From positions 1 to 42,477 of the IMG/VR virus record IMGVR_UViG_3300025000_000200: 42,477 nt of DNA. The stretch is one strand, 5' to 3'. The notes beneath the pieces are model-generated. The model searched no databases. It was given only the letters and a program-made list of their open reading frames with translations, and was not told where the DNA came from. Below, one piece after another: positions 1 to 42,477 of this stretch; positions within the stretch are counted from its first letter, which is position 1; the number at the start of each line of letters is the position of its first letter. The stretch comes from a virus. The translations under genes were made by a program, and so were the position numbers.

Positions 1-337
1 GTCTTCCGACAGAAAAAGAGAGTGAAAAACTCTCTTTTGAACTCTAAAAAATTGAAAATAAATTTCTTGCCTATTTTTTCATGCGAATAAGCCGATATAA
101 ACTAAAAACATGTAATTGAATGAGATTTTTTCTAAAAACTTTTTTTTCATTCAACCCTGCCAAAACAAGCTGCATTAATACGGCTAAAAACATACAACAT
201 ACTGATTTACTGCATTTTGATGATAAAATAAATTTGCACATGTCAAAAATTAGTATTAAATTAGTAGTAGAAAATGAGAGGGAAACCAATCAGATTCACC
301 CAAATCCATTTTTATTTAACATTTAAAAATTAATTTT
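1..337. other. Left-end non-coding stretch with a hairpin terminator and an AT-rich leader
   Basis: No convincing gene lies here; the short open frames have no family resemblance and poor codon structure. It holds a terminator-like hairpin at 14-38 and, at about 299-337, an AT-rich leader ending at the first gene. That leader resembles the one before the next gene (about 849-892): both contain CCCAAAT, then TTTTTATTTAACAT, then an A/T-rich run to the ATG. Confidence 0.5.
14..38. terminator. Hairpin terminator near the left end
   Basis: AAAAGAGAGT (14-23) pairs perfectly with ACTCTCTTTT (29-38) around a 5-nt loop. The arms carry A and T runs, so it could terminate transcription from either side. 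Confidence 0.55.
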
Positions 338-817
338 ATGGAATCAAAAAATGCAAGTGTGCCAGCGGCACAGAATGGGAAAACTACACCCAAGCCAGAA
401 CCCGCAGTTTTAAAAGTACTGCCAGTTGCAACCGAAAAACCGGAAGCAAAAGAACCCACCGCAGAGGAACTCAAAAAAGTGATTGAGGACCTTAACAAAA
501 AGCTCTCAGCAATTCCCCAGGACCTTAAAAACAGGGTTGAGTATTTCAACAAAAAAAATGAACTGATCCGCAGACTTGCGAAAATGGACACGGACAAAGA
601 AAGCCTATCCAATCACCTGGACAAACTGAGCGAAATTTCAACCGCCAACGATTTCGAGAATGAAGAATATTTTTTGAATATTGAAGGGGGGAGCAAGTAC
701 AACAAAGCAACTGTTTACACGGTGAAAAATCCAATCATCATTGGCGAACTGATCAAATTTGTAATTGAAAGACTTGACATAAGGCGGAAAGCTTTACAAA
801 TGGAAATCGAAGCCTAG
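338..817 (+). CDS. Hypothetical coiled-coil protein
   Basis: A 159-residue protein that I do not recognise. Its N-terminus (about residues 1-45) is rich in Pro, Ala, Lys and Glu and looks disordered. The rest is charged and helical, with a likely coiled coil around residues 45-115, and a C-terminal helix with many Lys, Arg and Glu. No signal peptide or membrane segment is visible. The ATG at 338 follows a long AT-rich leader without a clear Shine-Dalgarno, as is usual in Bacteroidota. A strong GC hairpin (825-848) follows the stop, so it is probably a single transcription unit. If the genome is circular, it lies between the terminase and portal genes, a common place for accessory genes. Confidence 0.7.
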   Translation: MESKNASVPAAQNGKTTPKPEPAVLKVLPVATEKPEAKEPTAEELKKVIEDLNKKLSAIPQDLKNRVEYFNKKNELIRRLAKMDTDKESLSNHLDKLSEISTANDFENEEYFLNIEGGSKYNKATVYTVKNPIIIGELIKFVIERLDIRRKALQMEIEA

Positions 818-824
818 TAAAAAA

Positions 825-848
825 GAAAGGGGGATCCCTCCCCCTTTC
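825..848. terminator. GC-rich hairpin after the first gene
   Basis: GAAAGGGGGA (825-834) pairs perfectly with TCCCCCTTTC (839-848) around a TCCC loop, six bases after the upstream stop codon. A T-run follows a few bases further on (about 856-860). Confidence 0.7.
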
Positions 849-892
849 ACCCAAATTTTTATTTAACATCCAAATATTAAAATTCAGACATC

Positions 893-1315
893 ATGAGCAA
901 AGGTACAGAATCAACACGTAAAGAGCAATATTTGAAGAATAGAAAAGAGTTAATTGAGCTTTCTAAAATTATCCGTATGGGTGTAAAGTCGGGAGCTTAC
1001 GACAGTGTTAACGAAGGATTGAAAGAAATCTATCAGGAGACAAACCCCGAAATTGAAGAGTTTAAAACTTTTTGGCAATGGAAGGACGAAGGCGCAACCG
1101 TTCGCAAAGGTGAAAAAGCTTTCCTGATCTGGGGACAACCCCGCAAAGGTGAACAAGTGCCGGAAGGTTCAAGCGAGCCGGAAGAATATAAATACTGGCC
1201 GCTTTGCTACCTGTTTGCAAATACACAGGTTTACAAACCCGAAGCAAAGCCAGAACCGGAAACCCAACACGAACCAGAGCCAGAACTTGCAACCGTTTCA
1301 GGAGATGAATATTAA
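893..1315 (+). CDS. ArdC-like N-terminal domain protein
   Basis: A 140-residue protein. Residues about 55-115 resemble the N-terminal single-stranded-DNA-binding domain of ArdC antirestriction proteins and TraC-type primases: a Trp-containing FWQWKDEGATVRKGEKAF block, then a beta strand ending in IWGQP, a loop, and YWPLCYLFANTQVY. In the family this pattern is (F/W)..W...G..V.KGEKA..I..P followed by ..vF...Q. Only this domain is present; the metallopeptidase half of full-length ArdC is absent. The last 25 residues are Pro/Glu repeats and probably disordered. By family it would bind DNA and might protect incoming phage DNA, but that role is inferred. The ATG at 893 has a leader similar to that of the preceding gene. 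Confidence 0.6.
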   Translation: MSKGTESTRKEQYLKNRKELIELSKIIRMGVKSGAYDSVNEGLKEIYQETNPEIEEFKTFWQWKDEGATVRKGEKAFLIWGQPRKGEQVPEGSSEPEEYKYWPLCYLFANTQVYKPEAKPEPETQHEPEPELATVSGDEY

Positions 1316-1763
1316 TTCGCCAGTTGGCGGATGATTTGCGCGCAAAGGCTTAGTTTTTTTTACAACGTTTTTTGAGAAATAGCCATTCGGGACAATACCG
1401 GAGAATCTGAAAAAACACGGGTTTAGAGCTTGTACCATAACAATCCGCAGGGGTAGCTTATATGCTATTCCCCGGCGTGCCTGATAAGGAGTTCCGTGCC
1501 GCCAGGCTTCGCCTAATTCACTTCGTTAATTGTTTCCTTCCTTCGTCAGTAAACCGGCACTCTACCGTATTTTATTGGTTTATTTTTGACGATTCAATTC
1601 CCTCTCCCAAAATCCAAATTAAATTGAACCTTACAAAAAGCGGTACCTGCAAGGTTTTCGGAGTTATAAAATATGTTTACATTTAACAGAAATGCAATGC
1701 TTTTTTTATTTCGGTTAAATAGTTTATCTTGCCTCGTATTGATTAACCTTTAAACCGCTTGCT
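1316..1763. other. Non-coding stretch with hairpins
   Basis: No supported gene; an open frame at 1462-1686 has no recognisable feature. Visible structure includes a short CGCCA/TGGCG hairpin (1318-1329); GGGGTAGC (1450-1457) pairing with GCTA plus CCCC (1464-1473) across a 2-nt bulge; and GTGCCG (1496-1501) pairing with CGGCAC (1555-1560). The 1440-1560 part may fold as an RNA. The promoter of the next gene should lie within the last 80 bases, but no clean TAnnTTTG box is seen. Confidence 0.45.
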
Positions 1764-2189
1764 ATGAAAAAAACCATTCTATTACTATTGCTTTGCCTTT
1801 CTATCACTTTTCTTTCAGCACAACAAACCTGGACAGTTGATATGAAAGATGCAAAAGTCGGAGAACCTGTATCTGCCAAATTAATAACTGTACAGCCATT
1901 TAAAAAATATGCAACTACCTCAGGAGAATATTTAAGTCAGGCAGGAACATGCTACCTATTTGGAGTCGGATTATCGCTGGCAGGATCGGCTGTTGCAATA
2001 AGTGATATCAATAATGAGGACTCTGATGGTACCCTTCTAGTTGTTGGAGGTATCATTGCCGTTGGCGGACTTGTTTTCACAATCGTTGGACATACAAAAC
2101 TTCTTCAGGCAGGGAAAGCGCTTGGTGAAGAACGAAAAATAACCCTGCACCCTTCATCTTCAGGACTGGGGTTAGCACTCAAATTCTAG
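1764..2189 (+). CDS. Secreted or inner-membrane protein, possible lysogenic-conversion gene
   Basis: A 141-residue protein with a clear Sec signal peptide (Lys-Lys, then a Leu-rich core, ending near residue 19 at SAQQ). Two hydrophobic stretches follow at about residues 60-80 and 88-108, separated by an acidic NNEDSDG loop, and then a charged tail. It would sit in the inner membrane or be exported. It stands alone, with long untranslated DNA before it and a late-type promoter (2251-2285) after it, so it is probably expressed independently of the virion genes. That is typical of prophage morons affecting the host envelope, but the function is unknown. Confidence 0.65.
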   Translation: MKKTILLLLLCLSITFLSAQQTWTVDMKDAKVGEPVSAKLITVQPFKKYATTSGEYLSQAGTCYLFGVGLSLAGSAVAISDINNEDSDGTLLVVGGIIAVGGLVFTIVGHTKLLQAGKALGEERKITLHPSSSGLGLALKF

Positions 2190-2250
2190 TTCGAACTTTT
2201 CTTTTTGGTAGCTGGGCCTATCTGTTGCCTGAGTTGGTCGAAGGCAAGCT

Positions 2251-2285
2251 GTCCTTTTCCTCCCTTCCCGCCCGCATTACCTTTC
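2251..2285 (+). promoter_or_regulatory. Candidate late promoter, copy 1 (before the portal operon)
   Basis: GTCCTTTTCC is followed by TACCTTTC (2278-2285). The 26-nt distance from the T of TCCTTT to the -7-like box is the same as in the five other copies. It precedes the small gene at 2298 and the portal gene. The -7 box ends in C rather than G. Confidence 0.55.
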
Positions 2286-2297
2286 AGAAAAAAAGGT

Positions 2298-2519
2298 ATG
2301 CTACACATTTCAATGATTCATACGCTTGTAGAGAAAGGCGAATTCTCACTCCGGTTTGTCGAAAAATCGGGCGCCGTGGTCCATTGTCCCCGCTGCATCT
2401 GCACATCTTTCCATTCATCCGGACGGACCCTTAACCTGAAGTTTTGCGACTCGGGCCAAATCCGGAAGATCCGCCGCGTTTCAATCATCGAATTCAACGG
2501 ACAGGAGGTCGCGCTATGA
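2298..2519 (+). CDS. Small Cys-containing protein upstream of the portal gene
   Basis: A 73-residue protein. I chose the ATG at 2298, 13 bases after the candidate late promoter; an in-frame ATG at 2313 is an alternative. It contains HCPRCIC and a later FCDSG, which could hold a metal, then a basic segment (QIRKIRR). Its stop codon overlaps the start of the portal gene in an ATGA arrangement, and an AGGAGG Shine-Dalgarno for the portal lies inside its 3' end. It is thus translationally coupled to the portal and probably a minor head or assembly protein. I do not recognise the family. Confidence 0.6.
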   Translation: MLHISMIHTLVEKGEFSLRFVEKSGAVVHCPRCICTSFHSSGRTLNLKFCDSGQIRKIRRVSIIEFNGQEVAL

Positions 2520-3850
2520 TCAGTGAACACATCATCGAAATCGATGGAGCGGCTTACATGCCCGAATTCAAAGCCATATTCCAGACCGTTCCTTCGCGCG
2601 ATCTGTTTACCGAACCCGAAAGTCCGATCACTATCGATTCGTTTAAAATTGCTCCCTGGGGCGACGATAACGATCTGCCACAGCAAGTCATTGCCAAAGC
2701 CGAAAAGTCTGAAGTGGTTGGATCCAACTTGCTTTTCAATATTCAGGCCGGTTATGGGCAGGGAATTAAACCCATGCGCCGGATTATTGAGAATGGAAAA
2801 CTGATTGGTCATGACGAAATTTTTGAAGGACCGGTCGTCGATTTCTTTGAGAAGAACGATGTGAATGGTTTCTTCCTGGAGCAGCTTACCGACATGCACC
2901 ACTTTTACAACGTGTTTCCTGAAATTATCCTTTCAGGCGATAAACGCCAGATTGTTTCTCTCCGGAGCAAGGAGGCTGCTTTTTCGCGCTGGGGAACCAT
3001 GGATCCAAAGCTTGGCCGGATAATTAAACACTACTATTCGGCAAAATGGGCCGATGGACCCAATAAAAATAATATGGTTCAGACTGATGTGCTCGATCCG
3101 TACAATCCGTTTTTAGACCTGACCAGCCGGATCAGCACCAACAACTATTCCGATTTACGCTTTATCGTGCCGGTTAACTTTCCAAGTCCCGGACGGCAAT
3201 ATTATCAGCGCCCTTATTGGTGGAGTATATTCCTGAGCGGTTGGTACGACTTCGCCACCATGATTCCGGAGTTTAAAAAGGCTCTGATGAAAAATCAGAT
3301 GGCCATCAAATACATCGTTTACCTGAGCGATAAGTACTGGGATGCCTTGTTTCAGCAGGAAGGTATTGATTCAACCAATAAAGAAGCGGTAAAAAAACGC
3401 AAAACAGACGAGTTTACCAACTTCAAAAACTTCCTGTCGGGCGAAAAAAACGCTGGCAAAGGATTGGTTGCCCTCAAAAAAATGATTGCATCCGGATCCA
3501 CTGCCATCGAGGAAAAGTATATCGAAATTGTACCACTGAAAACAGAGATACAAGGCGGTGAATATATCGAAGACTCCGGAGAAGTCAATTCGATAATCAA
3601 CTATGCCATGGGTGTTGATTTGGATATGCCAGGCAAAAAAACCGGTGGTATGAGCGGGACCGACAAACGTGAACGCTTCATGATTAAGCAAGCCCTCACC
3701 AAACCGTTGCGCGATCGCCTTCTGAAACCTTTACTCCTGATCAAACAGTTCAATAAATGGGAAAAGGATCTGGTATTTGCAATTCCCGATCCGGTATTTA
3801 CAACGCTCGATGTTAACAAAACCGGCAAAGAAACTGCCACAAATCAATAG
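2516..3850 (+). CDS. Phage portal protein (putative)
   Basis: A 444-residue protein. The start at 2516 is supported by AGGAGG seven bases upstream and by overlap with the preceding stop; a longer frame from 2444 would start inside the upstream gene. The general plan fits portal proteins of Bacteroidetes phages: an N-terminal segment with FKIAPWGDDNDLPQQV; a central mixed region with PYNPFLDLTSR and many aromatics (PYWWSIFLSGWYDF); a long helical Lys-rich region (about 290-350); and a C-terminal part with GGMSGTDKRERFMIKQALTKPL that could be the stem/crown. Portals form the dodecameric ring for DNA packaging and tail attachment. The assignment rests on size, position and composition rather than a catalytic motif. 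Confidence 0.65.
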   Translation: MISEHIIEIDGAAYMPEFKAIFQTVPSRDLFTEPESPITIDSFKIAPWGDDNDLPQQVIAKAEKSEVVGSNLLFNIQAGYGQGIKPMRRIIENGKLIGHDEIFEGPVVDFFEKNDVNGFFLEQLTDMHHFYNVFPEIILSGDKRQIVSLRSKEAAFSRWGTMDPKLGRIIKHYYSAKWADGPNKNNMVQTDVLDPYNPFLDLTSRISTNNYSDLRFIVPVNFPSPGRQYYQRPYWWSIFLSGWYDFATMIPEFKKALMKNQMAIKYIVYLSDKYWDALFQQEGIDSTNKEAVKKRKTDEFTNFKNFLSGEKNAGKGLVALKKMIASGSTAIEEKYIEIVPLKTEIQGGEYIEDSGEVNSIINYAMGVDLDMPGKKTGGMSGTDKRERFMIKQALTKPLRDRLLKPLLLIKQFNKWEKDLVFAIPDPVFTTLDVNKTGKETATNQ

Positions 3851-3852
3851 CC

Positions 3853-4713
3853 ATGCTGATACCAGATATTGCTACACTTAAACTGTTTATCCCGACTATC
3901 GTTGGCGAAAACTTCGACAAATACAACGAGTTTCTTGAAGCCGCCGAATTGTGGCTACGGAAAGAAATAACCGGAAAGCCATTATACGATACACTAATAG
4001 TATCAATCACAGCAGAAGCTCCGGCGGCTGAGCTTGTCGAAGCCGTCAGGTTTGTTCAGGCAATAGTTGCCTATAAAGCCTACTCCGATGGGATTCCTCA
4101 TTTCGACCTGGTTGAAACTGAATCAGGTTTTGCGATAGTAAGCACCGACAAATTAGCGCCTGCCAGTCAGCAGCGGGTTGCTGCCCTGCAGGCAGGCATG
4201 TACCGAAAACTGAGCGAAGCCATTGAATCGTTCCTCGAATTTCTGGAAGAAACCGTGAGCCTTCACACCGAATGGAAAGGATCTCCAACCTACACGCTTC
4301 TTTCCGACACCTACATTGTCACACTGAAAGAGTTTATCCGCTATGTTTTCTATTCCGGATCCCGGATGGAATTTGTTGCCATGAAGCCGGCCATGCTCAA
4401 TGCCATTCACCTGAAGATTGAGCCGGTAATCAGCGCCGAATTGTCAGATGTGATCATTGAAGAATTGCGCGACGAAGAATTGAGTATGGCCAATGAGGAT
4501 ATTATCCGCGACCTTCGTTTTGCCTTTGCCAATTTTACCCTGGGTAACGAAGATATTGCACAGGCCTACCTGGCACGGGTCCGCAAAAAACTGTTTGGCA
4601 ATCCTGAAGATTTCCCTGCATTCATGGCCAGCGATATCTATATCTCCTGGTTGGCATCTGCATCCGGAACAATCAACACAGCCGAAGCGCCTTTATTTTT
4701 TGCAGGAATATGA
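3853..4713 (+). CDS. Head-completion or neck protein (putative; DUF6712-like)
   Basis: A 286-residue, mostly helical protein starting two bases after the portal stop. The N-terminus ([21 protein letters not shown]) and the overall pattern resemble a conserved Bacteroidetes prophage family placed after the portal, which I recall as DUF6712; the name is from memory. Adaptor proteins of this position bridge portal and tail. Residues ELVEAV (about 60) are encoded by a copy of the GAGCTTGTCGAAG palindrome (4026-4044), a host-type repeat read in frame. It overlaps the next gene by four bases (ATGA). Confidence 0.6.
4026..4044. repeat. Dispersed GAGCTTGTCGAAG palindrome, in a coding region
   Basis: GGCTGAGCTTGTCGAAGCC is an imperfect inverted repeat of the kind found hundreds of times in Bacteroidetes chromosomes. 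It is read in frame as AELVEA. Related copies lie at 21068-21090, 38435-38453 and 38720-38738, and a degraded one near 2227-2245. Confidence 0.6.
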
Positions 4714-5483
4714 GAACCATAAACCTCACAAGCCCACAGGGATGGCACGAACTTACGCCCGCACAGTTGCTGTTGATATCAGAACTTTACCTGAGTAAGT
4801 ATGAAGAGTCCGAATTTTTAACCAGGGCGCTGGTTGCATTAACCGGCTTGATTCCTGTACCTCATAAAATTGAAGCCGCCGAAATGGAGCTGTTATTTTC
4901 ATACCGTACTCCTGATGAAAACCCGTTCCAGGTTACTGTATCCGAAATGCACGAAATGTCAACCCGTCTGAAATGGTTGCTCGAATCACCAGGGCTTTGC
5001 ACTCCTCCAGACCTGTTAGAATACATTCCGGTAAATAACCGGCTGTTTGGCGTTCCGCTGGAGCAATACTTACTTGCCGATGCACATTACATCCGGTTTG
5101 CAAAAACAAAAGACCGTTCTATCCTGGATAAATTCGCGGCTGCACTCTATCGCGACAACGAAGACGAACAGTGGAGCGACCGGGCATGGAAAAAGCGGAT
5201 TCCTGAATTCGCCAGGCTCGACCTTCCTGAACTCAATGCCGTTTTTATCTGGTTCACCGGAGTAAAGGCTTACATCATGTCAAAGTATCCGTATGTTTTC
5301 CCCGGAACGGATGGTGGGAGAGACAAGGCATGCCTTGTCTCTCCAGACGAAACCATCCTCCAGCTCCTGGCTAATCTCAATGATGGAGATGTTACCCGTA
5401 ACCGCCTGATCATGGAAACGCACGTTCACGAAGTGCTTTATGAGTTGAATCTGAAAATTGAGCAATCAAATAGTAAATCGTAA
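4710..5483 (+). CDS. Conserved phage structural or assembly protein, unknown function
   Basis: A 257-residue protein overlapping the preceding gene by four bases. I do not recognise a domain. It is soluble and mostly helical, with an acidic start ([31 protein letters not shown] cannot be matched to a known motif beyond a helical bundle). Residues around 202-212 ([10 protein letters not shown]) are encoded by a perfect 28-bp palindrome at 5317-5344 that looks inserted; removing it would leave a shorter loop. Its position between the neck protein and the next small head-tail gene suggests a connector or chaperone. Confidence 0.6.
5317..5344. repeat. Perfect 28-bp palindrome inside a phage gene
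   Basis: GGAGAGACAAGGCA (5317-5330) is followed directly by its exact reverse complement (5331-5344). Palindromes with this GAGACAAGGCATGCC core are dispersed in many Bacteroidetes chromosomes. Here the copy is read in frame inside the gene at 4710-5483. Confidence 0.75.
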
Positions 5484-5505
5484 ATAATTAAATTGTAAAT
5501 ACATA
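5468..5505 (+). repeat. GTAAATAATTAAAT leader repeat, copy 1
   Basis: GTAAATAATTAAATTGTAAA followed by TACATAC ends just before the ATG at 5510. The same leader precedes the genes at 14404, 19885 and 20455. It may be a dispersed chromosomal repeat or a shared untranslated leader. Confidence 0.5.
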
Positions 5506-5509
5506 CCTC

Positions 5510-5956
5510 ATGTTCGACGCACTACAATACTCTAAAACAATTGCCCCGCTTATTCCTGAAATTCAAAAGGTTTACAGCGCCAGTGGCATTGCCGAAATTG
5601 ATGAATTGTTACAGGATATCCGCTCCGCTGCGCATCCGGTTCTGATGGTTGAAGATTCCTGTGATGGAGTATTATCGCTCGAAAGTGGCAATTATGCCGA
5701 TGAGTACAATACGGTTTGGTTTCTCGACCGGGTTAAACTGAACGATAGCCCCGACCGTCGCCGTGCCCAGGAACTTTGTTTTGGATTAGCCCTGAAGTAT
5801 TTTAAACAAATGAAGGCAGACGGCCAAAACTTTGGCGATGCAACTTATGGCTTTGAAGCGAAAAACATCACGTTCAACCGGGTTGGTCCAATCGGGAATC
5901 ATTACTACGGCTATGCCTTTTCATTCATTGTCAGGAACGAAAACTTTAGCTTGTAA
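5510..5956 (+). CDS. Small head-tail connection or tail-terminator protein (putative)
   Basis: A 148-residue protein of mixed alpha/beta composition, with a pattern of alternating strands in its second half (ALKYFKQMKADGQNFGDATYGFEAKNITFNRV). Size and location, just before the gp10-like protein and the tape measure, fit a tail-terminator or head-tail joining protein. No motif decides between them. The start follows the GTAAATAATTAAAT leader repeat. Its TAA shares an A with the start codon of the next gene, so the two are translationally coupled. Confidence 0.5.
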   Translation: MFDALQYSKTIAPLIPEIQKVYSASGIAEIDELLQDIRSAAHPVLMVEDSCDGVLSLESGNYADEYNTVWFLDRVKLNDSPDRRRAQELCFGLALKYFKQMKADGQNFGDATYGFEAKNITFNRVGPIGNHYYGYAFSFIVRNENFSL

Positions 5957-6336
5957 TGGCTGAGAATACCAACATAGGAATAACAGTCGAAGCCTGGGCA
6001 AAAATCGTTATCGAGCGATGGGAACAAAAAATTGAACGCCTGAAAATTACACGTACCGGTAAATTGGCCGGTAGCCTGGCACAGCATGTTTATACTCAGG
6101 CAAACGGTAATCCGGAGAAGATCCAGTTTACTTTCGAATATTACGGAAAGTTTCAAGATATGGGTGTTGGTCGTGGAGTTAAGATAGCACAGGTAGAAGG
6201 AAGTAACCGAAAAAGAAAACCTTGGTATTCTCCTGTGTTTTTTGGTCAGGTAAAAGAATTATCAAGGATATTGGCCGATAAATACGCTCAAAAAGGTCAA
6301 TTAAGCATCGTAACAAGTTTTAAAGAATCTACATAA
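5956..6336 (+). CDS. HK97 gp10-like tail-completion protein (putative)
   Basis: A 126-residue protein. It resembles the gp10-like group in size, position and layout: an N-terminal amphipathic helix, then RTGKLAGSL (compare the (R/K)TG.LR.S motif after the first helix), strands with FTFEYYGKFQDMGVGRG, and a C-terminal helix. Such proteins join the tail tube to the neck. It overlaps both neighbours by one base, in a tight operon leading to the tape measure. Confidence 0.6.
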   Translation: MAENTNIGITVEAWAKIVIERWEQKIERLKITRTGKLAGSLAQHVYTQANGNPEKIQFTFEYYGKFQDMGVGRGVKIAQVEGSNRKRKPWYSPVFFGQVKELSRILADKYAQKGQLSIVTSFKEST

Positions 6337-9300
6337 TGCAGAACGAAACCGCAAAAGCAACGATTTACCTTGATGGTAAACAGGCTGAAGCCGCCATTGA
6401 TGCGCTCAAACAGAAATCAAAAGAACTGAAGGTCCAGCTGGATGCTGCAAAAAAGGCAGGTGATAATATCACCATGAAGAAGTTGGAGAATGAAATCCGT
6501 AGCGTAGATGCTGCATCCCGCTCATTGCTTAAAGATTCGTTTGATGTCGAGAAGGTTCTGAAGAATATAAACAAGATATCATGGCGCGATCTGGAGAAAG
6601 CACAAAAAGCAGTTGTTTCAGAAATGAAACGCATGGAACGCGGTACTGATGCTTATGCAGCTAAAGCTAAAAATCTGGAAAAGATTACAACTGAGCTAAA
6701 TAAAACCCGTGGGGTGCTCAAGCAAAAGGAAAGCATGTGGGGGAGCCTGGCAAATGGAGCAAACAAATATTTCAACATGATCACCCTGGGCATCGCTACC
6801 CTTACTGGAGTTGTATTCTCAATGTCTCAATTTATTAAAGGTATGGTTGGCCTCGATGATGCTTTGGCTGATGTAATGAAAACGACTGGCTTAACCCGAA
6901 AGGAAGTGCGTGAAATGTATCAGGATTTCAGATACCTGAATACACGTACACCAAGGGCTGAATTGCTGTTATTGGCCGAAGAAGCCGGTCGTTTAGGTAA
7001 GACAGGGAAAAAAGACATCATGGATTTTGTTGAAGTAGCTAACAAAATCAAGATATCGCTCGGTGATGATTTGGGTGGAAATACAGAACTGGCCATCCGC
7101 GAAGTGGGTAAACTTACCGAGATATTTCAGGTAGGGCAGCAGTACAATACCGACTATAAAACAAGTCTCGAAAAAGTTGGATCCGGCCTAAATCAGGTGG
7201 CAAACAATTCAAACGCTTCTGCCGGTTATCTTATTGAATACATGAAACGGCTTGGAGGTATTTCCACCCAGGCGAAAATCACTGCCGCTGACATTATGGG
7301 GTATGCATCCACGTTCGACCAATTGGGTCAGAATGTTGAAATGGCAGCAACGGCGCAAAGTAAAGTAGTGGTCGACATGTTTACCGATCCGGGTAAATAC
7401 GCCAAAATTGCCAAAATGGAAGTTGGAGATTTCAGCAAAATGCTTAAAACAGATGCTAATGAAGCTTTCATTAAATTTCTGGAAGGATTGAACGGGAACA
7501 ATGAGGGTCTTTCCGTAATGGCTACAAAGCTCGATGCTTTGGGTATCGATGGCGCCCGGGCAACCCAAGCTTTGGCCGCGTTATCATCAAATACTAAAAT
7601 GCTGCGCGAACAGCAGATACTAGCAAATGATGCGATGCAGAAAGGAACCTCGCTGAATACAGAGTATGCAATTAAAAATAATAACCTGGCTGCATCCTGG
7701 GAAAAGCTTACTGTGTTTATCCGGTCAAAATTTATCAGTTCAAGTTTTATCAACTATCTTGAAAATATTATTGGTAAAATGGCCAAAATAACGGAAGTTT
7801 CCCGGGCTGATATATTTGTGAAACAGCAGCAGGAAGTAAACGGGCTTACTACTGAACTCACCGATTTAAATACCTCGCTCGACCGGCGCAGAGAAATACT
7901 TAAAAAGTTAAATGAAATTTCGCCTGAAATAGTAAAAGGGCTAAATGCTGAAGCTATTGCTATTGATACGTTGCGTGTAAATCTGGAAGCCTATAATACT
8001 GAAATGACAAATAAGATTATTCTGTCGCACTTAGAGGATGATGAGCAAAAGCAGGCGGCCATAGCTGCAAAATCAAAAGAAGCCTGGGCGAATGCCATGG
8101 CTGACGTGCATCAGATTATCGGAAAAACAAATACAGAATTGGCCACCAGCGAAATCTCACTTCAGGAGAAGATACAACGCACGATTGCTTTACTTAAGGA
8201 AAAAGCAACTGGTAGTATGCAGGTCAATCAGGCCGGAGTGCTGGTTGATTCACGAAATCAGGAACAAAAGTACCTCGAAAATATTATTTACCTGACCGGA
8301 GTAATTGAAAAAGAGCAAATCAACGTAAACAAGGCCGTTGCCGATCAGAAAGGATTTTCGGAACGCGCTAAAATTATTCGTGAATTATTAGGGCTGAATA
8401 AGCAAATTGCCAGCAATCCTGAAGGTAACGGTGATGATCCAAATTCTATAATTACTGATCCGAAAGAAATAAAAAAAGCATCCGACAAAGCCATTGAAGC
8501 CCTTGATGCAGCCAATAACGAGCGAACTGCCAAACTTATAACTCAATATGAAACTGAAGGTTGGAGCGATGCTAAATTTAAAGCCGAAATGCTCGCAGCC
8601 GAACAGGCTTACCTGCTCATGAAACAGGCATTGCTCACACAGTTCGGGCAAAGTACGGTAGATGGAGATAACCAGATTAATGCAAAACGTATTGAGGCAC
8701 AAAAGCAAGCCAATGCCGACATGAAGGCAGCCATGGACGAAGCCGAAAAAGACCATGAAGCACATATGAAGCGTGTTAATGAAACAGAGGATCTGGCTAT
8801 TGATGAAATGATAAAAAAAACAAATGAATCACTAAATAATATAGAAAAAGCTAAAGATAAGGAAGCCGATATTTTACAGCAACGTCAGCAAAACTACCTC
8901 GACTTTGCCATGAATGCCGGTCAGGCTTTCGGCGATCTGATGAACGACAATGAAGCAACAATGGCCGATTACCTGAAAACTACTCTAGTAATGGCTTTAG
9001 AGGCATTTCATCAATTCTTTTTGATCGAAAAGGCAAAAGCGATTATTTCAGGAATGGGCAAGGGACCTGTTGGAATTGCTATTGCAATTGCCAAGGTCAT
9101 TGCAATGGAAATTGCTTATCAGGCAGTAAAATCAGCATTAACTAAAAAAAACAAACAATCCGGAGGTTTTTCAAATACCGATGGGCCCGATAATGAACCT
9201 GATGGTATATATCACAAAGGAGAATTCATCGCATCTGCTCCTGCAGTGCGAAACCCAACCGTTAAGCCAATTTTAGATGTGATCGATATGGCGCAGCGCT

Positions 9301-9548
9301 CAGGAACAATCCGGAGCCTTAACCTCAGTGCGATGATTCCTGCAGGAAAACAATCCGGAGGATACGCTTCGTCACCTTCTTCAGCAATTGTTGCCCCCGG
9401 ATCGGCCGCAGGAATTCCAGAAGCCACAGCAATGCAATTTATCAAGGCAATTGATAAGCTTACTGCCTGGGAGCCATCACTTGCGGTTGAAACTTACGAG
9501 AAAAAACGAGAGAACTACAATAAAATAAGAAGTGGCGGACTCAAATAG
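6336..9548 (+). CDS. Tail tape measure protein
   Basis: A 1070-residue protein, the longest in the window. The first 130 residues are coiled coil with Lys/Ala/Glu repeats. A hydrophobic stretch follows at about 143-175 (FNMITLGIATLTGVVFSM). The region after it (DDALADVMKTTGLTRKEV through STFDQLGQNVEMAATAQSKV) matches the phage tape-measure family of the TP901 core type. Long helical segments make up the rest, with a second hydrophobic region at about 898-930 (GKGPVGIAIAIAKVIAMEIA) and a Gly/Ser-rich C-terminus. It sets tail length; at about 0.15 nm per residue the tail would be near 160 nm, an inference that favours a siphovirus. No sheath gene is recognisable. Confidence 0.9.
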   Translation: MQNETAKATIYLDGKQAEAAIDALKQKSKELKVQLDAAKKAGDNITMKKLENEIRSVDAASRSLLKDSFDVEKVLKNINKISWRDLEKAQKAVVSEMKRMERGTDAYAAKAKNLEKITTELNKTRGVLKQKESMWGSLANGANKYFNMITLGIATLTGVVFSMSQFIKGMVGLDDALADVMKTTGLTRKEVREMYQDFRYLNTRTPRAELLLLAEEAGRLGKTGKKDIMDFVEVANKIKISLGDDLGGNTELAIREVGKLTEIFQVGQQYNTDYKTSLEKVGSGLNQVANNSNASAGYLIEYMKRLGGISTQAKITAADIMGYASTFDQLGQNVEMAATAQSKVVVDMFTDPGKYAKIAKMEVGDFSKMLKTDANEAFIKFLEGLNGNNEGLSVMATKLDALGIDGARATQALAALSSNTKMLREQQILANDAMQKGTSLNTEYAIKNNNLAASWEKLTVFIRSKFISSSFINYLENIIGKMAKITEVSRADIFVKQQQEVNGLTTELTDLNTSLDRRREILKKLNEISPEIVKGLNAEAIAIDTLRVNLEAYNTEMTNKIILSHLEDDEQKQAAIAAKSKEAWANAMADVHQIIGKTNTELATSEISLQEKIQRTIALLKEKATGSMQVNQAGVLVDSRNQEQKYLENIIYLTGVIEKEQINVNKAVADQKGFSERAKIIRELLGLNKQIASNPEGNGDDPNSIITDPKEIKKASDKAIEALDAANNERTAKLITQYETEGWSDAKFKAEMLAAEQAYLLMKQALLTQFGQSTVDGDNQINAKRIEAQKQANADMKAAMDEAEKDHEAHMKRVNETEDLAIDEMIKKTNESLNNIEKAKDKEADILQQRQQNYLDFAMNAGQAFGDLMNDNEATMADYLKTTLVMALEAFHQFFLIEKAKAIISGMGKGPVGIAIAIAKVIAMEIAYQAVKSALTKKNKQSGGFSNTDGPDNEPDGIYHKGEFIASAPAVRNPTVKPILDVIDMAQRSGTIRSLNLSAMIPAGKQSGGYASSPSSAIVAPGSAAGIPEATAMQFIKAIDKLTAWEPSLAVETYEKKRENYNKIRSGGLK

Positions 9549-9584
9549 TGTCCTTTATTAAGATTGGCCTTCTCTATAAATTCG
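9549..9584 (+). promoter_or_regulatory. Candidate late promoter, copy 2 (before distal tail genes)
   Basis: GTGTCCTTTATT starts right after the tape measure stop and is followed by TAAATTCG (9577-9584), 26 nt from the T of TCCTTT. The next gene starts at 9611. Confidence 0.6.
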
Positions 9585-9610
9585 GTTATTCAATAATTCA
9601 ATCTATCAGT

Positions 9611-10768
9611 ATGGCAGTGACACATACCATTTCAGGAGGCCTGGTACATCTCTCAGGAAACCCGATTGAAATCATCCTTACAGCTTCAGCGGCAAAAACA
9701 AATCATCGTTTAGCAGTAAAAGTGCAATGCGGTCAGCTCATCAATCCCGAACAGGTTGACGAACGCGAACCGATTGGACTGGTTTCCCACCACAACATTC
9801 AGGGATTGGTTGACGAACCGCTTCCCATCGATTTCCATTTCCCGGTTGTTGGCGTTGCTACCGGACACACGGCCCTGGTATTGAATGTATCGCTCGAAAT
9901 TGGCGAAATATGGGACGACGAAAACGGCAGCCGGCAGGAAGCTTACACCATAATTGCCGATCAGCTCCGGGTGATTGATGGTAAACTTAGGCAGCATGAA
10001 CTGGCCATGCTCAACGAAGCCAATAAATCGTTTGCCACCGAATACATCAACGGCGGCAAATTCCTGACTGGCCTGCCCAATAACCAGGTGGTTTCGCTCA
10101 ATCAGGTAGTTAAATTGTGGTATCTCAGCCGCTGGGCCACCGATCACGCGGTCACTTTAATCACCGTCATCAATTTGAATACCAAGGTTGGTGTTATGCC
10201 CATACAGCAGGAAATTATATTATATACCATTACCGGACTTCTCGAATTATCCCTGAATCCATTCCTGCAAGGCTTTGTACTCGATCCCGGTGAGCTGATC
10301 ACCAGCTTCGAAGTTCGGCTCGAAGATGCCATTGGCGAAATTTCCGAACGGCGTACATTTGTGGTAGATAACACCTATTACGAAACCCAGTATTTTGGCT
10401 ATTACCGCAATAAATTTTCAGCGGTCGAACACATCTGGCTGAAAGGCAAACATACCGAAGGCTTCAAAACCGAAGTGGAGACAGCATATTCAGCCCTTGA
10501 GGTTGGCGCCGGAACAAAAAAAGCATCCATCAAGACGGTAACGGCCACCGGTCAACGCTATTGGGAGATGAATACCGGGGTTTTATCGCGTACCGACATG
10601 CTGGCACTGCGTGATTTTTTGGACTCAAAAGAACGCTGGATTATCGATCCCGATAATACGGCGGTCGTCATCCCCGTATATGTCGAAGGTGGTGAATTCA
10701 TTTTGTTCGATGCGAAAGAAGACAATATCCAGAACCTGACCATTAAATTAATCGAAGCCCACGTATGA
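9611..10768 (+). CDS. Distal tail or baseplate protein (putative)
   Basis: A 385-residue, beta-rich protein. I place the start at the ATG at 9611 (MAVTHTISGG), because the longer frame from 9548 uses a non-ATG codon and includes the candidate promoter. It begins with beta-strand repeats (LVHLSGNPIEIILTAS) and has repeated aromatic strands in the second half (TYYETQYFGYYRNKF). Bacteroidetes phages often have such a protein between tape measure and fibre, where the distal tail protein usually lies. No named domain is evident. It overlaps the fibre gene by four bases. Confidence 0.6.
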   Translation: MAVTHTISGGLVHLSGNPIEIILTASAAKTNHRLAVKVQCGQLINPEQVDEREPIGLVSHHNIQGLVDEPLPIDFHFPVVGVATGHTALVLNVSLEIGEIWDDENGSRQEAYTIIADQLRVIDGKLRQHELAMLNEANKSFATEYINGGKFLTGLPNNQVVSLNQVVKLWYLSRWATDHAVTLITVINLNTKVGVMPIQQEIILYTITGLLELSLNPFLQGFVLDPGELITSFEVRLEDAIGEISERRTFVVDNTYYETQYFGYYRNKFSAVEHIWLKGKHTEGFKTEVETAYSALEVGAGTKKASIKTVTATGQRYWEMNTGVLSRTDMLALRDFLDSKERWIIDPDNTAVVIPVYVEGGEFILFDAKEDNIQNLTIKLIEAHV

Positions 10769-13278
10769 GAACCAAGGCAGAGCTAAAAAAAGCACATCCA
10801 CAATTGCTCGAGCTGATTGATTCACTTTGGCGCGAAGGTCCCGGTTTGTACAAGGAAAAGTACGACCGCGATTCCGCCCTTTGGCTCCGCAATACCATCG
10901 ACCCCACCGTTGATTTTGGACAGGCATTAGGTCAGGACCATCAACTATACGGAAACAAATCCATCACCATGGGCATGGGTAACATTACCCGGTCCATGGG
11001 CGAAATTGTGATAGGCTCCTACGCCACCGACTTGGCCGGATCTGCCAACGCATGGGCAGCTACCGACCGGCTGTTTGAATTGGGCAATGGTGTGGATGAC
11101 GAAAACCGCTCCTATGCACTCCGCACCTATAAAACCGGCTATACCCACCTGAACAATGCCCTGCGGCTTGGCGAATACAGTTGGGGCGCCAACAACCCGC
11201 AAACCGGAGCCCTGCAATTTAAAGCCGGAAACTTCGAAGGGTATAATATTGATGCCTGGAACCGGTTCGCGTTGACTCAAGATAATTTAGTCGATAAAGA
11301 TTTGGTGCGATTCAATTCAATTACAAAAAGGTTTGAAAGAATTACACCCGGCACCGAAGGACAGGCGCTGATACTTAATTCAACAGGACTTCCAATCTGG
11401 GGAACCATACCGGCGGCTCAGGTAAATAGCGATTGGAGCGCTGTAGCTGGAGTTTCTCAGATTTTAAACAAACCTACTTTGTTTTCAGGCAGCTATACCG
11501 ATCTGAGCAACGTACCGTCAACCTTTGCACCTTCAGCGCATACGCTTGATTCACACTCTAATGTAAGTGCACCGGGTAAAGTGGCAAACGATATTTTAAA
11601 ATGGAATGGCACAGCATGGGTAAATGTTCCAATTCCTTCGGGCGGCAGTTCCCAGTGGACTACCGATGCAAACGGAATATATTACAGTTCAGGTAACATC
11701 GGAATTGGACAAAATTCGACAACAAATTCGGTTATGACCATACCAGTTGCAGGCAGTAAATATGGCATTAATACAACTTCAACCAGTACAAGTTATCCAG
11801 CTATAAGAGTAAGTAACAATTACATTGCTGATTCTCCGGCTTTGTATGTGCAAAATCTAGGTTATAATACAAATGGATATGGCATCGAAGTTAATTCAGC
11901 CGGAGTTGGCGCAAGGGGTATATATTCTCATGTTAATTCTGGAGATTATTCCGGTAGTTATGGTGTTTTTGGAAGTAATGAAAGTACAAGTACAACGAAT
12001 GTTTATGGAGGCTATTTTGCAGGTTTCAATTCTACGGGAGCTATTGGCGTAGGGGCTGAAGGCATCAACTCGGATGTTTTTTTGCTCAGTTCTGGAATTC
12101 TTAGAATAAAAGAACGTACAACTTCGGCTGATACCCCAATTACCGGAAGTGGAGCATTGTATGTAAAAACAGATGGAAAAATATATTTCAAAAACGACGG
12201 TGGATCTGAATACGATCTGACAGGCAGCGGAAGTATGATCTATCCCGGCGCAGGTATTCCGCTTTCAACCGGTTCGGCCTGGGGAACTTCGATCACGAAT
12301 AATTCTGCAAACTGGAACACGGCTTACGGCTGGGGTAACCACGCTTCGCCAGGCTATGCTAATTCAATCCTGATCAATGGCGCCGGTGGCGAAAACATGA
12401 ACGGATTCATTGATTTCATACCCGGATCAGGAATAGACATTACCAAAACGGGCAGTCACGTCACTATTGCTGCAACCGGCGGCTCAATGGTTTATCCGGG
12501 CGCAGGTATTGCACTGTCAACAGGTTCGGCCTGGGGTACTTCAATAACCGATAATTCGGCAAATTGGAACACGGCTTACGGGTGGGGAAATCATGCCAAT
12601 GCCGGATATTTAACTGCTCAGACTTCTCATGCTGATGTAGTACAAGATGGTGACTTTGCAAGTCAGGGCATAATGCTTCGTGGCGTGTCTTCCGGTTCAT
12701 ATTCTATTTTAACCGATGCCTCCGCAAACTGGAATGCGGCTTATTCTAATTCAGGTAAGGTGATTGTTGACGGTGCTACTGCCGGATACTTGAATAATAA
12801 TGATTTTTATTGGTCAAGTTTCACGCTAAAAAACCATTTAAACTACGAAGCACCAACTTCCGGTGGCTCAAAGCCTGTTTCAAGCGGTGGCGCTTTTACA
12901 GCGTTGGAACTAAAGGCAAACCTTTCAGGCTGCACATTTACAGGTCAAATCAACGGTACTTCAGCATCGTTCTCAGGCAATGTTACCGCGCTCGATTTTA
13001 TACTTTCCGGATCTGATGTTCGGCTTAAAACGGACATTAAGCCTATTCAGGATTTGAGCTGGGTGAAAAAAGTCAATCTGATTGAGTACCGAATGAAAAA
13101 TGATCTTAGCCGTTTGCGCTACGGGGTGGCTGCACAGGAGCTAGAATTGATTAATCCTGACCTTGTATTTTCAGAAGCCGGAAAAATGAAAACCGTCAGT
13201 TATACCGATTTGCTGATTGCGAAAGTAGCTTATCTAGAAGCTGAAGTCGAAAAACTTAAATCACAGATCAATGCCTAG
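10765..13278 (+). CDS. Tail fibre with C-terminal S74 intramolecular chaperone
   Basis: An 837-residue fibre. The N-terminal 200 residues may anchor it to the baseplate. The middle is Gly/Ser/Asn-rich beta structure with two copies of a segment containing YPGAGI, STGSAWGTSI and NWNTAYGWGNH (about residues 493-528 and 577-612), and a weaker third copy (ANWNAAYSNSG). The last 90 residues are an S74 chaperone: SDVRLKTDI at about 750-758 holds the expected Ser-Asp self-cleavage site, followed by IEYRMKND, RYGVAAQELE and a C-terminal trimeric coiled coil. In this family the chaperone trimerises the fibre and is then cut off. It is probably the main receptor-binding fibre; the DGR does not target it. 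Confidence 0.85.
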   Translation: MRTKAELKKAHPQLLELIDSLWREGPGLYKEKYDRDSALWLRNTIDPTVDFGQALGQDHQLYGNKSITMGMGNITRSMGEIVIGSYATDLAGSANAWAATDRLFELGNGVDDENRSYALRTYKTGYTHLNNALRLGEYSWGANNPQTGALQFKAGNFEGYNIDAWNRFALTQDNLVDKDLVRFNSITKRFERITPGTEGQALILNSTGLPIWGTIPAAQVNSDWSAVAGVSQILNKPTLFSGSYTDLSNVPSTFAPSAHTLDSHSNVSAPGKVANDILKWNGTAWVNVPIPSGGSSQWTTDANGIYYSSGNIGIGQNSTTNSVMTIPVAGSKYGINTTSTSTSYPAIRVSNNYIADSPALYVQNLGYNTNGYGIEVNSAGVGARGIYSHVNSGDYSGSYGVFGSNESTSTTNVYGGYFAGFNSTGAIGVGAEGINSDVFLLSSGILRIKERTTSADTPITGSGALYVKTDGKIYFKNDGGSEYDLTGSGSMIYPGAGIPLSTGSAWGTSITNNSANWNTAYGWGNHASPGYANSILINGAGGENMNGFIDFIPGSGIDITKTGSHVTIAATGGSMVYPGAGIALSTGSAWGTSITDNSANWNTAYGWGNHANAGYLTAQTSHADVVQDGDFASQGIMLRGVSSGSYSILTDASANWNAAYSNSGKVIVDGATAGYLNNNDFYWSSFTLKNHLNYEAPTSGGSKPVSSGGAFTALELKANLSGCTFTGQINGTSASFSGNVTALDFILSGSDVRLKTDIKPIQDLSWVKKVNLIEYRMKNDLSRLRYGVAAQELELINPDLVFSEAGKMKTVSYTDLLIAKVAYLEAEVEKLKSQINA
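12241..12600 (+). repeat. Internal repeat of the tail fibre
   Basis: Two units of about 106 nt, starting at 12241 and 12493, share most of their codons and encode YPGAGI(P/A)LSTGSAWGTSI followed by NSANWNTAYGWGNH. The NWNTAYGWGNH stretch is a common repeated motif in phage fibres of Bacteroidetes. Confidence 0.7.
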
Positions 13279-13756
13279 TGTACCAAATACCAATACGTTC
13301 ACGCTTCAGGATGTGGTTGCCGTGGTTGGTGGAGCCTCGCTTTCAGCTGCATTTGCCAATTCGGTAGATGCTTATTTTGATGCTGCATACAAAGGGAGTA
13401 AAGACCGGCTGAGTAATTTCAGGAATTACCAGATACCTTCCGATGCAATAACAATTCTTGATATTCAGTACTATATTCCTGATGTAGATCACTGGCGGGT
13501 AACTTACCGAATTAATAGTTTAAGCGGTTTTCTTTATAATGTGATAGGTATATGCTATTTATACGGTTACTATGAAAATCCAACCATTGCCGATATAATT
13601 GCTGCTCATGCCAATTCATCGGAAGGTTATGCCGTTGGCACCTATACCGATGATATTTATAATCCTTCCAATTTTGATATAGCGGTAAAAGCATTTGCCC
13701 GAACAACAGACAGTTCATCTGTTGTTTATTCAGCGGTAGTAAGAGAAGCACCATAA
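13271..13756 (+). CDS. Fibre-associated protein (putative)
   Basis: A 161-residue protein whose start overlaps the end of the fibre gene by eight bases, so the two are probably made together. The N-terminal half (TFTLQDVVAVVGGASLSAAF, then AYKGSKDRLSNFRNY) resembles a short module often found downstream of tail fibres in Bacteroidetes phages. The C-terminal half is Tyr-, Ser- and Asp-rich beta structure. No signal peptide or catalytic motif is seen. It may be a fibre cap, a baseplate protein or a fibre-assembly helper. Confidence 0.55.
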   Translation: MPSVPNTNTFTLQDVVAVVGGASLSAAFANSVDAYFDAAYKGSKDRLSNFRNYQIPSDAITILDIQYYIPDVDHWRVTYRINSLSGFLYNVIGICYLYGYYENPTIADIIAAHANSSEGYAVGTYTDDIYNPSNFDIAVKAFARTTDSSSVVYSAVVREAP

Positions 13757-13788
13757 AAAACATTGTTTAACCAAATAATTAATCAAAA

Positions 13789-14271
13789 ATGAAAATCAAA
13801 ATCACACGCACACGGGTTCTTGAAATCGTTTCGGGAGCCGAAAGTTTAAAACAGTTATCCGGTGTCAAACTGGCCTATGCTGTCAGTAAAAACATGACCG
13901 CGCTAAAACGCGAACAGGAAAGCATTAACGAAGCCCTGCCCAAAAACAAAGAGCTTGAAAAGTACAGGGAAGAGTACTCCGCTATTTTGGAAGCTGAAGC
14001 CAAAAAAGACGAACACGGCAATTTTATTCCTGTCGGGAATGGACAGGTAGCCATAGCCAATTTTGCCACCTTTAAGGCGAAAACCAATGCCCTGAATAAA
14101 AAGTATGCCAAACAACTTGAAAAACAAAAAGTTGATGAAAAGGAATTTGAAAAGTTTTTGAAAGAGCCTTTCGAGTTCGAGTTTTTCCAATTTGAAGAAA
14201 GTTTGCTGCCAGAAACGATCACGGTTGAACAAATCGGGTTGCTGGATGAAATGATTAAAAGCCTCCCCTAA
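13789..14271 (+). CDS. Small helical phage protein (DUF1617-like)
   Basis: A 160-residue, charged, helical protein. Residues 1-60 (LEIVSGAESLKQLSGVKLAYAVSKNM) followed by a Lys/Glu coiled coil resemble the phage family I know as DUF1617; the match is by pattern only. The end (EQIGLLDEMIKSLP) would contact a partner. The stop codon lies inside a CCCCTCC/GGAGGGG dispersed repeat, so the last residues may derive from that repeat. It lies between fibre and baseplate genes. Confidence 0.5.
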   Translation: MKIKITRTRVLEIVSGAESLKQLSGVKLAYAVSKNMTALKREQESINEALPKNKELEKYREEYSAILEAEAKKDEHGNFIPVGNGQVAIANFATFKAKTNALNKKYAKQLEKQKVDEKEFEKFLKEPFEFEFFQFEESLLPETITVEQIGLLDEMIKSLP

Positions 14272-14292
14272 CCCCTCCAAACGGAGGGGGAT
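14261..14292. repeat. Dispersed CCCCTCC/GGAGGGG hairpin repeat
   Basis: CCTCCCCTAACCCCTCC is followed by a loop and GGAGGGGG; CCCCTCC (14272-14278) pairs with GGAGGGG (14283-14289). This element is common between genes in Bacteroidetes chromosomes. It includes the TAA stop of the upstream gene and may act as a terminator. Confidence 0.65.
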
Positions 14293-14326
14293 TTGAAGCT
14301 TCGATCAACGAAATGCAACAAACAAC

Positions 14327-14352
14327 GGATTGCTTCGTGCCTCGCAATGACG
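14327..14352. repeat. REP-like repeat, copy 1
   Basis: GGATTGCTTCGTGCCTCGCA followed by ATGACG is the widespread chromosomal REP-type element usually seen as CGTCATTGCGAGG...GAAGCAATCC. A second, inverted copy lies at 19798-19837. Confidence 0.7.
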
Positions 14353-14362
14353 ATAAAAAGAG

Positions 14363-14400
14363 GCAAATCGTAAATCGTAAATAATTAAATCGTAAATGAA
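14363..14400 (+). repeat. GTAAATAATTAAAT leader repeat, copy 2
   Basis: Contains AAATCGTAAATCGTAAAT and AATTAAATCGTAAATG just upstream of the ATG at 14404. It matches the leaders of the genes at 5510, 19885 and 20455. Confidence 0.5.
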
Positions 14401-14403
14401 ACT

Positions 14404-16305
14404 ATGTTAACACTCACACTCCATAACCGAAACATCCCGCTCCCCCGAAATTTTTCGATGCGACTCACGGTTAAATCACCGTTTTTCGAATTCGAGAAAA
14501 TTCCCATGTCGTATTCGCTCGATTTTTCGTTACCTATGACCAACGAAATACTGGCTATTTTTGCCCATCCCGAGCGGATAACAAGGCGTAGGTATGGAAG
14601 CGATCAGAAGTTTTCGGGTTTTGAAGTGCGCTTTAAGGGATCGCTTTTCCTGGCTGGATCCATCACGGTAACTATTTCTTCCAACACGCTCAGTTGTACT
14701 GCCGTTGATGTGGTTGGTGTGTTGAGCGATGCCACCCGTGAGCGGTCTGTTTTAGATATCGCCAAATTTGCCGGGGAGATCGATTTTGTTAATTCCGCCA
14801 ACTTTTCACCCGATACCCATCCGTATTGTTGTTTCCCAATTATTAACCAGGAATTTTTCAAGGATAAGGGTATTAATATCAAACGAAAAAAGTATGTTGC
14901 CATTGAAGGCGGAGGCACGGAAGAAAATGGGGAGTTCGAAATGGAAGCGCTAACTTTTTGTTTCCTCAAAACCGTTGGAGCTCAGGTGAACGCACTCAAC
15001 ACAGACAAAACAGTTAAACAGATTGCTTCAACCATTGACATTTCAGATCCTTCCGAAAAAAATGCAAGTTACATGTCGGGTGAGGTGACTGTTGTCTCAC
15101 CGTTCTTTTTTCTGAATTACGTGATCAAGGCAGCGTTGAAAGCCAACAACCTGCATCTCGTTGAAAACTTTATCCAGGAAAATCCGGAATTAAAAAACAT
15201 TTGCCTGTACAATAATTTTGATATTACGGAAATGGATTATCAACAAGCCGAACTTATCGAAAGTTTCAATACAATGGAAATCGGCAAAGATGGCGATACA
15301 ATTATTCTTGATGGAGCCAATAAATCTTACGGACTACATATAATTGCATATCTCAGGTCGCATACTAATAATAAAATAATTCCAAAAAACCATCTGCCAA
15401 AAATGAATGTTGGTGATTTACTGCTATCCACCCAGAACGAGTTTAATTTGTGTTTCGATTTTCTTCCGGATTCAAGGGTTAATATTTTTTCGCGGGAAGA
15501 TTTACTGAGCCGCGAAGCCATCAGCCTTCATAAATATCTGGTCGGACGGCTCGAACCTGGCGAAAAAGAAAATACAGCCATTAATTTTGTCAGGAAAAAT
15601 GATGAGAAAGATAGAGTGTTTAGCGAACGTTTTGTTGATTTGGATGACCGGCGTGGGGACATTAAGGCCCCGGTTGCCGATTGGAATGAGTTGATTGCAT
15701 TAAATTCACCAGTTCAGGGAGAAATCAGGATGTTGGTCAGCAACCAAAAATTTTATGAATATAAATGGATTACAAATTCATCAACCAACCCATTTACTTA
15801 TGCTGAAACAACTACTGATGTTTTGGGGTGGGAGGAATTATCTATTGCTTTGCAAAATGGTTGGTACGATTATGGCCGCGAAAATGTAAAAAAGATTCAA
15901 ACAAATTTTGGAACATGTTATTGCCCGGCCGGAAAACCTTTTGTAGCACAGCAAGGAAACCAAACAGGATGGAAGGCAAGTGAACAGCCGTTTAGTCCGC
16001 GTCTCCTGATTTATGGAGGAAACAACACCGGGGGAAACGAAGTGCCCGGGTTGTCGCTCGAATATGAAAAGGAAGGAATTGGCCTGATTGAAAAGCACTG
16101 GAAGAAAACATCCAGGCTGTTGGCCGATGCATTACCAATGACCGGACAGTTCGATTTACCGGTAAATGTGCTTCATTCAATCATCTTTAACAAATGCCTC
16201 CCATACCGCACCGACGAAGCTTCCTTTTTTATCGATCAGATCAGCCTCGATCTGTTTGTTGATCATTTAGGTACTACCGAAATTAAAGCCTACAAACGCG
16301 AATAG
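14404..16305 (+). CDS. Large baseplate or tail-tip protein (putative)
   Basis: A 633-residue protein. The start (LTLTLHNRNIPLPRNFSMRL) and the block KSPFFEFEKIPMSYSLDFSLP are typical of a conserved Bacteroidetes phage protein encoded downstream of the fibre. It has mixed beta domains, no membrane segment and no recognised catalytic motif. Size and location fit a baseplate hub or tail-tip wedge. It is preceded by the CCCCTCC repeat, a REP-like element and the GTAAAT leader, so it is probably the first gene after a transcriptional break. A late promoter copy follows its stop. Confidence 0.6.
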   Translation: MLTLTLHNRNIPLPRNFSMRLTVKSPFFEFEKIPMSYSLDFSLPMTNEILAIFAHPERITRRRYGSDQKFSGFEVRFKGSLFLAGSITVTISSNTLSCTAVDVVGVLSDATRERSVLDIAKFAGEIDFVNSANFSPDTHPYCCFPIINQEFFKDKGINIKRKKYVAIEGGGTEENGEFEMEALTFCFLKTVGAQVNALNTDKTVKQIASTIDISDPSEKNASYMSGEVTVVSPFFFLNYVIKAALKANNLHLVENFIQENPELKNICLYNNFDITEMDYQQAELIESFNTMEIGKDGDTIILDGANKSYGLHIIAYLRSHTNNKIIPKNHLPKMNVGDLLLSTQNEFNLCFDFLPDSRVNIFSREDLLSREAISLHKYLVGRLEPGEKENTAINFVRKNDEKDRVFSERFVDLDDRRGDIKAPVADWNELIALNSPVQGEIRMLVSNQKFYEYKWITNSSTNPFTYAETTTDVLGWEELSIALQNGWYDYGRENVKKIQTNFGTCYCPAGKPFVAQQGNQTGWKASEQPFSPRLLIYGGNNTGGNEVPGLSLEYEKEGIGLIEKHWKKTSRLLADALPMTGQFDLPVNVLHSIIFNKCLPYRTDEASFFIDQISLDLFVDHLGTTEIKAYKRE

Positions 16306-16314
16306 TTTGTCCTT

Positions 16315-16350
16315 TCCATCATTGGCATGGCATTATATATTTGAATAAAC
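16315..16350 (+). promoter_or_regulatory. Candidate late promoter, copy 3
   Basis: AGTTTGTCCTTTCC begins about 7 nt after the stop of the baseplate gene; TATATTTG (16343-16350), a perfect TAnnTTTG box, lies 26 nt after the T of TCCTTT (16317). The downstream gene starts at 16367, leaving a leader of about 16 nt after the box. Confidence 0.7.
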
Positions 16351-16366
16351 ATTTAAAAAGTACACC

Positions 16367-16630
16367 ATGAATTTGCATGACACCAAATCAAAAAAAGTAA
16401 TCCTTCAGGCATACGGCAAACCAGTTACTAATTTGGCTGCTGCCGATTTTTCAATTGCCGGTAATGCATTCAAGGTTAAAAATGACAATGAAAACCGGGT
16501 GCAACTGGAGGTTAAATATTTTGGAAGTACTGTTTGGGTTTCCACCTATTTTTTACCGGGATGGAACGAGGATGTAATTATTGCCATCAAGCAAAATGCT
16601 TTAGTTTCGAACCTACTTTATACTGAATAA
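16367..16630 (+). CDS. Small phage protein, unknown function
   Basis: An 87-residue protein, first in the transcript from candidate late promoter copy 3. It looks like a single small beta domain (VILQAYGKPVTNLAAADFSIAG, then VQLEVKYFGSTVWVSTYFLPGW). No motif is recognised. It lies two bases before the next small gene and is probably a tail-tip or fibre accessory protein. Confidence 0.6.
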   Translation: MNLHDTKSKKVILQAYGKPVTNLAAADFSIAGNAFKVKNDNENRVQLEVKYFGSTVWVSTYFLPGWNEDVIIAIKQNALVSNLLYTE

Positions 16631-16631
16631 A

Positions 16632-16781
16632 ATGGGATTGGTAATAGGTAATAGTCTTGGATTAGTGGTTCGACAAGGCGCAAATTCAAGCTCAATTCCT
16701 GCAAATGCTCTTTTAGAAGAAGATACTAGTAATTATTTGATTGAAGAAGATAGTAGTAACATTTTAATATCGGAGGATTAA
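16632..16781 (+). CDS. Tiny acidic protein before the SGNH tail protein
   Basis: A 49-residue frame with start ATG at 16632 and stop TAA at 16779. Its C-terminus has tandem short units (LLEEDTSNYLIEEDSSNILI), a pattern I have seen in short tail-associated proteins of Bacteroidetes phages. CGGAGG near its end serves as Shine-Dalgarno for the gene at 16785. It is small enough to be missed by automated gene calling; tight spacing on both sides supports it. Confidence 0.6.
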   Translation: MGLVIGNSLGLVVRQGANSSSIPANALLEEDTSNYLIEEDSSNILISED

Positions 16782-16784
16782 ATT

Positions 16785-18458
16785 ATGGGCGGAATAAAAC
16801 CATCGGCCATGAGCGCCGCAACAGTAGTAGCCTTTAAAGCAAAATTAGGCGACGATTCAATTGTATATAAACATCCGCTTGGGGATGCCGAATATGTTGG
16901 CAATGCTACCTATTCGTCAAGTGGTAGCGTATATGGAATTGCTTGCATTCAGAAAATAGTGGATGATTGTCGTATAAAACATATTAGGGTTCGAATGTGG
17001 GGGACTAGCACAACCGCCGGAATATTGAGGGTTTATAAGTCAACTTCACTTGGGTCTGGTTCTCAACAATTTTCGGCGAATACGTTAATCGAAGAAATTA
17101 CGGTCACGGCTGGTAATTTTAATACGAACACAACAGGTTTTCACTCGATAACGTTAACTAACGAGGTTGCACTTACCAAAAATGAGTATTTGTTTGTGTA
17201 CTTTCTGCAATCAGCATCTACTGTTTCGTTGGCTCGATGGACTACCCAAAATGGAACATCTCAGGAGAGATCGGCATTTCTTTATACTACAACAAATAAT
17301 TATACGACAGCGTGGACTGTTTCTTCCGTTGGCGGGTCAAATGGGTATCAATCTGCCCCGATGATACTCGAAAAGGCCGGTGGGATATCTGCGGAGGCAT
17401 TGGCCGTATCAATGGCAACAAAACAGAATATACTAACACCGAGAATGACTATCCCTGCCGTTATTCATGCAGTTGTTGGTGTTGAGTTTAATTTATATTC
17501 CGATGCAATTATTCTTGGAACTGATTGCGGAAAAACATCACCAAAGGAATACTCGGTTGAATACATTTCAACAGTTGGAAAGTCAACAGAAAGGGGATTT
17601 CGGTTGACTGCAATTGCAGGTGACGTTGGAACAAAATCATTATTGATAAAGGTGTATGATAGCAATCATACTGTTGTCGCAACCAAAACTGTTTCATTGG
17701 TTGTATTGGCTAATGCTGCACCTTCAGCAGTTAAAAGGATTTGTTGTGTTGGGGATTCTCTTTTAAGCAACGGTCCTATTTCAACAACAACACAGGCTCA
17801 ATTCGCTGCTCTCGGTTCAAATCTTCCATTGTTTTTCGGGACGGCGGGTTCTGATCCTGCAAAACATGAAGGAAGAGCGGGTTGGACTTGGGGAACTTTC
17901 GCTGGAGCTACATCTCCATTTTACTCAGGTGGAGCATTAAACATTAATGCATATAGAACAACTCTTGGAATGGGAACTAATAAATTTGATGTTGTTAGTT
18001 TTCAACTCGGTGTGAATGATTCTTTTGGTGCATTTAAAACAGATGCTGATATTACAGCAATCATAAATAATGCAAAAGCAGTAATAACAGCTTTCCTTGC
18101 TGATAACGCTTCCACAAAAATAATTGTTCACCTACCAACAATGGACGGAAATACAAAAGGTGGGTGGGCAGAAAATTACGGAACGACTGGATACAAATCA
18201 GAATATCAGGCAAACATTTGGAAGTTGCGTGAAGCCATCATTTCAAACTTTGATTCCGGTGTTTATAACGCCAATGTGATTGTTGGTATTGCTGGCCTTT
18301 GCGTTGATAGGTACTATGGTTATGTTCGGGTAACTCAGGCTGTTGCTTCAAGAATTTCAACTACAGAAGAAGTTCATAACAATGCTGTTCATCTTGATAC
18401 TCCTGGATCACAGCAGGCTGGTGATAGTTACTATTCCACAATGAGGTCATTGTTTTAA
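16785..18458 (+). CDS. Tail protein with SGNH-hydrolase (esterase-like) domain
   Basis: A 557-residue protein with three parts. The first 200 residues are beta-rich and probably bind the tail or a glycan. A short Ig-like domain follows (about 215-310, ending at VVLANAAPS). The C-terminal 240 residues have the SGNH blocks: CVGDSLL (Ser near 324), GRAGWTW (Gly block), QLGVND (Asn near 409) and AVHLD (His near 535). In this family the Ser-His pair deacetylates or de-esterifies carbohydrates. On a tail the likely target is an O-acetylated capsule or surface polysaccharide of the host. The function as depolymerising aid is inferred. The start is supported by CGGAGG upstream. Confidence 0.75.
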   Translation: MGGIKPSAMSAATVVAFKAKLGDDSIVYKHPLGDAEYVGNATYSSSGSVYGIACIQKIVDDCRIKHIRVRMWGTSTTAGILRVYKSTSLGSGSQQFSANTLIEEITVTAGNFNTNTTGFHSITLTNEVALTKNEYLFVYFLQSASTVSLARWTTQNGTSQERSAFLYTTTNNYTTAWTVSSVGGSNGYQSAPMILEKAGGISAEALAVSMATKQNILTPRMTIPAVIHAVVGVEFNLYSDAIILGTDCGKTSPKEYSVEYISTVGKSTERGFRLTAIAGDVGTKSLLIKVYDSNHTVVATKTVSLVVLANAAPSAVKRICCVGDSLLSNGPISTTTQAQFAALGSNLPLFFGTAGSDPAKHEGRAGWTWGTFAGATSPFYSGGALNINAYRTTLGMGTNKFDVVSFQLGVNDSFGAFKTDADITAIINNAKAVITAFLADNASTKIIVHLPTMDGNTKGGWAENYGTTGYKSEYQANIWKLREAIISNFDSGVYNANVIVGIAGLCVDRYYGYVRVTQAVASRISTTEEVHNNAVHLDTPGSQQAGDSYYSTMRSLF

Positions 18459-18459
18459 A

Positions 18460-18684
18460 TCTTCCAAAAAGGGCACTGAAACGAAACAAAAATGGGAGAT
18501 GATCAGCAGTCACACAGCAAGGCGTAACGCAGCAACCAACCTTTATCAAACTGGCCGGATTAAGACTTATGAGATTATGGCACTAACCGGACATACTACT
18601 GAGAAAAGCTTTTTCAGGTACATTCGGACATCAGATGAAGATAAAGCCAGGCAAATAGCTGGAGATAATTTCTTCCGACAATAA
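18460..18684 (+). pseudogene. 3' remnant of a second tyrosine recombinase
   Basis: The frame directly after the SGNH stop reads KWEMISSHTARRNAATNLY, then IMALTGHTTEKSFFRYI, ending at DNFFRQ. These are the last two catalytic blocks of a tyrosine recombinase: H-x-x-R (HTAR), the GH before the active site, and the Tyr nucleophile in FFRYI. The first catalytic Arg and everything before it are absent, and the frame has only an ATG inside the fragment (18499). It is therefore a truncated integrase, distinct in sequence from the intact one at 21461. A strong terminator follows. It could be a leftover of a replaced integrase or a piece picked up from another element. Confidence 0.8.
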
Positions 18685-18689
18685 ACTTC

Positions 18690-18715
18690 AAAAAAGCGGC
18701 TTCGGTCGCTTTTTT
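18690..18715. terminator. Strong rho-independent terminator
   Basis: AAAAAAGCGGC pairs with GTCGCTTTTTT (one G-T pair) around a stable TTCG tetraloop, six bases after the integrase remnant. A T-run closes it on the plus strand and an A-run on the minus strand. Confidence 0.85.
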
Positions 18716-18726
18716 CATTTGAAGTT

Positions 18727-18762
18727 TGTCCTTTCGTTGCCTGCCGCCTGGAGTTATGTTTG
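18727..18762 (+). promoter_or_regulatory. Candidate late promoter, copy 4 (lysis module)
   Basis: AGTTTGTCCTTTCG is followed, at the invariant 26-nt distance, by TATGTTTG (18755-18762), a perfect TAnnTTTG box. The holin gene starts at 18776. The first 10 bases match copy 3. Confidence 0.7.
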
Positions 18763-18775
18763 AAATAAAAAACCT

Positions 18776-19219
18776 ATGGACGAATACTTATCATTCCCAA
18801 ATCTTGTAAAAGGTATATGGGAAATCCTCTGTGGAATGCTTGGCACAATTATCGGCTACTTTTTGCCAATTAAAGACATGGTTAATTTTATTGTTTTGCT
18901 TTTTGTTATCGATGTTTTTCTTGGTTATCTCGCAGCCCGTAAGTTGCGAGGCGAAAAGTTCAGTACACGCATTGTCTGGCGCACCACAATGCCACGTATG
19001 TTAATTTCTGTACTTCTTATCATTATCGCTTACATGTGGGACGATGTTTTTCAGCAAACACTTTTGCAGACTTACAACATGGTTGGTTGGTTTATCGCCG
19101 GAATTCTAATTTTCTCAATCGGTAAAAATGGCTATAAAATCACCTCATGGAGGGGATTTTTAGGACTAGAAAATCTGTTTAAAAAGAAAATTGAAGAAGA
19201 AACAGGCGCTGAATTATAA
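18776..19219 (+). CDS. Phage holin (putative)
   Basis: A 147-residue membrane protein with four likely transmembrane segments: about 14-30 (GMLGTIIGYFLPI), 37-54 (FIVLLFVIDVFLGYLAA), 76-90 (MLISVLLIIIAYMW) and 102-118 (MVGWFIAGILIFSI). A basic cytoplasmic loop (RKLRGEKFSTRIVWRTT) and a charged C-terminal tail (FKKKIEEETGAEL) complete it. This fits the multi-spanning holins of Bacteroidetes and Firmicutes phages. It would open the inner membrane for the endolysin encoded 0.7 kb downstream. It is first in the transcript from candidate late promoter copy 4. Confidence 0.75.
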   Translation: MDEYLSFPNLVKGIWEILCGMLGTIIGYFLPIKDMVNFIVLLFVIDVFLGYLAARKLRGEKFSTRIVWRTTMPRMLISVLLIIIAYMWDDVFQQTLLQTYNMVGWFIAGILIFSIGKNGYKITSWRGFLGLENLFKKKIEEETGAEL

Positions 19220-19243
19220 CTAAAAACTCACATCGACAACAGA

Positions 19244-19624
19244 ATGAAAAATCTACTCTTTTTAATCCTGGCATTTTTTCTTCTGATTTCTGCCACTCCC
19301 ACCCGTGTGCGCGTAGCGGACCGGGCCGAATATCAAAAGTATCTGAAATGGTGCAACGAGATAGTCCCAACCACGGCCATACAGGATGGAAAGCTTAAAG
19401 TAATGTTGGTAAACGGACAATATACCGACAGTCCGGGAAACTTTAAGCCCATTGAACCACGGACAGTTTATTGGTATCCGATTGGTACTAAACGGGTGAT
19501 TTGTGAAAAAAACGAGGTATTGATATGGCGCCATCAAACCGTTTGGAAAAAAAGGCGCGTTTCTTCGGTTAGAGATTTCTACGAATGGTGGCTCCCCCTA
19601 TATGTGCAAGGTAGCGATAGATAA
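19244..19624 (+). CDS. Exported small basic protein in the lysis module (possible spanin-like)
   Basis: A 126-residue protein with an N-terminal signal peptide or membrane anchor (MKNLLFLILAFFLLISAT). The rest is rich in basic and aromatic residues, with several Trp and Arg pairs (WCNEIVPTT, YWYPIGTKRV, WRHQTVWKKRR). No lipobox is visible. Its place between holin and endolysin suggests a role in envelope disruption, such as a spanin, but it lacks the usual coiled coil. It overlaps the next small gene by 23 bases. Confidence 0.6.
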   Translation: MKNLLFLILAFFLLISATPTRVRVADRAEYQKYLKWCNEIVPTTAIQDGKLKVMLVNGQYTDSPGNFKPIEPRTVYWYPIGTKRVICEKNEVLIWRHQTVWKKRRVSSVRDFYEWWLPLYVQGSDR

Positions 19625-19781
19625 GGCCGGGCGTGAATGGATTTACGACCGCGACGAAACCCGTAATGATGGCACACACTTCAACTGGATAGAGCTACCG
19701 CCGGGAACAATTAAAAAGCTGATTGGCCGGAAATTGAGAAAAAGTGAACTGCCGGTTGAACTGAAAAAAAATGACAATTAG
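19602..19781 (+). CDS. Small protein between lysis genes
   Basis: A 59-residue frame (ATG 19602, stop 19779-19781) that begins inside the 3' end of the preceding gene in another frame. It reads as a compact soluble domain: CKVAIDKAGREWIYDRDET, then FNWIELPPGTIKKLIGRKL, and a Lys-rich tail. The codon pattern looks like a real gene, and overlap with the upstream gene suggests coupled translation. No homologous family comes to mind. It may be an embedded partner of the exported protein. Confidence 0.55.
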   Translation: MCKVAIDKAGREWIYDRDETRNDGTHFNWIELPPGTIKKLIGRKLRKSELPVELKKNDN

Positions 19782-19797
19782 ACTATTTACAATTTAC

Positions 19798-19837
19798 CGT
19801 CATTGCGACCGCGAGGAACGTGGCGGGAAGCAATCCC
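19798..19837. repeat. REP-like repeat, copy 2 (inverted)
   Basis: CGTCATTGCGACCGCGAGGA through GGGAAGCAATCCC, the same chromosomal REP family as 14327-14352 in the opposite orientation and with a longer centre. Confidence 0.7.
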
Positions 19838-19842
19838 TTGTT

Positions 19843-19880
19843 AAATAGTAAATGGTAAATAATTAAATAGTAAATACATA
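19843..19880 (+). repeat. GTAAATAATTAAAT leader repeat, copy 3
   Basis: AAATAGTAAATGGTAAAT then AATTAAATAGTAAATACATA directly before the endolysin start. It is nearly identical to the leader at 5468-5505. Confidence 0.5.
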
Positions 19881-19884
19881 CAAG

Positions 19885-20415
19885 ATGGCTGATTTTACTC
19901 AAGCATTCGACCTGATGATCGCCCACGAAGGTGGTTATGTCAACGACCCCGACGATCCGGGAGGCGAAACCTACAAAGGTGTGGCCCGCAAAATCTTCAG
20001 TAAGTGGGACGGCTGGCAGACAATTGATATGCTGAAACGCCAACCAGCTTTTCCGGCGAATCTGGACAAGGATCCCGAAATTCAGGAAGCCGTTTCCGAT
20101 TTCTACCGTGTGAACTTCTGGGACCGGATTAAAGGCGATGATATTGAAAATCAGAAAATCGCTGAATCGATCTTCGATTTTGCTGTAAATGCCGGAGTTG
20201 GAACCAGCGCCATCTTGTCGCAAATGGTTTCAGGCAGTAAACCCGATGGTGTGATTGGCCCTAATTCGGTCGAGGCCATTAACCAGGTACAGGCAGATCA
20301 CTTTTTGGCATCTTTTACCGTTGCCAAAATTGCCCGCTATGTTACAATCGTAAAAAAACGACCTTCCAGCCGGAAATATTTTTATGGTTGGATATTGAGA
20401 GCGCTTGGGGAATAA
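19885..20415 (+). CDS. Endolysin, GH108-type N-acetylmuramidase
   Basis: A 176-residue enzyme. The N-terminus has HEGGYVNDPDDPGGETYKGV (residues about 14-33), the signature of the GH108 muramidase family, with the Glu of HEGG as the catalytic acid. AESIFDFAVNAGVG (about 93-106) follows, and the C-terminal part (GSKPDGVIGPNSVEAINQVQ) is the peptidoglycan-binding segment usual in this family. It cuts the glycan chain of peptidoglycan to release phage. No signal peptide is present, so it needs the holin. The length is normal for the family. It follows the GTAAAT leader repeat. Confidence 0.85.
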   Translation: MADFTQAFDLMIAHEGGYVNDPDDPGGETYKGVARKIFSKWDGWQTIDMLKRQPAFPANLDKDPEIQEAVSDFYRVNFWDRIKGDDIENQKIAESIFDFAVNAGVGTSAILSQMVSGSKPDGVIGPNSVEAINQVQADHFLASFTVAKIARYVTIVKKRPSSRKYFYGWILRALGE

Positions 20416-20417
20416 TT

Positions 20418-20450
20418 GTCAATCGTAAATAATAAAATTGTAAATATTCA
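20418..20450 (+). repeat. GTAAATAATTAAAT leader repeat, copy 4
   Basis: AATCGTAAATAATAAAATTG then TAAAT before the ATG at 20455. It is a more diverged copy of the leader seen before the genes at 5510, 14404 and 19885. Confidence 0.4.
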
Positions 20451-20454
20451 AATC

Positions 20455-20943
20455 ATGGGATTCATTTCTGAATTATTAGCGGGTGGCGCAGACAAAATCA
20501 TTTCTTCAGTGGGCAATGTCCTGGATAACGTGATTTCCACCAAAGAGGAAAAAATGCAGCTCGAAAATGAAATTGCCAAGGCCGAGATGCAGTTTCAGCT
20601 TGAGCTGCGAAAATTATCCATCGACGAACGACGGATGATGATTGAAGATACTGCCAGTGCCCGTAATCGCGAAATTCAGATTCAGACCAGCGAACAGGCC
20701 ACCAAACTGGCAAAGAATGTTTCTCCTCTCTTGGCTCTTGGTACGGTTGTAATTGTATTGGCGCTGTTCTATGTCCTGGTATTTTCGCCCAGCACAGTAA
20801 AAGGCGACAGCAAAGATATTGTCATGTACATTCTGGGAGTATTAAGCGCAGTGTTGACACAGATTTACAGCTATTACTTTGGCTCCAGTGCGGGAAGCCA
20901 GGCAAAGGACCGAACAATATCGGGAATGAAAGGGCCTGAATAA
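20455..20943 (+). CDS. Second membrane protein of the lysis module (holin-like)
   Basis: A 162-residue protein. I place the start at the ATG at 20455 (MGFISELLAGG), since the upstream part of the open frame is the leader repeat. It has an amphipathic N-terminus, a long charged coiled coil (STKEEKMQLENEIAKAEMQF through MMIEDTASARNRE) and two membrane segments near the C-terminus (about 90-110, LLALGTVVIVLALFYVLVF, and 122-138). This layout is like the 3TM-type holins of gene transfer agents and other phages. It probably works with the endolysin directly upstream; whether it or the gene at 18776 is the main holin is open. Confidence 0.6.
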   Translation: MGFISELLAGGADKIISSVGNVLDNVISTKEEKMQLENEIAKAEMQFQLELRKLSIDERRMMIEDTASARNREIQIQTSEQATKLAKNVSPLLALGTVVIVLALFYVLVFSPSTVKGDSKDIVMYILGVLSAVLTQIYSYYFGSSAGSQAKDRTISGMKGPE

Positions 20944-20945
20944 CT

Positions 20946-20981
20946 TGTCCTTTCTCCTGCAGGGAAAATTCGGAAAATTTG
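20946..20981 (+). promoter_or_regulatory. Candidate late promoter, copy 5
   Basis: CTTGTCCTTTCTCC starts directly after the stop of the preceding gene; AAAATTTG (20974-20981) lies 26 nt after the T of TCCTTT. The first base of the box is A instead of T. The downstream gene starts at 21017. Confidence 0.6.
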
Positions 20982-21016
20982 ATTTTCAATTTATTCATAA
21001 CCAAAAATTCATCCAA

Positions 21017-21400
21017 ATGAAAAGTCTTATTGTAGCTTTTATTTTCGCGATCGGGTTAATGGTGGCACTCCCTTCGACAAGCTCAGGGAGCGAATCACCA
21101 CCTGGTCAGGTATCGTTCGTTATTGAACAAATTGCCATTGCTCCGGTAATTACATTCGTTCAGGTTGCAACTATTGAAGAAGTCGTTGTTTTTGAACTGG
21201 CGGGAATCAAATCTCCTGGTTATTGTCTGCCTGAAGGTATAGTTCAAAAAGCTCCTGATTTTTGCGGCTGGTATTCATTAAATTATCGAACATGCTTGTC
21301 TAATAGTAAGGTTCGAAATCAAAACAAACTACTTGCAAAAAATATTCAGACACCTGGTCCTATAAAGATCAGAGCTGACACATCGGGTTGGGTTAGTTAG
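21017..21400 (+). CDS. Small secreted protein at the end of the late region
   Basis: A 127-residue protein with a signal peptide (MKSLIVAFIFAIGLMVA). I prefer the ATG at 21017 because the longer frame from 20945 runs through the candidate promoter. Directly after the signal peptide, PSTSSGSES is encoded by a copy of the CCCTTCGACAAGCTCAGGG palindrome (21068-21090). The mature part has a beta-rich hydrophobic stretch (VSFVIEQIAIAPVITFVQVA) and three Cys. No family is recognised. It may act in the envelope during lysis or lysogeny. A bidirectional terminator separates it from the integrase. Confidence 0.55.
   Translation: MKSLIVAFIFAIGLMVALPSTSSGSESPPGQVSFVIEQIAIAPVITFVQVATIEEVVVFELAGIKSPGYCLPEGIVQKAPDFCGWYSLNYRTCLSNSKVRNQNKLLAKNIQTPGPIKIRADTSGWVS
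21068..21090. repeat. Dispersed GAGCTTGTCGAAG palindrome, inverted copy
   Basis: CTCCCTTCGACAAGCTCAGG followed by GAG; the outer arms CTCCCT and AGGGAG pair. It is read in frame as STSSGS inside the secreted protein. Confidence 0.65.
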
Positions 21401-21424
21401 ATTATTGGTTAATGTTTTCATTTT

Positions 21425-21453
21425 ACCTCCGGTTCACATGCTGAACTGGAGGT
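21425..21453. terminator. Bidirectional terminator between late genes and integrase
   Basis: ACCTCC(G)GTTCA (21425-21436) pairs with TGAAC(T)GGAGGT (21442-21453), followed by TTTTT on the plus strand and preceded by TTTT. It serves the convergent genes on both sides. Confidence 0.8.
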
Positions 21454-21460
21454 TTTTGAT

Positions 21461-22612
21461 TTAGAGCGGGGGCATCTTCAACTTTATCTCAAGGTTTTCA
21501 TACAAACCCATGCTTTTTAAATAATTGTCAGTTTCAGCAATGGAATGATGTCGGCACTGGAGCTGGATCCGCTTCAGATCAACACCAGCTTTATATGCTC
21601 TCACAACTCCGGTATGTTTCCAGGAATAAAGTGTATGGTCGGTTGAAAAATTATGCTTCTCCAAAAACTTACGGTGCCGGTCGTTCATCCTGTTTTTTGA
21701 AATACATCCCGATTTTTGACCAGGAAAAAGATATTCTCCTGAAGATTTAAATTGCACCAGGTTAATTATCGAATCGATCAGTGAATCGGGGATCGTTACG
21801 AACTCACTTTTATTGTTCTTCGAAACAGAGGCATCCACATAAATCATACGATTAGCAAGCCTGATATCAGACACTTTTAACTGACGGACCTCATTTGGCC
21901 GAATGAATGTATTATAGATGATCTGAATAAAACTCCAAAGTTCTGGATCGGCCACCGAAATTTCATTCTTAAGAAGTTCAATTTCTGAATCATTATAAGC
22001 CAGGTTTCTGAGGCTTCGTTCTTCCTTTTGTTTTTCGAGTTCTGAAAATGGATTGACTGAAATTATTTCACGCTTTTTAAGAATACTCCAGAGCCGTTTG
22101 ATGTAACTGATATCAGAATTGATTGTACTGCCCTTAATCCCGCAGCTTAACCGCCAATCAATATACTGATAGGCGTCCTTTCTCCTGAATTTATCAAGTT
22201 GAATACTATCCAATCCATTCTTTTCAGCCCACTCAATAAAAATATTCGTTGTAGAAGAGTAGGAGTTATATGAATTGCCTTTAAGTCCTGAAATTTTCAG
22301 GGCGTATTCCATTCCTTTCCGGATCGTCAAATCAATTGACTTTTCTTCAACCTTATTGCTGACATGATAACCATCTTCAAGCAACTGATTGATCGCTTTG
22401 ATCCGTGCTTTAGCGTAAGCCCTGCGGATGCGGATCGTGTCCGCTTCGTCTTTTCCAATCTCCTTATTAATGGCATAATCCCAACGGCGAATTGTCTTTT
22501 TCTCGACATCGCTCCAAACCCAGAACTGGATATACCACCGGCTGGTTAGATTGCCTTTTCGGTCATTTAACAATGCTTCTTTGTAGGGTAATTTTTCTGT
22601 CTGTGTCATCAT
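21461..22612 (-). CDS. int: Tyrosine integrase
   Basis: A 383-residue site-specific recombinase on the minus strand. I start it at the double Met (22612, MMTQTEKLPYKEALL); a longer open frame to 22870 runs through non-coding DNA and into the repressor gene. The N-terminal third is the arm-binding region (SRWYIQFWVWSDVEKKTIRRW), and the middle is the core-binding SAM-like helical domain. Catalytic residues: Arg in TFIRPNEVRQLK, Lys near VSKNNKSEF, His in LYSWKHTGVVRAYKAG, CRHHSIAETDNYL with His and the Tyr nucleophile. The second catalytic Arg of HxxR is replaced (HTGV); I recall the same in a group of Bacteroidetes phage integrases. It should catalyse prophage integration. Confidence 0.88.
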   Translation of the reverse strand: MMTQTEKLPYKEALLNDRKGNLTSRWYIQFWVWSDVEKKTIRRWDYAINKEIGKDEADTIRIRRAYAKARIKAINQLLEDGYHVSNKVEEKSIDLTIRKGMEYALKISGLKGNSYNSYSSTTNIFIEWAEKNGLDSIQLDKFRRKDAYQYIDWRLSCGIKGSTINSDISYIKRLWSILKKREIISVNPFSELEKQKEERSLRNLAYNDSEIELLKNEISVADPELWSFIQIIYNTFIRPNEVRQLKVSDIRLANRMIYVDASVSKNNKSEFVTIPDSLIDSIINLVQFKSSGEYLFPGQKSGCISKNRMNDRHRKFLEKHNFSTDHTLYSWKHTGVVRAYKAGVDLKRIQLQCRHHSIAETDNYLKSMGLYENLEIKLKMPPL

Positions 22613-22829
22613 TTTTATCAGTTTTAATTGATTGAAAAGAGGCACCGAACAGAACACAACTGTGTCAACAGGTGTGTCAAGGTATAAAACAAGAATCCCA
22701 ATTAACTGAAAAACAATTAATTGGGTTAGTATGAGGGTGGATGATGGGATTTGAATTTTTTCAATTTTTTCATTTATAAAGTGCTGGATATCAGTCCAAC
22801 ACTTTCTTATTTCGCGCAATATCACTGTG
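22613..22829. other. Int-repressor intergenic region, candidate attP or arm-site region
   Basis: This 217-bp AT-rich stretch lies directly upstream of the integrase start. It contains TGTGTCA at 22661-22667 and 22673-22679, and two more copies at 22826-22832 and 22836-22842 that run into the end of the repressor gene. Between the pairs lies a hairpin, CCCAATTAA (22697-22705) with TTAATTGGG (22717-22725). Paired direct repeats flanking a central region next to int are what arm-type integrase or excisionase sites look like; the crossover core is not identifiable from the window. Confidence 0.4.
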
Positions 22830-23273
22830 TCATTCTGTGTCATTCTGAGTATCAGTATTATAAGGGTCAATTTTGTGCTTTAATAATAGAGATTTCAGAT
22901 AGGCATTTTCCCGGAGTAGTGCCCTGTTTTCAACAGTAAGGTGATGTATAATTTCCTTGTTTGTTTTCTTCTCTCGAAGCGGATCCTTGGCCAAACGATG
23001 AAAATCCATTCGCGGATCTTCATCGACTTTCACTAATGCATCTGATTTCTCATTCTCTGGAGGATAAGTGACAGGATCGTTTGTGTAGAAATAAGATGGA
23101 TCAACTCCTAATAACTTTGCCAATGGAATGGCATAATCCATGTTTAGGCCTTTAATTTTACCCTTCTCAATTTGAGAACACCAACCTCTTTGTTTGCCAA
23201 TAGCAAGGCTTAAATCTTCTTGTACAAGATTATTTTTCTCGCGTAACACCTTGATTTTCTCGCCTAAATTCAT
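22830..23273 (-). CDS. CI-like HTH repressor
   Basis: A 147-residue DNA-binding protein on the minus strand. I use the Met at 23273 (MNLGEKIKVLREKNNLVQED), since it aligns with the usual start of the fold. Residues 5-62 are an XRE-type HTH: IKVLREKNNLVQEDLSLAIG, GWCSQIEKGK and MDYAIPLAKLLGVDPSYF. The C-terminal half is a charged helix with a Leu-rich coiled coil (HLTVENRALLRENAYLKSLL) that could dimerise it; there is no peptidase domain of the LexA type. It faces a Cro-like gene across 107 bp holding two 19-bp operators, the layout of a lysogeny switch. Confidence 0.8.
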   Translation of the reverse strand: MNLGEKIKVLREKNNLVQEDLSLAIGKQRGWCSQIEKGKIKGLNMDYAIPLAKLLGVDPSYFYTNDPVTYPPENEKSDALVKVDEDPRMDFHRLAKDPLREKKTNKEIIHHLTVENRALLRENAYLKSLLLKHKIDPYNTDTQNDTE

Positions 23274-23285
23274 TTTTTTCAAGAT

Positions 23286-23304
23286 TGTAGCAAAATACAC
23301 TACG
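23286..23304. promoter_or_regulatory. Operator O1 of the lysogeny switch
   Basis: TGTAGCAAAATACACTACG is a 19-bp dyad (half-sites TGTAG and CTAC) close to the repressor start. It has the same length and half-sites as O2 at 23320-23338, with centres 34 bp apart. On the minus strand it overlaps a TATTTTG sequence that could be the repressor's own -7 box. Confidence 0.65.
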
Positions 23305-23309
23305 AAAAA

Positions 23310-23342
23310 TTTGTTTTTGTGTAGTATTATGCACTACATTTG
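23310..23342 (+). promoter_or_regulatory. Early rightward promoter of the Cro-like gene
   Basis: TTTG (23310-23313) and TACATTTG (23335-23342) are separated by 21 nt, matching the Bacteroidota housekeeping promoter (-33 TTTG, -7 TAnnTTTG). Operator O2 covers most of the spacer and the start of the -7 box, so repressor binding would block it. The Cro-like gene starts at 23381. Confidence 0.75.
23320..23338. promoter_or_regulatory. Operator O2 of the lysogeny switch
   Basis: TGTAGTATTATGCACTACA has perfect 6-bp arms (TGTAGT and ACTACA) and a 7-bp centre. It lies in the early promoter and is the better of two matching sites. Confidence 0.75.
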
Positions 23343-23380
23343 TAAAGATTTATTTACAACCCGTAAACTATAAACGACAA

Positions 23381-23692
23381 ATGTACCCAAAAGTTTCAAA
23401 AAAGTATAGAGTGAAGGAATTGCTCAACAACCTACCGGCAACCGATAGGGATGTGGCTATGAAGCAGCTTCCCGAATATCTTGAAGTAAGCCGCCAAACA
23501 TTCAGTAAAATCCTGAATGTTAGCGTTGATGATGATTATGAACCTGCTGCAGGAACGCTTATTAAACTTGCCAATTTTCTGAACTGCACTACCGAAGAAT
23601 TACTCGAAAATAAACCTGATTCTATTACAATTGATCAGCTTCGGGTTTTAAGCGCAACCAGTACGGCGAATGAACTTGCATTATCAAAATGA
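23381..23692 (+). CDS. Cro-like HTH regulator
   Basis: A 103-residue protein divergent from the repressor. It carries an XRE-type HTH at about residues 10-76: VKELLNNLPATDRDVAMKQL, LEVSRQTFSKILNV and GTLIKLANFLNCTTEELLEN. The final part (ITIDQLRVLSATSTA) is a short tail. By position it is the first early lytic gene, probably binding the same dyads as the repressor. The ATG at 23381 lies about 39 nt after the -7 box of its promoter. Confidence 0.75.
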   Translation: MYPKVSKKYRVKELLNNLPATDRDVAMKQLPEYLEVSRQTFSKILNVSVDDDYEPAAGTLIKLANFLNCTTEELLENKPDSITIDQLRVLSATSTANELALSK

Positions 23693-23758
23693 GCTTAAAA
23701 CTGTAGCATTTTATATTACAAATATTGCATCACCAATAACCAATAAATACTACCCAAT

Positions 23759-24304
23759 ATGATGATTTTGAAAAACCTTGAATTTCACAGATCAGTCGAA
23801 GGAAAAGACGCTATGTACAGATCACCAGGCGAAAATCAAAGCAAAACAATTGAGTGCAATTCTCCCAATATTACTATTCCACTTCTGGCACAGATTGAAG
23901 CCCAATACCCAAAATGCCACAGACGACTAAAAGACATTTACGGTCAAAACAAACAGTTTAGATTCCTCGCAGCGCGCCGATTTGTGAAATGCAATTGTGG
24001 CGAATTCGATAGTGTTCTTGATATCGATGCCGAAGGAATTATACATACTGAACTGGTGACCTGCCCAATGCGCGGCGAATGTTTAGATGAAGGCATTATT
24101 TGTCTGCCGGAGCGCGAAACCGGCCTGACCTGCCGTGAAAAAGAAATTGCCCAACTGGTGGCCAAAGGCATGTCGAACGAAGAGATTGCCCGAAAGCTTT
24201 TTATTGGTATTGACGCGGTGAAATCACACGTTCAAAACTGCCTTCGAAAACTCAATTTACACAATAGGGCTGCACTATCCACATATATTTCAAAACTACT
24301 ATAA
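23759..24304 (+). CDS. LuxR-type regulator with Cys-rich N-terminal domain
   Basis: A 181-residue protein. The C-terminus (about residues 118-178) is a LuxR HTH: LTCREKEIAQLVAKGMSNEE, then IARKLFIGIDAVKSHVQNCL and RKLN. The N-terminal half has Cys in CNCGEF, CPMRGEC and GIICLPE, spaced as a possible zinc site, and no receiver domain. Proteins of this shape recur in Bacteroidetes prophages next to the repressor. It is a candidate activator for the shared late promoters, but that link is inference. The gene is followed by a 12-bp-stem terminator. Confidence 0.75.
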   Translation: MMILKNLEFHRSVEGKDAMYRSPGENQSKTIECNSPNITIPLLAQIEAQYPKCHRRLKDIYGQNKQFRFLAARRFVKCNCGEFDSVLDIDAEGIIHTELVTCPMRGECLDEGIICLPERETGLTCREKEIAQLVAKGMSNEEIARKLFIGIDAVKSHVQNCLRKLNLHNRAALSTYISKLL

Positions 24305-24306
24305 CC

Positions 24307-24362
24307 AACCGGAGCTTCTGCGTTCTTTCTGGCTACAACCTACAATTATGGAAGCTCCGGTT
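24307..24362 (+). terminator. Long-loop hairpin after the LuxR-type gene
   Basis: AACCGGAGCTTC (24307-24318) pairs perfectly with GAAGCTCCGGTT (24351-24362) around a 32-nt loop, just after the stop codon, with TTTAAAAT following. Confidence 0.6.
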
Positions 24363-24556
24363 TAAAATAAAAGCAGTACTGGCCGCTGCTCCCAAACAGG
24401 CCTGCGTTCCGTGTAAACCCAATCAAGCCCCGGTTGTAGCAAGCTCCGGGGCAACCGAAAATTTTCAGAACCTATATATCGGTCAGCTTATCAAGCCTGA
24501 GATGATACGCTGATCAACCGGTTATATTGCCCGGCTAGGAGGGGTACTATAACCAC

Positions 24557-24632
24557 GGCCATCAGGATCGGAAGCCACCCGCGAGGGATTCGGGGGCAAT
24601 GGTTTCGCGGGGTGCAACTCCCCGCATGGCCA
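24557..24632 (+). ncRNA. tRNA-sized structured element (possible degenerate tRNA)
   Basis: GGCCAT (24557-24562) pairs with ATGGCC (24626-24631), closing 76 nt. Inside, CGGGG-TGCAACT-CCCCG (24608-24624) is placed like a T-arm with a 7-nt loop, and CCC-GCGA-GGG (24578-24587) is a GNRA hairpin. No proper anticodon arm or D-arm can be drawn: the expected anticodon stem has only three pairs and position 33 is not T. It may be a decayed tRNA or a distinct small RNA. Confidence 0.35.
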
Positions 24633-24635
24633 CAA

Positions 24636-24707
<72 letters not shown>

Positions 24708-24792
24708 CACGGTGAATGAAGCAAACTGGAGTAGAATCCTGATCGGTGCTCCGGGGCTTCACCTTTAATTTTAACGAACTAAAACTAAAAGT

Positions 24793-24996
24793 ATGTATGT
24801 CGAATTAACAACCATCGTTCCGAAAAAGTTTTCCATTCAGGATCTGACCATCGAGGAGCTTGAAATTATCCAAAGCTCGCTGGTCACGTTCAAACAACAC
24901 GCCTTGCAGGATCCCGAAGTTTTTAGGGTCCCCAGGCAGTTGATCGTTGCCATGTTTCATAAAATCGATCAGGAATTAGTAAACGCACGGTCATGA
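24793..24996 (+). CDS. Small early phage protein, unknown
   Basis: A 67-residue helical protein (FSIQDLTIEELEIIQSSLVT and LIVAMFHKIDQELVNAR). No motif or family is recognised. It is the first gene after the tRNA and overlaps the next gene by four bases (ATGA), so it heads an operon of small early genes running towards the DGR. Confidence 0.6.
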   Translation: MYVELTTIVPKKFSIQDLTIEELEIIQSSLVTFKQHALQDPEVFRVPRQLIVAMFHKIDQELVNARS

Positions 24997-25214
24997 AATC
25001 AGGATTAGCAAATTTAAAAGAAGGCACCCGCCGCATAATTATTTTTGGTGGCGAAGTGAATGACTTTGGCGACAAGCTTGCCGAAGCTGCCGAGAAGGAT
25101 CCTGACCTGGAGCGACAAATTACCGTCGCGGCCCTGTCGTTGCAATACACCCGGATGTCACGCGATTTCGGAGAGCAAATGATCCAAATGGTCCATAATC
25201 CTCAAAATACCTGA
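24993..25214 (+). CDS. Small early phage protein, unknown
   Basis: A 73-residue protein in a four-base overlap with the preceding gene. It contains a basic start (MKSGLANLKEGTRRIIIFGG) and an acidic helix (FGDKLAEAAEKDPDLERQI). It has no recognised domain; presumably it is an early protein translated with its neighbours. Confidence 0.6.
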   Translation: MKSGLANLKEGTRRIIIFGGEVNDFGDKLAEAAEKDPDLERQITVAALSLQYTRMSRDFGEQMIQMVHNPQNT

Positions 25215-25217
25215 ACC

Positions 25218-25493
25218 ATGTTTGCAGCCGAAGCCCGTGCATATATCGAAAAGCTAATTCGTCTTCAGAAAAAAATTGAAGATAAAGGTTATCGATACAT
25301 CGATCATGGAGCCGTAAAACAAGCCCGAGAACATTTGAAAAATCAGCTTGAGTTTTACCAATACGACACTGATGATAAAATGCGCCGATTCTGGGACCAT
25401 CACCGAAACGAAATACGTGGTCTGATTCCAAGTGAAAGTCACCGATGCTTTAAAAAACTAATGAACGAATTTATCACACTACAAAACCAATGA
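25218..25493 (+). CDS. Small helical early protein
   Basis: A 91-residue, highly charged helical protein (AYIEKLIRLQKKIEDKGYRY, then AREHLKNQLEFYQYDTDDKM). No known domain is seen. It starts three bases after the upstream stop and overlaps the next gene by four bases. Confidence 0.6.
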   Translation: MFAAEARAYIEKLIRLQKKIEDKGYRYIDHGAVKQAREHLKNQLEFYQYDTDDKMRRFWDHHRNEIRGLIPSESHRCFKKLMNEFITLQNQ

Positions 25494-25876
25494 AATTAAC
25501 CAAAACAGATCATCACGAGCAGGCGCTCCGAATGGACAAAGAAACCCGTTACCTGGTACGCGAAGCGATGGAGGCCATGCTCTTCGGCCAGTACGGCTCA
25601 ATAGAACTGCGCGACCGTGCATTGATGCTGAAACGGATGTTGGAAGATCCGGACAACGAAGACCAGCCGGCCATATTCCAGAAAACACATGGAATAATGA
25701 TTACCTGCCCGGACTGTGGTGGAACCCGAAGCCGAAAGATATTCCCGGAAGACCGTAACGAAGAAGTTGAATTTCACCCCTGCCCGACCTGTAAAGGCGA
25801 AGGGCAGCTCTATCACGAAGTCATCCGTAAATCATATGTTCCGAACGAATACCACCGCCGAAAACTAGCAAAATGA
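25490..25876 (+). CDS. DnaJ-type zinc-finger protein
   Basis: A 128-residue protein. The first 70 residues are helical and charged. The second half has two Cys pairs of the DnaJ-zinc-finger type, CPDCGG (about residue 78) and CPTCKGEGQ (about 101), enough for one zinc site and missing the full four-repeat DnaJ cluster. Such CxxCxG proteins are common in phage early regions, with no settled role. It overlaps both neighbours by four bases. Confidence 0.65.
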   Translation: MKLTKTDHHEQALRMDKETRYLVREAMEAMLFGQYGSIELRDRALMLKRMLEDPDNEDQPAIFQKTHGIMITCPDCGGTRSRKIFPEDRNEEVEFHPCPTCKGEGQLYHEVIRKSYVPNEYHRRKLAK

Positions 25877-25962
25877 AAAAGTTAATCGCTGCATTGATTA
25901 TTATCCTGGCCCCGGCAGCCGACAAAAAGCAATTGAATTATAACCAAATAAAAACAACTTAA
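25873..25962 (+). CDS. Tiny membrane or secreted peptide upstream of the DGR
   Basis: A 29-residue frame (ATG 25873, stop 25960-25962) in an ATGA overlap with the preceding gene. It has Lys-Lys, a hydrophobic stretch (LIAALIIILAPAA) and a polar tail, like a membrane-inserted or exported peptide. The first variable protein starts six bases after its stop. The tight packing supports translation, but no function can be assigned. Confidence 0.45.
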   Translation: MKKLIAALIIILAPAADKKQLNYNQIKTT

Positions 25963-25967
25963 AAATC

Positions 25968-26432
25968 ATGGAATTAACACTTAAAAAAACAACAGCTAAA
26001 AAGCTTTATCCTGAAGCACCTAAGTGGTTTCAGAAAGTACTGATTGAAACTTTTGGAGAAGATTACTTCAAAAAAAGAGATTTTACAGACATCAAAACCT
26101 TTGAGGATGCCTGCGAAGAATTGGAAATATATCCGACCGATGTATTTAATGCAAATGACTGCTCGGATGAAGTGGCCTACAAAAAACTGAAGGTTATCGC
26201 AAAGGCAATTAACCAGGGTTGGATACCCGATTGGGACAATACCAATCAGCAAAAATGGTCGCCTTGGTTTAAACTGTCTTCCGGTTTCGGTTTTTCGCGC
26301 TCGGATTACTACTACGATCACTCGGATGCGAGTGTCGGCTCTCGCCTTTGCTTCGAATCTGAGGCAAAATCAGACTATGCTGCGACTCAATTCATTGACA
26401 TTTACGAACAATTCTTAACCATTAAAAAGTAA
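25968..26432 (+). CDS. DGR variable protein 1 (C-type-lectin-like)
   Basis: A 154-residue target protein of the DGR. Residues 1-100 are a conserved part (TFEDACEELEIYPTDVFNAN, then GWIPDWDNTNQQKWSPWFKL). The C-terminus is the variable CLec-type region: LSSGFGFS, then SVGSRLCFESEAKSDYAATQ and FIDIYEQFL, the standard pattern of Bacteroidetes DGR targets. Variable codons at about residues 103-128 come from the VR1 repeat (26274-26351). By family, the variable surface binds ligands. It is neither fused to nor next to the tail genes, so the site of display is unknown. It starts six bases after a tiny hydrophobic peptide gene. Confidence 0.88.
   Translation: MELTLKKTTAKKLYPEAPKWFQKVLIETFGEDYFKKRDFTDIKTFEDACEELEIYPTDVFNANDCSDEVAYKKLKVIAKAINQGWIPDWDNTNQQKWSPWFKLSSGFGFSRSDYYYDHSDASVGSRLCFESEAKSDYAATQFIDIYEQFLTIKK
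26274..26351 (+). repeat. DGR variable repeat VR1
   Basis: A 78-nt repeat from CTGTCTTCC to CTTTGC. Aligned without gaps to the template (26880-26957), it differs at 14 positions, every one a template adenine, and matches at all 56 non-adenine positions. Changes are mostly A to G, with some A to C and A to T. Confidence 0.92.
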
Positions 26433-26436
26433 ACCC

Positions 26437-26844
26437 ATGGCCAAAAAATCAGCAAAAAACCAACCTGTATTCGATTTCAGAACAATCAAATCGTTTGAAG
26501 ATGCGTGTGCGAAAGAAGGTATTGATCCAACAGCGCTGCCGGATGTATCGATGATCCCGGAAGAGTTCCGCAAACCAATCATCAACGCCTATAAGCTGAT
26601 GATCATCTTCCTTGCAATTAATAACGGATGGAGACCCGATTGGAGTGACTCAGATCAATACAAATACTTCCCTTGGTATGGGGTTCTGTCTTCCGGTTTC
26701 GGTTTTTCGAGCTCGGGTTACGGCTTCGGTAGCTCGTTTACGCGTGTCGGCTCTCGCCTTTGCACCGATACTTCAGAGAAGGCCATGTACATAGCCGAAC
26801 AGTTCAAGGCTGAATACCAGGAATACTTCCTCTATCCGGAGTAA
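26437..26844 (+). CDS. DGR variable protein 2 (C-type-lectin-like)
   Basis: A 135-residue protein and second DGR target, starting four bases after the first. It shares the layout of VP1 (SFEDACAKEGIDPTAL versus TFEDACEELEIYPTDV; NGWRPDWSDSDQYKYFPWYG) and the CLec-like end: VLSSGFGFS, then RVGSRLCTDTSEKAMYIAEQ and FKAEYQEYF. The two probably arose by duplication, with VP2 shorter at the N-terminus. Its variable repeat (26686-26763) ends only 116 nt before the template. Confidence 0.88.
   Translation: MAKKSAKNQPVFDFRTIKSFEDACAKEGIDPTALPDVSMIPEEFRKPIINAYKLMIIFLAINNGWRPDWSDSDQYKYFPWYGVLSSGFGFSSSGYGFGSSFTRVGSRLCTDTSEKAMYIAEQFKAEYQEYFLYPE
26686..26763 (+). repeat. DGR variable repeat VR2
   Basis: The 78-nt counterpart of VR1 in the second variable protein. 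It differs from the template at 18 of 22 adenines and at none of the 56 other positions. Homology extends three bases further upstream (GTT). Confidence 0.92.
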
Positions 26845-26876
26845 AATAAAAAAGGTTGTACGCTGCGTTGCTGCTA

Positions 26877-26957
26877 GTTCTGTCTTCCAGTTTCAGTTTT
26901 TCGAACTCGAATTACAACTACGATAACACGAATACGAATGTCAGCTCTCACCTATGC
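26877..26957 (+). repeat. DGR template repeat (TR)
   Basis: The non-coding template between VP2 and the reverse transcriptase, with the core at 26880-26957. It has 22 adenines, most in AAC and AAT codons (read in the VR frame: NSNYNYDNTNTN), the classic adenine-rich template. The first bases (GTTCTGTCTTCC) and last (TATGC) mark its limits. TR RNA is copied by the reverse transcriptase with errors at A, and the cDNA replaces the VR. Confidence 0.92.
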
Positions 26958-27055
26958 GATACTGGCAGTGTAGACCTTGCCAACAGTGCAAAAAATAACG
27001 AATTCTTTAACGGCGCTGGTAGCCAGAGCAAAAGCGACCAATAAAAAGCAAAGGC

Positions 27056-28015
27056 ATGAAACGGATCAATAATTTGTACGAGAAGATATATAGCATCGAA
27101 AACCTCCAGCTGGCCGATGCAATTGCCCGGAAGGGTAAGTCGAAACAGCCAGGAGTAATCGGGCACGACCGGAACCGGGAAGAAAATATTCAAAAGCTTC
27201 ATGAAATGCTGAAGGATAAAACCTATCAAACATCTGAATATACTACGTTCACCATCTTTGAACCTAAAGAGCGGCTGATCTTCCGGTTGCCTTATTTTCC
27301 TGATCGAATCACCCATCACGCTGTGATGAACGTCCTTGAGCCGATTTTCGTGTCAACATTCACCGCAGATACTTACAGTTGCATCAAAGGAAAAGGCATC
27401 CATGCTGCGGCTAATGCAGTGAAACGAGCATTAAAAGATTTGGAAAATACCCAATACTGCCTGAAGCTTGATATTAAGAAGTTTTACCCGAATGTTGATC
27501 ACGATATTCTAAAGCAACTGCTTCGCCGGAAATTCAAGGATAAGGACCTGCTTTGGTTGCTCGATGAGATTATTGACAGCACGGATGGACTCCCCATCGG
27601 CAATTACCTGAGCCAGTACTTTGCCAATTTTTACCTGAGTTACTTCGACCACTGGATGAAGGAAAATAGGCGTGTGAAGCATTATTTCCGCTATGCCGAT
27701 GATCTTGTAATCCTTTCCAGCAGTAAGCCTTATTTACATCAATTGCTTTCTGAAATCAAAACTTACATGCAGGAAAATCTGAAACTAACTGTGAAAGGAA
27801 ACTACCAGGTATTCCCGGTTGATGCGCGGGGAATTGATTTTGTTGGTTATGTTTTCCGACACACTCATACGCTGCTCCGGAAGAGCATCAAGCAGAACTT
27901 TTCCCGAATGCTTAAAAGCAGAAAAAATGCACAGTCAATCGCATCATATAACGGTTGGGCAGCGCACTGTAATAGCAAAAACCTTCTGAAAAAATTGCTC
28001 CATGAACACGTTTAG
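27056..28015 (+). CDS. DGR reverse transcriptase
   Basis: A 319-residue group-II-intron-like reverse transcriptase of the DGR class. Visible motifs: FEPKERLIFRLPYFPDRITH (about 68-87), YCLKLDIKKFYPNVD with catalytic Asp139, GLPIGNYLSQYFANFYLS (178-195), whose IGN..SQ form is diagnostic of DGR enzymes, RYADDLVIL with Asp215 and Asp216, and GIDFVGYVF (259-267). It lacks maturase and endonuclease domains, and its length is normal for DGRs. It works on the template RNA encoded 100 bases upstream. No accessory Avd-like gene is recognised between the variable proteins and the RT. The end overlaps the next gene by 14 bases. Confidence 0.93.
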   Translation: MKRINNLYEKIYSIENLQLADAIARKGKSKQPGVIGHDRNREENIQKLHEMLKDKTYQTSEYTTFTIFEPKERLIFRLPYFPDRITHHAVMNVLEPIFVSTFTADTYSCIKGKGIHAAANAVKRALKDLENTQYCLKLDIKKFYPNVDHDILKQLLRRKFKDKDLLWLLDEIIDSTDGLPIGNYLSQYFANFYLSYFDHWMKENRRVKHYFRYADDLVILSSSKPYLHQLLSEIKTYMQENLKLTVKGNYQVFPVDARGIDFVGYVFRHTHTLLRKSIKQNFSRMLKSRKNAQSIASYNGWAAHCNSKNLLKKLLHEHV

Positions 28016-28307
28016 CCAGTTCAACATCAAAGTCGAAAGCCAGGCATTTGAAGGAGAGAAAATTAAAATGTCGAAGATTCTGAACAGGGAGGTTGTGGTC
28101 CATCATTTCAAAATTGAAGACTCTAAAGTATTTAAAGAGCGAGGATCCGGGAAGTGTTTGTGTTTGCAAATATCATTTGATCAACGAAAACATGTTGTTT
28201 TTACTGGATCAACTGGATTGCTTGAAGTTATTCAAAAGATTCCGGAGACCGGTTTTCCTTTTACCACCACGATAGTTGAAGAGAATGAGAGATACCTATT
28301 TACTTAA
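28002..28307 (+). CDS. Small protein overlapping the reverse transcriptase; candidate DGR accessory
   Basis: A 101-residue, beta-rich basic protein whose start lies inside the last codons of the RT gene, so the two are probably translated together. The pattern (REVVVHHFKIEDSKVF, then GKCLCLQISFDQRKHVVFTG, and ETGFPFTTTIVEENERYLF) suggests a small beta-barrel or single-strand-binding type fold, but I recognise no family. It could be an accessory subunit replacing Avd, or an unrelated early gene. The coupling argues for a shared function. Confidence 0.6.
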   Translation: MNTFSQFNIKVESQAFEGEKIKMSKILNREVVVHHFKIEDSKVFKERGSGKCLCLQISFDQRKHVVFTGSTGLLEVIQKIPETGFPFTTTIVEENERYLFT

Positions 28308-28321
28308 AAAATTTCAAAATA

Positions 28322-28501
28322 ATGAGCTACGGAAAATGTAAAATATGCGGATGTACCGACAATAATGCATGTGTACATCCTGATTTTGGATCGTGTTGGT
28401 GGATGGATGACAGCCACGAACTGTGCAGCCATTGTGTTGAGTTACCCGATGATTCAGCCGTTGAACGGCCAAGTGACCGGATTAAACCTGAAACCATTTG
28501 A
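28322..28501 (+). CDS. Small zinc-binding protein
   Basis: A 59-residue frame (ATG 28322, stop 28499-28501). Residues 6-40 have CKICGCTDNNACVHPDFGSC and CSHCVEL, together enough Cys and His for two zinc sites. Short Cys-rich proteins with CxxCGCTxxxAC are frequent in Bacteroidetes and Proteobacteria phages. It lies between the post-RT gene and a replication-associated gene, with three bases to the next start. It is short enough to be missed by gene callers. Confidence 0.7.
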   Translation: MSYGKCKICGCTDNNACVHPDFGSCWWMDDSHELCSHCVELPDDSAVERPSDRIKPETI

Positions 28502-28504
28502 TCC

Positions 28505-28921
28505 ATGAAAATCTACTACAAAAACCGACTTATTAAGCGCGTTAAGGAAAAATATCAGGTGATAAAGAACATCACCGATTATCTGGAGGACTTTGAACAC
28601 ATAAGGCCAATAAAAGCCGAGATCAGATATTTAGATCAGGCGTTATTTGAGGAGCAAATATCATGGCTTACTTTAAAATTTAAATATAACGAGCCGCTTG
28701 TATATGAGCAGATACAGCAGGCAAAACCGGTTAAAGCCTACCGGGTAACTACCAGCGACGGTCAGATATACTATTCGTTAGAATTCAGTAACGGCCTTTC
28801 GGTTCGTTGTCCGGAACAAATCTTTCGCATTGCACCGGTAAAGATGAAACTGAAGCAAACCAATTCACTATCCAGGCAGATAGCCCCACCATCAGTTGAA
28901 CAATTAAGACTTTTCGGATAA
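28505..28921 (+). CDS. Early protein with a C-terminal sliding-clamp-binding motif
   Basis: A 138-residue protein with a beta-rich centre (KAYRVTTSDGQIYYSLEF and LSVRCPEQIFRIAPV) and a Lys-rich N-terminus. Its last residues are EQLRLFG, which match the bacterial beta-clamp-binding consensus QL(S/D)LF except for one residue. A clamp peptide at the very end, after a flexible linker, is typical of clamp-recruited proteins. The rest is unknown. It overlaps the next gene by one base and lies upstream of the primase-helicase. Confidence 0.65.
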   Translation: MKIYYKNRLIKRVKEKYQVIKNITDYLEDFEHIRPIKAEIRYLDQALFEEQISWLTLKFKYNEPLVYEQIQQAKPVKAYRVTTSDGQIYYSLEFSNGLSVRCPEQIFRIAPVKMKLKQTNSLSRQIAPPSVEQLRLFG

Positions 28922-29241
28922 TGATCGAACACGGAATACCCAAACACGACTATTTTGCGATAGCACAGCCGATATCGGTAGCTCACCCAACTATTGACGT
29001 GCTGAAACCGGACTACGTTAAACCCATTCTCGACTTTCAGGATCCGAACTCCAAAGTGAAATTTCAGGCCGAGCTTCAGGATACCTGGACGGTGTCTTCG
29101 GCTGAATTAGAATTTATGAATTCGTTATGCCTGCTCACCTATGGCATTGAAGCAAAAAAACTCCTGAAGGTTCTCGAAAAGCGATATCCTGAAATCGTTC
29201 AAACCAAAAAAGTACGGTTCCTGCTCCTGAAGAAAATCTAA
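28921..29241 (+). CDS. Small replication-region protein, unknown
   Basis: A 106-residue protein sharing one base with the stop of the preceding gene. The N-terminal half is Pro-rich (GIPKHDYFAIAQPISVAHPT), and the second half is a helical bundle (ELEFMNSLCLLTYGIEAKKL followed by KKVRFLLLKKI). No motif is recognised. Its position just before the primase-helicase suggests a helper in replication. Confidence 0.6.
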   Translation: MIEHGIPKHDYFAIAQPISVAHPTIDVLKPDYVKPILDFQDPNSKVKFQAELQDTWTVSSAELEFMNSLCLLTYGIEAKKLLKVLEKRYPEIVQTKKVRFLLLKKI

Positions 29242-29269
29242 AAAATTACCTTGCTCAACCACCACACTG

Positions 29270-32251
29270 ATGAAATATATTGAATCTGACAAGATCTTAG
29301 AGGCTACCAGTCACGGACTGGATGTCTTCAGTCATTACTTCCCTGGAGAAGATTTAACCAATCCCAAACACAAGTTTAAGGAACGTAAAGACGAAAAATC
29401 AGCTTCGGCCCAGCTCGCACTATTTAAAGGACAATGGCGGATCACCGACTTTGGCAACCAATCGGTAATCAACAGCCTGAACTGCATTGCATACGTGATG
29501 TACCGCGAATCGCTGATGTATATCGATGCCCTGCGCTTCATCGAGGAAGTGATTGTTCGGCACGAAATCGAGAGCTCCGGGTTCAAAAAGCCAATTTATC
29601 AGGCTGAATACTCCTGGAGAGAAGTTGAAGCGACCGACAAAAAAGGGGAGTATGCTTTTGTTTATAAAGCCCATGCTTCGGATAAGGATCTGGCCGCAAT
29701 TGGCCGTTACGTTACCGCTGAATTGATCGAAGATTTTAAAATAAAGTCGGTTGAATCGTATTCGCTTTGTTCTTATTCTGATAAATATAAACGTGATATC
29801 GTCCACAATTTCAAGTCAACCGACGAATACCCGATTTTTGCGCTCGATGGCAGCGCCTTCAAAAAGATATACAAACCGCACGAACCGGATAAAAAATACC
29901 GTTTCAGCTATGCCGGAAAGAAACCCAGCAATTACATTTTTGGCCTCGACCGGCTGAAGCGTGTAGAGAATGAATTTGTTGATGAAAAAGGCGAATACAA
30001 CTACAAAGGATCGGAATACAAAACCCCGCACATTAAGGACCTGATCCGTTGTTCCGGTGAATCGGACGCGCTGAACCTGGCATCTATCGGATATCATGTT
30101 TACTGGCTTAATTCGGAATCGGCCAACCTCGATAAAGATGATTTCACAGAACTGGATGATATGTGCGAGAATCATTACCAGTTGATGGATCTGGACGATA
30201 CCGGCAAACGCATGGCCATGGAATTCGCGCATAAACACATGAACCTTTACACCATCCAGCTTCCGGAGTGGCTGAAGCTGAAAAAAGACTGGCGGGGAAA
30301 CCCGTGCAAGGATGTGAAGGATTTCATTAACATTGCCGGAGCCGATCAGGACGAAACGATGCACCAGTTTGGGGTATTGAAACGCCGGTCGTTCCAGATG
30401 AAATTCTGGCAAAAGAAGATCGAGGAAACCAAAGGCGTGAAAGTGGTGAACTATAACCTGAACCTGGAGAACTATTATTATTTTCTGGAATCGAACGGGT
30501 TTTATGTGACCGACTCGAAATACCACCGTAAAGCCGGTTACTGCTACGCTAAAATTGACGGAAAGACGGTGGAGCTGATCAACCCGGAACAAATTAAGAA
30601 GATCATCAAGCGTTTCACGAAGAACTGGATCCGGAGCAAGAACCTGCTCGATGAAGTGGCCATCCTGAATAAAATTAACTCGAGCAACCAGATCAGCGAA
30701 AACAACCTGCAGGAATTGCGCGAAATTGAACTGGAGTTCCGCAACCATAAAAAAGGATTGGAATGGCTGCATTTCAAGAACGGATCGCTCCGGATCACTC
30801 AGGATAAAATTGAGAAGGTGAAACACGATGAAGTCCCGAATTTTATCCTGGGAAAACTGGATGTGAACGATACCATCATTTCGCACCAGGTTGACCAAAA
30901 CATAAGGGTAGAGGAGAAACCTGCGATAGAAATTTTACCAACCGCAAAGTATGGCGCTTTACTTGACCGACTGAAGAATGCCCGAACCACCGAAGATCGC
31001 GAAAACATTAACGTAGAGCTGGCCAACTTCCCGGAGTTGGACCGATATCAGGTAACAATCAATGACGAAGAATTTATTTGGGTCCGCTTTCTGAAGGACC
31101 TGGCACATATTCACTGGCGCAAAGAGCTGGAAGATAAAGAAAAACTTAATGAGGAGGAGAAAAAGGAGCAGGATTTGCTGCTGGCGAACATCATGTTCGT
31201 GTCAGGTTACATCACGGCCCAATATAAGAACCCCGGAAAGCCGTGGCTGGCTTTCCTTCAGGACATCAAAATATCAGCCATTGGCCAGTCGGCAGGCCGC
31301 TCCGGAAAATCGCTCCTGACCGTGGCCATGAGCAAAATACGGCCTTCGTTTTACATCGGTGGCCGCCGAAAGGATATCACCGAAAAAACCGAGTTTATTT
31401 ACGACGGTTACACCCGGTTCCACAACTTTATTGAGGTTGACGATTTGTACGAATGGGCCGAGTTCAATTTTTTTTACACCCAGGTAACCGGTAAGCGCGA
31501 AGTAAACTCCAAGCATATTTCGAAACAGATATTGGATTACGACGAGTCGGGAAAAATGATTATCAGCTCAAATTTTGAACTTCCGAACACCGACAGCTCT
31601 ACCATTGCCCGGATACTGAACACCGCCGTATCTGATTATTACCACGAAAAAACCAAGTATAACGATTACCGCGAAAACCGCTCGCCATTGTCGAAATATG
31701 GCCGGATGCTGTTTGATGAATTCACCGAAGAGGAGTGGAACAAGTTTTACAATTTCATGGCCTACTGCATCCAACTGCAGATGCGCTTTTTCAAGATTCA
31801 GCCGCCAATGGCCAACCTCGAAAAACGGCAATTGCGCCGGTTGATGATCAAAGGGGTATCGAAAGACGAAGAATTCTTCAGATGGGCAAATACATACTTC
31901 TGTATTCCTCCTGATCCACGACCGGCCATCAGCCCCGAAGAGCATGGCTATTTCAACGTGATGATGATCCGCGAAACGGCATTTAAGCAATTTCGCGAAA
32001 GCCTGACCGACCTGCAGGGCAAAAAATACAAGTCGGGTCAATTTAAGCAATCGTTGGAAGCCTGGTGCGAATATTACGGTTACGAGCTTAACCCGATGCC
32101 GTTGTGTACCGGCAAAAATGCTGCTGAAGAGCGTCGAATACTCAAAACAATAGATAACAAAACAACAGAGTGTTTTTATATCTCAACTACACCGCTCCAG
32201 GTTGGCGCCGATGAACTCACGCCCGACGAAGAGGAAAAATTACCATTCTAA
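29270..32251 (+). CDS. Primase-helicase (Toprim plus P-loop helicase)
   Basis: A 993-residue replication protein. Residues 35-100 resemble the small domain preceding Toprim (KFKERKDEKSASAQLALFKG). Toprim motifs follow at about 263-310: GESDALNLASIG with the catalytic Glu264, and LMDLDDTGKR with the acidic DLDD. The C-terminal half has Walker A GQSAGRSGKSLL (about 671-682), Walker B HNFIEVDD (about 717-724), and the SF3-like IISSNFELP and later segments seen in D5-type phage helicases. It would unwind DNA and prime synthesis. The order Toprim then SF3 helicase is typical of Bacteroidetes temperate phages, which lack their own polymerase; none is visible here. Confidence 0.85.
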   Translation: MKYIESDKILEATSHGLDVFSHYFPGEDLTNPKHKFKERKDEKSASAQLALFKGQWRITDFGNQSVINSLNCIAYVMYRESLMYIDALRFIEEVIVRHEIESSGFKKPIYQAEYSWREVEATDKKGEYAFVYKAHASDKDLAAIGRYVTAELIEDFKIKSVESYSLCSYSDKYKRDIVHNFKSTDEYPIFALDGSAFKKIYKPHEPDKKYRFSYAGKKPSNYIFGLDRLKRVENEFVDEKGEYNYKGSEYKTPHIKDLIRCSGESDALNLASIGYHVYWLNSESANLDKDDFTELDDMCENHYQLMDLDDTGKRMAMEFAHKHMNLYTIQLPEWLKLKKDWRGNPCKDVKDFINIAGADQDETMHQFGVLKRRSFQMKFWQKKIEETKGVKVVNYNLNLENYYYFLESNGFYVTDSKYHRKAGYCYAKIDGKTVELINPEQIKKIIKRFTKNWIRSKNLLDEVAILNKINSSNQISENNLQELREIELEFRNHKKGLEWLHFKNGSLRITQDKIEKVKHDEVPNFILGKLDVNDTIISHQVDQNIRVEEKPAIEILPTAKYGALLDRLKNARTTEDRENINVELANFPELDRYQVTINDEEFIWVRFLKDLAHIHWRKELEDKEKLNEEEKKEQDLLLANIMFVSGYITAQYKNPGKPWLAFLQDIKISAIGQSAGRSGKSLLTVAMSKIRPSFYIGGRRKDITEKTEFIYDGYTRFHNFIEVDDLYEWAEFNFFYTQVTGKREVNSKHISKQILDYDESGKMIISSNFELPNTDSSTIARILNTAVSDYYHEKTKYNDYRENRSPLSKYGRMLFDEFTEEEWNKFYNFMAYCIQLQMRFFKIQPPMANLEKRQLRRLMIKGVSKDEEFFRWANTYFCIPPDPRPAISPEEHGYFNVMMIRETAFKQFRESLTDLQGKKYKSGQFKQSLEAWCEYYGYELNPMPLCTGKNAAEERRILKTIDNKTTECFYISTTPLQVGADELTPDEEEKLPF

Positions 32252-32262
32252 ACGAGTTAATT

Positions 32263-32694
32263 ATGCGCAATAGAACTTCAAAAGGGATAAAAGTTATCTG
32301 GACTCAGGAAATGATTGATACGCTGAAGAATAAATTTCCGATTGAGTATAATAAGTATCTCGCCATTTCACTTGGCGTAAGTATCCGCACATTAATAAGA
32401 AAGGCCAGGGAACTGAAAATTGATAAAGAACCTGGATTCCTTGAAATAAGACGAGGCGAGATTTCACGTCTGGCTAGCGCATTTCGGCCACCAAATCCAA
32501 CCAAAGGATTGAAAGGCTGGAGCGTACCCAATAGCGAAGCATCAAGGTTTAAACCGGGCAATATTTCACCAATGGCTGTAAGTTGGGTGGTGAGAGATAA
32601 AGTGCGTAAATCGAGGTTAAAAACCATTGAAGCTGAACGATACAGGATCAGGGAGGGATTAGATACGATAACCAAGTTAAAATTAAAAATATGA
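32263..32694 (+). CDS. HTH protein (putative DNA-binding regulator)
   Basis: A 143-residue basic protein. The N-terminal half reads like a helix-turn-helix (WTQEMIDTLKNKFPIEYNKY, then LAISLGVSIRTLIRKARELK). The second half contains ASAFRPPNPTKGLKGW and SRFKPGNISPM, the kind of linker found in NUMOD-type proteins near HNH endonucleases, but no nuclease motif follows. Lying in the early operon directly after the primase, it is another candidate regulator. It overlaps the next gene by four bases. Confidence 0.6.
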   Translation: MRNRTSKGIKVIWTQEMIDTLKNKFPIEYNKYLAISLGVSIRTLIRKARELKIDKEPGFLEIRRGEISRLASAFRPPNPTKGLKGWSVPNSEASRFKPGNISPMAVSWVVRDKVRKSRLKTIEAERYRIREGLDTITKLKLKI

Positions 32695-33098
32695 AATCAA
32701 CATGTTCATGCTGCGGAAAGCCGCTGGAAGATCCTTTTTCAGTTTCCATAGGAATTGGCCCGGTTTGCCGGGTAGCAAAAAAACTGAAAGAACTGGCCGA
32801 TAAATCTGGCAACCTGTTTGCCAATCGTGCTGAGTATGAATATGGCATTCAGGGTGAAGTAATCTGGATTACAGACGAATTGGGAATGAAGTCGGTAACC
32901 AATGATATGGGCAGCATTCTGGCCGATATCATCCGGGAAGAAAAGATTGATCTGTGCCGGTACAAAATTATGTACTGCGATTCTCAAGGCGTTTGGGATG
33001 GTGTTCGGATTGGCCCATCCGGGAACGTCCAGTTCTTGCCGATCGGAGAAGTGAAGTTGCACCATGCCAAACAGAAATTAATTGAAATGACATTTTAA
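32691..33098 (+). CDS. Zinc-ribbon protein with CxxCGKxL...GxGPxC N-terminus
   Basis: A 135-residue protein. Residues 5-28 read CSCCGKPLEDPFSVSIGIGP followed by VC, the short treble-clef-like zinc motif (C-x2-C-G-K-x-L then G-x-G-P-x-C) that is frequent in phage early proteins. The remainder is a small alpha/beta domain with VIWITDELGMKSVTNDM. The function is unknown. It overlaps the preceding gene by four bases and the next starts two bases after its stop. Confidence 0.7.
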   Translation: MKSTCSCCGKPLEDPFSVSIGIGPVCRVAKKLKELADKSGNLFANRAEYEYGIQGEVIWITDELGMKSVTNDMGSILADIIREEKIDLCRYKIMYCDSQGVWDGVRIGPSGNVQFLPIGEVKLHHAKQKLIEMTF

Positions 33099-33099
33099 T

Positions 33100-33312
33100 A
33101 TGATCGTTAAATTTCATGTACTCCAGCGCGATGATGAGACCGGCGAAACCCGGCACTGGCCAATTTTTACCCAGGAATGGGGTTTAATCATGGTTGGTCA
33201 GCAAATAACCTTTGCAGGGGTTCGTTACCAGATTTATGAAACTGAGTGGCTGGATATGAAAGAAGGGGTGTTAAAGGTCGTTTGTTTAGAGATACCGGGG
33301 CCAGTGGAATAA
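33100..33312 (+). CDS. Small beta protein, unknown
   Basis: A 70-residue protein starting two bases after the zinc-ribbon gene. It reads as a single beta sheet domain (MIVKFHVLQRDDETGETRHW, VGQQITFAGVRYQIYETEWL, VLKVVCLEI). No match is recalled. It is probably part of the same early operon. Confidence 0.6.
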   Translation: MIVKFHVLQRDDETGETRHWPIFTQEWGLIMVGQQITFAGVRYQIYETEWLDMKEGVLKVVCLEIPGPVE

Positions 33313-33343
33313 CGGATTTGATAATTTACTTAATATCAAAAAT

Positions 33344-33682
33344 ATGGATGAAAAGATAAACCAGGTTGCTGGATTAATTTGTGCAACAAAGTTGACATTT
33401 GAACAAACCGTTGAATTACTACGAGATTTAATGGAAACACCGGAATTTAAAAAACAGTTTAGAGCAACTATTTTCGACGAAAAAATCCTGATTACAACAC
33501 AAAACAACAACAAAGAGGCATTTGAGGCCAAAATTAAAGCCAAACACGAAATAAAAATAGGATGGCACGACTGGATTGAAACAGAAGAAAATTCATTGAA
33601 TTATTATGAGTGTTGTGGAATTTTATTGCTTTTTGGTGTCAATCCGCCTGAATATAAGGAGTTGTTCACTTTGTTAGCCTGA
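33344..33682 (+). CDS. Small protein, last of the early operon
   Basis: A 112-residue protein with a helical N-terminal half (INQVAGLICATKLTFEQTVE) and a C-terminal half with YYECCGILLLFGVNPPEYKE. No family is recognised. It is followed by an attC-like hairpin and a terminator, which set the end of the early transcript. Confidence 0.6.
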   Translation: MDEKINQVAGLICATKLTFEQTVELLRDLMETPEFKKQFRATIFDEKILITTQNNNKEAFEAKIKAKHEIKIGWHDWIETEENSLNYYECCGILLLFGVNPPEYKELFTLLA

Positions 33683-33683
33683 C

Positions 33684-33745
33684 CGCTAACGAAGGGATAT
33701 ACGCAGTTTGACACAGGAGAATTGACGTATATCCCACGATTAGCG
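33684..33745. repeat. Imperfect long hairpin, attC-like
   Basis: CGCTAACGAAGGGATATACG (33684-33703) pairs with CGTATATCCCACGATTAGCG (33726-33745) at 16 of 20 positions, with the four mismatches clustered in the middle, around a 22-nt loop. The arrangement (outer arms containing CTAA and TTAG, an unpaired spacer, then an inner stem) resembles folded integron attC sites, but the outer arms do not fit the strict attC consensus (GTTRRRY). Confidence 0.4.
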
Positions 33746-33775
33746 AATTCGGAGCGACACACCAACACATTTTAT

Positions 33776-33804
33776 AATCCTGATCGGAAAACGGTCAGGA
33801 TTTT
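33776..33804 (+). terminator. Terminator of the early operon
   Basis: AATCCTGA (33776-33783) pairs with TCAGGATT (33795-33802) and is followed by TTG and TTT. It lies about 95 nt after the last early gene. Confidence 0.7.
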
Positions 33805-33805
33805 G

Positions 33806-34347
33806 TGTTTTATGCCACCCTGAAGCGCTTGGTTTGTTCCCGCAGGTAGTATTCAATAGCACGCCGAAGGACATATAACTAAAAATTTAGTTGGTTTTTG
33901 CCCTGCCGTTCCCTTCCCTTTAACCCTAATTTTTAATATATATTTGTAATCTGTAATTTTATATATATTATTCGAAGAATCAACAAGATACAGGATTACA
34001 AAAAAATTACAAACTCAATTTTTGTTTGTAATTTTTAAAATGAGAAGGACAGGCAAGTGGCATCTAAGAGCAAAAATTACAAAAATTACAAATAAAACAG
34101 TGTTTTGTAATTGCTGATAATCAGAGCATTACAAAACAGTATCAAATAGGTTTGTAATTTGTAATTAACTTATTATTAGTACTTTATACCATGCAAAATA
34201 CCTAAATTACAAATTTTTTCTGTTTTTAGCGAAAAAAATAGGGGTATGGTTTTTTTGCTGTTTCTTTTAACAAAATAAATAGTAGATTTGAAACAGCTTT
34301 AATCACCGGTTTAAAAAAGTAAATTTTAACCCGTGACACTATAAGCT
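33806..34347. other. AT-rich non-coding region with TTGTAAT motif cluster
   Basis: No gene is seen in this 540-bp gap. Between 33944 and 34212 lie eleven exact copies of TTGTAAT, five on the plus strand (33944, 34026, 34105, 34152, 34159) and six inverted as ATTACAA (33995, 34006, 34076, 34085, 34128, 34206), plus CTGTAAT at 33951. Dense short motifs in AT-rich DNA suggest an iteron-type replication origin or a multi-site binding region for a regulator. A TAnnTTTG box follows at 34283. Confidence 0.6.
34283..34290 (+). promoter_or_regulatory. Candidate promoter of the gene at 34348
   Basis: TAGATTTG is a perfect TAnnTTTG -7 box. A TTTG lies upstream with a 25-nt gap, longer than the usual 19-21, so the -33 element is uncertain. 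Confidence 0.4.
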
Positions 34348-34872
34348 ATGCTCAAAAATGTAAACCTCCAGACCAAACCCAAAATTACCATTTCAATTTC
34401 TGAAGTACTCGAAGCCTGGTGCCGTTATGTATTCGATACTCCCATCAGTCAGAAAGAAATTATCCTCCGCAGAACTCATGCAATTGGAAAACTGATTTAT
34501 TCCAAAGTTTCAGTTTCGTATGTTCCGGTAAAGAAGTCCTGTCTCGATCGCCAGGTAACTATTATTTTGCCGGTACACAACACGAACCATCATGCTTTAA
34601 AAAATCATTTTTTGCACATCGACAATTTTGCCCAGGAACAAATTCAGGATGGACTGGATTATGAGTTCAGAAAATGGATACAGCAGCGGTTTGAACGTGG
34701 ATATGAAAAGGGTTTCGATCAGAAGCAAATTATTGAAGCTATCCTCCGCGGATTAAACCTCCGGAATAATGCAGCGAATTTTGATGCAATCAAAAAAAAT
34801 GATTACCGAAACAGGCGCAGATCAGAGGAAAAACGGTTTAAAGAGCTTCTAACGCTCTGTATATGTGAGTAA
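34348..34872 (+). CDS. Basic protein after the iteron-like region, possible DNA-binding protein
   Basis: A 174-residue, highly basic protein that I do not recognise. It opens with ISISEVLEAWCRYVFDTPIS, followed by an Arg/His-rich central region (LRRTHAIGKLIYSK) and an Arg-rich C-terminus (NDYRNRRRSEEKRFKELL). Net charge and position directly downstream of the TTGTAAT cluster make it a candidate for binding those sites, which is inference. It is transcribed from a TAnnTTTG promoter and not from a late promoter copy. Confidence 0.55.
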   Translation: MLKNVNLQTKPKITISISEVLEAWCRYVFDTPISQKEIILRRTHAIGKLIYSKVSVSYVPVKKSCLDRQVTIILPVHNTNHHALKNHFLHIDNFAQEQIQDGLDYEFRKWIQQRFERGYEKGFDQKQIIEAILRGLNLRNNAANFDAIKKNDYRNRRRSEEKRFKELLTLCICE

Positions 34873-34926
34873 TATAAAATAAGTTAATTATTTTGACCGA
34901 AAACAGTTGTAAAAACTATTAAACGA

Positions 34927-35298
34927 ATGACAGTTATGGCAAATAGCAAAGTAATTACAAAGCTCGAATATCGGTTTAAAGGAGTGGTCGATTTTATAGA
35001 AATGTCATTTACTAACTACCCTGATCCGATCTCCAGGACATCAGAAAATACAAAAGCAGGAATCATCTTCACAGATATATTAACATTTAAAACTCCAAAG
35101 TGTACCGATGAAACCGATTCGCTACTAAAATCGTTGGCTTCGCATCTCACAATATGGCAGGTAAGCTATTCGGATGATACGGTTGATGCTATCGGAACCG
35201 ACGAACTTCCGGCCCGATTAAAATTCGTTAGGATGAACGGTGGCCAACCTGGTAATTACAACGGATACGAAATAAGCGTTCAGGCTAAAAGCGTTTGA
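34927..35298 (+). CDS. Small protein upstream of the head operon
   Basis: A 123-residue beta-rich protein. The first ATG is at 34927; the in-frame ATG at 34936 (MANSKVITKLEYRF) is equally plausible. It shows alternating strands (VITKLEYRFKGVVDFIEMSF; NTKAGIIFTDILTFKTPK) and a C-terminal RMNGGQPGNYNGYEIS. It may be a virion or decoration protein because the head genes follow. No family is recognised. The next gene has its own candidate promoter. Confidence 0.55.
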   Translation: MTVMANSKVITKLEYRFKGVVDFIEMSFTNYPDPISRTSENTKAGIIFTDILTFKTPKCTDETDSLLKSLASHLTIWQVSYSDDTVDAIGTDELPARLKFVRMNGGQPGNYNGYEISVQAKSV

Positions 35299-35321
35299 TA
35301 AAACGTTTGTTTAGTAATTAC

Positions 35322-35358
35322 ACGTCCTTTTTAACAGGTGCTAACCTGATTAAAATTG
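35322..35358 (+). promoter_or_regulatory. Candidate late promoter, copy 6 (head operon)
   Basis: ACGTCCTTTTTAA is followed by TAAAATTG (35351-35358), 26 nt from the T of TCCTTT, preserving the invariant distance. CAGGT-GCTA-ACCTG forms a small hairpin in the spacer. The downstream ATG (35362) is only four bases after the box, so the mRNA may be nearly leaderless. Confidence 0.5.
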
Positions 35359-35361
35359 GAT

Positions 35362-36585
35362 ATGATTAATTACGCACTCATAAAATCAATTCTTTCCGAA
35401 GCCTGGGCCATCGACGAACAGTCGATTGAAATGATGATGCCAATGATTGACGGGTTGTTTAATCCTAATATGGCATTTGAACCCGGAAAACCAAACTTAC
35501 CTGAAGCCCGGGTAAGTTCTTCTAATTCATCCGGAAGCTCCAGAAATGTAAATGTGATTACTATTTCAGGCAGTTTAACCAAAGATGACCAGTTTTGTGG
35601 CCCGGCCGGTATGGCAACTATTGGAAACTGGATCCTCGAGGCTGATGCCTCAGAAAATGTTGATTCGATTGTTTTACGAATCGATTCGCCAGGAGGAACA
35701 GTGGCCGGAACTGAGGAATTGGGAAACATCATTAAGAACACAAAAAAACCAATCGTAGCTTTTATTGAAGATCTTGGATGTAGTGCAGCCTATTGGCTTG
35801 CATGTAACGCTGATGAGATTATTGCCAATAATACAACTGCCATAGTTGGCAGCATTGGAGTATTAGTGTCGTTTGCCGATGTTCAACCGATGTGGGAAGC
35901 CAAAGGCGTGAAATTTCACAAGGTAGCCGCTCCGCAGAGTGAAGAAAAAACCAGCATGTTCGACAAGCTAAAGGCCGGTGATTATGCGCAGTACAAAAAT
36001 GAGGTGCTGAAACCATTGGCAGAAAAGTTTATTGGTGTGGTTACCGCAAACCGTCCGGGACTGGATGAGAAAAAATACTGCACCGGTCGGACCTTCTTTG
36101 CCAAAGATGTAGTTGGTGATTTGATTGATTCCATTGGATCACTCGACCAAGCCATTCAAACCGCCGCAAATTTATCCGTTAAATCACCTTCCGGATCTCC
36201 TGAAGGTAAAATAGAGCAAACAAAGTTTTTTATCATGAAATATCCAAAACTGGCGAAAGCCGCAGGTGTAGAGTCGTTCGAAGCAATTGACGACACCATT
36301 GACTTAACGGCTGAAATGGCCGAAGCTGTTGAAACTGCATTAACTGCAGCCGAAACGGCAGCAACCGACCTAGCGGCTCGTACCGCAGAACTAGCAACAT
36401 CTGAACAGGCTGTTGCTGATGCTAACCTTACCATCCAACAGTTAACAGCTCGCGTTACTGAGCTTGAAGCCGGACCGGGTGCAAAATCTGCTATTGCAGT
36501 TACTGAAGGTGATGCAGTGGCTGATGAACCAATCACTGATTTCCGTGGTGCATTTGCTGAAGCAAATAAATTCAAAACCAAATAA
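35362..36585 (+). CDS. S49-family head maturation protease with C-terminal scaffold region
   Basis: A 407-residue protein; I use the ATG at 35362, as the longer frame begins with TTG within the candidate promoter. The protease half has VLRIDSPGGTVAGTEELGNI (about 104-123), and DLGCSAAYWLACNADEIIAN (about 137-156) with the Ser nucleophile at about 141; this is the ClpP/SppA-like fold of S49 phage proteases. The C-terminal 120 residues are Ala/Glu/Thr coiled coil (ETALTAAETAATDLAARTAE). An in-frame ATG at 36235 (MKYPKLAKAAGVE) could yield a scaffold-only product, as in lambda C/Nu3 or Mu I/Z. It would process head proteins during capsid assembly. Confidence 0.82.
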   Translation: MINYALIKSILSEAWAIDEQSIEMMMPMIDGLFNPNMAFEPGKPNLPEARVSSSNSSGSSRNVNVITISGSLTKDDQFCGPAGMATIGNWILEADASENVDSIVLRIDSPGGTVAGTEELGNIIKNTKKPIVAFIEDLGCSAAYWLACNADEIIANNTTAIVGSIGVLVSFADVQPMWEAKGVKFHKVAAPQSEEKTSMFDKLKAGDYAQYKNEVLKPLAEKFIGVVTANRPGLDEKKYCTGRTFFAKDVVGDLIDSIGSLDQAIQTAANLSVKSPSGSPEGKIEQTKFFIMKYPKLAKAAGVESFEAIDDTIDLTAEMAEAVETALTAAETAATDLAARTAELATSEQAVADANLTIQQLTARVTELEAGPGAKSAIAVTEGDAVADEPITDFRGAFAEANKFKTK

Positions 36586-36597
36586 TTTTTAAACGAG

Positions 36598-37548
36598 ATG
36601 GCTATTAACATTAATGCTGAACTGATTGCAGCCGGTACCAAATACCGGAAGGAGTTACTGGCGATGCCGGTTGCTGCTTTGGCTGAACTGCTGGCCCACA
36701 TGACCCTTAAAACGGGTATTCAGGGTAAGGAAGTTGGAGGCGAACTTCTTACTGATGCTGAACTTCGCCCATATCGGACGGCTAAAGATGCCACCGACAA
36801 TACCTCTATCGTTCCTTACGAATGGGAAACATTTTTGGGCGATGTAGTTAAAGAGTTTGATCCGAATGCAATTTTGGGAACTCTGTACACCGAACTGACT
36901 GCCAAAAAACCAACTGAGCGCGAAATCGCAAAGAAGGTGGCCATGCGTATGGCTGAAAAAGTTGGTGAAGCTTTGTATAACAATGCTTTCAGCGCTGTTC
37001 GTAATGCTGCCGGTAATGCTACGGTTGATCTGTTCAACGGTTTCGATACCCTGACTGCTGCTGCTATTACTGCCACAACCGTATCGGCTGCAAAAGGTAA
37101 CTATGTTACTTTAGTTGCAACTCCAACCACTGTTGCTAACGTTGGCGACCAACTGAAAGCCTTCTGGCGTGGTTGTGATAAGATGCTGAAACGTCAGAAA
37201 ACCAAACTATTCGTTCCGGTTTCCATCCGCGAAATGTACGAAGATTGGTATCAGACTGAATTCGGAACTGCTCCTTTCAATTCAGACTTCAAGCAACGCG
37301 TGTTGGTTGGAACTGATGGTAAATGCGAAATTGTTGGATTGGACAACATGGAAGGTGGAGATTACTGGTACCTGACCGTTAAGGAAAACATGAAAATTGG
37401 TGTTGACCAGGAATCTGACAAGGAAAATGTAAGGATCCGCGAATGCGATAACCCAAAAATGGTTCAGTTCTTCATGATGGCCTATTTTGGTGTTGGTTTC
37501 GATACTCTTAACAAAGAGTTCCTCAAAGTAGCTAAATACACTGTTTAA
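36598..37548 (+). CDS. Major capsid protein
   Basis: A 316-residue protein starting 12 bases after the protease/scaffold gene. N-terminal helix and loop (ININAELIAAGTKYRKELLA) lead to the body with VPYEWETFLGDVVKEFDP, and then the later parts FVPVSIREMYEDWYQTEFG and GLDNMEGGDYWYLTVKENM, patterns of HK97-fold capsid proteins in Bacteroidetes phages. Size fits a mature HK97-type subunit. Codon use is strongly biased to a few Bacteroidota-preferred codons, as expected for an abundant protein. It is encoded next to the protease and small virion genes. Confidence 0.82.
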   Translation: MAININAELIAAGTKYRKELLAMPVAALAELLAHMTLKTGIQGKEVGGELLTDAELRPYRTAKDATDNTSIVPYEWETFLGDVVKEFDPNAILGTLYTELTAKKPTEREIAKKVAMRMAEKVGEALYNNAFSAVRNAAGNATVDLFNGFDTLTAAAITATTVSAAKGNYVTLVATPTTVANVGDQLKAFWRGCDKMLKRQKTKLFVPVSIREMYEDWYQTEFGTAPFNSDFKQRVLVGTDGKCEIVGLDNMEGGDYWYLTVKENMKIGVDQESDKENVRIRECDNPKMVQFFMMAYFGVGFDTLNKEFLKVAKYTV

Positions 37549-37565
37549 TCGAAAGGAACTGAATT

Positions 37566-38150
37566 ATGGCTGGAATTTTTGAAAGTTTACCATGGGCCGA
37601 CGGGAAAATAAACCCGTCGGGCATCAAAACCGAAGTCTTTTTTATCCCTAAAACCGATATCGCCACATTCCCGGCAATGACAGCTACGCCTACAACGGCT
37701 GCTGCCAATGTTAGCCTGGATGGTGATTTCGTGTTGGTAGTTGGTAAAACTTGGAAACGGTTATACTCTACCCAGGGCAAAGGGAAAGTTGATTTTGAAC
37801 CGATTGGTGAAAAAGACTGCAAAATGTTCACAGTGAAAGGAAGCTTCAGCTTTCCGGATCTGGACAATGCTTCTAAAAACCTCGCAAAAAGCGCTGTTAA
37901 TGCCAACGTAATTTACGTGGTTTGCCTTCCTCACGAATCTGAAAAGAGGTATGTGGTAATTGGTGACAATTATTACGATGTAACAACCAATGTTAAAGGT
38001 TCGAGCGGCGATGCTCCCGGATCGGCCAAAGGTGTAACCATCGAAGTTGAAGCTCCTGCAACCACTCCACTGCCAAACTACACCGGAGACATTGTACTCT
38101 CTGATGGTACGCTTGATTGTGCAACCGGAATTTTTACCGCTACTCCGTAA
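37566..38150 (+). CDS. Probable virion protein next to the capsid gene
   Basis: A 194-residue beta-rich protein with its own Shine-Dalgarno-like AAGGAACTG. Residues 1-110 contain VSLDGDFVLVVGKTWKRLYS and KMFTVKGSFSFPDLD; the C-terminal 40 residues are a Thr/Pro-rich Ig-like or linker segment. It lies directly after the capsid gene and before a strong terminator, so it is probably abundant: a decoration protein or tail-tube protein. I cannot decide between the two. Confidence 0.6.
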   Translation: MAGIFESLPWADGKINPSGIKTEVFFIPKTDIATFPAMTATPTTAAANVSLDGDFVLVVGKTWKRLYSTQGKGKVDFEPIGEKDCKMFTVKGSFSFPDLDNASKNLAKSAVNANVIYVVCLPHESEKRYVVIGDNYYDVTTNVKGSSGDAPGSAKGVTIEVEAPATTPLPNYTGDIVLSDGTLDCATGIFTATP

Positions 38151-38168
38151 TTGCACCTAAAATAATTT

Positions 38169-38202
38169 AATAAGCCGGAACGTATATTCCGGCTTATTTT
38201 TT
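38169..38202 (+). terminator. Strong terminator after the capsid genes
   Basis: AATAAGCCGGAA (38169-38180) pairs perfectly with TTCCGGCTTATT (38187-38198) around a 6-nt loop, followed by a T-run. It would limit read-through from the capsid genes into the terminase genes. Confidence 0.85.
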
Positions 38203-38222
38203 CACTGTATAAATTCACGATC

Positions 38223-39047
38223 ATGAATGAAATAAAAATTTGGCTCGAATCGGAAGAAAAGAACTTCGATCAGGGTTATCAATTGCTTGCAAAGGTTTTT
38301 AAAAATCAATCGATACTCCATTACCTGCAGCGCAAACGCGACCAGGCTAAGCTTGAGTATGAATTGTCGAAGTTGGTGCCTTCGGCTTCGACTGCTTCGC
38401 GCTCAGCCGACGAAGCTTCGATCAATGCTCCGGTCCCTGAGCTTGTCGAAGGGCAAACCATCATTGAAAAGCATGATACAAAGCTTAAGATTGTACAGAG
38501 CGGACAGATCAACTATGACCAGCTTCCTGAAGCCCTGAAACCGATTTACGACAATACCATTTCGAAATACAAGGAAATGCGTTCGGTACACGAAAAAATG
38601 AAACTGGCAACCAGCGACGAACAACGTGCCGAATTACGCAAAACCCTTGATGAACTGGATACTGAAATTGAATCGGGTTGGGTAGTTATCAATACCTGGA
38701 CAAAAACGGGGAAATTACCGGCTTCGACAGACTCAGCCGCCGGTGCTTTGAATATAGATTACAAATCGGTGAATGCTGCCCGTACCTATGTTTCCCGCGC
38801 AATCAAAACCGCTGAAACGGCTACTGGTAAGAAGTTAGAGAAACTGATCCCTGAATTACAGATTAAGGTTGATATTTTGGTTGCTGCTGCAGCTGAAATT
38901 AAACCCGAAACCTGGGAAAAACTTTTAACCTTAGGAATTAAAGCTCCGGTAGCTCCTGCAGCTAATACAGAAGAGGTCGAAGCTCCCGAAATCCCTGCAA
39001 CTGATCCCGAAGATGTCAAAAAACCAGAAGCTCCGGTGGCTGAATAA
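38223..39047 (+). CDS. Coiled-coil phage protein with inserted repeats
   Basis: A 274-residue helical protein, charged throughout and without known domains. Residues about 50-77 (LVPSASTASRSADEASINAP then VPELVEGQ) lie in DNA containing the GAGCTTGTCGAAG palindrome (38435-38453), and residues around 165-172 come from another copy (38720-38738). The C-terminus is Ala/Pro/Glu-rich. These insertions look like recent host-repeat additions in linker positions, leaving the frame open. It overlaps the next gene by 35 bases. Confidence 0.55.
   Translation: MNEIKIWLESEEKNFDQGYQLLAKVFKNQSILHYLQRKRDQAKLEYELSKLVPSASTASRSADEASINAPVPELVEGQTIIEKHDTKLKIVQSGQINYDQLPEALKPIYDNTISKYKEMRSVHEKMKLATSDEQRAELRKTLDELDTEIESGWVVINTWTKTGKLPASTDSAAGALNIDYKSVNAARTYVSRAIKTAETATGKKLEKLIPELQIKVDILVAAAAEIKPETWEKLLTLGIKAPVAPAANTEEVEAPEIPATDPEDVKKPEAPVAE
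38435..38453. repeat. Dispersed GAGCTTGTCGAAG palindrome, canonical copy
   Basis: CCCTGAGCTTGTCGAAGGG, the canonical form of this Bacteroidetes element, read in frame as PELVEG. Confidence 0.75.
38720..38738. repeat. Dispersed GAGCTTGTCGAAG palindrome, diverged inverted copy
   Basis: GGCTTCGACAGACTCAGCC is an inverted, slightly diverged copy, read in frame in the same protein as the 38435 copy. Confidence 0.55.
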
Positions 39048-39489
39048 CGGAACTGCTCCGTTCCTCTCGAAAGAAATACAGTCGCATGATGTTTTTGATT
39101 TTATGCTGAATGAATTGGAAAGAGCTGATACGGTTGTTGTCAGCTCTTTTGCTATTACAGAGGCTTACATCCGCAGGCTCATCAAAAACAGTAACCGTAT
39201 TGGGTCGATAACCTTATTTCTCGATGTTACTATTGGTACCCGAAATCCCAGGCTCACGGCTTATGCCTCGATGAATGTAAGTGAACTTTATTTACTAAAC
39301 AATCACAGCAAAACCATTTACATGTCGGGATCCGGAAAAGAGTTATTGGCAGTGATGTCGAACAATGCAACAAACAATCACCGGTACGAAAGTGGGATTG
39401 TCTTTTCAGATCAGGAAATAATCAGGCAATTTGTACATCAATATGAGACAATGAAAGCTGAAAGTTGCGACTATGACAATCCTGGATGA
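39013..39489 (+). CDS. Phospholipase-D-like protein (putative)
   Basis: A 158-residue protein. The fold looks like a single PLD-type half: beta strand VVVSSFAITEAYIRRLIKNS, a central strand ITLFLDVTIG, and the typical end SNNATNNHRYESGIVFSD, in which PLD-family nucleases have (S/N)xNxxxNxRxExxxi. The HKD catalytic motif itself is not obvious, so it may be inactive or structural. It starts inside the 3' end of the upstream gene and runs 17 bases into the next. Such proteins occur in this position in Bacteroidetes phages. Confidence 0.55.
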   Translation: MSKNQKLRWLNNGTAPFLSKEIQSHDVFDFMLNELERADTVVVSSFAITEAYIRRLIKNSNRIGSITLFLDVTIGTRNPRLTAYASMNVSELYLLNNHSKTIYMSGSGKELLAVMSNNATNNHRYESGIVFSDQEIIRQFVHQYETMKAESCDYDNPG

Positions 39490-39751
39490 AAATCAAATGA
39501 AGTTGCTGGGTGAATATGCCTCGCTGCTGTTTACCATCGATGAGATAGCCATATTGCTTAAGGTTGATCCGGTATCACTCAGGCGCGATATCAGGCACGG
39601 CAAAAATATGGTTGCTGAAGCATATTTTCAGGGTAAATTGGGAACCATGTTGGCCGTGAGAAAAAACATTATTCAGTTTGCCAAAAAGGGAAGCCCACAG
39701 GCTGAAACTTTTATGAAAGACTACCTGGAGCAACAAAACAACAACGAATAA
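39473..39751 (+). CDS. Small HTH protein, possible terminase accessory
   Basis: A 92-residue protein with a helix-turn-helix-like segment (SLLFTIDEIAILLKVDPVSL then RRDIRHG). It resembles the DNA-binding domain of small terminase subunits. It overlaps the preceding gene by 17 bases, and the next starts two bases after its stop. With the following gene, it may form a two-part small terminase or be a packaging accessory. Confidence 0.55.
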   Translation: MTILDENQMKLLGEYASLLFTIDEIAILLKVDPVSLRRDIRHGKNMVAEAYFQGKLGTMLAVRKNIIQFAKKGSPQAETFMKDYLEQQNNNE

Positions 39752-39752
39752 C

Positions 39753-40328
39753 ATGGGCCGAAAAAACAATCTCGATAAGTTCCACGATGTTCTTTTCAAA
39801 GATTTTGATGAAATGGAACATTTGCTTCCGGTTGAACAACTGCAACTAAAGCGTTACCGTGCCGCCTTCAACATGAGCCTTGAAAATCCTTCGACCACTG
39901 ATGTTAAGATCCGGGATTTCCTGATGTCGGAATTTGGCATATCAGAGGCTCAAGCTTACCGGGACATTGGTAATATCCGCGTTTTATTGGGTAACATGCA
40001 GAATTCAGGCAAGCAATGGATCCGTTACCTGGTGAATGAAACCTTGAAAGAAGCCATTGACAAATGTCGGACCGCTAAAAAATGGAAAGAAGTAATTCTG
40101 GCAGCGGCAACCCTGGCCAAATACAACATGCTCGATAAAGAAACGGCAGAGCAGCTTCCATGGGAAGAAATTAAACCGCAGGATATTGAACCTACCAGTG
40201 ATCCGACCGGAATAATTAAGGTTAAAAAACTGGAAAATAAGGAAGCCGTCATACAGAAGCTGAAGGATAAGTATCTGAACGACATTGAGGATATTGGATA
40301 CGAAGACATTAAAGAAGATGGAAGCTAA
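39753..40328 (+). CDS. Terminase small subunit (putative)
   Basis: A 191-residue protein immediately upstream of the large terminase and overlapping it by 11 bases. The N-terminal half is helical with a possible HTH (VKIRDFLMSEFGISEAQAYR), followed by a helical oligomerisation part and an acidic tail (IEDIGYEDIKEDGS). Size, order and overlap fit a small terminase that recognises the packaging site. Confidence 0.7.
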   Translation: MGRKNNLDKFHDVLFKDFDEMEHLLPVEQLQLKRYRAAFNMSLENPSTTDVKIRDFLMSEFGISEAQAYRDIGNIRVLLGNMQNSGKQWIRYLVNETLKEAIDKCRTAKKWKEVILAAATLAKYNMLDKETAEQLPWEEIKPQDIEPTSDPTGIIKVKKLENKEAVIQKLKDKYLNDIEDIGYEDIKEDGS

Positions 40329-41928
40329 ACGAGTTTACTATACCGATCCGCAGATAGAATTCCGTTACACGGCTGCCCATACCAGTGTAGTTGTTGCCGG
40401 GCGTAGGTTTGGTAAAACGCATGGGATAGCCGCTCCCTGGTTACTTCGAAATGTGCAGCACATGCCCCGTTCATCAGGAGCAATAGTTGGCGCTACGTTT
40501 CAACAATTGCTTACCCGGACATTGCCAGGCACACTTCAGGCTTTGGAAGATCTGGGATTTAAGCGGAATATTCATTATTTCATTAACCGGAAACCAGATC
40601 CATCAGCCGGATTTGCAAAGCCTGTAAGAGAGCCTGTGAGCTACGAGCATGTGATGAGCTGGTATAATGGCTCAGTTGACTATTTGATTAGTCAGGATGT
40701 GCCCGGATCAACCAATTCGATGACATTGCAGTATTTCATGGGCGACGAATCAAAATATCTCAACTTCGATAAACTGAAGGATGAGACATTTCCGGCGAAT
40801 GGAGGTTTTAAAGGTGATTGGGCAGCTTGTCCGTGGCTGAATTCAATGCTATTCATGAGCGATATGCCAACCACAAAAAAAGGATCCTGGTTCCTGAATT
40901 ATGCCGATAAAATGGATGAAGAGGTCATTGATTCAATCCACTGGCTGATTAATGAGATATGGCGACTAAAGCAAATGCCGGAAACAACCTACACCATTAA
41001 GAAACTGAGCGAACACCGCCGAAGCCTGGCACAGCTCCGATCTGTTGCCGTTTATTACCGGGAATGGTCCTCGATTGAAAATATTGAGCTGTTAGGTCAA
41101 AAATACATTGCTCAAATGAAGCGGGATCTTCCGCCATTGGTATTCCAGACCTCCATTTTATGTGTTCGTCCTGGAAAGCTAAAAGACGGCTTTTATCCGG
41201 CCTTGAGCGAAAAAGTACATTACTATTCGGCTTTTGATAATTCGTACCTCCAGAACCTAGATTATAACCTAACCAAAGCCGCTGAACAGGATTGCCGTCA
41301 GGATGCCGATGTTGATTTGGATAAACCGATTTGTGTTGCATTTGACTACAATGCAAATATCAACTGGTTAGTGGCCGGTCAGCCTTCAGGCATGAAACTG
41401 AGGGTAATCAAATCGTTTTACGTGAAATATCAGCGTAAATTGCGCGAATTGGTTGATGATTTTTGCCATTACTATCGTTTGCATCATTCCAGGGAAGTTG
41501 TTTATTATTTCGATAATACGGCACTGGGGAGTAATTATGCAGTATCTGATGAAGACTTTGCAACTGTGATCTGTAATCAGTTCGAAAAGAATGGATGGAG
41601 AGTGTCCAGGGCTCACATTGGCAATCCACTGAAGCATCATGAAAAGTACCTGATGCTTGACCAGGCATTTAAAGGACAGAAGTATTTATTGCCGATGATC
41701 AACCAGCCAAACAATGAAGCATTGACATTAGGTCTGCAACATGCGGGGGTTAAGGTTGGAGCACATGGATTTCAGAAAGATAAATCAGGGGAAAAGAATG
41801 CAGAAACTGAGGAAGATTTGCTGGAACATCGTACTGATGGTACTGATGGATTTGATACATTGCTGATAGGTTGCTTCCTTTATCCAATGGTAAGCGTAAT
41901 CACAAAAGGTGGGATGGGTTACTTCTGA
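40318..41928 (+). CDS. Terminase large subunit
   Basis: A 536-residue packaging motor. I start it at the ATG at 40318 (MEAKRVYYTDPQIEFRY); an upstream frame uses TTG. Walker A is VAGRRFGKT (about 26-34), and the ATPase part continues to a Walker-B-like YFMGDES (about 140-146). The nuclease half has acidic residues in CVAFDYNANINW (about 340), YYFDNTAL (about 397) and DGTDGFDTLLIG (about 512-523), the layout of RNase-H-type terminase nucleases. It cleaves concatemers and pumps DNA through the portal. If circular, it is followed only by accessory genes before the portal. Confidence 0.88.
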   Translation: MEAKRVYYTDPQIEFRYTAAHTSVVVAGRRFGKTHGIAAPWLLRNVQHMPRSSGAIVGATFQQLLTRTLPGTLQALEDLGFKRNIHYFINRKPDPSAGFAKPVREPVSYEHVMSWYNGSVDYLISQDVPGSTNSMTLQYFMGDESKYLNFDKLKDETFPANGGFKGDWAACPWLNSMLFMSDMPTTKKGSWFLNYADKMDEEVIDSIHWLINEIWRLKQMPETTYTIKKLSEHRRSLAQLRSVAVYYREWSSIENIELLGQKYIAQMKRDLPPLVFQTSILCVRPGKLKDGFYPALSEKVHYYSAFDNSYLQNLDYNLTKAAEQDCRQDADVDLDKPICVAFDYNANINWLVAGQPSGMKLRVIKSFYVKYQRKLRELVDDFCHYYRLHHSREVVYYFDNTALGSNYAVSDEDFATVICNQFEKNGWRVSRAHIGNPLKHHEKYLMLDQAFKGQKYLLPMINQPNNEALTLGLQHAGVKVGAHGFQKDKSGEKNAETEEDLLEHRTDGTDGFDTLLIGCFLYPMVSVITKGGMGYF

Positions 41929-42134
41929 TCTATGCTATTGCGCTCGATGTATTGCTTTTCTGTTATCTTACCTGATATCAGGGCAACAGCATCAGCCCTA
42001 TTCCATTTAATTACCTGCTCGCTTAGTTTGATCTCTATTGGATCCAGTTGAGTTTTATCTACCATTGCCAACCCTAATGCGATTGTTTCAGTAAGTTGAT
42101 CTACTTTAAACCTAAAGATGATAGCTGATTCCAT
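41919..42134 (-). CDS. Small minus-strand protein, unknown
   Basis: A 71-residue protein on the minus strand, overlapping the terminase 3' end by ten bases in convergent orientation. It has a mixed sequence (AIIFRFKVDQLTETIALGLA, then IEIKLSEQVIKWNRADAVAL). It looks like a compact alpha/beta protein; no family is recognised. It stands apart from the late operon and would be read from the structured region at 42.2-42.5 kb, so it might be expressed in the lysogen. Confidence 0.55.
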   Translation of the reverse strand: MESAIIFRFKVDQLTETIALGLAMVDKTQLDPIEIKLSEQVIKWNRADAVALISGKITEKQYIERNSIDQK

Positions 42135-42477
42135 TTGATGCCTTCACAATGCCAGGCACAAAAGAAACGGTGTGCCCGACCCGTTGCTAAAGCTTCTTAT
42201 AAAGACGGCTTGCAATAGCCATTACAACCATTGCACGGGAGACACACCGCTATATTTGCGATGGATCAATCTCAATCAGAAGCCCACCAATCAAGGCAGA
42301 CCTCCAACCGTCTTTATTTAAAACTTTAGCGCTTCAAAGGTATGAAATTTTGAATGTAATTACAGTTTCAGACTGCACACGCACGATCCACCACACGACG
42401 CGCCCTGTTTAGAATCATTCTAAATAATTTGTCATATTTCGTAATTTTTCGATCCTGTAATTACATTTTTTGCATAG
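42135..42477. other. Structured right-end region with nested hairpins and palindromes
   Basis: No gene is supported. It holds the candidate RNA at 42168-42330, two inverted 13-nt copies of AATGTAATTACAG (42353-42365) and CTGTAATTACATT (42455-42467), and between them the perfect 17-bp palindrome TTTAGAATCATTCTAAA (42408-42424). These could be promoter-operator elements of the minus-strand gene. Confidence 0.5.
42168..42330. ncRNA. Candidate structured RNA
   Basis: Three nested helices fold 42168-42249: CGGTGTG (42168-42174) with CACACCG (42243-42249), CCCG (42180-42183) with CGGG (42236-42239), and TGCAAT (42211-42216) with ATTGCA (42230-42235). The stretch 42186-42208 also pairs at 19 of 23 positions with 42308-42330, which would make a pseudoknot or an alternative fold. 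Transcription strand is not known; on the minus strand it would be the 5' leader of the gene at 41919-42134. Confidence 0.45.

Follow-up and report, generated by a model that had tools for sequence, protein, structure and literature searches.

The array of short repeats in the gap that separates the early from the head genes of this phage is very probably an iteron replication origin of a temperate Bacteroidota phage, bound by the phage's own SF3-type primase-helicase. The DNA analysed, referred to here as the window, is a 42,477-base virus record from IMG/VR, and site searches and shuffles delimit within it an array of eleven exact TTGTAAT copies plus one CTGTAAT at 33944-34212 (no strand assigned). 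The initial annotation had counted five direct and six inverted copies, and an exact search found every one at its reported position, with starts at 33944, 34026, 34105, 34152, and 34159 on the plus strand and at 33995, 34006, 34076, 34085, 34128, and 34206 on the minus strand. The twelfth iteron, CTGTAAT at 33951-33957 on the plus strand, abuts the first and carries a single mismatch, and an exact TTGTAAT occupies this place in L009, L016, L025, and L017. The placement of the array in an AT-rich non-coding gap ahead of the head genes also holds: the DNA is non-coding, the segment 33930-34279 has 23% GC, the last of the early genes (33344-33682) lies to the left, and gene 34348 lies to the right. 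Four small open reading frames (32263-33682) stand between the primase gene (29270-32251) and the array.

The density of the repeats exceeds what AT-rich DNA would give by chance, as had been proposed. None of 5000 order-1 and none of 5000 order-2 Markov shuffles of 33930-34279 reached eleven copies, the highest counts being 4 and 7 respectively. Across the window there are 26 copies of TTGTAAT against 9.2 expected, a number equalled in none of 100 shuffles. Equal density in other AT-rich gaps had been named as an observation that would speak against the array, but the densest 270-bp stretch elsewhere in the window contains 2 copies, so the array stands on this comparison. Among 448 random 1200-bp segments drawn from array-bearing loci, away from the arrays, none has seven copies of any 7-mer per 400 bp, and the maximum is five.

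Counted from the first iteron, the sites stand at offsets 0>, 7>', 51<, 62<, 82>, 132<, 141<, 161>, 184<, 208>, 215>, and 262< (arrowheads give orientation and the prime a mismatch). The same offsets and orientations, one-mismatch sites included, recur in L009 and L174; L009, whose primase is 80% identical to that of the window, has one additional site at offset 239. A repeat search identifies an inner block at 34002-34033 (plus strand), in which an inverted and a direct iteron lie 20 bp apart, and which recurs 79 bp away at 34081-34112 with 75% identity; another inverted iteron starts beside it at 33995.

Several other elements accompany the iterons. Matches to the E. coli IHF consensus, which we take to be WATCAANNNNTTR, are found on the plus strand at 33978-33990 (AATCAACAAGATA, between the first two iteron blocks) and at 34119-34131 (AATCAGAGCATTA). 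Both window copies have one mismatch and the window array has no exact match, but exact matches occur at the first offset in L011, L013, and L018, and at the second in L008 and L175. With a pattern chosen post hoc, after the sequences had been inspected, we count 23 exact IHF-like matches in 18 of the 56 arrays described below, against a mean of 1.6 and a maximum of 3 in 15 shuffled sets, and 120 one-mismatch matches against a shuffle mean of 53. Pattern scans also locate a C-tract, CCCTTCCCTTTAACCC, about 20 bp to the left of the first iteron (33911-33926, plus strand) and a G-tract, AGGGGTATGG, on the right (34240-34249, plus strand). These patterns too were selected after inspection, and a strict C-tract pattern, outside which the window's own tract falls, lies within 90 bp to the left of 29 of the 56 arrays (background 1.4%), while GGGG lies within 90 bp to the right of 17 of them (background 9%). 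In most arrays of the TTGTAAT/TTGTAAC group the G-tract is 27-30 bp to the right of the last iteron. A hairpin scan finds an intrinsic-terminator-like hairpin of 11 pairs followed by a T-rich tail at 33776-33802 (plus strand), to the left of the array; such hairpins, the pattern for which was likewise picked after inspection, occur within 320 bp to the left in 27 of the 56 arrays, against 12 of 296 in the background. A short dyad, ACTAAAAATTTAGT (33878-33891, no strand assigned), is visible to the left of the C-tract, and by eye L009 and L004 have similar ones.

Relatives carry arrays at the same place, made of different words. This holds for loci gathered through the primase and for loci gathered through the 34348 protein. 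The 34348 protein (174 aa; 34348-34872, plus strand) is encoded by the first gene of the head module and belongs to a widespread, strongly diverged family; it has no Pfam match and itself gives no tblastn match among phage records, where relatives were found through L022 and L074. Widening the family with three alignments yielded 113 matches, 80 after removal of duplicates, and four with less than 400 bp upstream were dropped. In 57 of the 76 upstream regions tested the count of one 7-mer is above that in all 60 shuffles, and in the other 19 no 7-mer rises above the shuffles. The set kept, with at least five copies as well as a count above the shuffles, comprises 56 entries from 55 loci (L107 is counted twice), each with its array upstream of the 34348-family gene at the early/late junction. 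The words are 7-9 bp long and vary among relatives, including TTTGTAAT, TTTGTAAC, TTTGTTAC, TTTGTGAC, TTTGACGG, CTTACTT, GGTTGTAAG, TGTAGAA, TGTAGTA, TGTAGGTCG, TGTTGGAC, and TGTGGTA. The 56 arrays span 95-377 bp with 5-14 sites, so the exact layout in the window is not common to all of them, and the order of orientations varies in the more distant arrays.

Phage isolates and prophages are among these loci. In the 18.8-kb locus from Polaribacter phage Leef_1 (L021), 13 of 36 TGTAAT copies lie inside a 520-bp gap at 15,939-16,460; Bacteroides phage BT-TP2 (L022) has 11 GTAAC in a 600-bp gap and 27 in the rest of its 13.5 kb; and a Porphyromonas gingivalis prophage record (L173) has 11 TGTTGGA at 8614-8909. 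The array regions in Leef_1, BT-TP2, and the Porphyromonas prophages are unannotated or partly called as small open reading frames. In L173 the small annotated frames that overlap the array (8435-8979) may not be genes. Scanning viral contigs with an 18-bp pattern gave 59 stretches, mostly with just 2-3 copies per 300 bp; dense clusters appear in L025, L037, L054, L062, L064 (where the stretch stops within the gene), L068, and L074, and L048 has 6 copies. No 34348 relative was detected in L048 or in the 10.3 kb examined of L068, a 67-kb contig. L068 has a DUF5906 helicase gene immediately upstream, and a 9-copy TTGTAAT array within 4400-5100 starts at about the end of that gene.

Of the 55 array loci, 42 encode a primase relative of 700 aa or more within the 10 kb upstream. 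In 11 of the remaining 13 the sequence available upstream of the gene is shorter than 3.6 kb; L109 instead has a VapE-like P-loop ATPase upstream (E 1.1e-17) and L142, by eye, a P-loop ATPase open reading frame. We compared the words with both proteins in the 42 loci that encode a 34348 relative together with a primase relative of this length. Motif similarity, scored by a measure of our own construction, rises with primase identity (Spearman 0.59; partial 0.590, as high in 0 of 2000 permutations) but not with 34348 identity (Spearman -0.006; partial -0.031, reached in 1470 of 2000). The set contains near-duplicate loci, and after thinning to 35 loci at 85% primase identity the partial correlations are 0.555 for the primase (0 of 5000 permutations) and -0.006 for the 34348 protein; over the 227 pairs in which the 34348 proteins reach an identity of 0.3 they are 0.78 and -0.08. 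In the 13 pairs whose 34348 identity exceeds 0.7 the median motif similarity is 0.98, and such close relatives often share both proteins. Every listed pair that joins primase identity of 0.5 or more to 34348 identity below 0.42 has motif similarity of at least 0.64. By these sequence comparisons the repeat word follows the primase-helicase, not the 34348 protein. A sliding-window correlation along the primase gave no segment that stands out as a specificity domain, and residues 851-985 have weak positive partial correlations only.

The primase-helicase (29270-32251, plus strand) is a 993-aa protein with an acidic tail ending in PF. PF is also the ending of 31 of the 42 proteins compared, frequently behind acidic residues (for example DDLPF), and resembles the protein-docking tail of single-strand-binding protein. 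Pfam gives only a weak Toprim match for the window protein (E 0.088), but its relatives have clear DnaG zinc-finger and Toprim domains, and the relative in Leef_1 is annotated as DNA primase/TOPRIM. A model of residues 555-993 (mean pLDDT 82.8) has its best PDB match in SaPI5 Rep (7ola, Z 14.9, 210 residues aligned, 3.7 A), for which a second structure, 7om0, scores Z 14.4, followed by AsfvPrimPol, NrS-1, vaccinia D5, MPXV E5, and papillomavirus E1; Foldseek alone places NrS-1 first (E 1.9e-6). The C-terminal half is thus, as modelled, an SF3/D5-type helicase, the type of protein expected beside an SF3 origin. Model residues 344-418 (pLDDT about 90) run strand-helix-helix-helix-strand-strand, a winged-helix-like order, and with the whole C-terminal-half model as query the NrS-1 and AsfvPrimPol alignments run through model residues 416-419. 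A PDB sequence search with the primase profile returned a single chance-level match, and neither the primase nor the 34348 protein had a useful match in PHROGs.

A second candidate binder is a 106-aa protein encoded just upstream of the primase (28921-29241, plus strand), since its family, present in 13 loci, co-varies with the motif as well (rho 0.87); it may be an accessory binder that takes part in initiation. That this or some other early protein inherited with the primase is the actual binder, acting as an origin-binding loader, we regard as very unlikely: BLAST detects the 106-aa family in only 13 of the 42 loci, and relatives of the primase accompany most word classes. Small proteins diverge fast, so the absence of the 106-aa family from the other loci is weak evidence.

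Other features of the early region of the window include a tRNA-Met gene (anticodon CAT) at 24636-24708 and a diversity-generating retroelement at 25968-28015. The latter has a reverse transcriptase (27056-28015; PF00078, E 4.9e-19), a template repeat at 26880-26962, and variable repeats in two early genes that are paralogues (26274-26356 and 26686-26768), with 16 of 19 and 20 of 23 mismatches on template adenines. By eye, several related phages have relatives of this reverse transcriptase a short way upstream of their arrays (L011 9468-10463 and the upstream open reading frames of L123 and L142).

Arrays were also reached by a route independent of the 34348 gene. Searching bacterial genomes with the C-terminal half of the primase gave 18 Bacteroidota loci, in hosts that include Labilibacter sediminis, Marinifilum breve, Pedobacter terrae, and Maribacter flavus, and 13 of these have a 7-14-copy array downstream of the primase (maximum 5 in 20 shuffles of each). 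Seven of the 13 (L183, L184, and L187-L191) have an array with no detected 34348 relative, L184 spanning just 1.1 kb downstream; therefore the array goes with the replication gene. The remaining five lack a clear array: L179, L182, and L185 span only 0.5-3.0 kb downstream, L176 spans 4.6 kb, and L178 has 5 copies where the shuffles give at most 4.

Since the array sits where the early genes give way to the late ones, and 27 of the 56 entries have a terminator-like hairpin to the left, it might instead be a late-promoter control region or an early-to-late switch with no origin function, to which the primase-helicase or some other early protein would bind. We consider this account highly improbable. 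In L190 and L191 the array window begins 100-150 bp past the primase match, and 5-14 sites over 95-377 bp with an SF3 initiator-type partner suit an origin better. Sigma-70-like sites in the gap number 4 against 3.9 in shuffles, and Bacteroidota promoters differ from these.

The initial annotation had offered two main options, an origin, with the primase-helicase as a possible binder, and a multi-site operator for the basic protein encoded at 34348. The latter, in which the 34348 protein would bind the array and control its own late operon, is exceedingly unlikely. Relatives of the 34348 gene do lie downstream of all 56 array entries, but this follows from the construction of the set, and the protein is basic at its C-terminus, with a long helical C-terminal part in its model (pLDDT 87.4); a PDB fold search with this model gave nothing convincing (best Foldseek E 1.1, best Z 4.4). 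The motif is uncorrelated with the identity of this protein, and the 13 listed pairs that combine similar 34348 proteins (identity 0.55 or more) with dissimilar primases (below 0.45) all have motif similarity of 0.52 or less. The decisive pair is L018 and L086, which, judged from the alignments, is a natural swap. Their 34348 proteins are 97% identical and the three genes that follow are 87-90% identical, but the word is TTGTAAC in L018 and CTTACTT in L086. The L018 primase shares 94% identity with the one in L011 (TTGTAAC) and the L086 primase 58% with the one in L004 (CTTACTT), against 14% in the alignment of L018 with L086, so that an operator for the 34348 protein is already contradicted by this exchange. 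In L018, moreover, the array is 983 bp from the gene, with a terminator-like hairpin and other DNA between them, and 7 of the 18 host-genome loci have an array with no detected 34348 relative. An origin bound by the primase-helicase is favoured over the operator because the word tracks the primase, because the C-terminal half of that protein models as an SF3 helicase, and because arrays lie downstream of the primase even where no 34348 relative was detected.

A packaging site or an attP-like recombination site, with arm sites and IHF sites, is the most improbable of all, since the resemblance of the repeats and IHF-like sites to arm-type arrays, and a recombinase-type gene that adjoins the array in Leef_1 and lies within 1 kb of the gene in L146, are set against a word that follows the primase, putative terminase genes 5-8 kb off, a tyrosine integrase at 21461-22870, 11 kb from the array in the window, and the 3' cos ends that PhageTerm predicts for Leef in the excerpts of PMC8776804. 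An integrase arm-site array was accordingly rejected at that distance. Also rejected were a Rep_3 iteron-plasmid origin, as Pfam finds no Rep_3 among ten proteins around the array; a DnaA-type origin, as no TTWTNCACA box lies in the array and the nearest is at 34610; and a Bacteroidetes-type promoter array, on a comparison with the consensus by eye.

The proposed origin would operate as follows. The initiator would be the phage's own primase-helicase, whose predicted C-terminal winged-helix domain would bind the 7-9 bp TTTGTAAT iterons, standing in blocks of both orientations, while host IHF/HU-like proteins would bend the DNA between the blocks. Bound initiator would assemble into SF3 hexamers that melt the AT-rich DNA (23% GC), load themselves, and unwind outwards, and primers would be made by the primase half of the initiator or by host primase. 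This chain from binding through hexamerisation and melting to unwinding is drawn by analogy with known systems. The GC-skew analysis proposed in the initial annotation gave no sign of an origin, the cumulative skew having no inflection at the array and no turning point at 34 kb. The sequences show the array, its conserved place and, in close relatives, its layout, the co-variation of the word with the primase-helicase and not with the 34348 protein, and the SF3-type model; from these we infer the origin function, and likewise the binding and its domain, hexamer loading, IHF/HU bending, priming at the C- and G-tracts, and the start of replication here.

As expected of an SF3 origin, multiple copies of a short repeat occupy AT-rich, non-coding DNA on the downstream side of the helicase gene, and the repeat specificity co-varies with the initiator. 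Several known replicons have comparable features. The alpha protein of phage P4 combines a primase, an SF3-type helicase, and C-terminal origin binding, and the P4 ori and crr iterons are non-coding; the iteron word, the host phylum, and the single-array layout here differ from these. Iteron plasmid origins of the Rep_3/RepA type have clustered short repeats, AT-rich DNA, and IHF-like sites, like the array described here, but in the window there is no Rep_3-type initiator among the proteins scanned and no DnaA box in the array, and the short repeats stand in both orientations. In SaPIs the specificity differs between relatives, as it does among these arrays. The SaPI replicon also shares an SF3-type self-loading helicase, SaPI5 Rep being the best fold match obtained, and according to the excerpts of PMC7581432 SaPI Rep uses its C-terminal domain to recognise several short iterons directly downstream of its own gene. 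Unlike SaPIs, which are satellites, the elements here are full-sized phages of Bacteroidota; the distance from gene to array may be several kb, the array being at the early/late junction; the 5-14 iterons run in both orientations, accompanied by IHF-like spacers and C- and G-tracts; and relatives of the window primase have DnaG-type zinc-finger and Toprim domains. By the same excerpts the related D5-type helicase Cch2 of SCCmec similarly binds repeats downstream of its gene, at a putative origin, through a C-terminal domain. That origin has only three 5-nt iterons, and SCCmec has a separate primase-polymerase pair. From helicase type, placement, and co-variation, the array would by analogy work like an iteron origin of the SaPI/P4 type.

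Among the open-licence papers in PMC full text we found no title or abstract describing such origins in these phages. The main text of PMC10367356, on P. gingivalis prophages, lacks the words 'iteron' and 'primase', and the excerpts of PMC8776804 describe cos 3' ends and an integrase for Leef and name no origin. With these arrays a wide range of Bacteroidota phages gain a likely origin and initiator; among them are oral Porphyromonas prophages and two isolates, Polaribacter phage Leef_1 and Bacteroides phage BT-TP2.

A wider reading, which we put forward as possible but rather doubtful, is that these arrays constitute a Bacteroidota-wide family of phage origins, ranging over gut, oral, soil, and marine hosts, in which initiator and word change together fast and move as a cassette between head modules. 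If this is true, the words would define replication-compatibility types, as in plasmids; the C- and G-tracts, both rich in C on the strand that templates leading-strand synthesis as the fork moves out, would be primer starts for the primase of the initiator; and the element would be a compact two-way origin with no need for host DnaA. The natural swaps and the many words provide material for studying how initiators change their DNA specificity.
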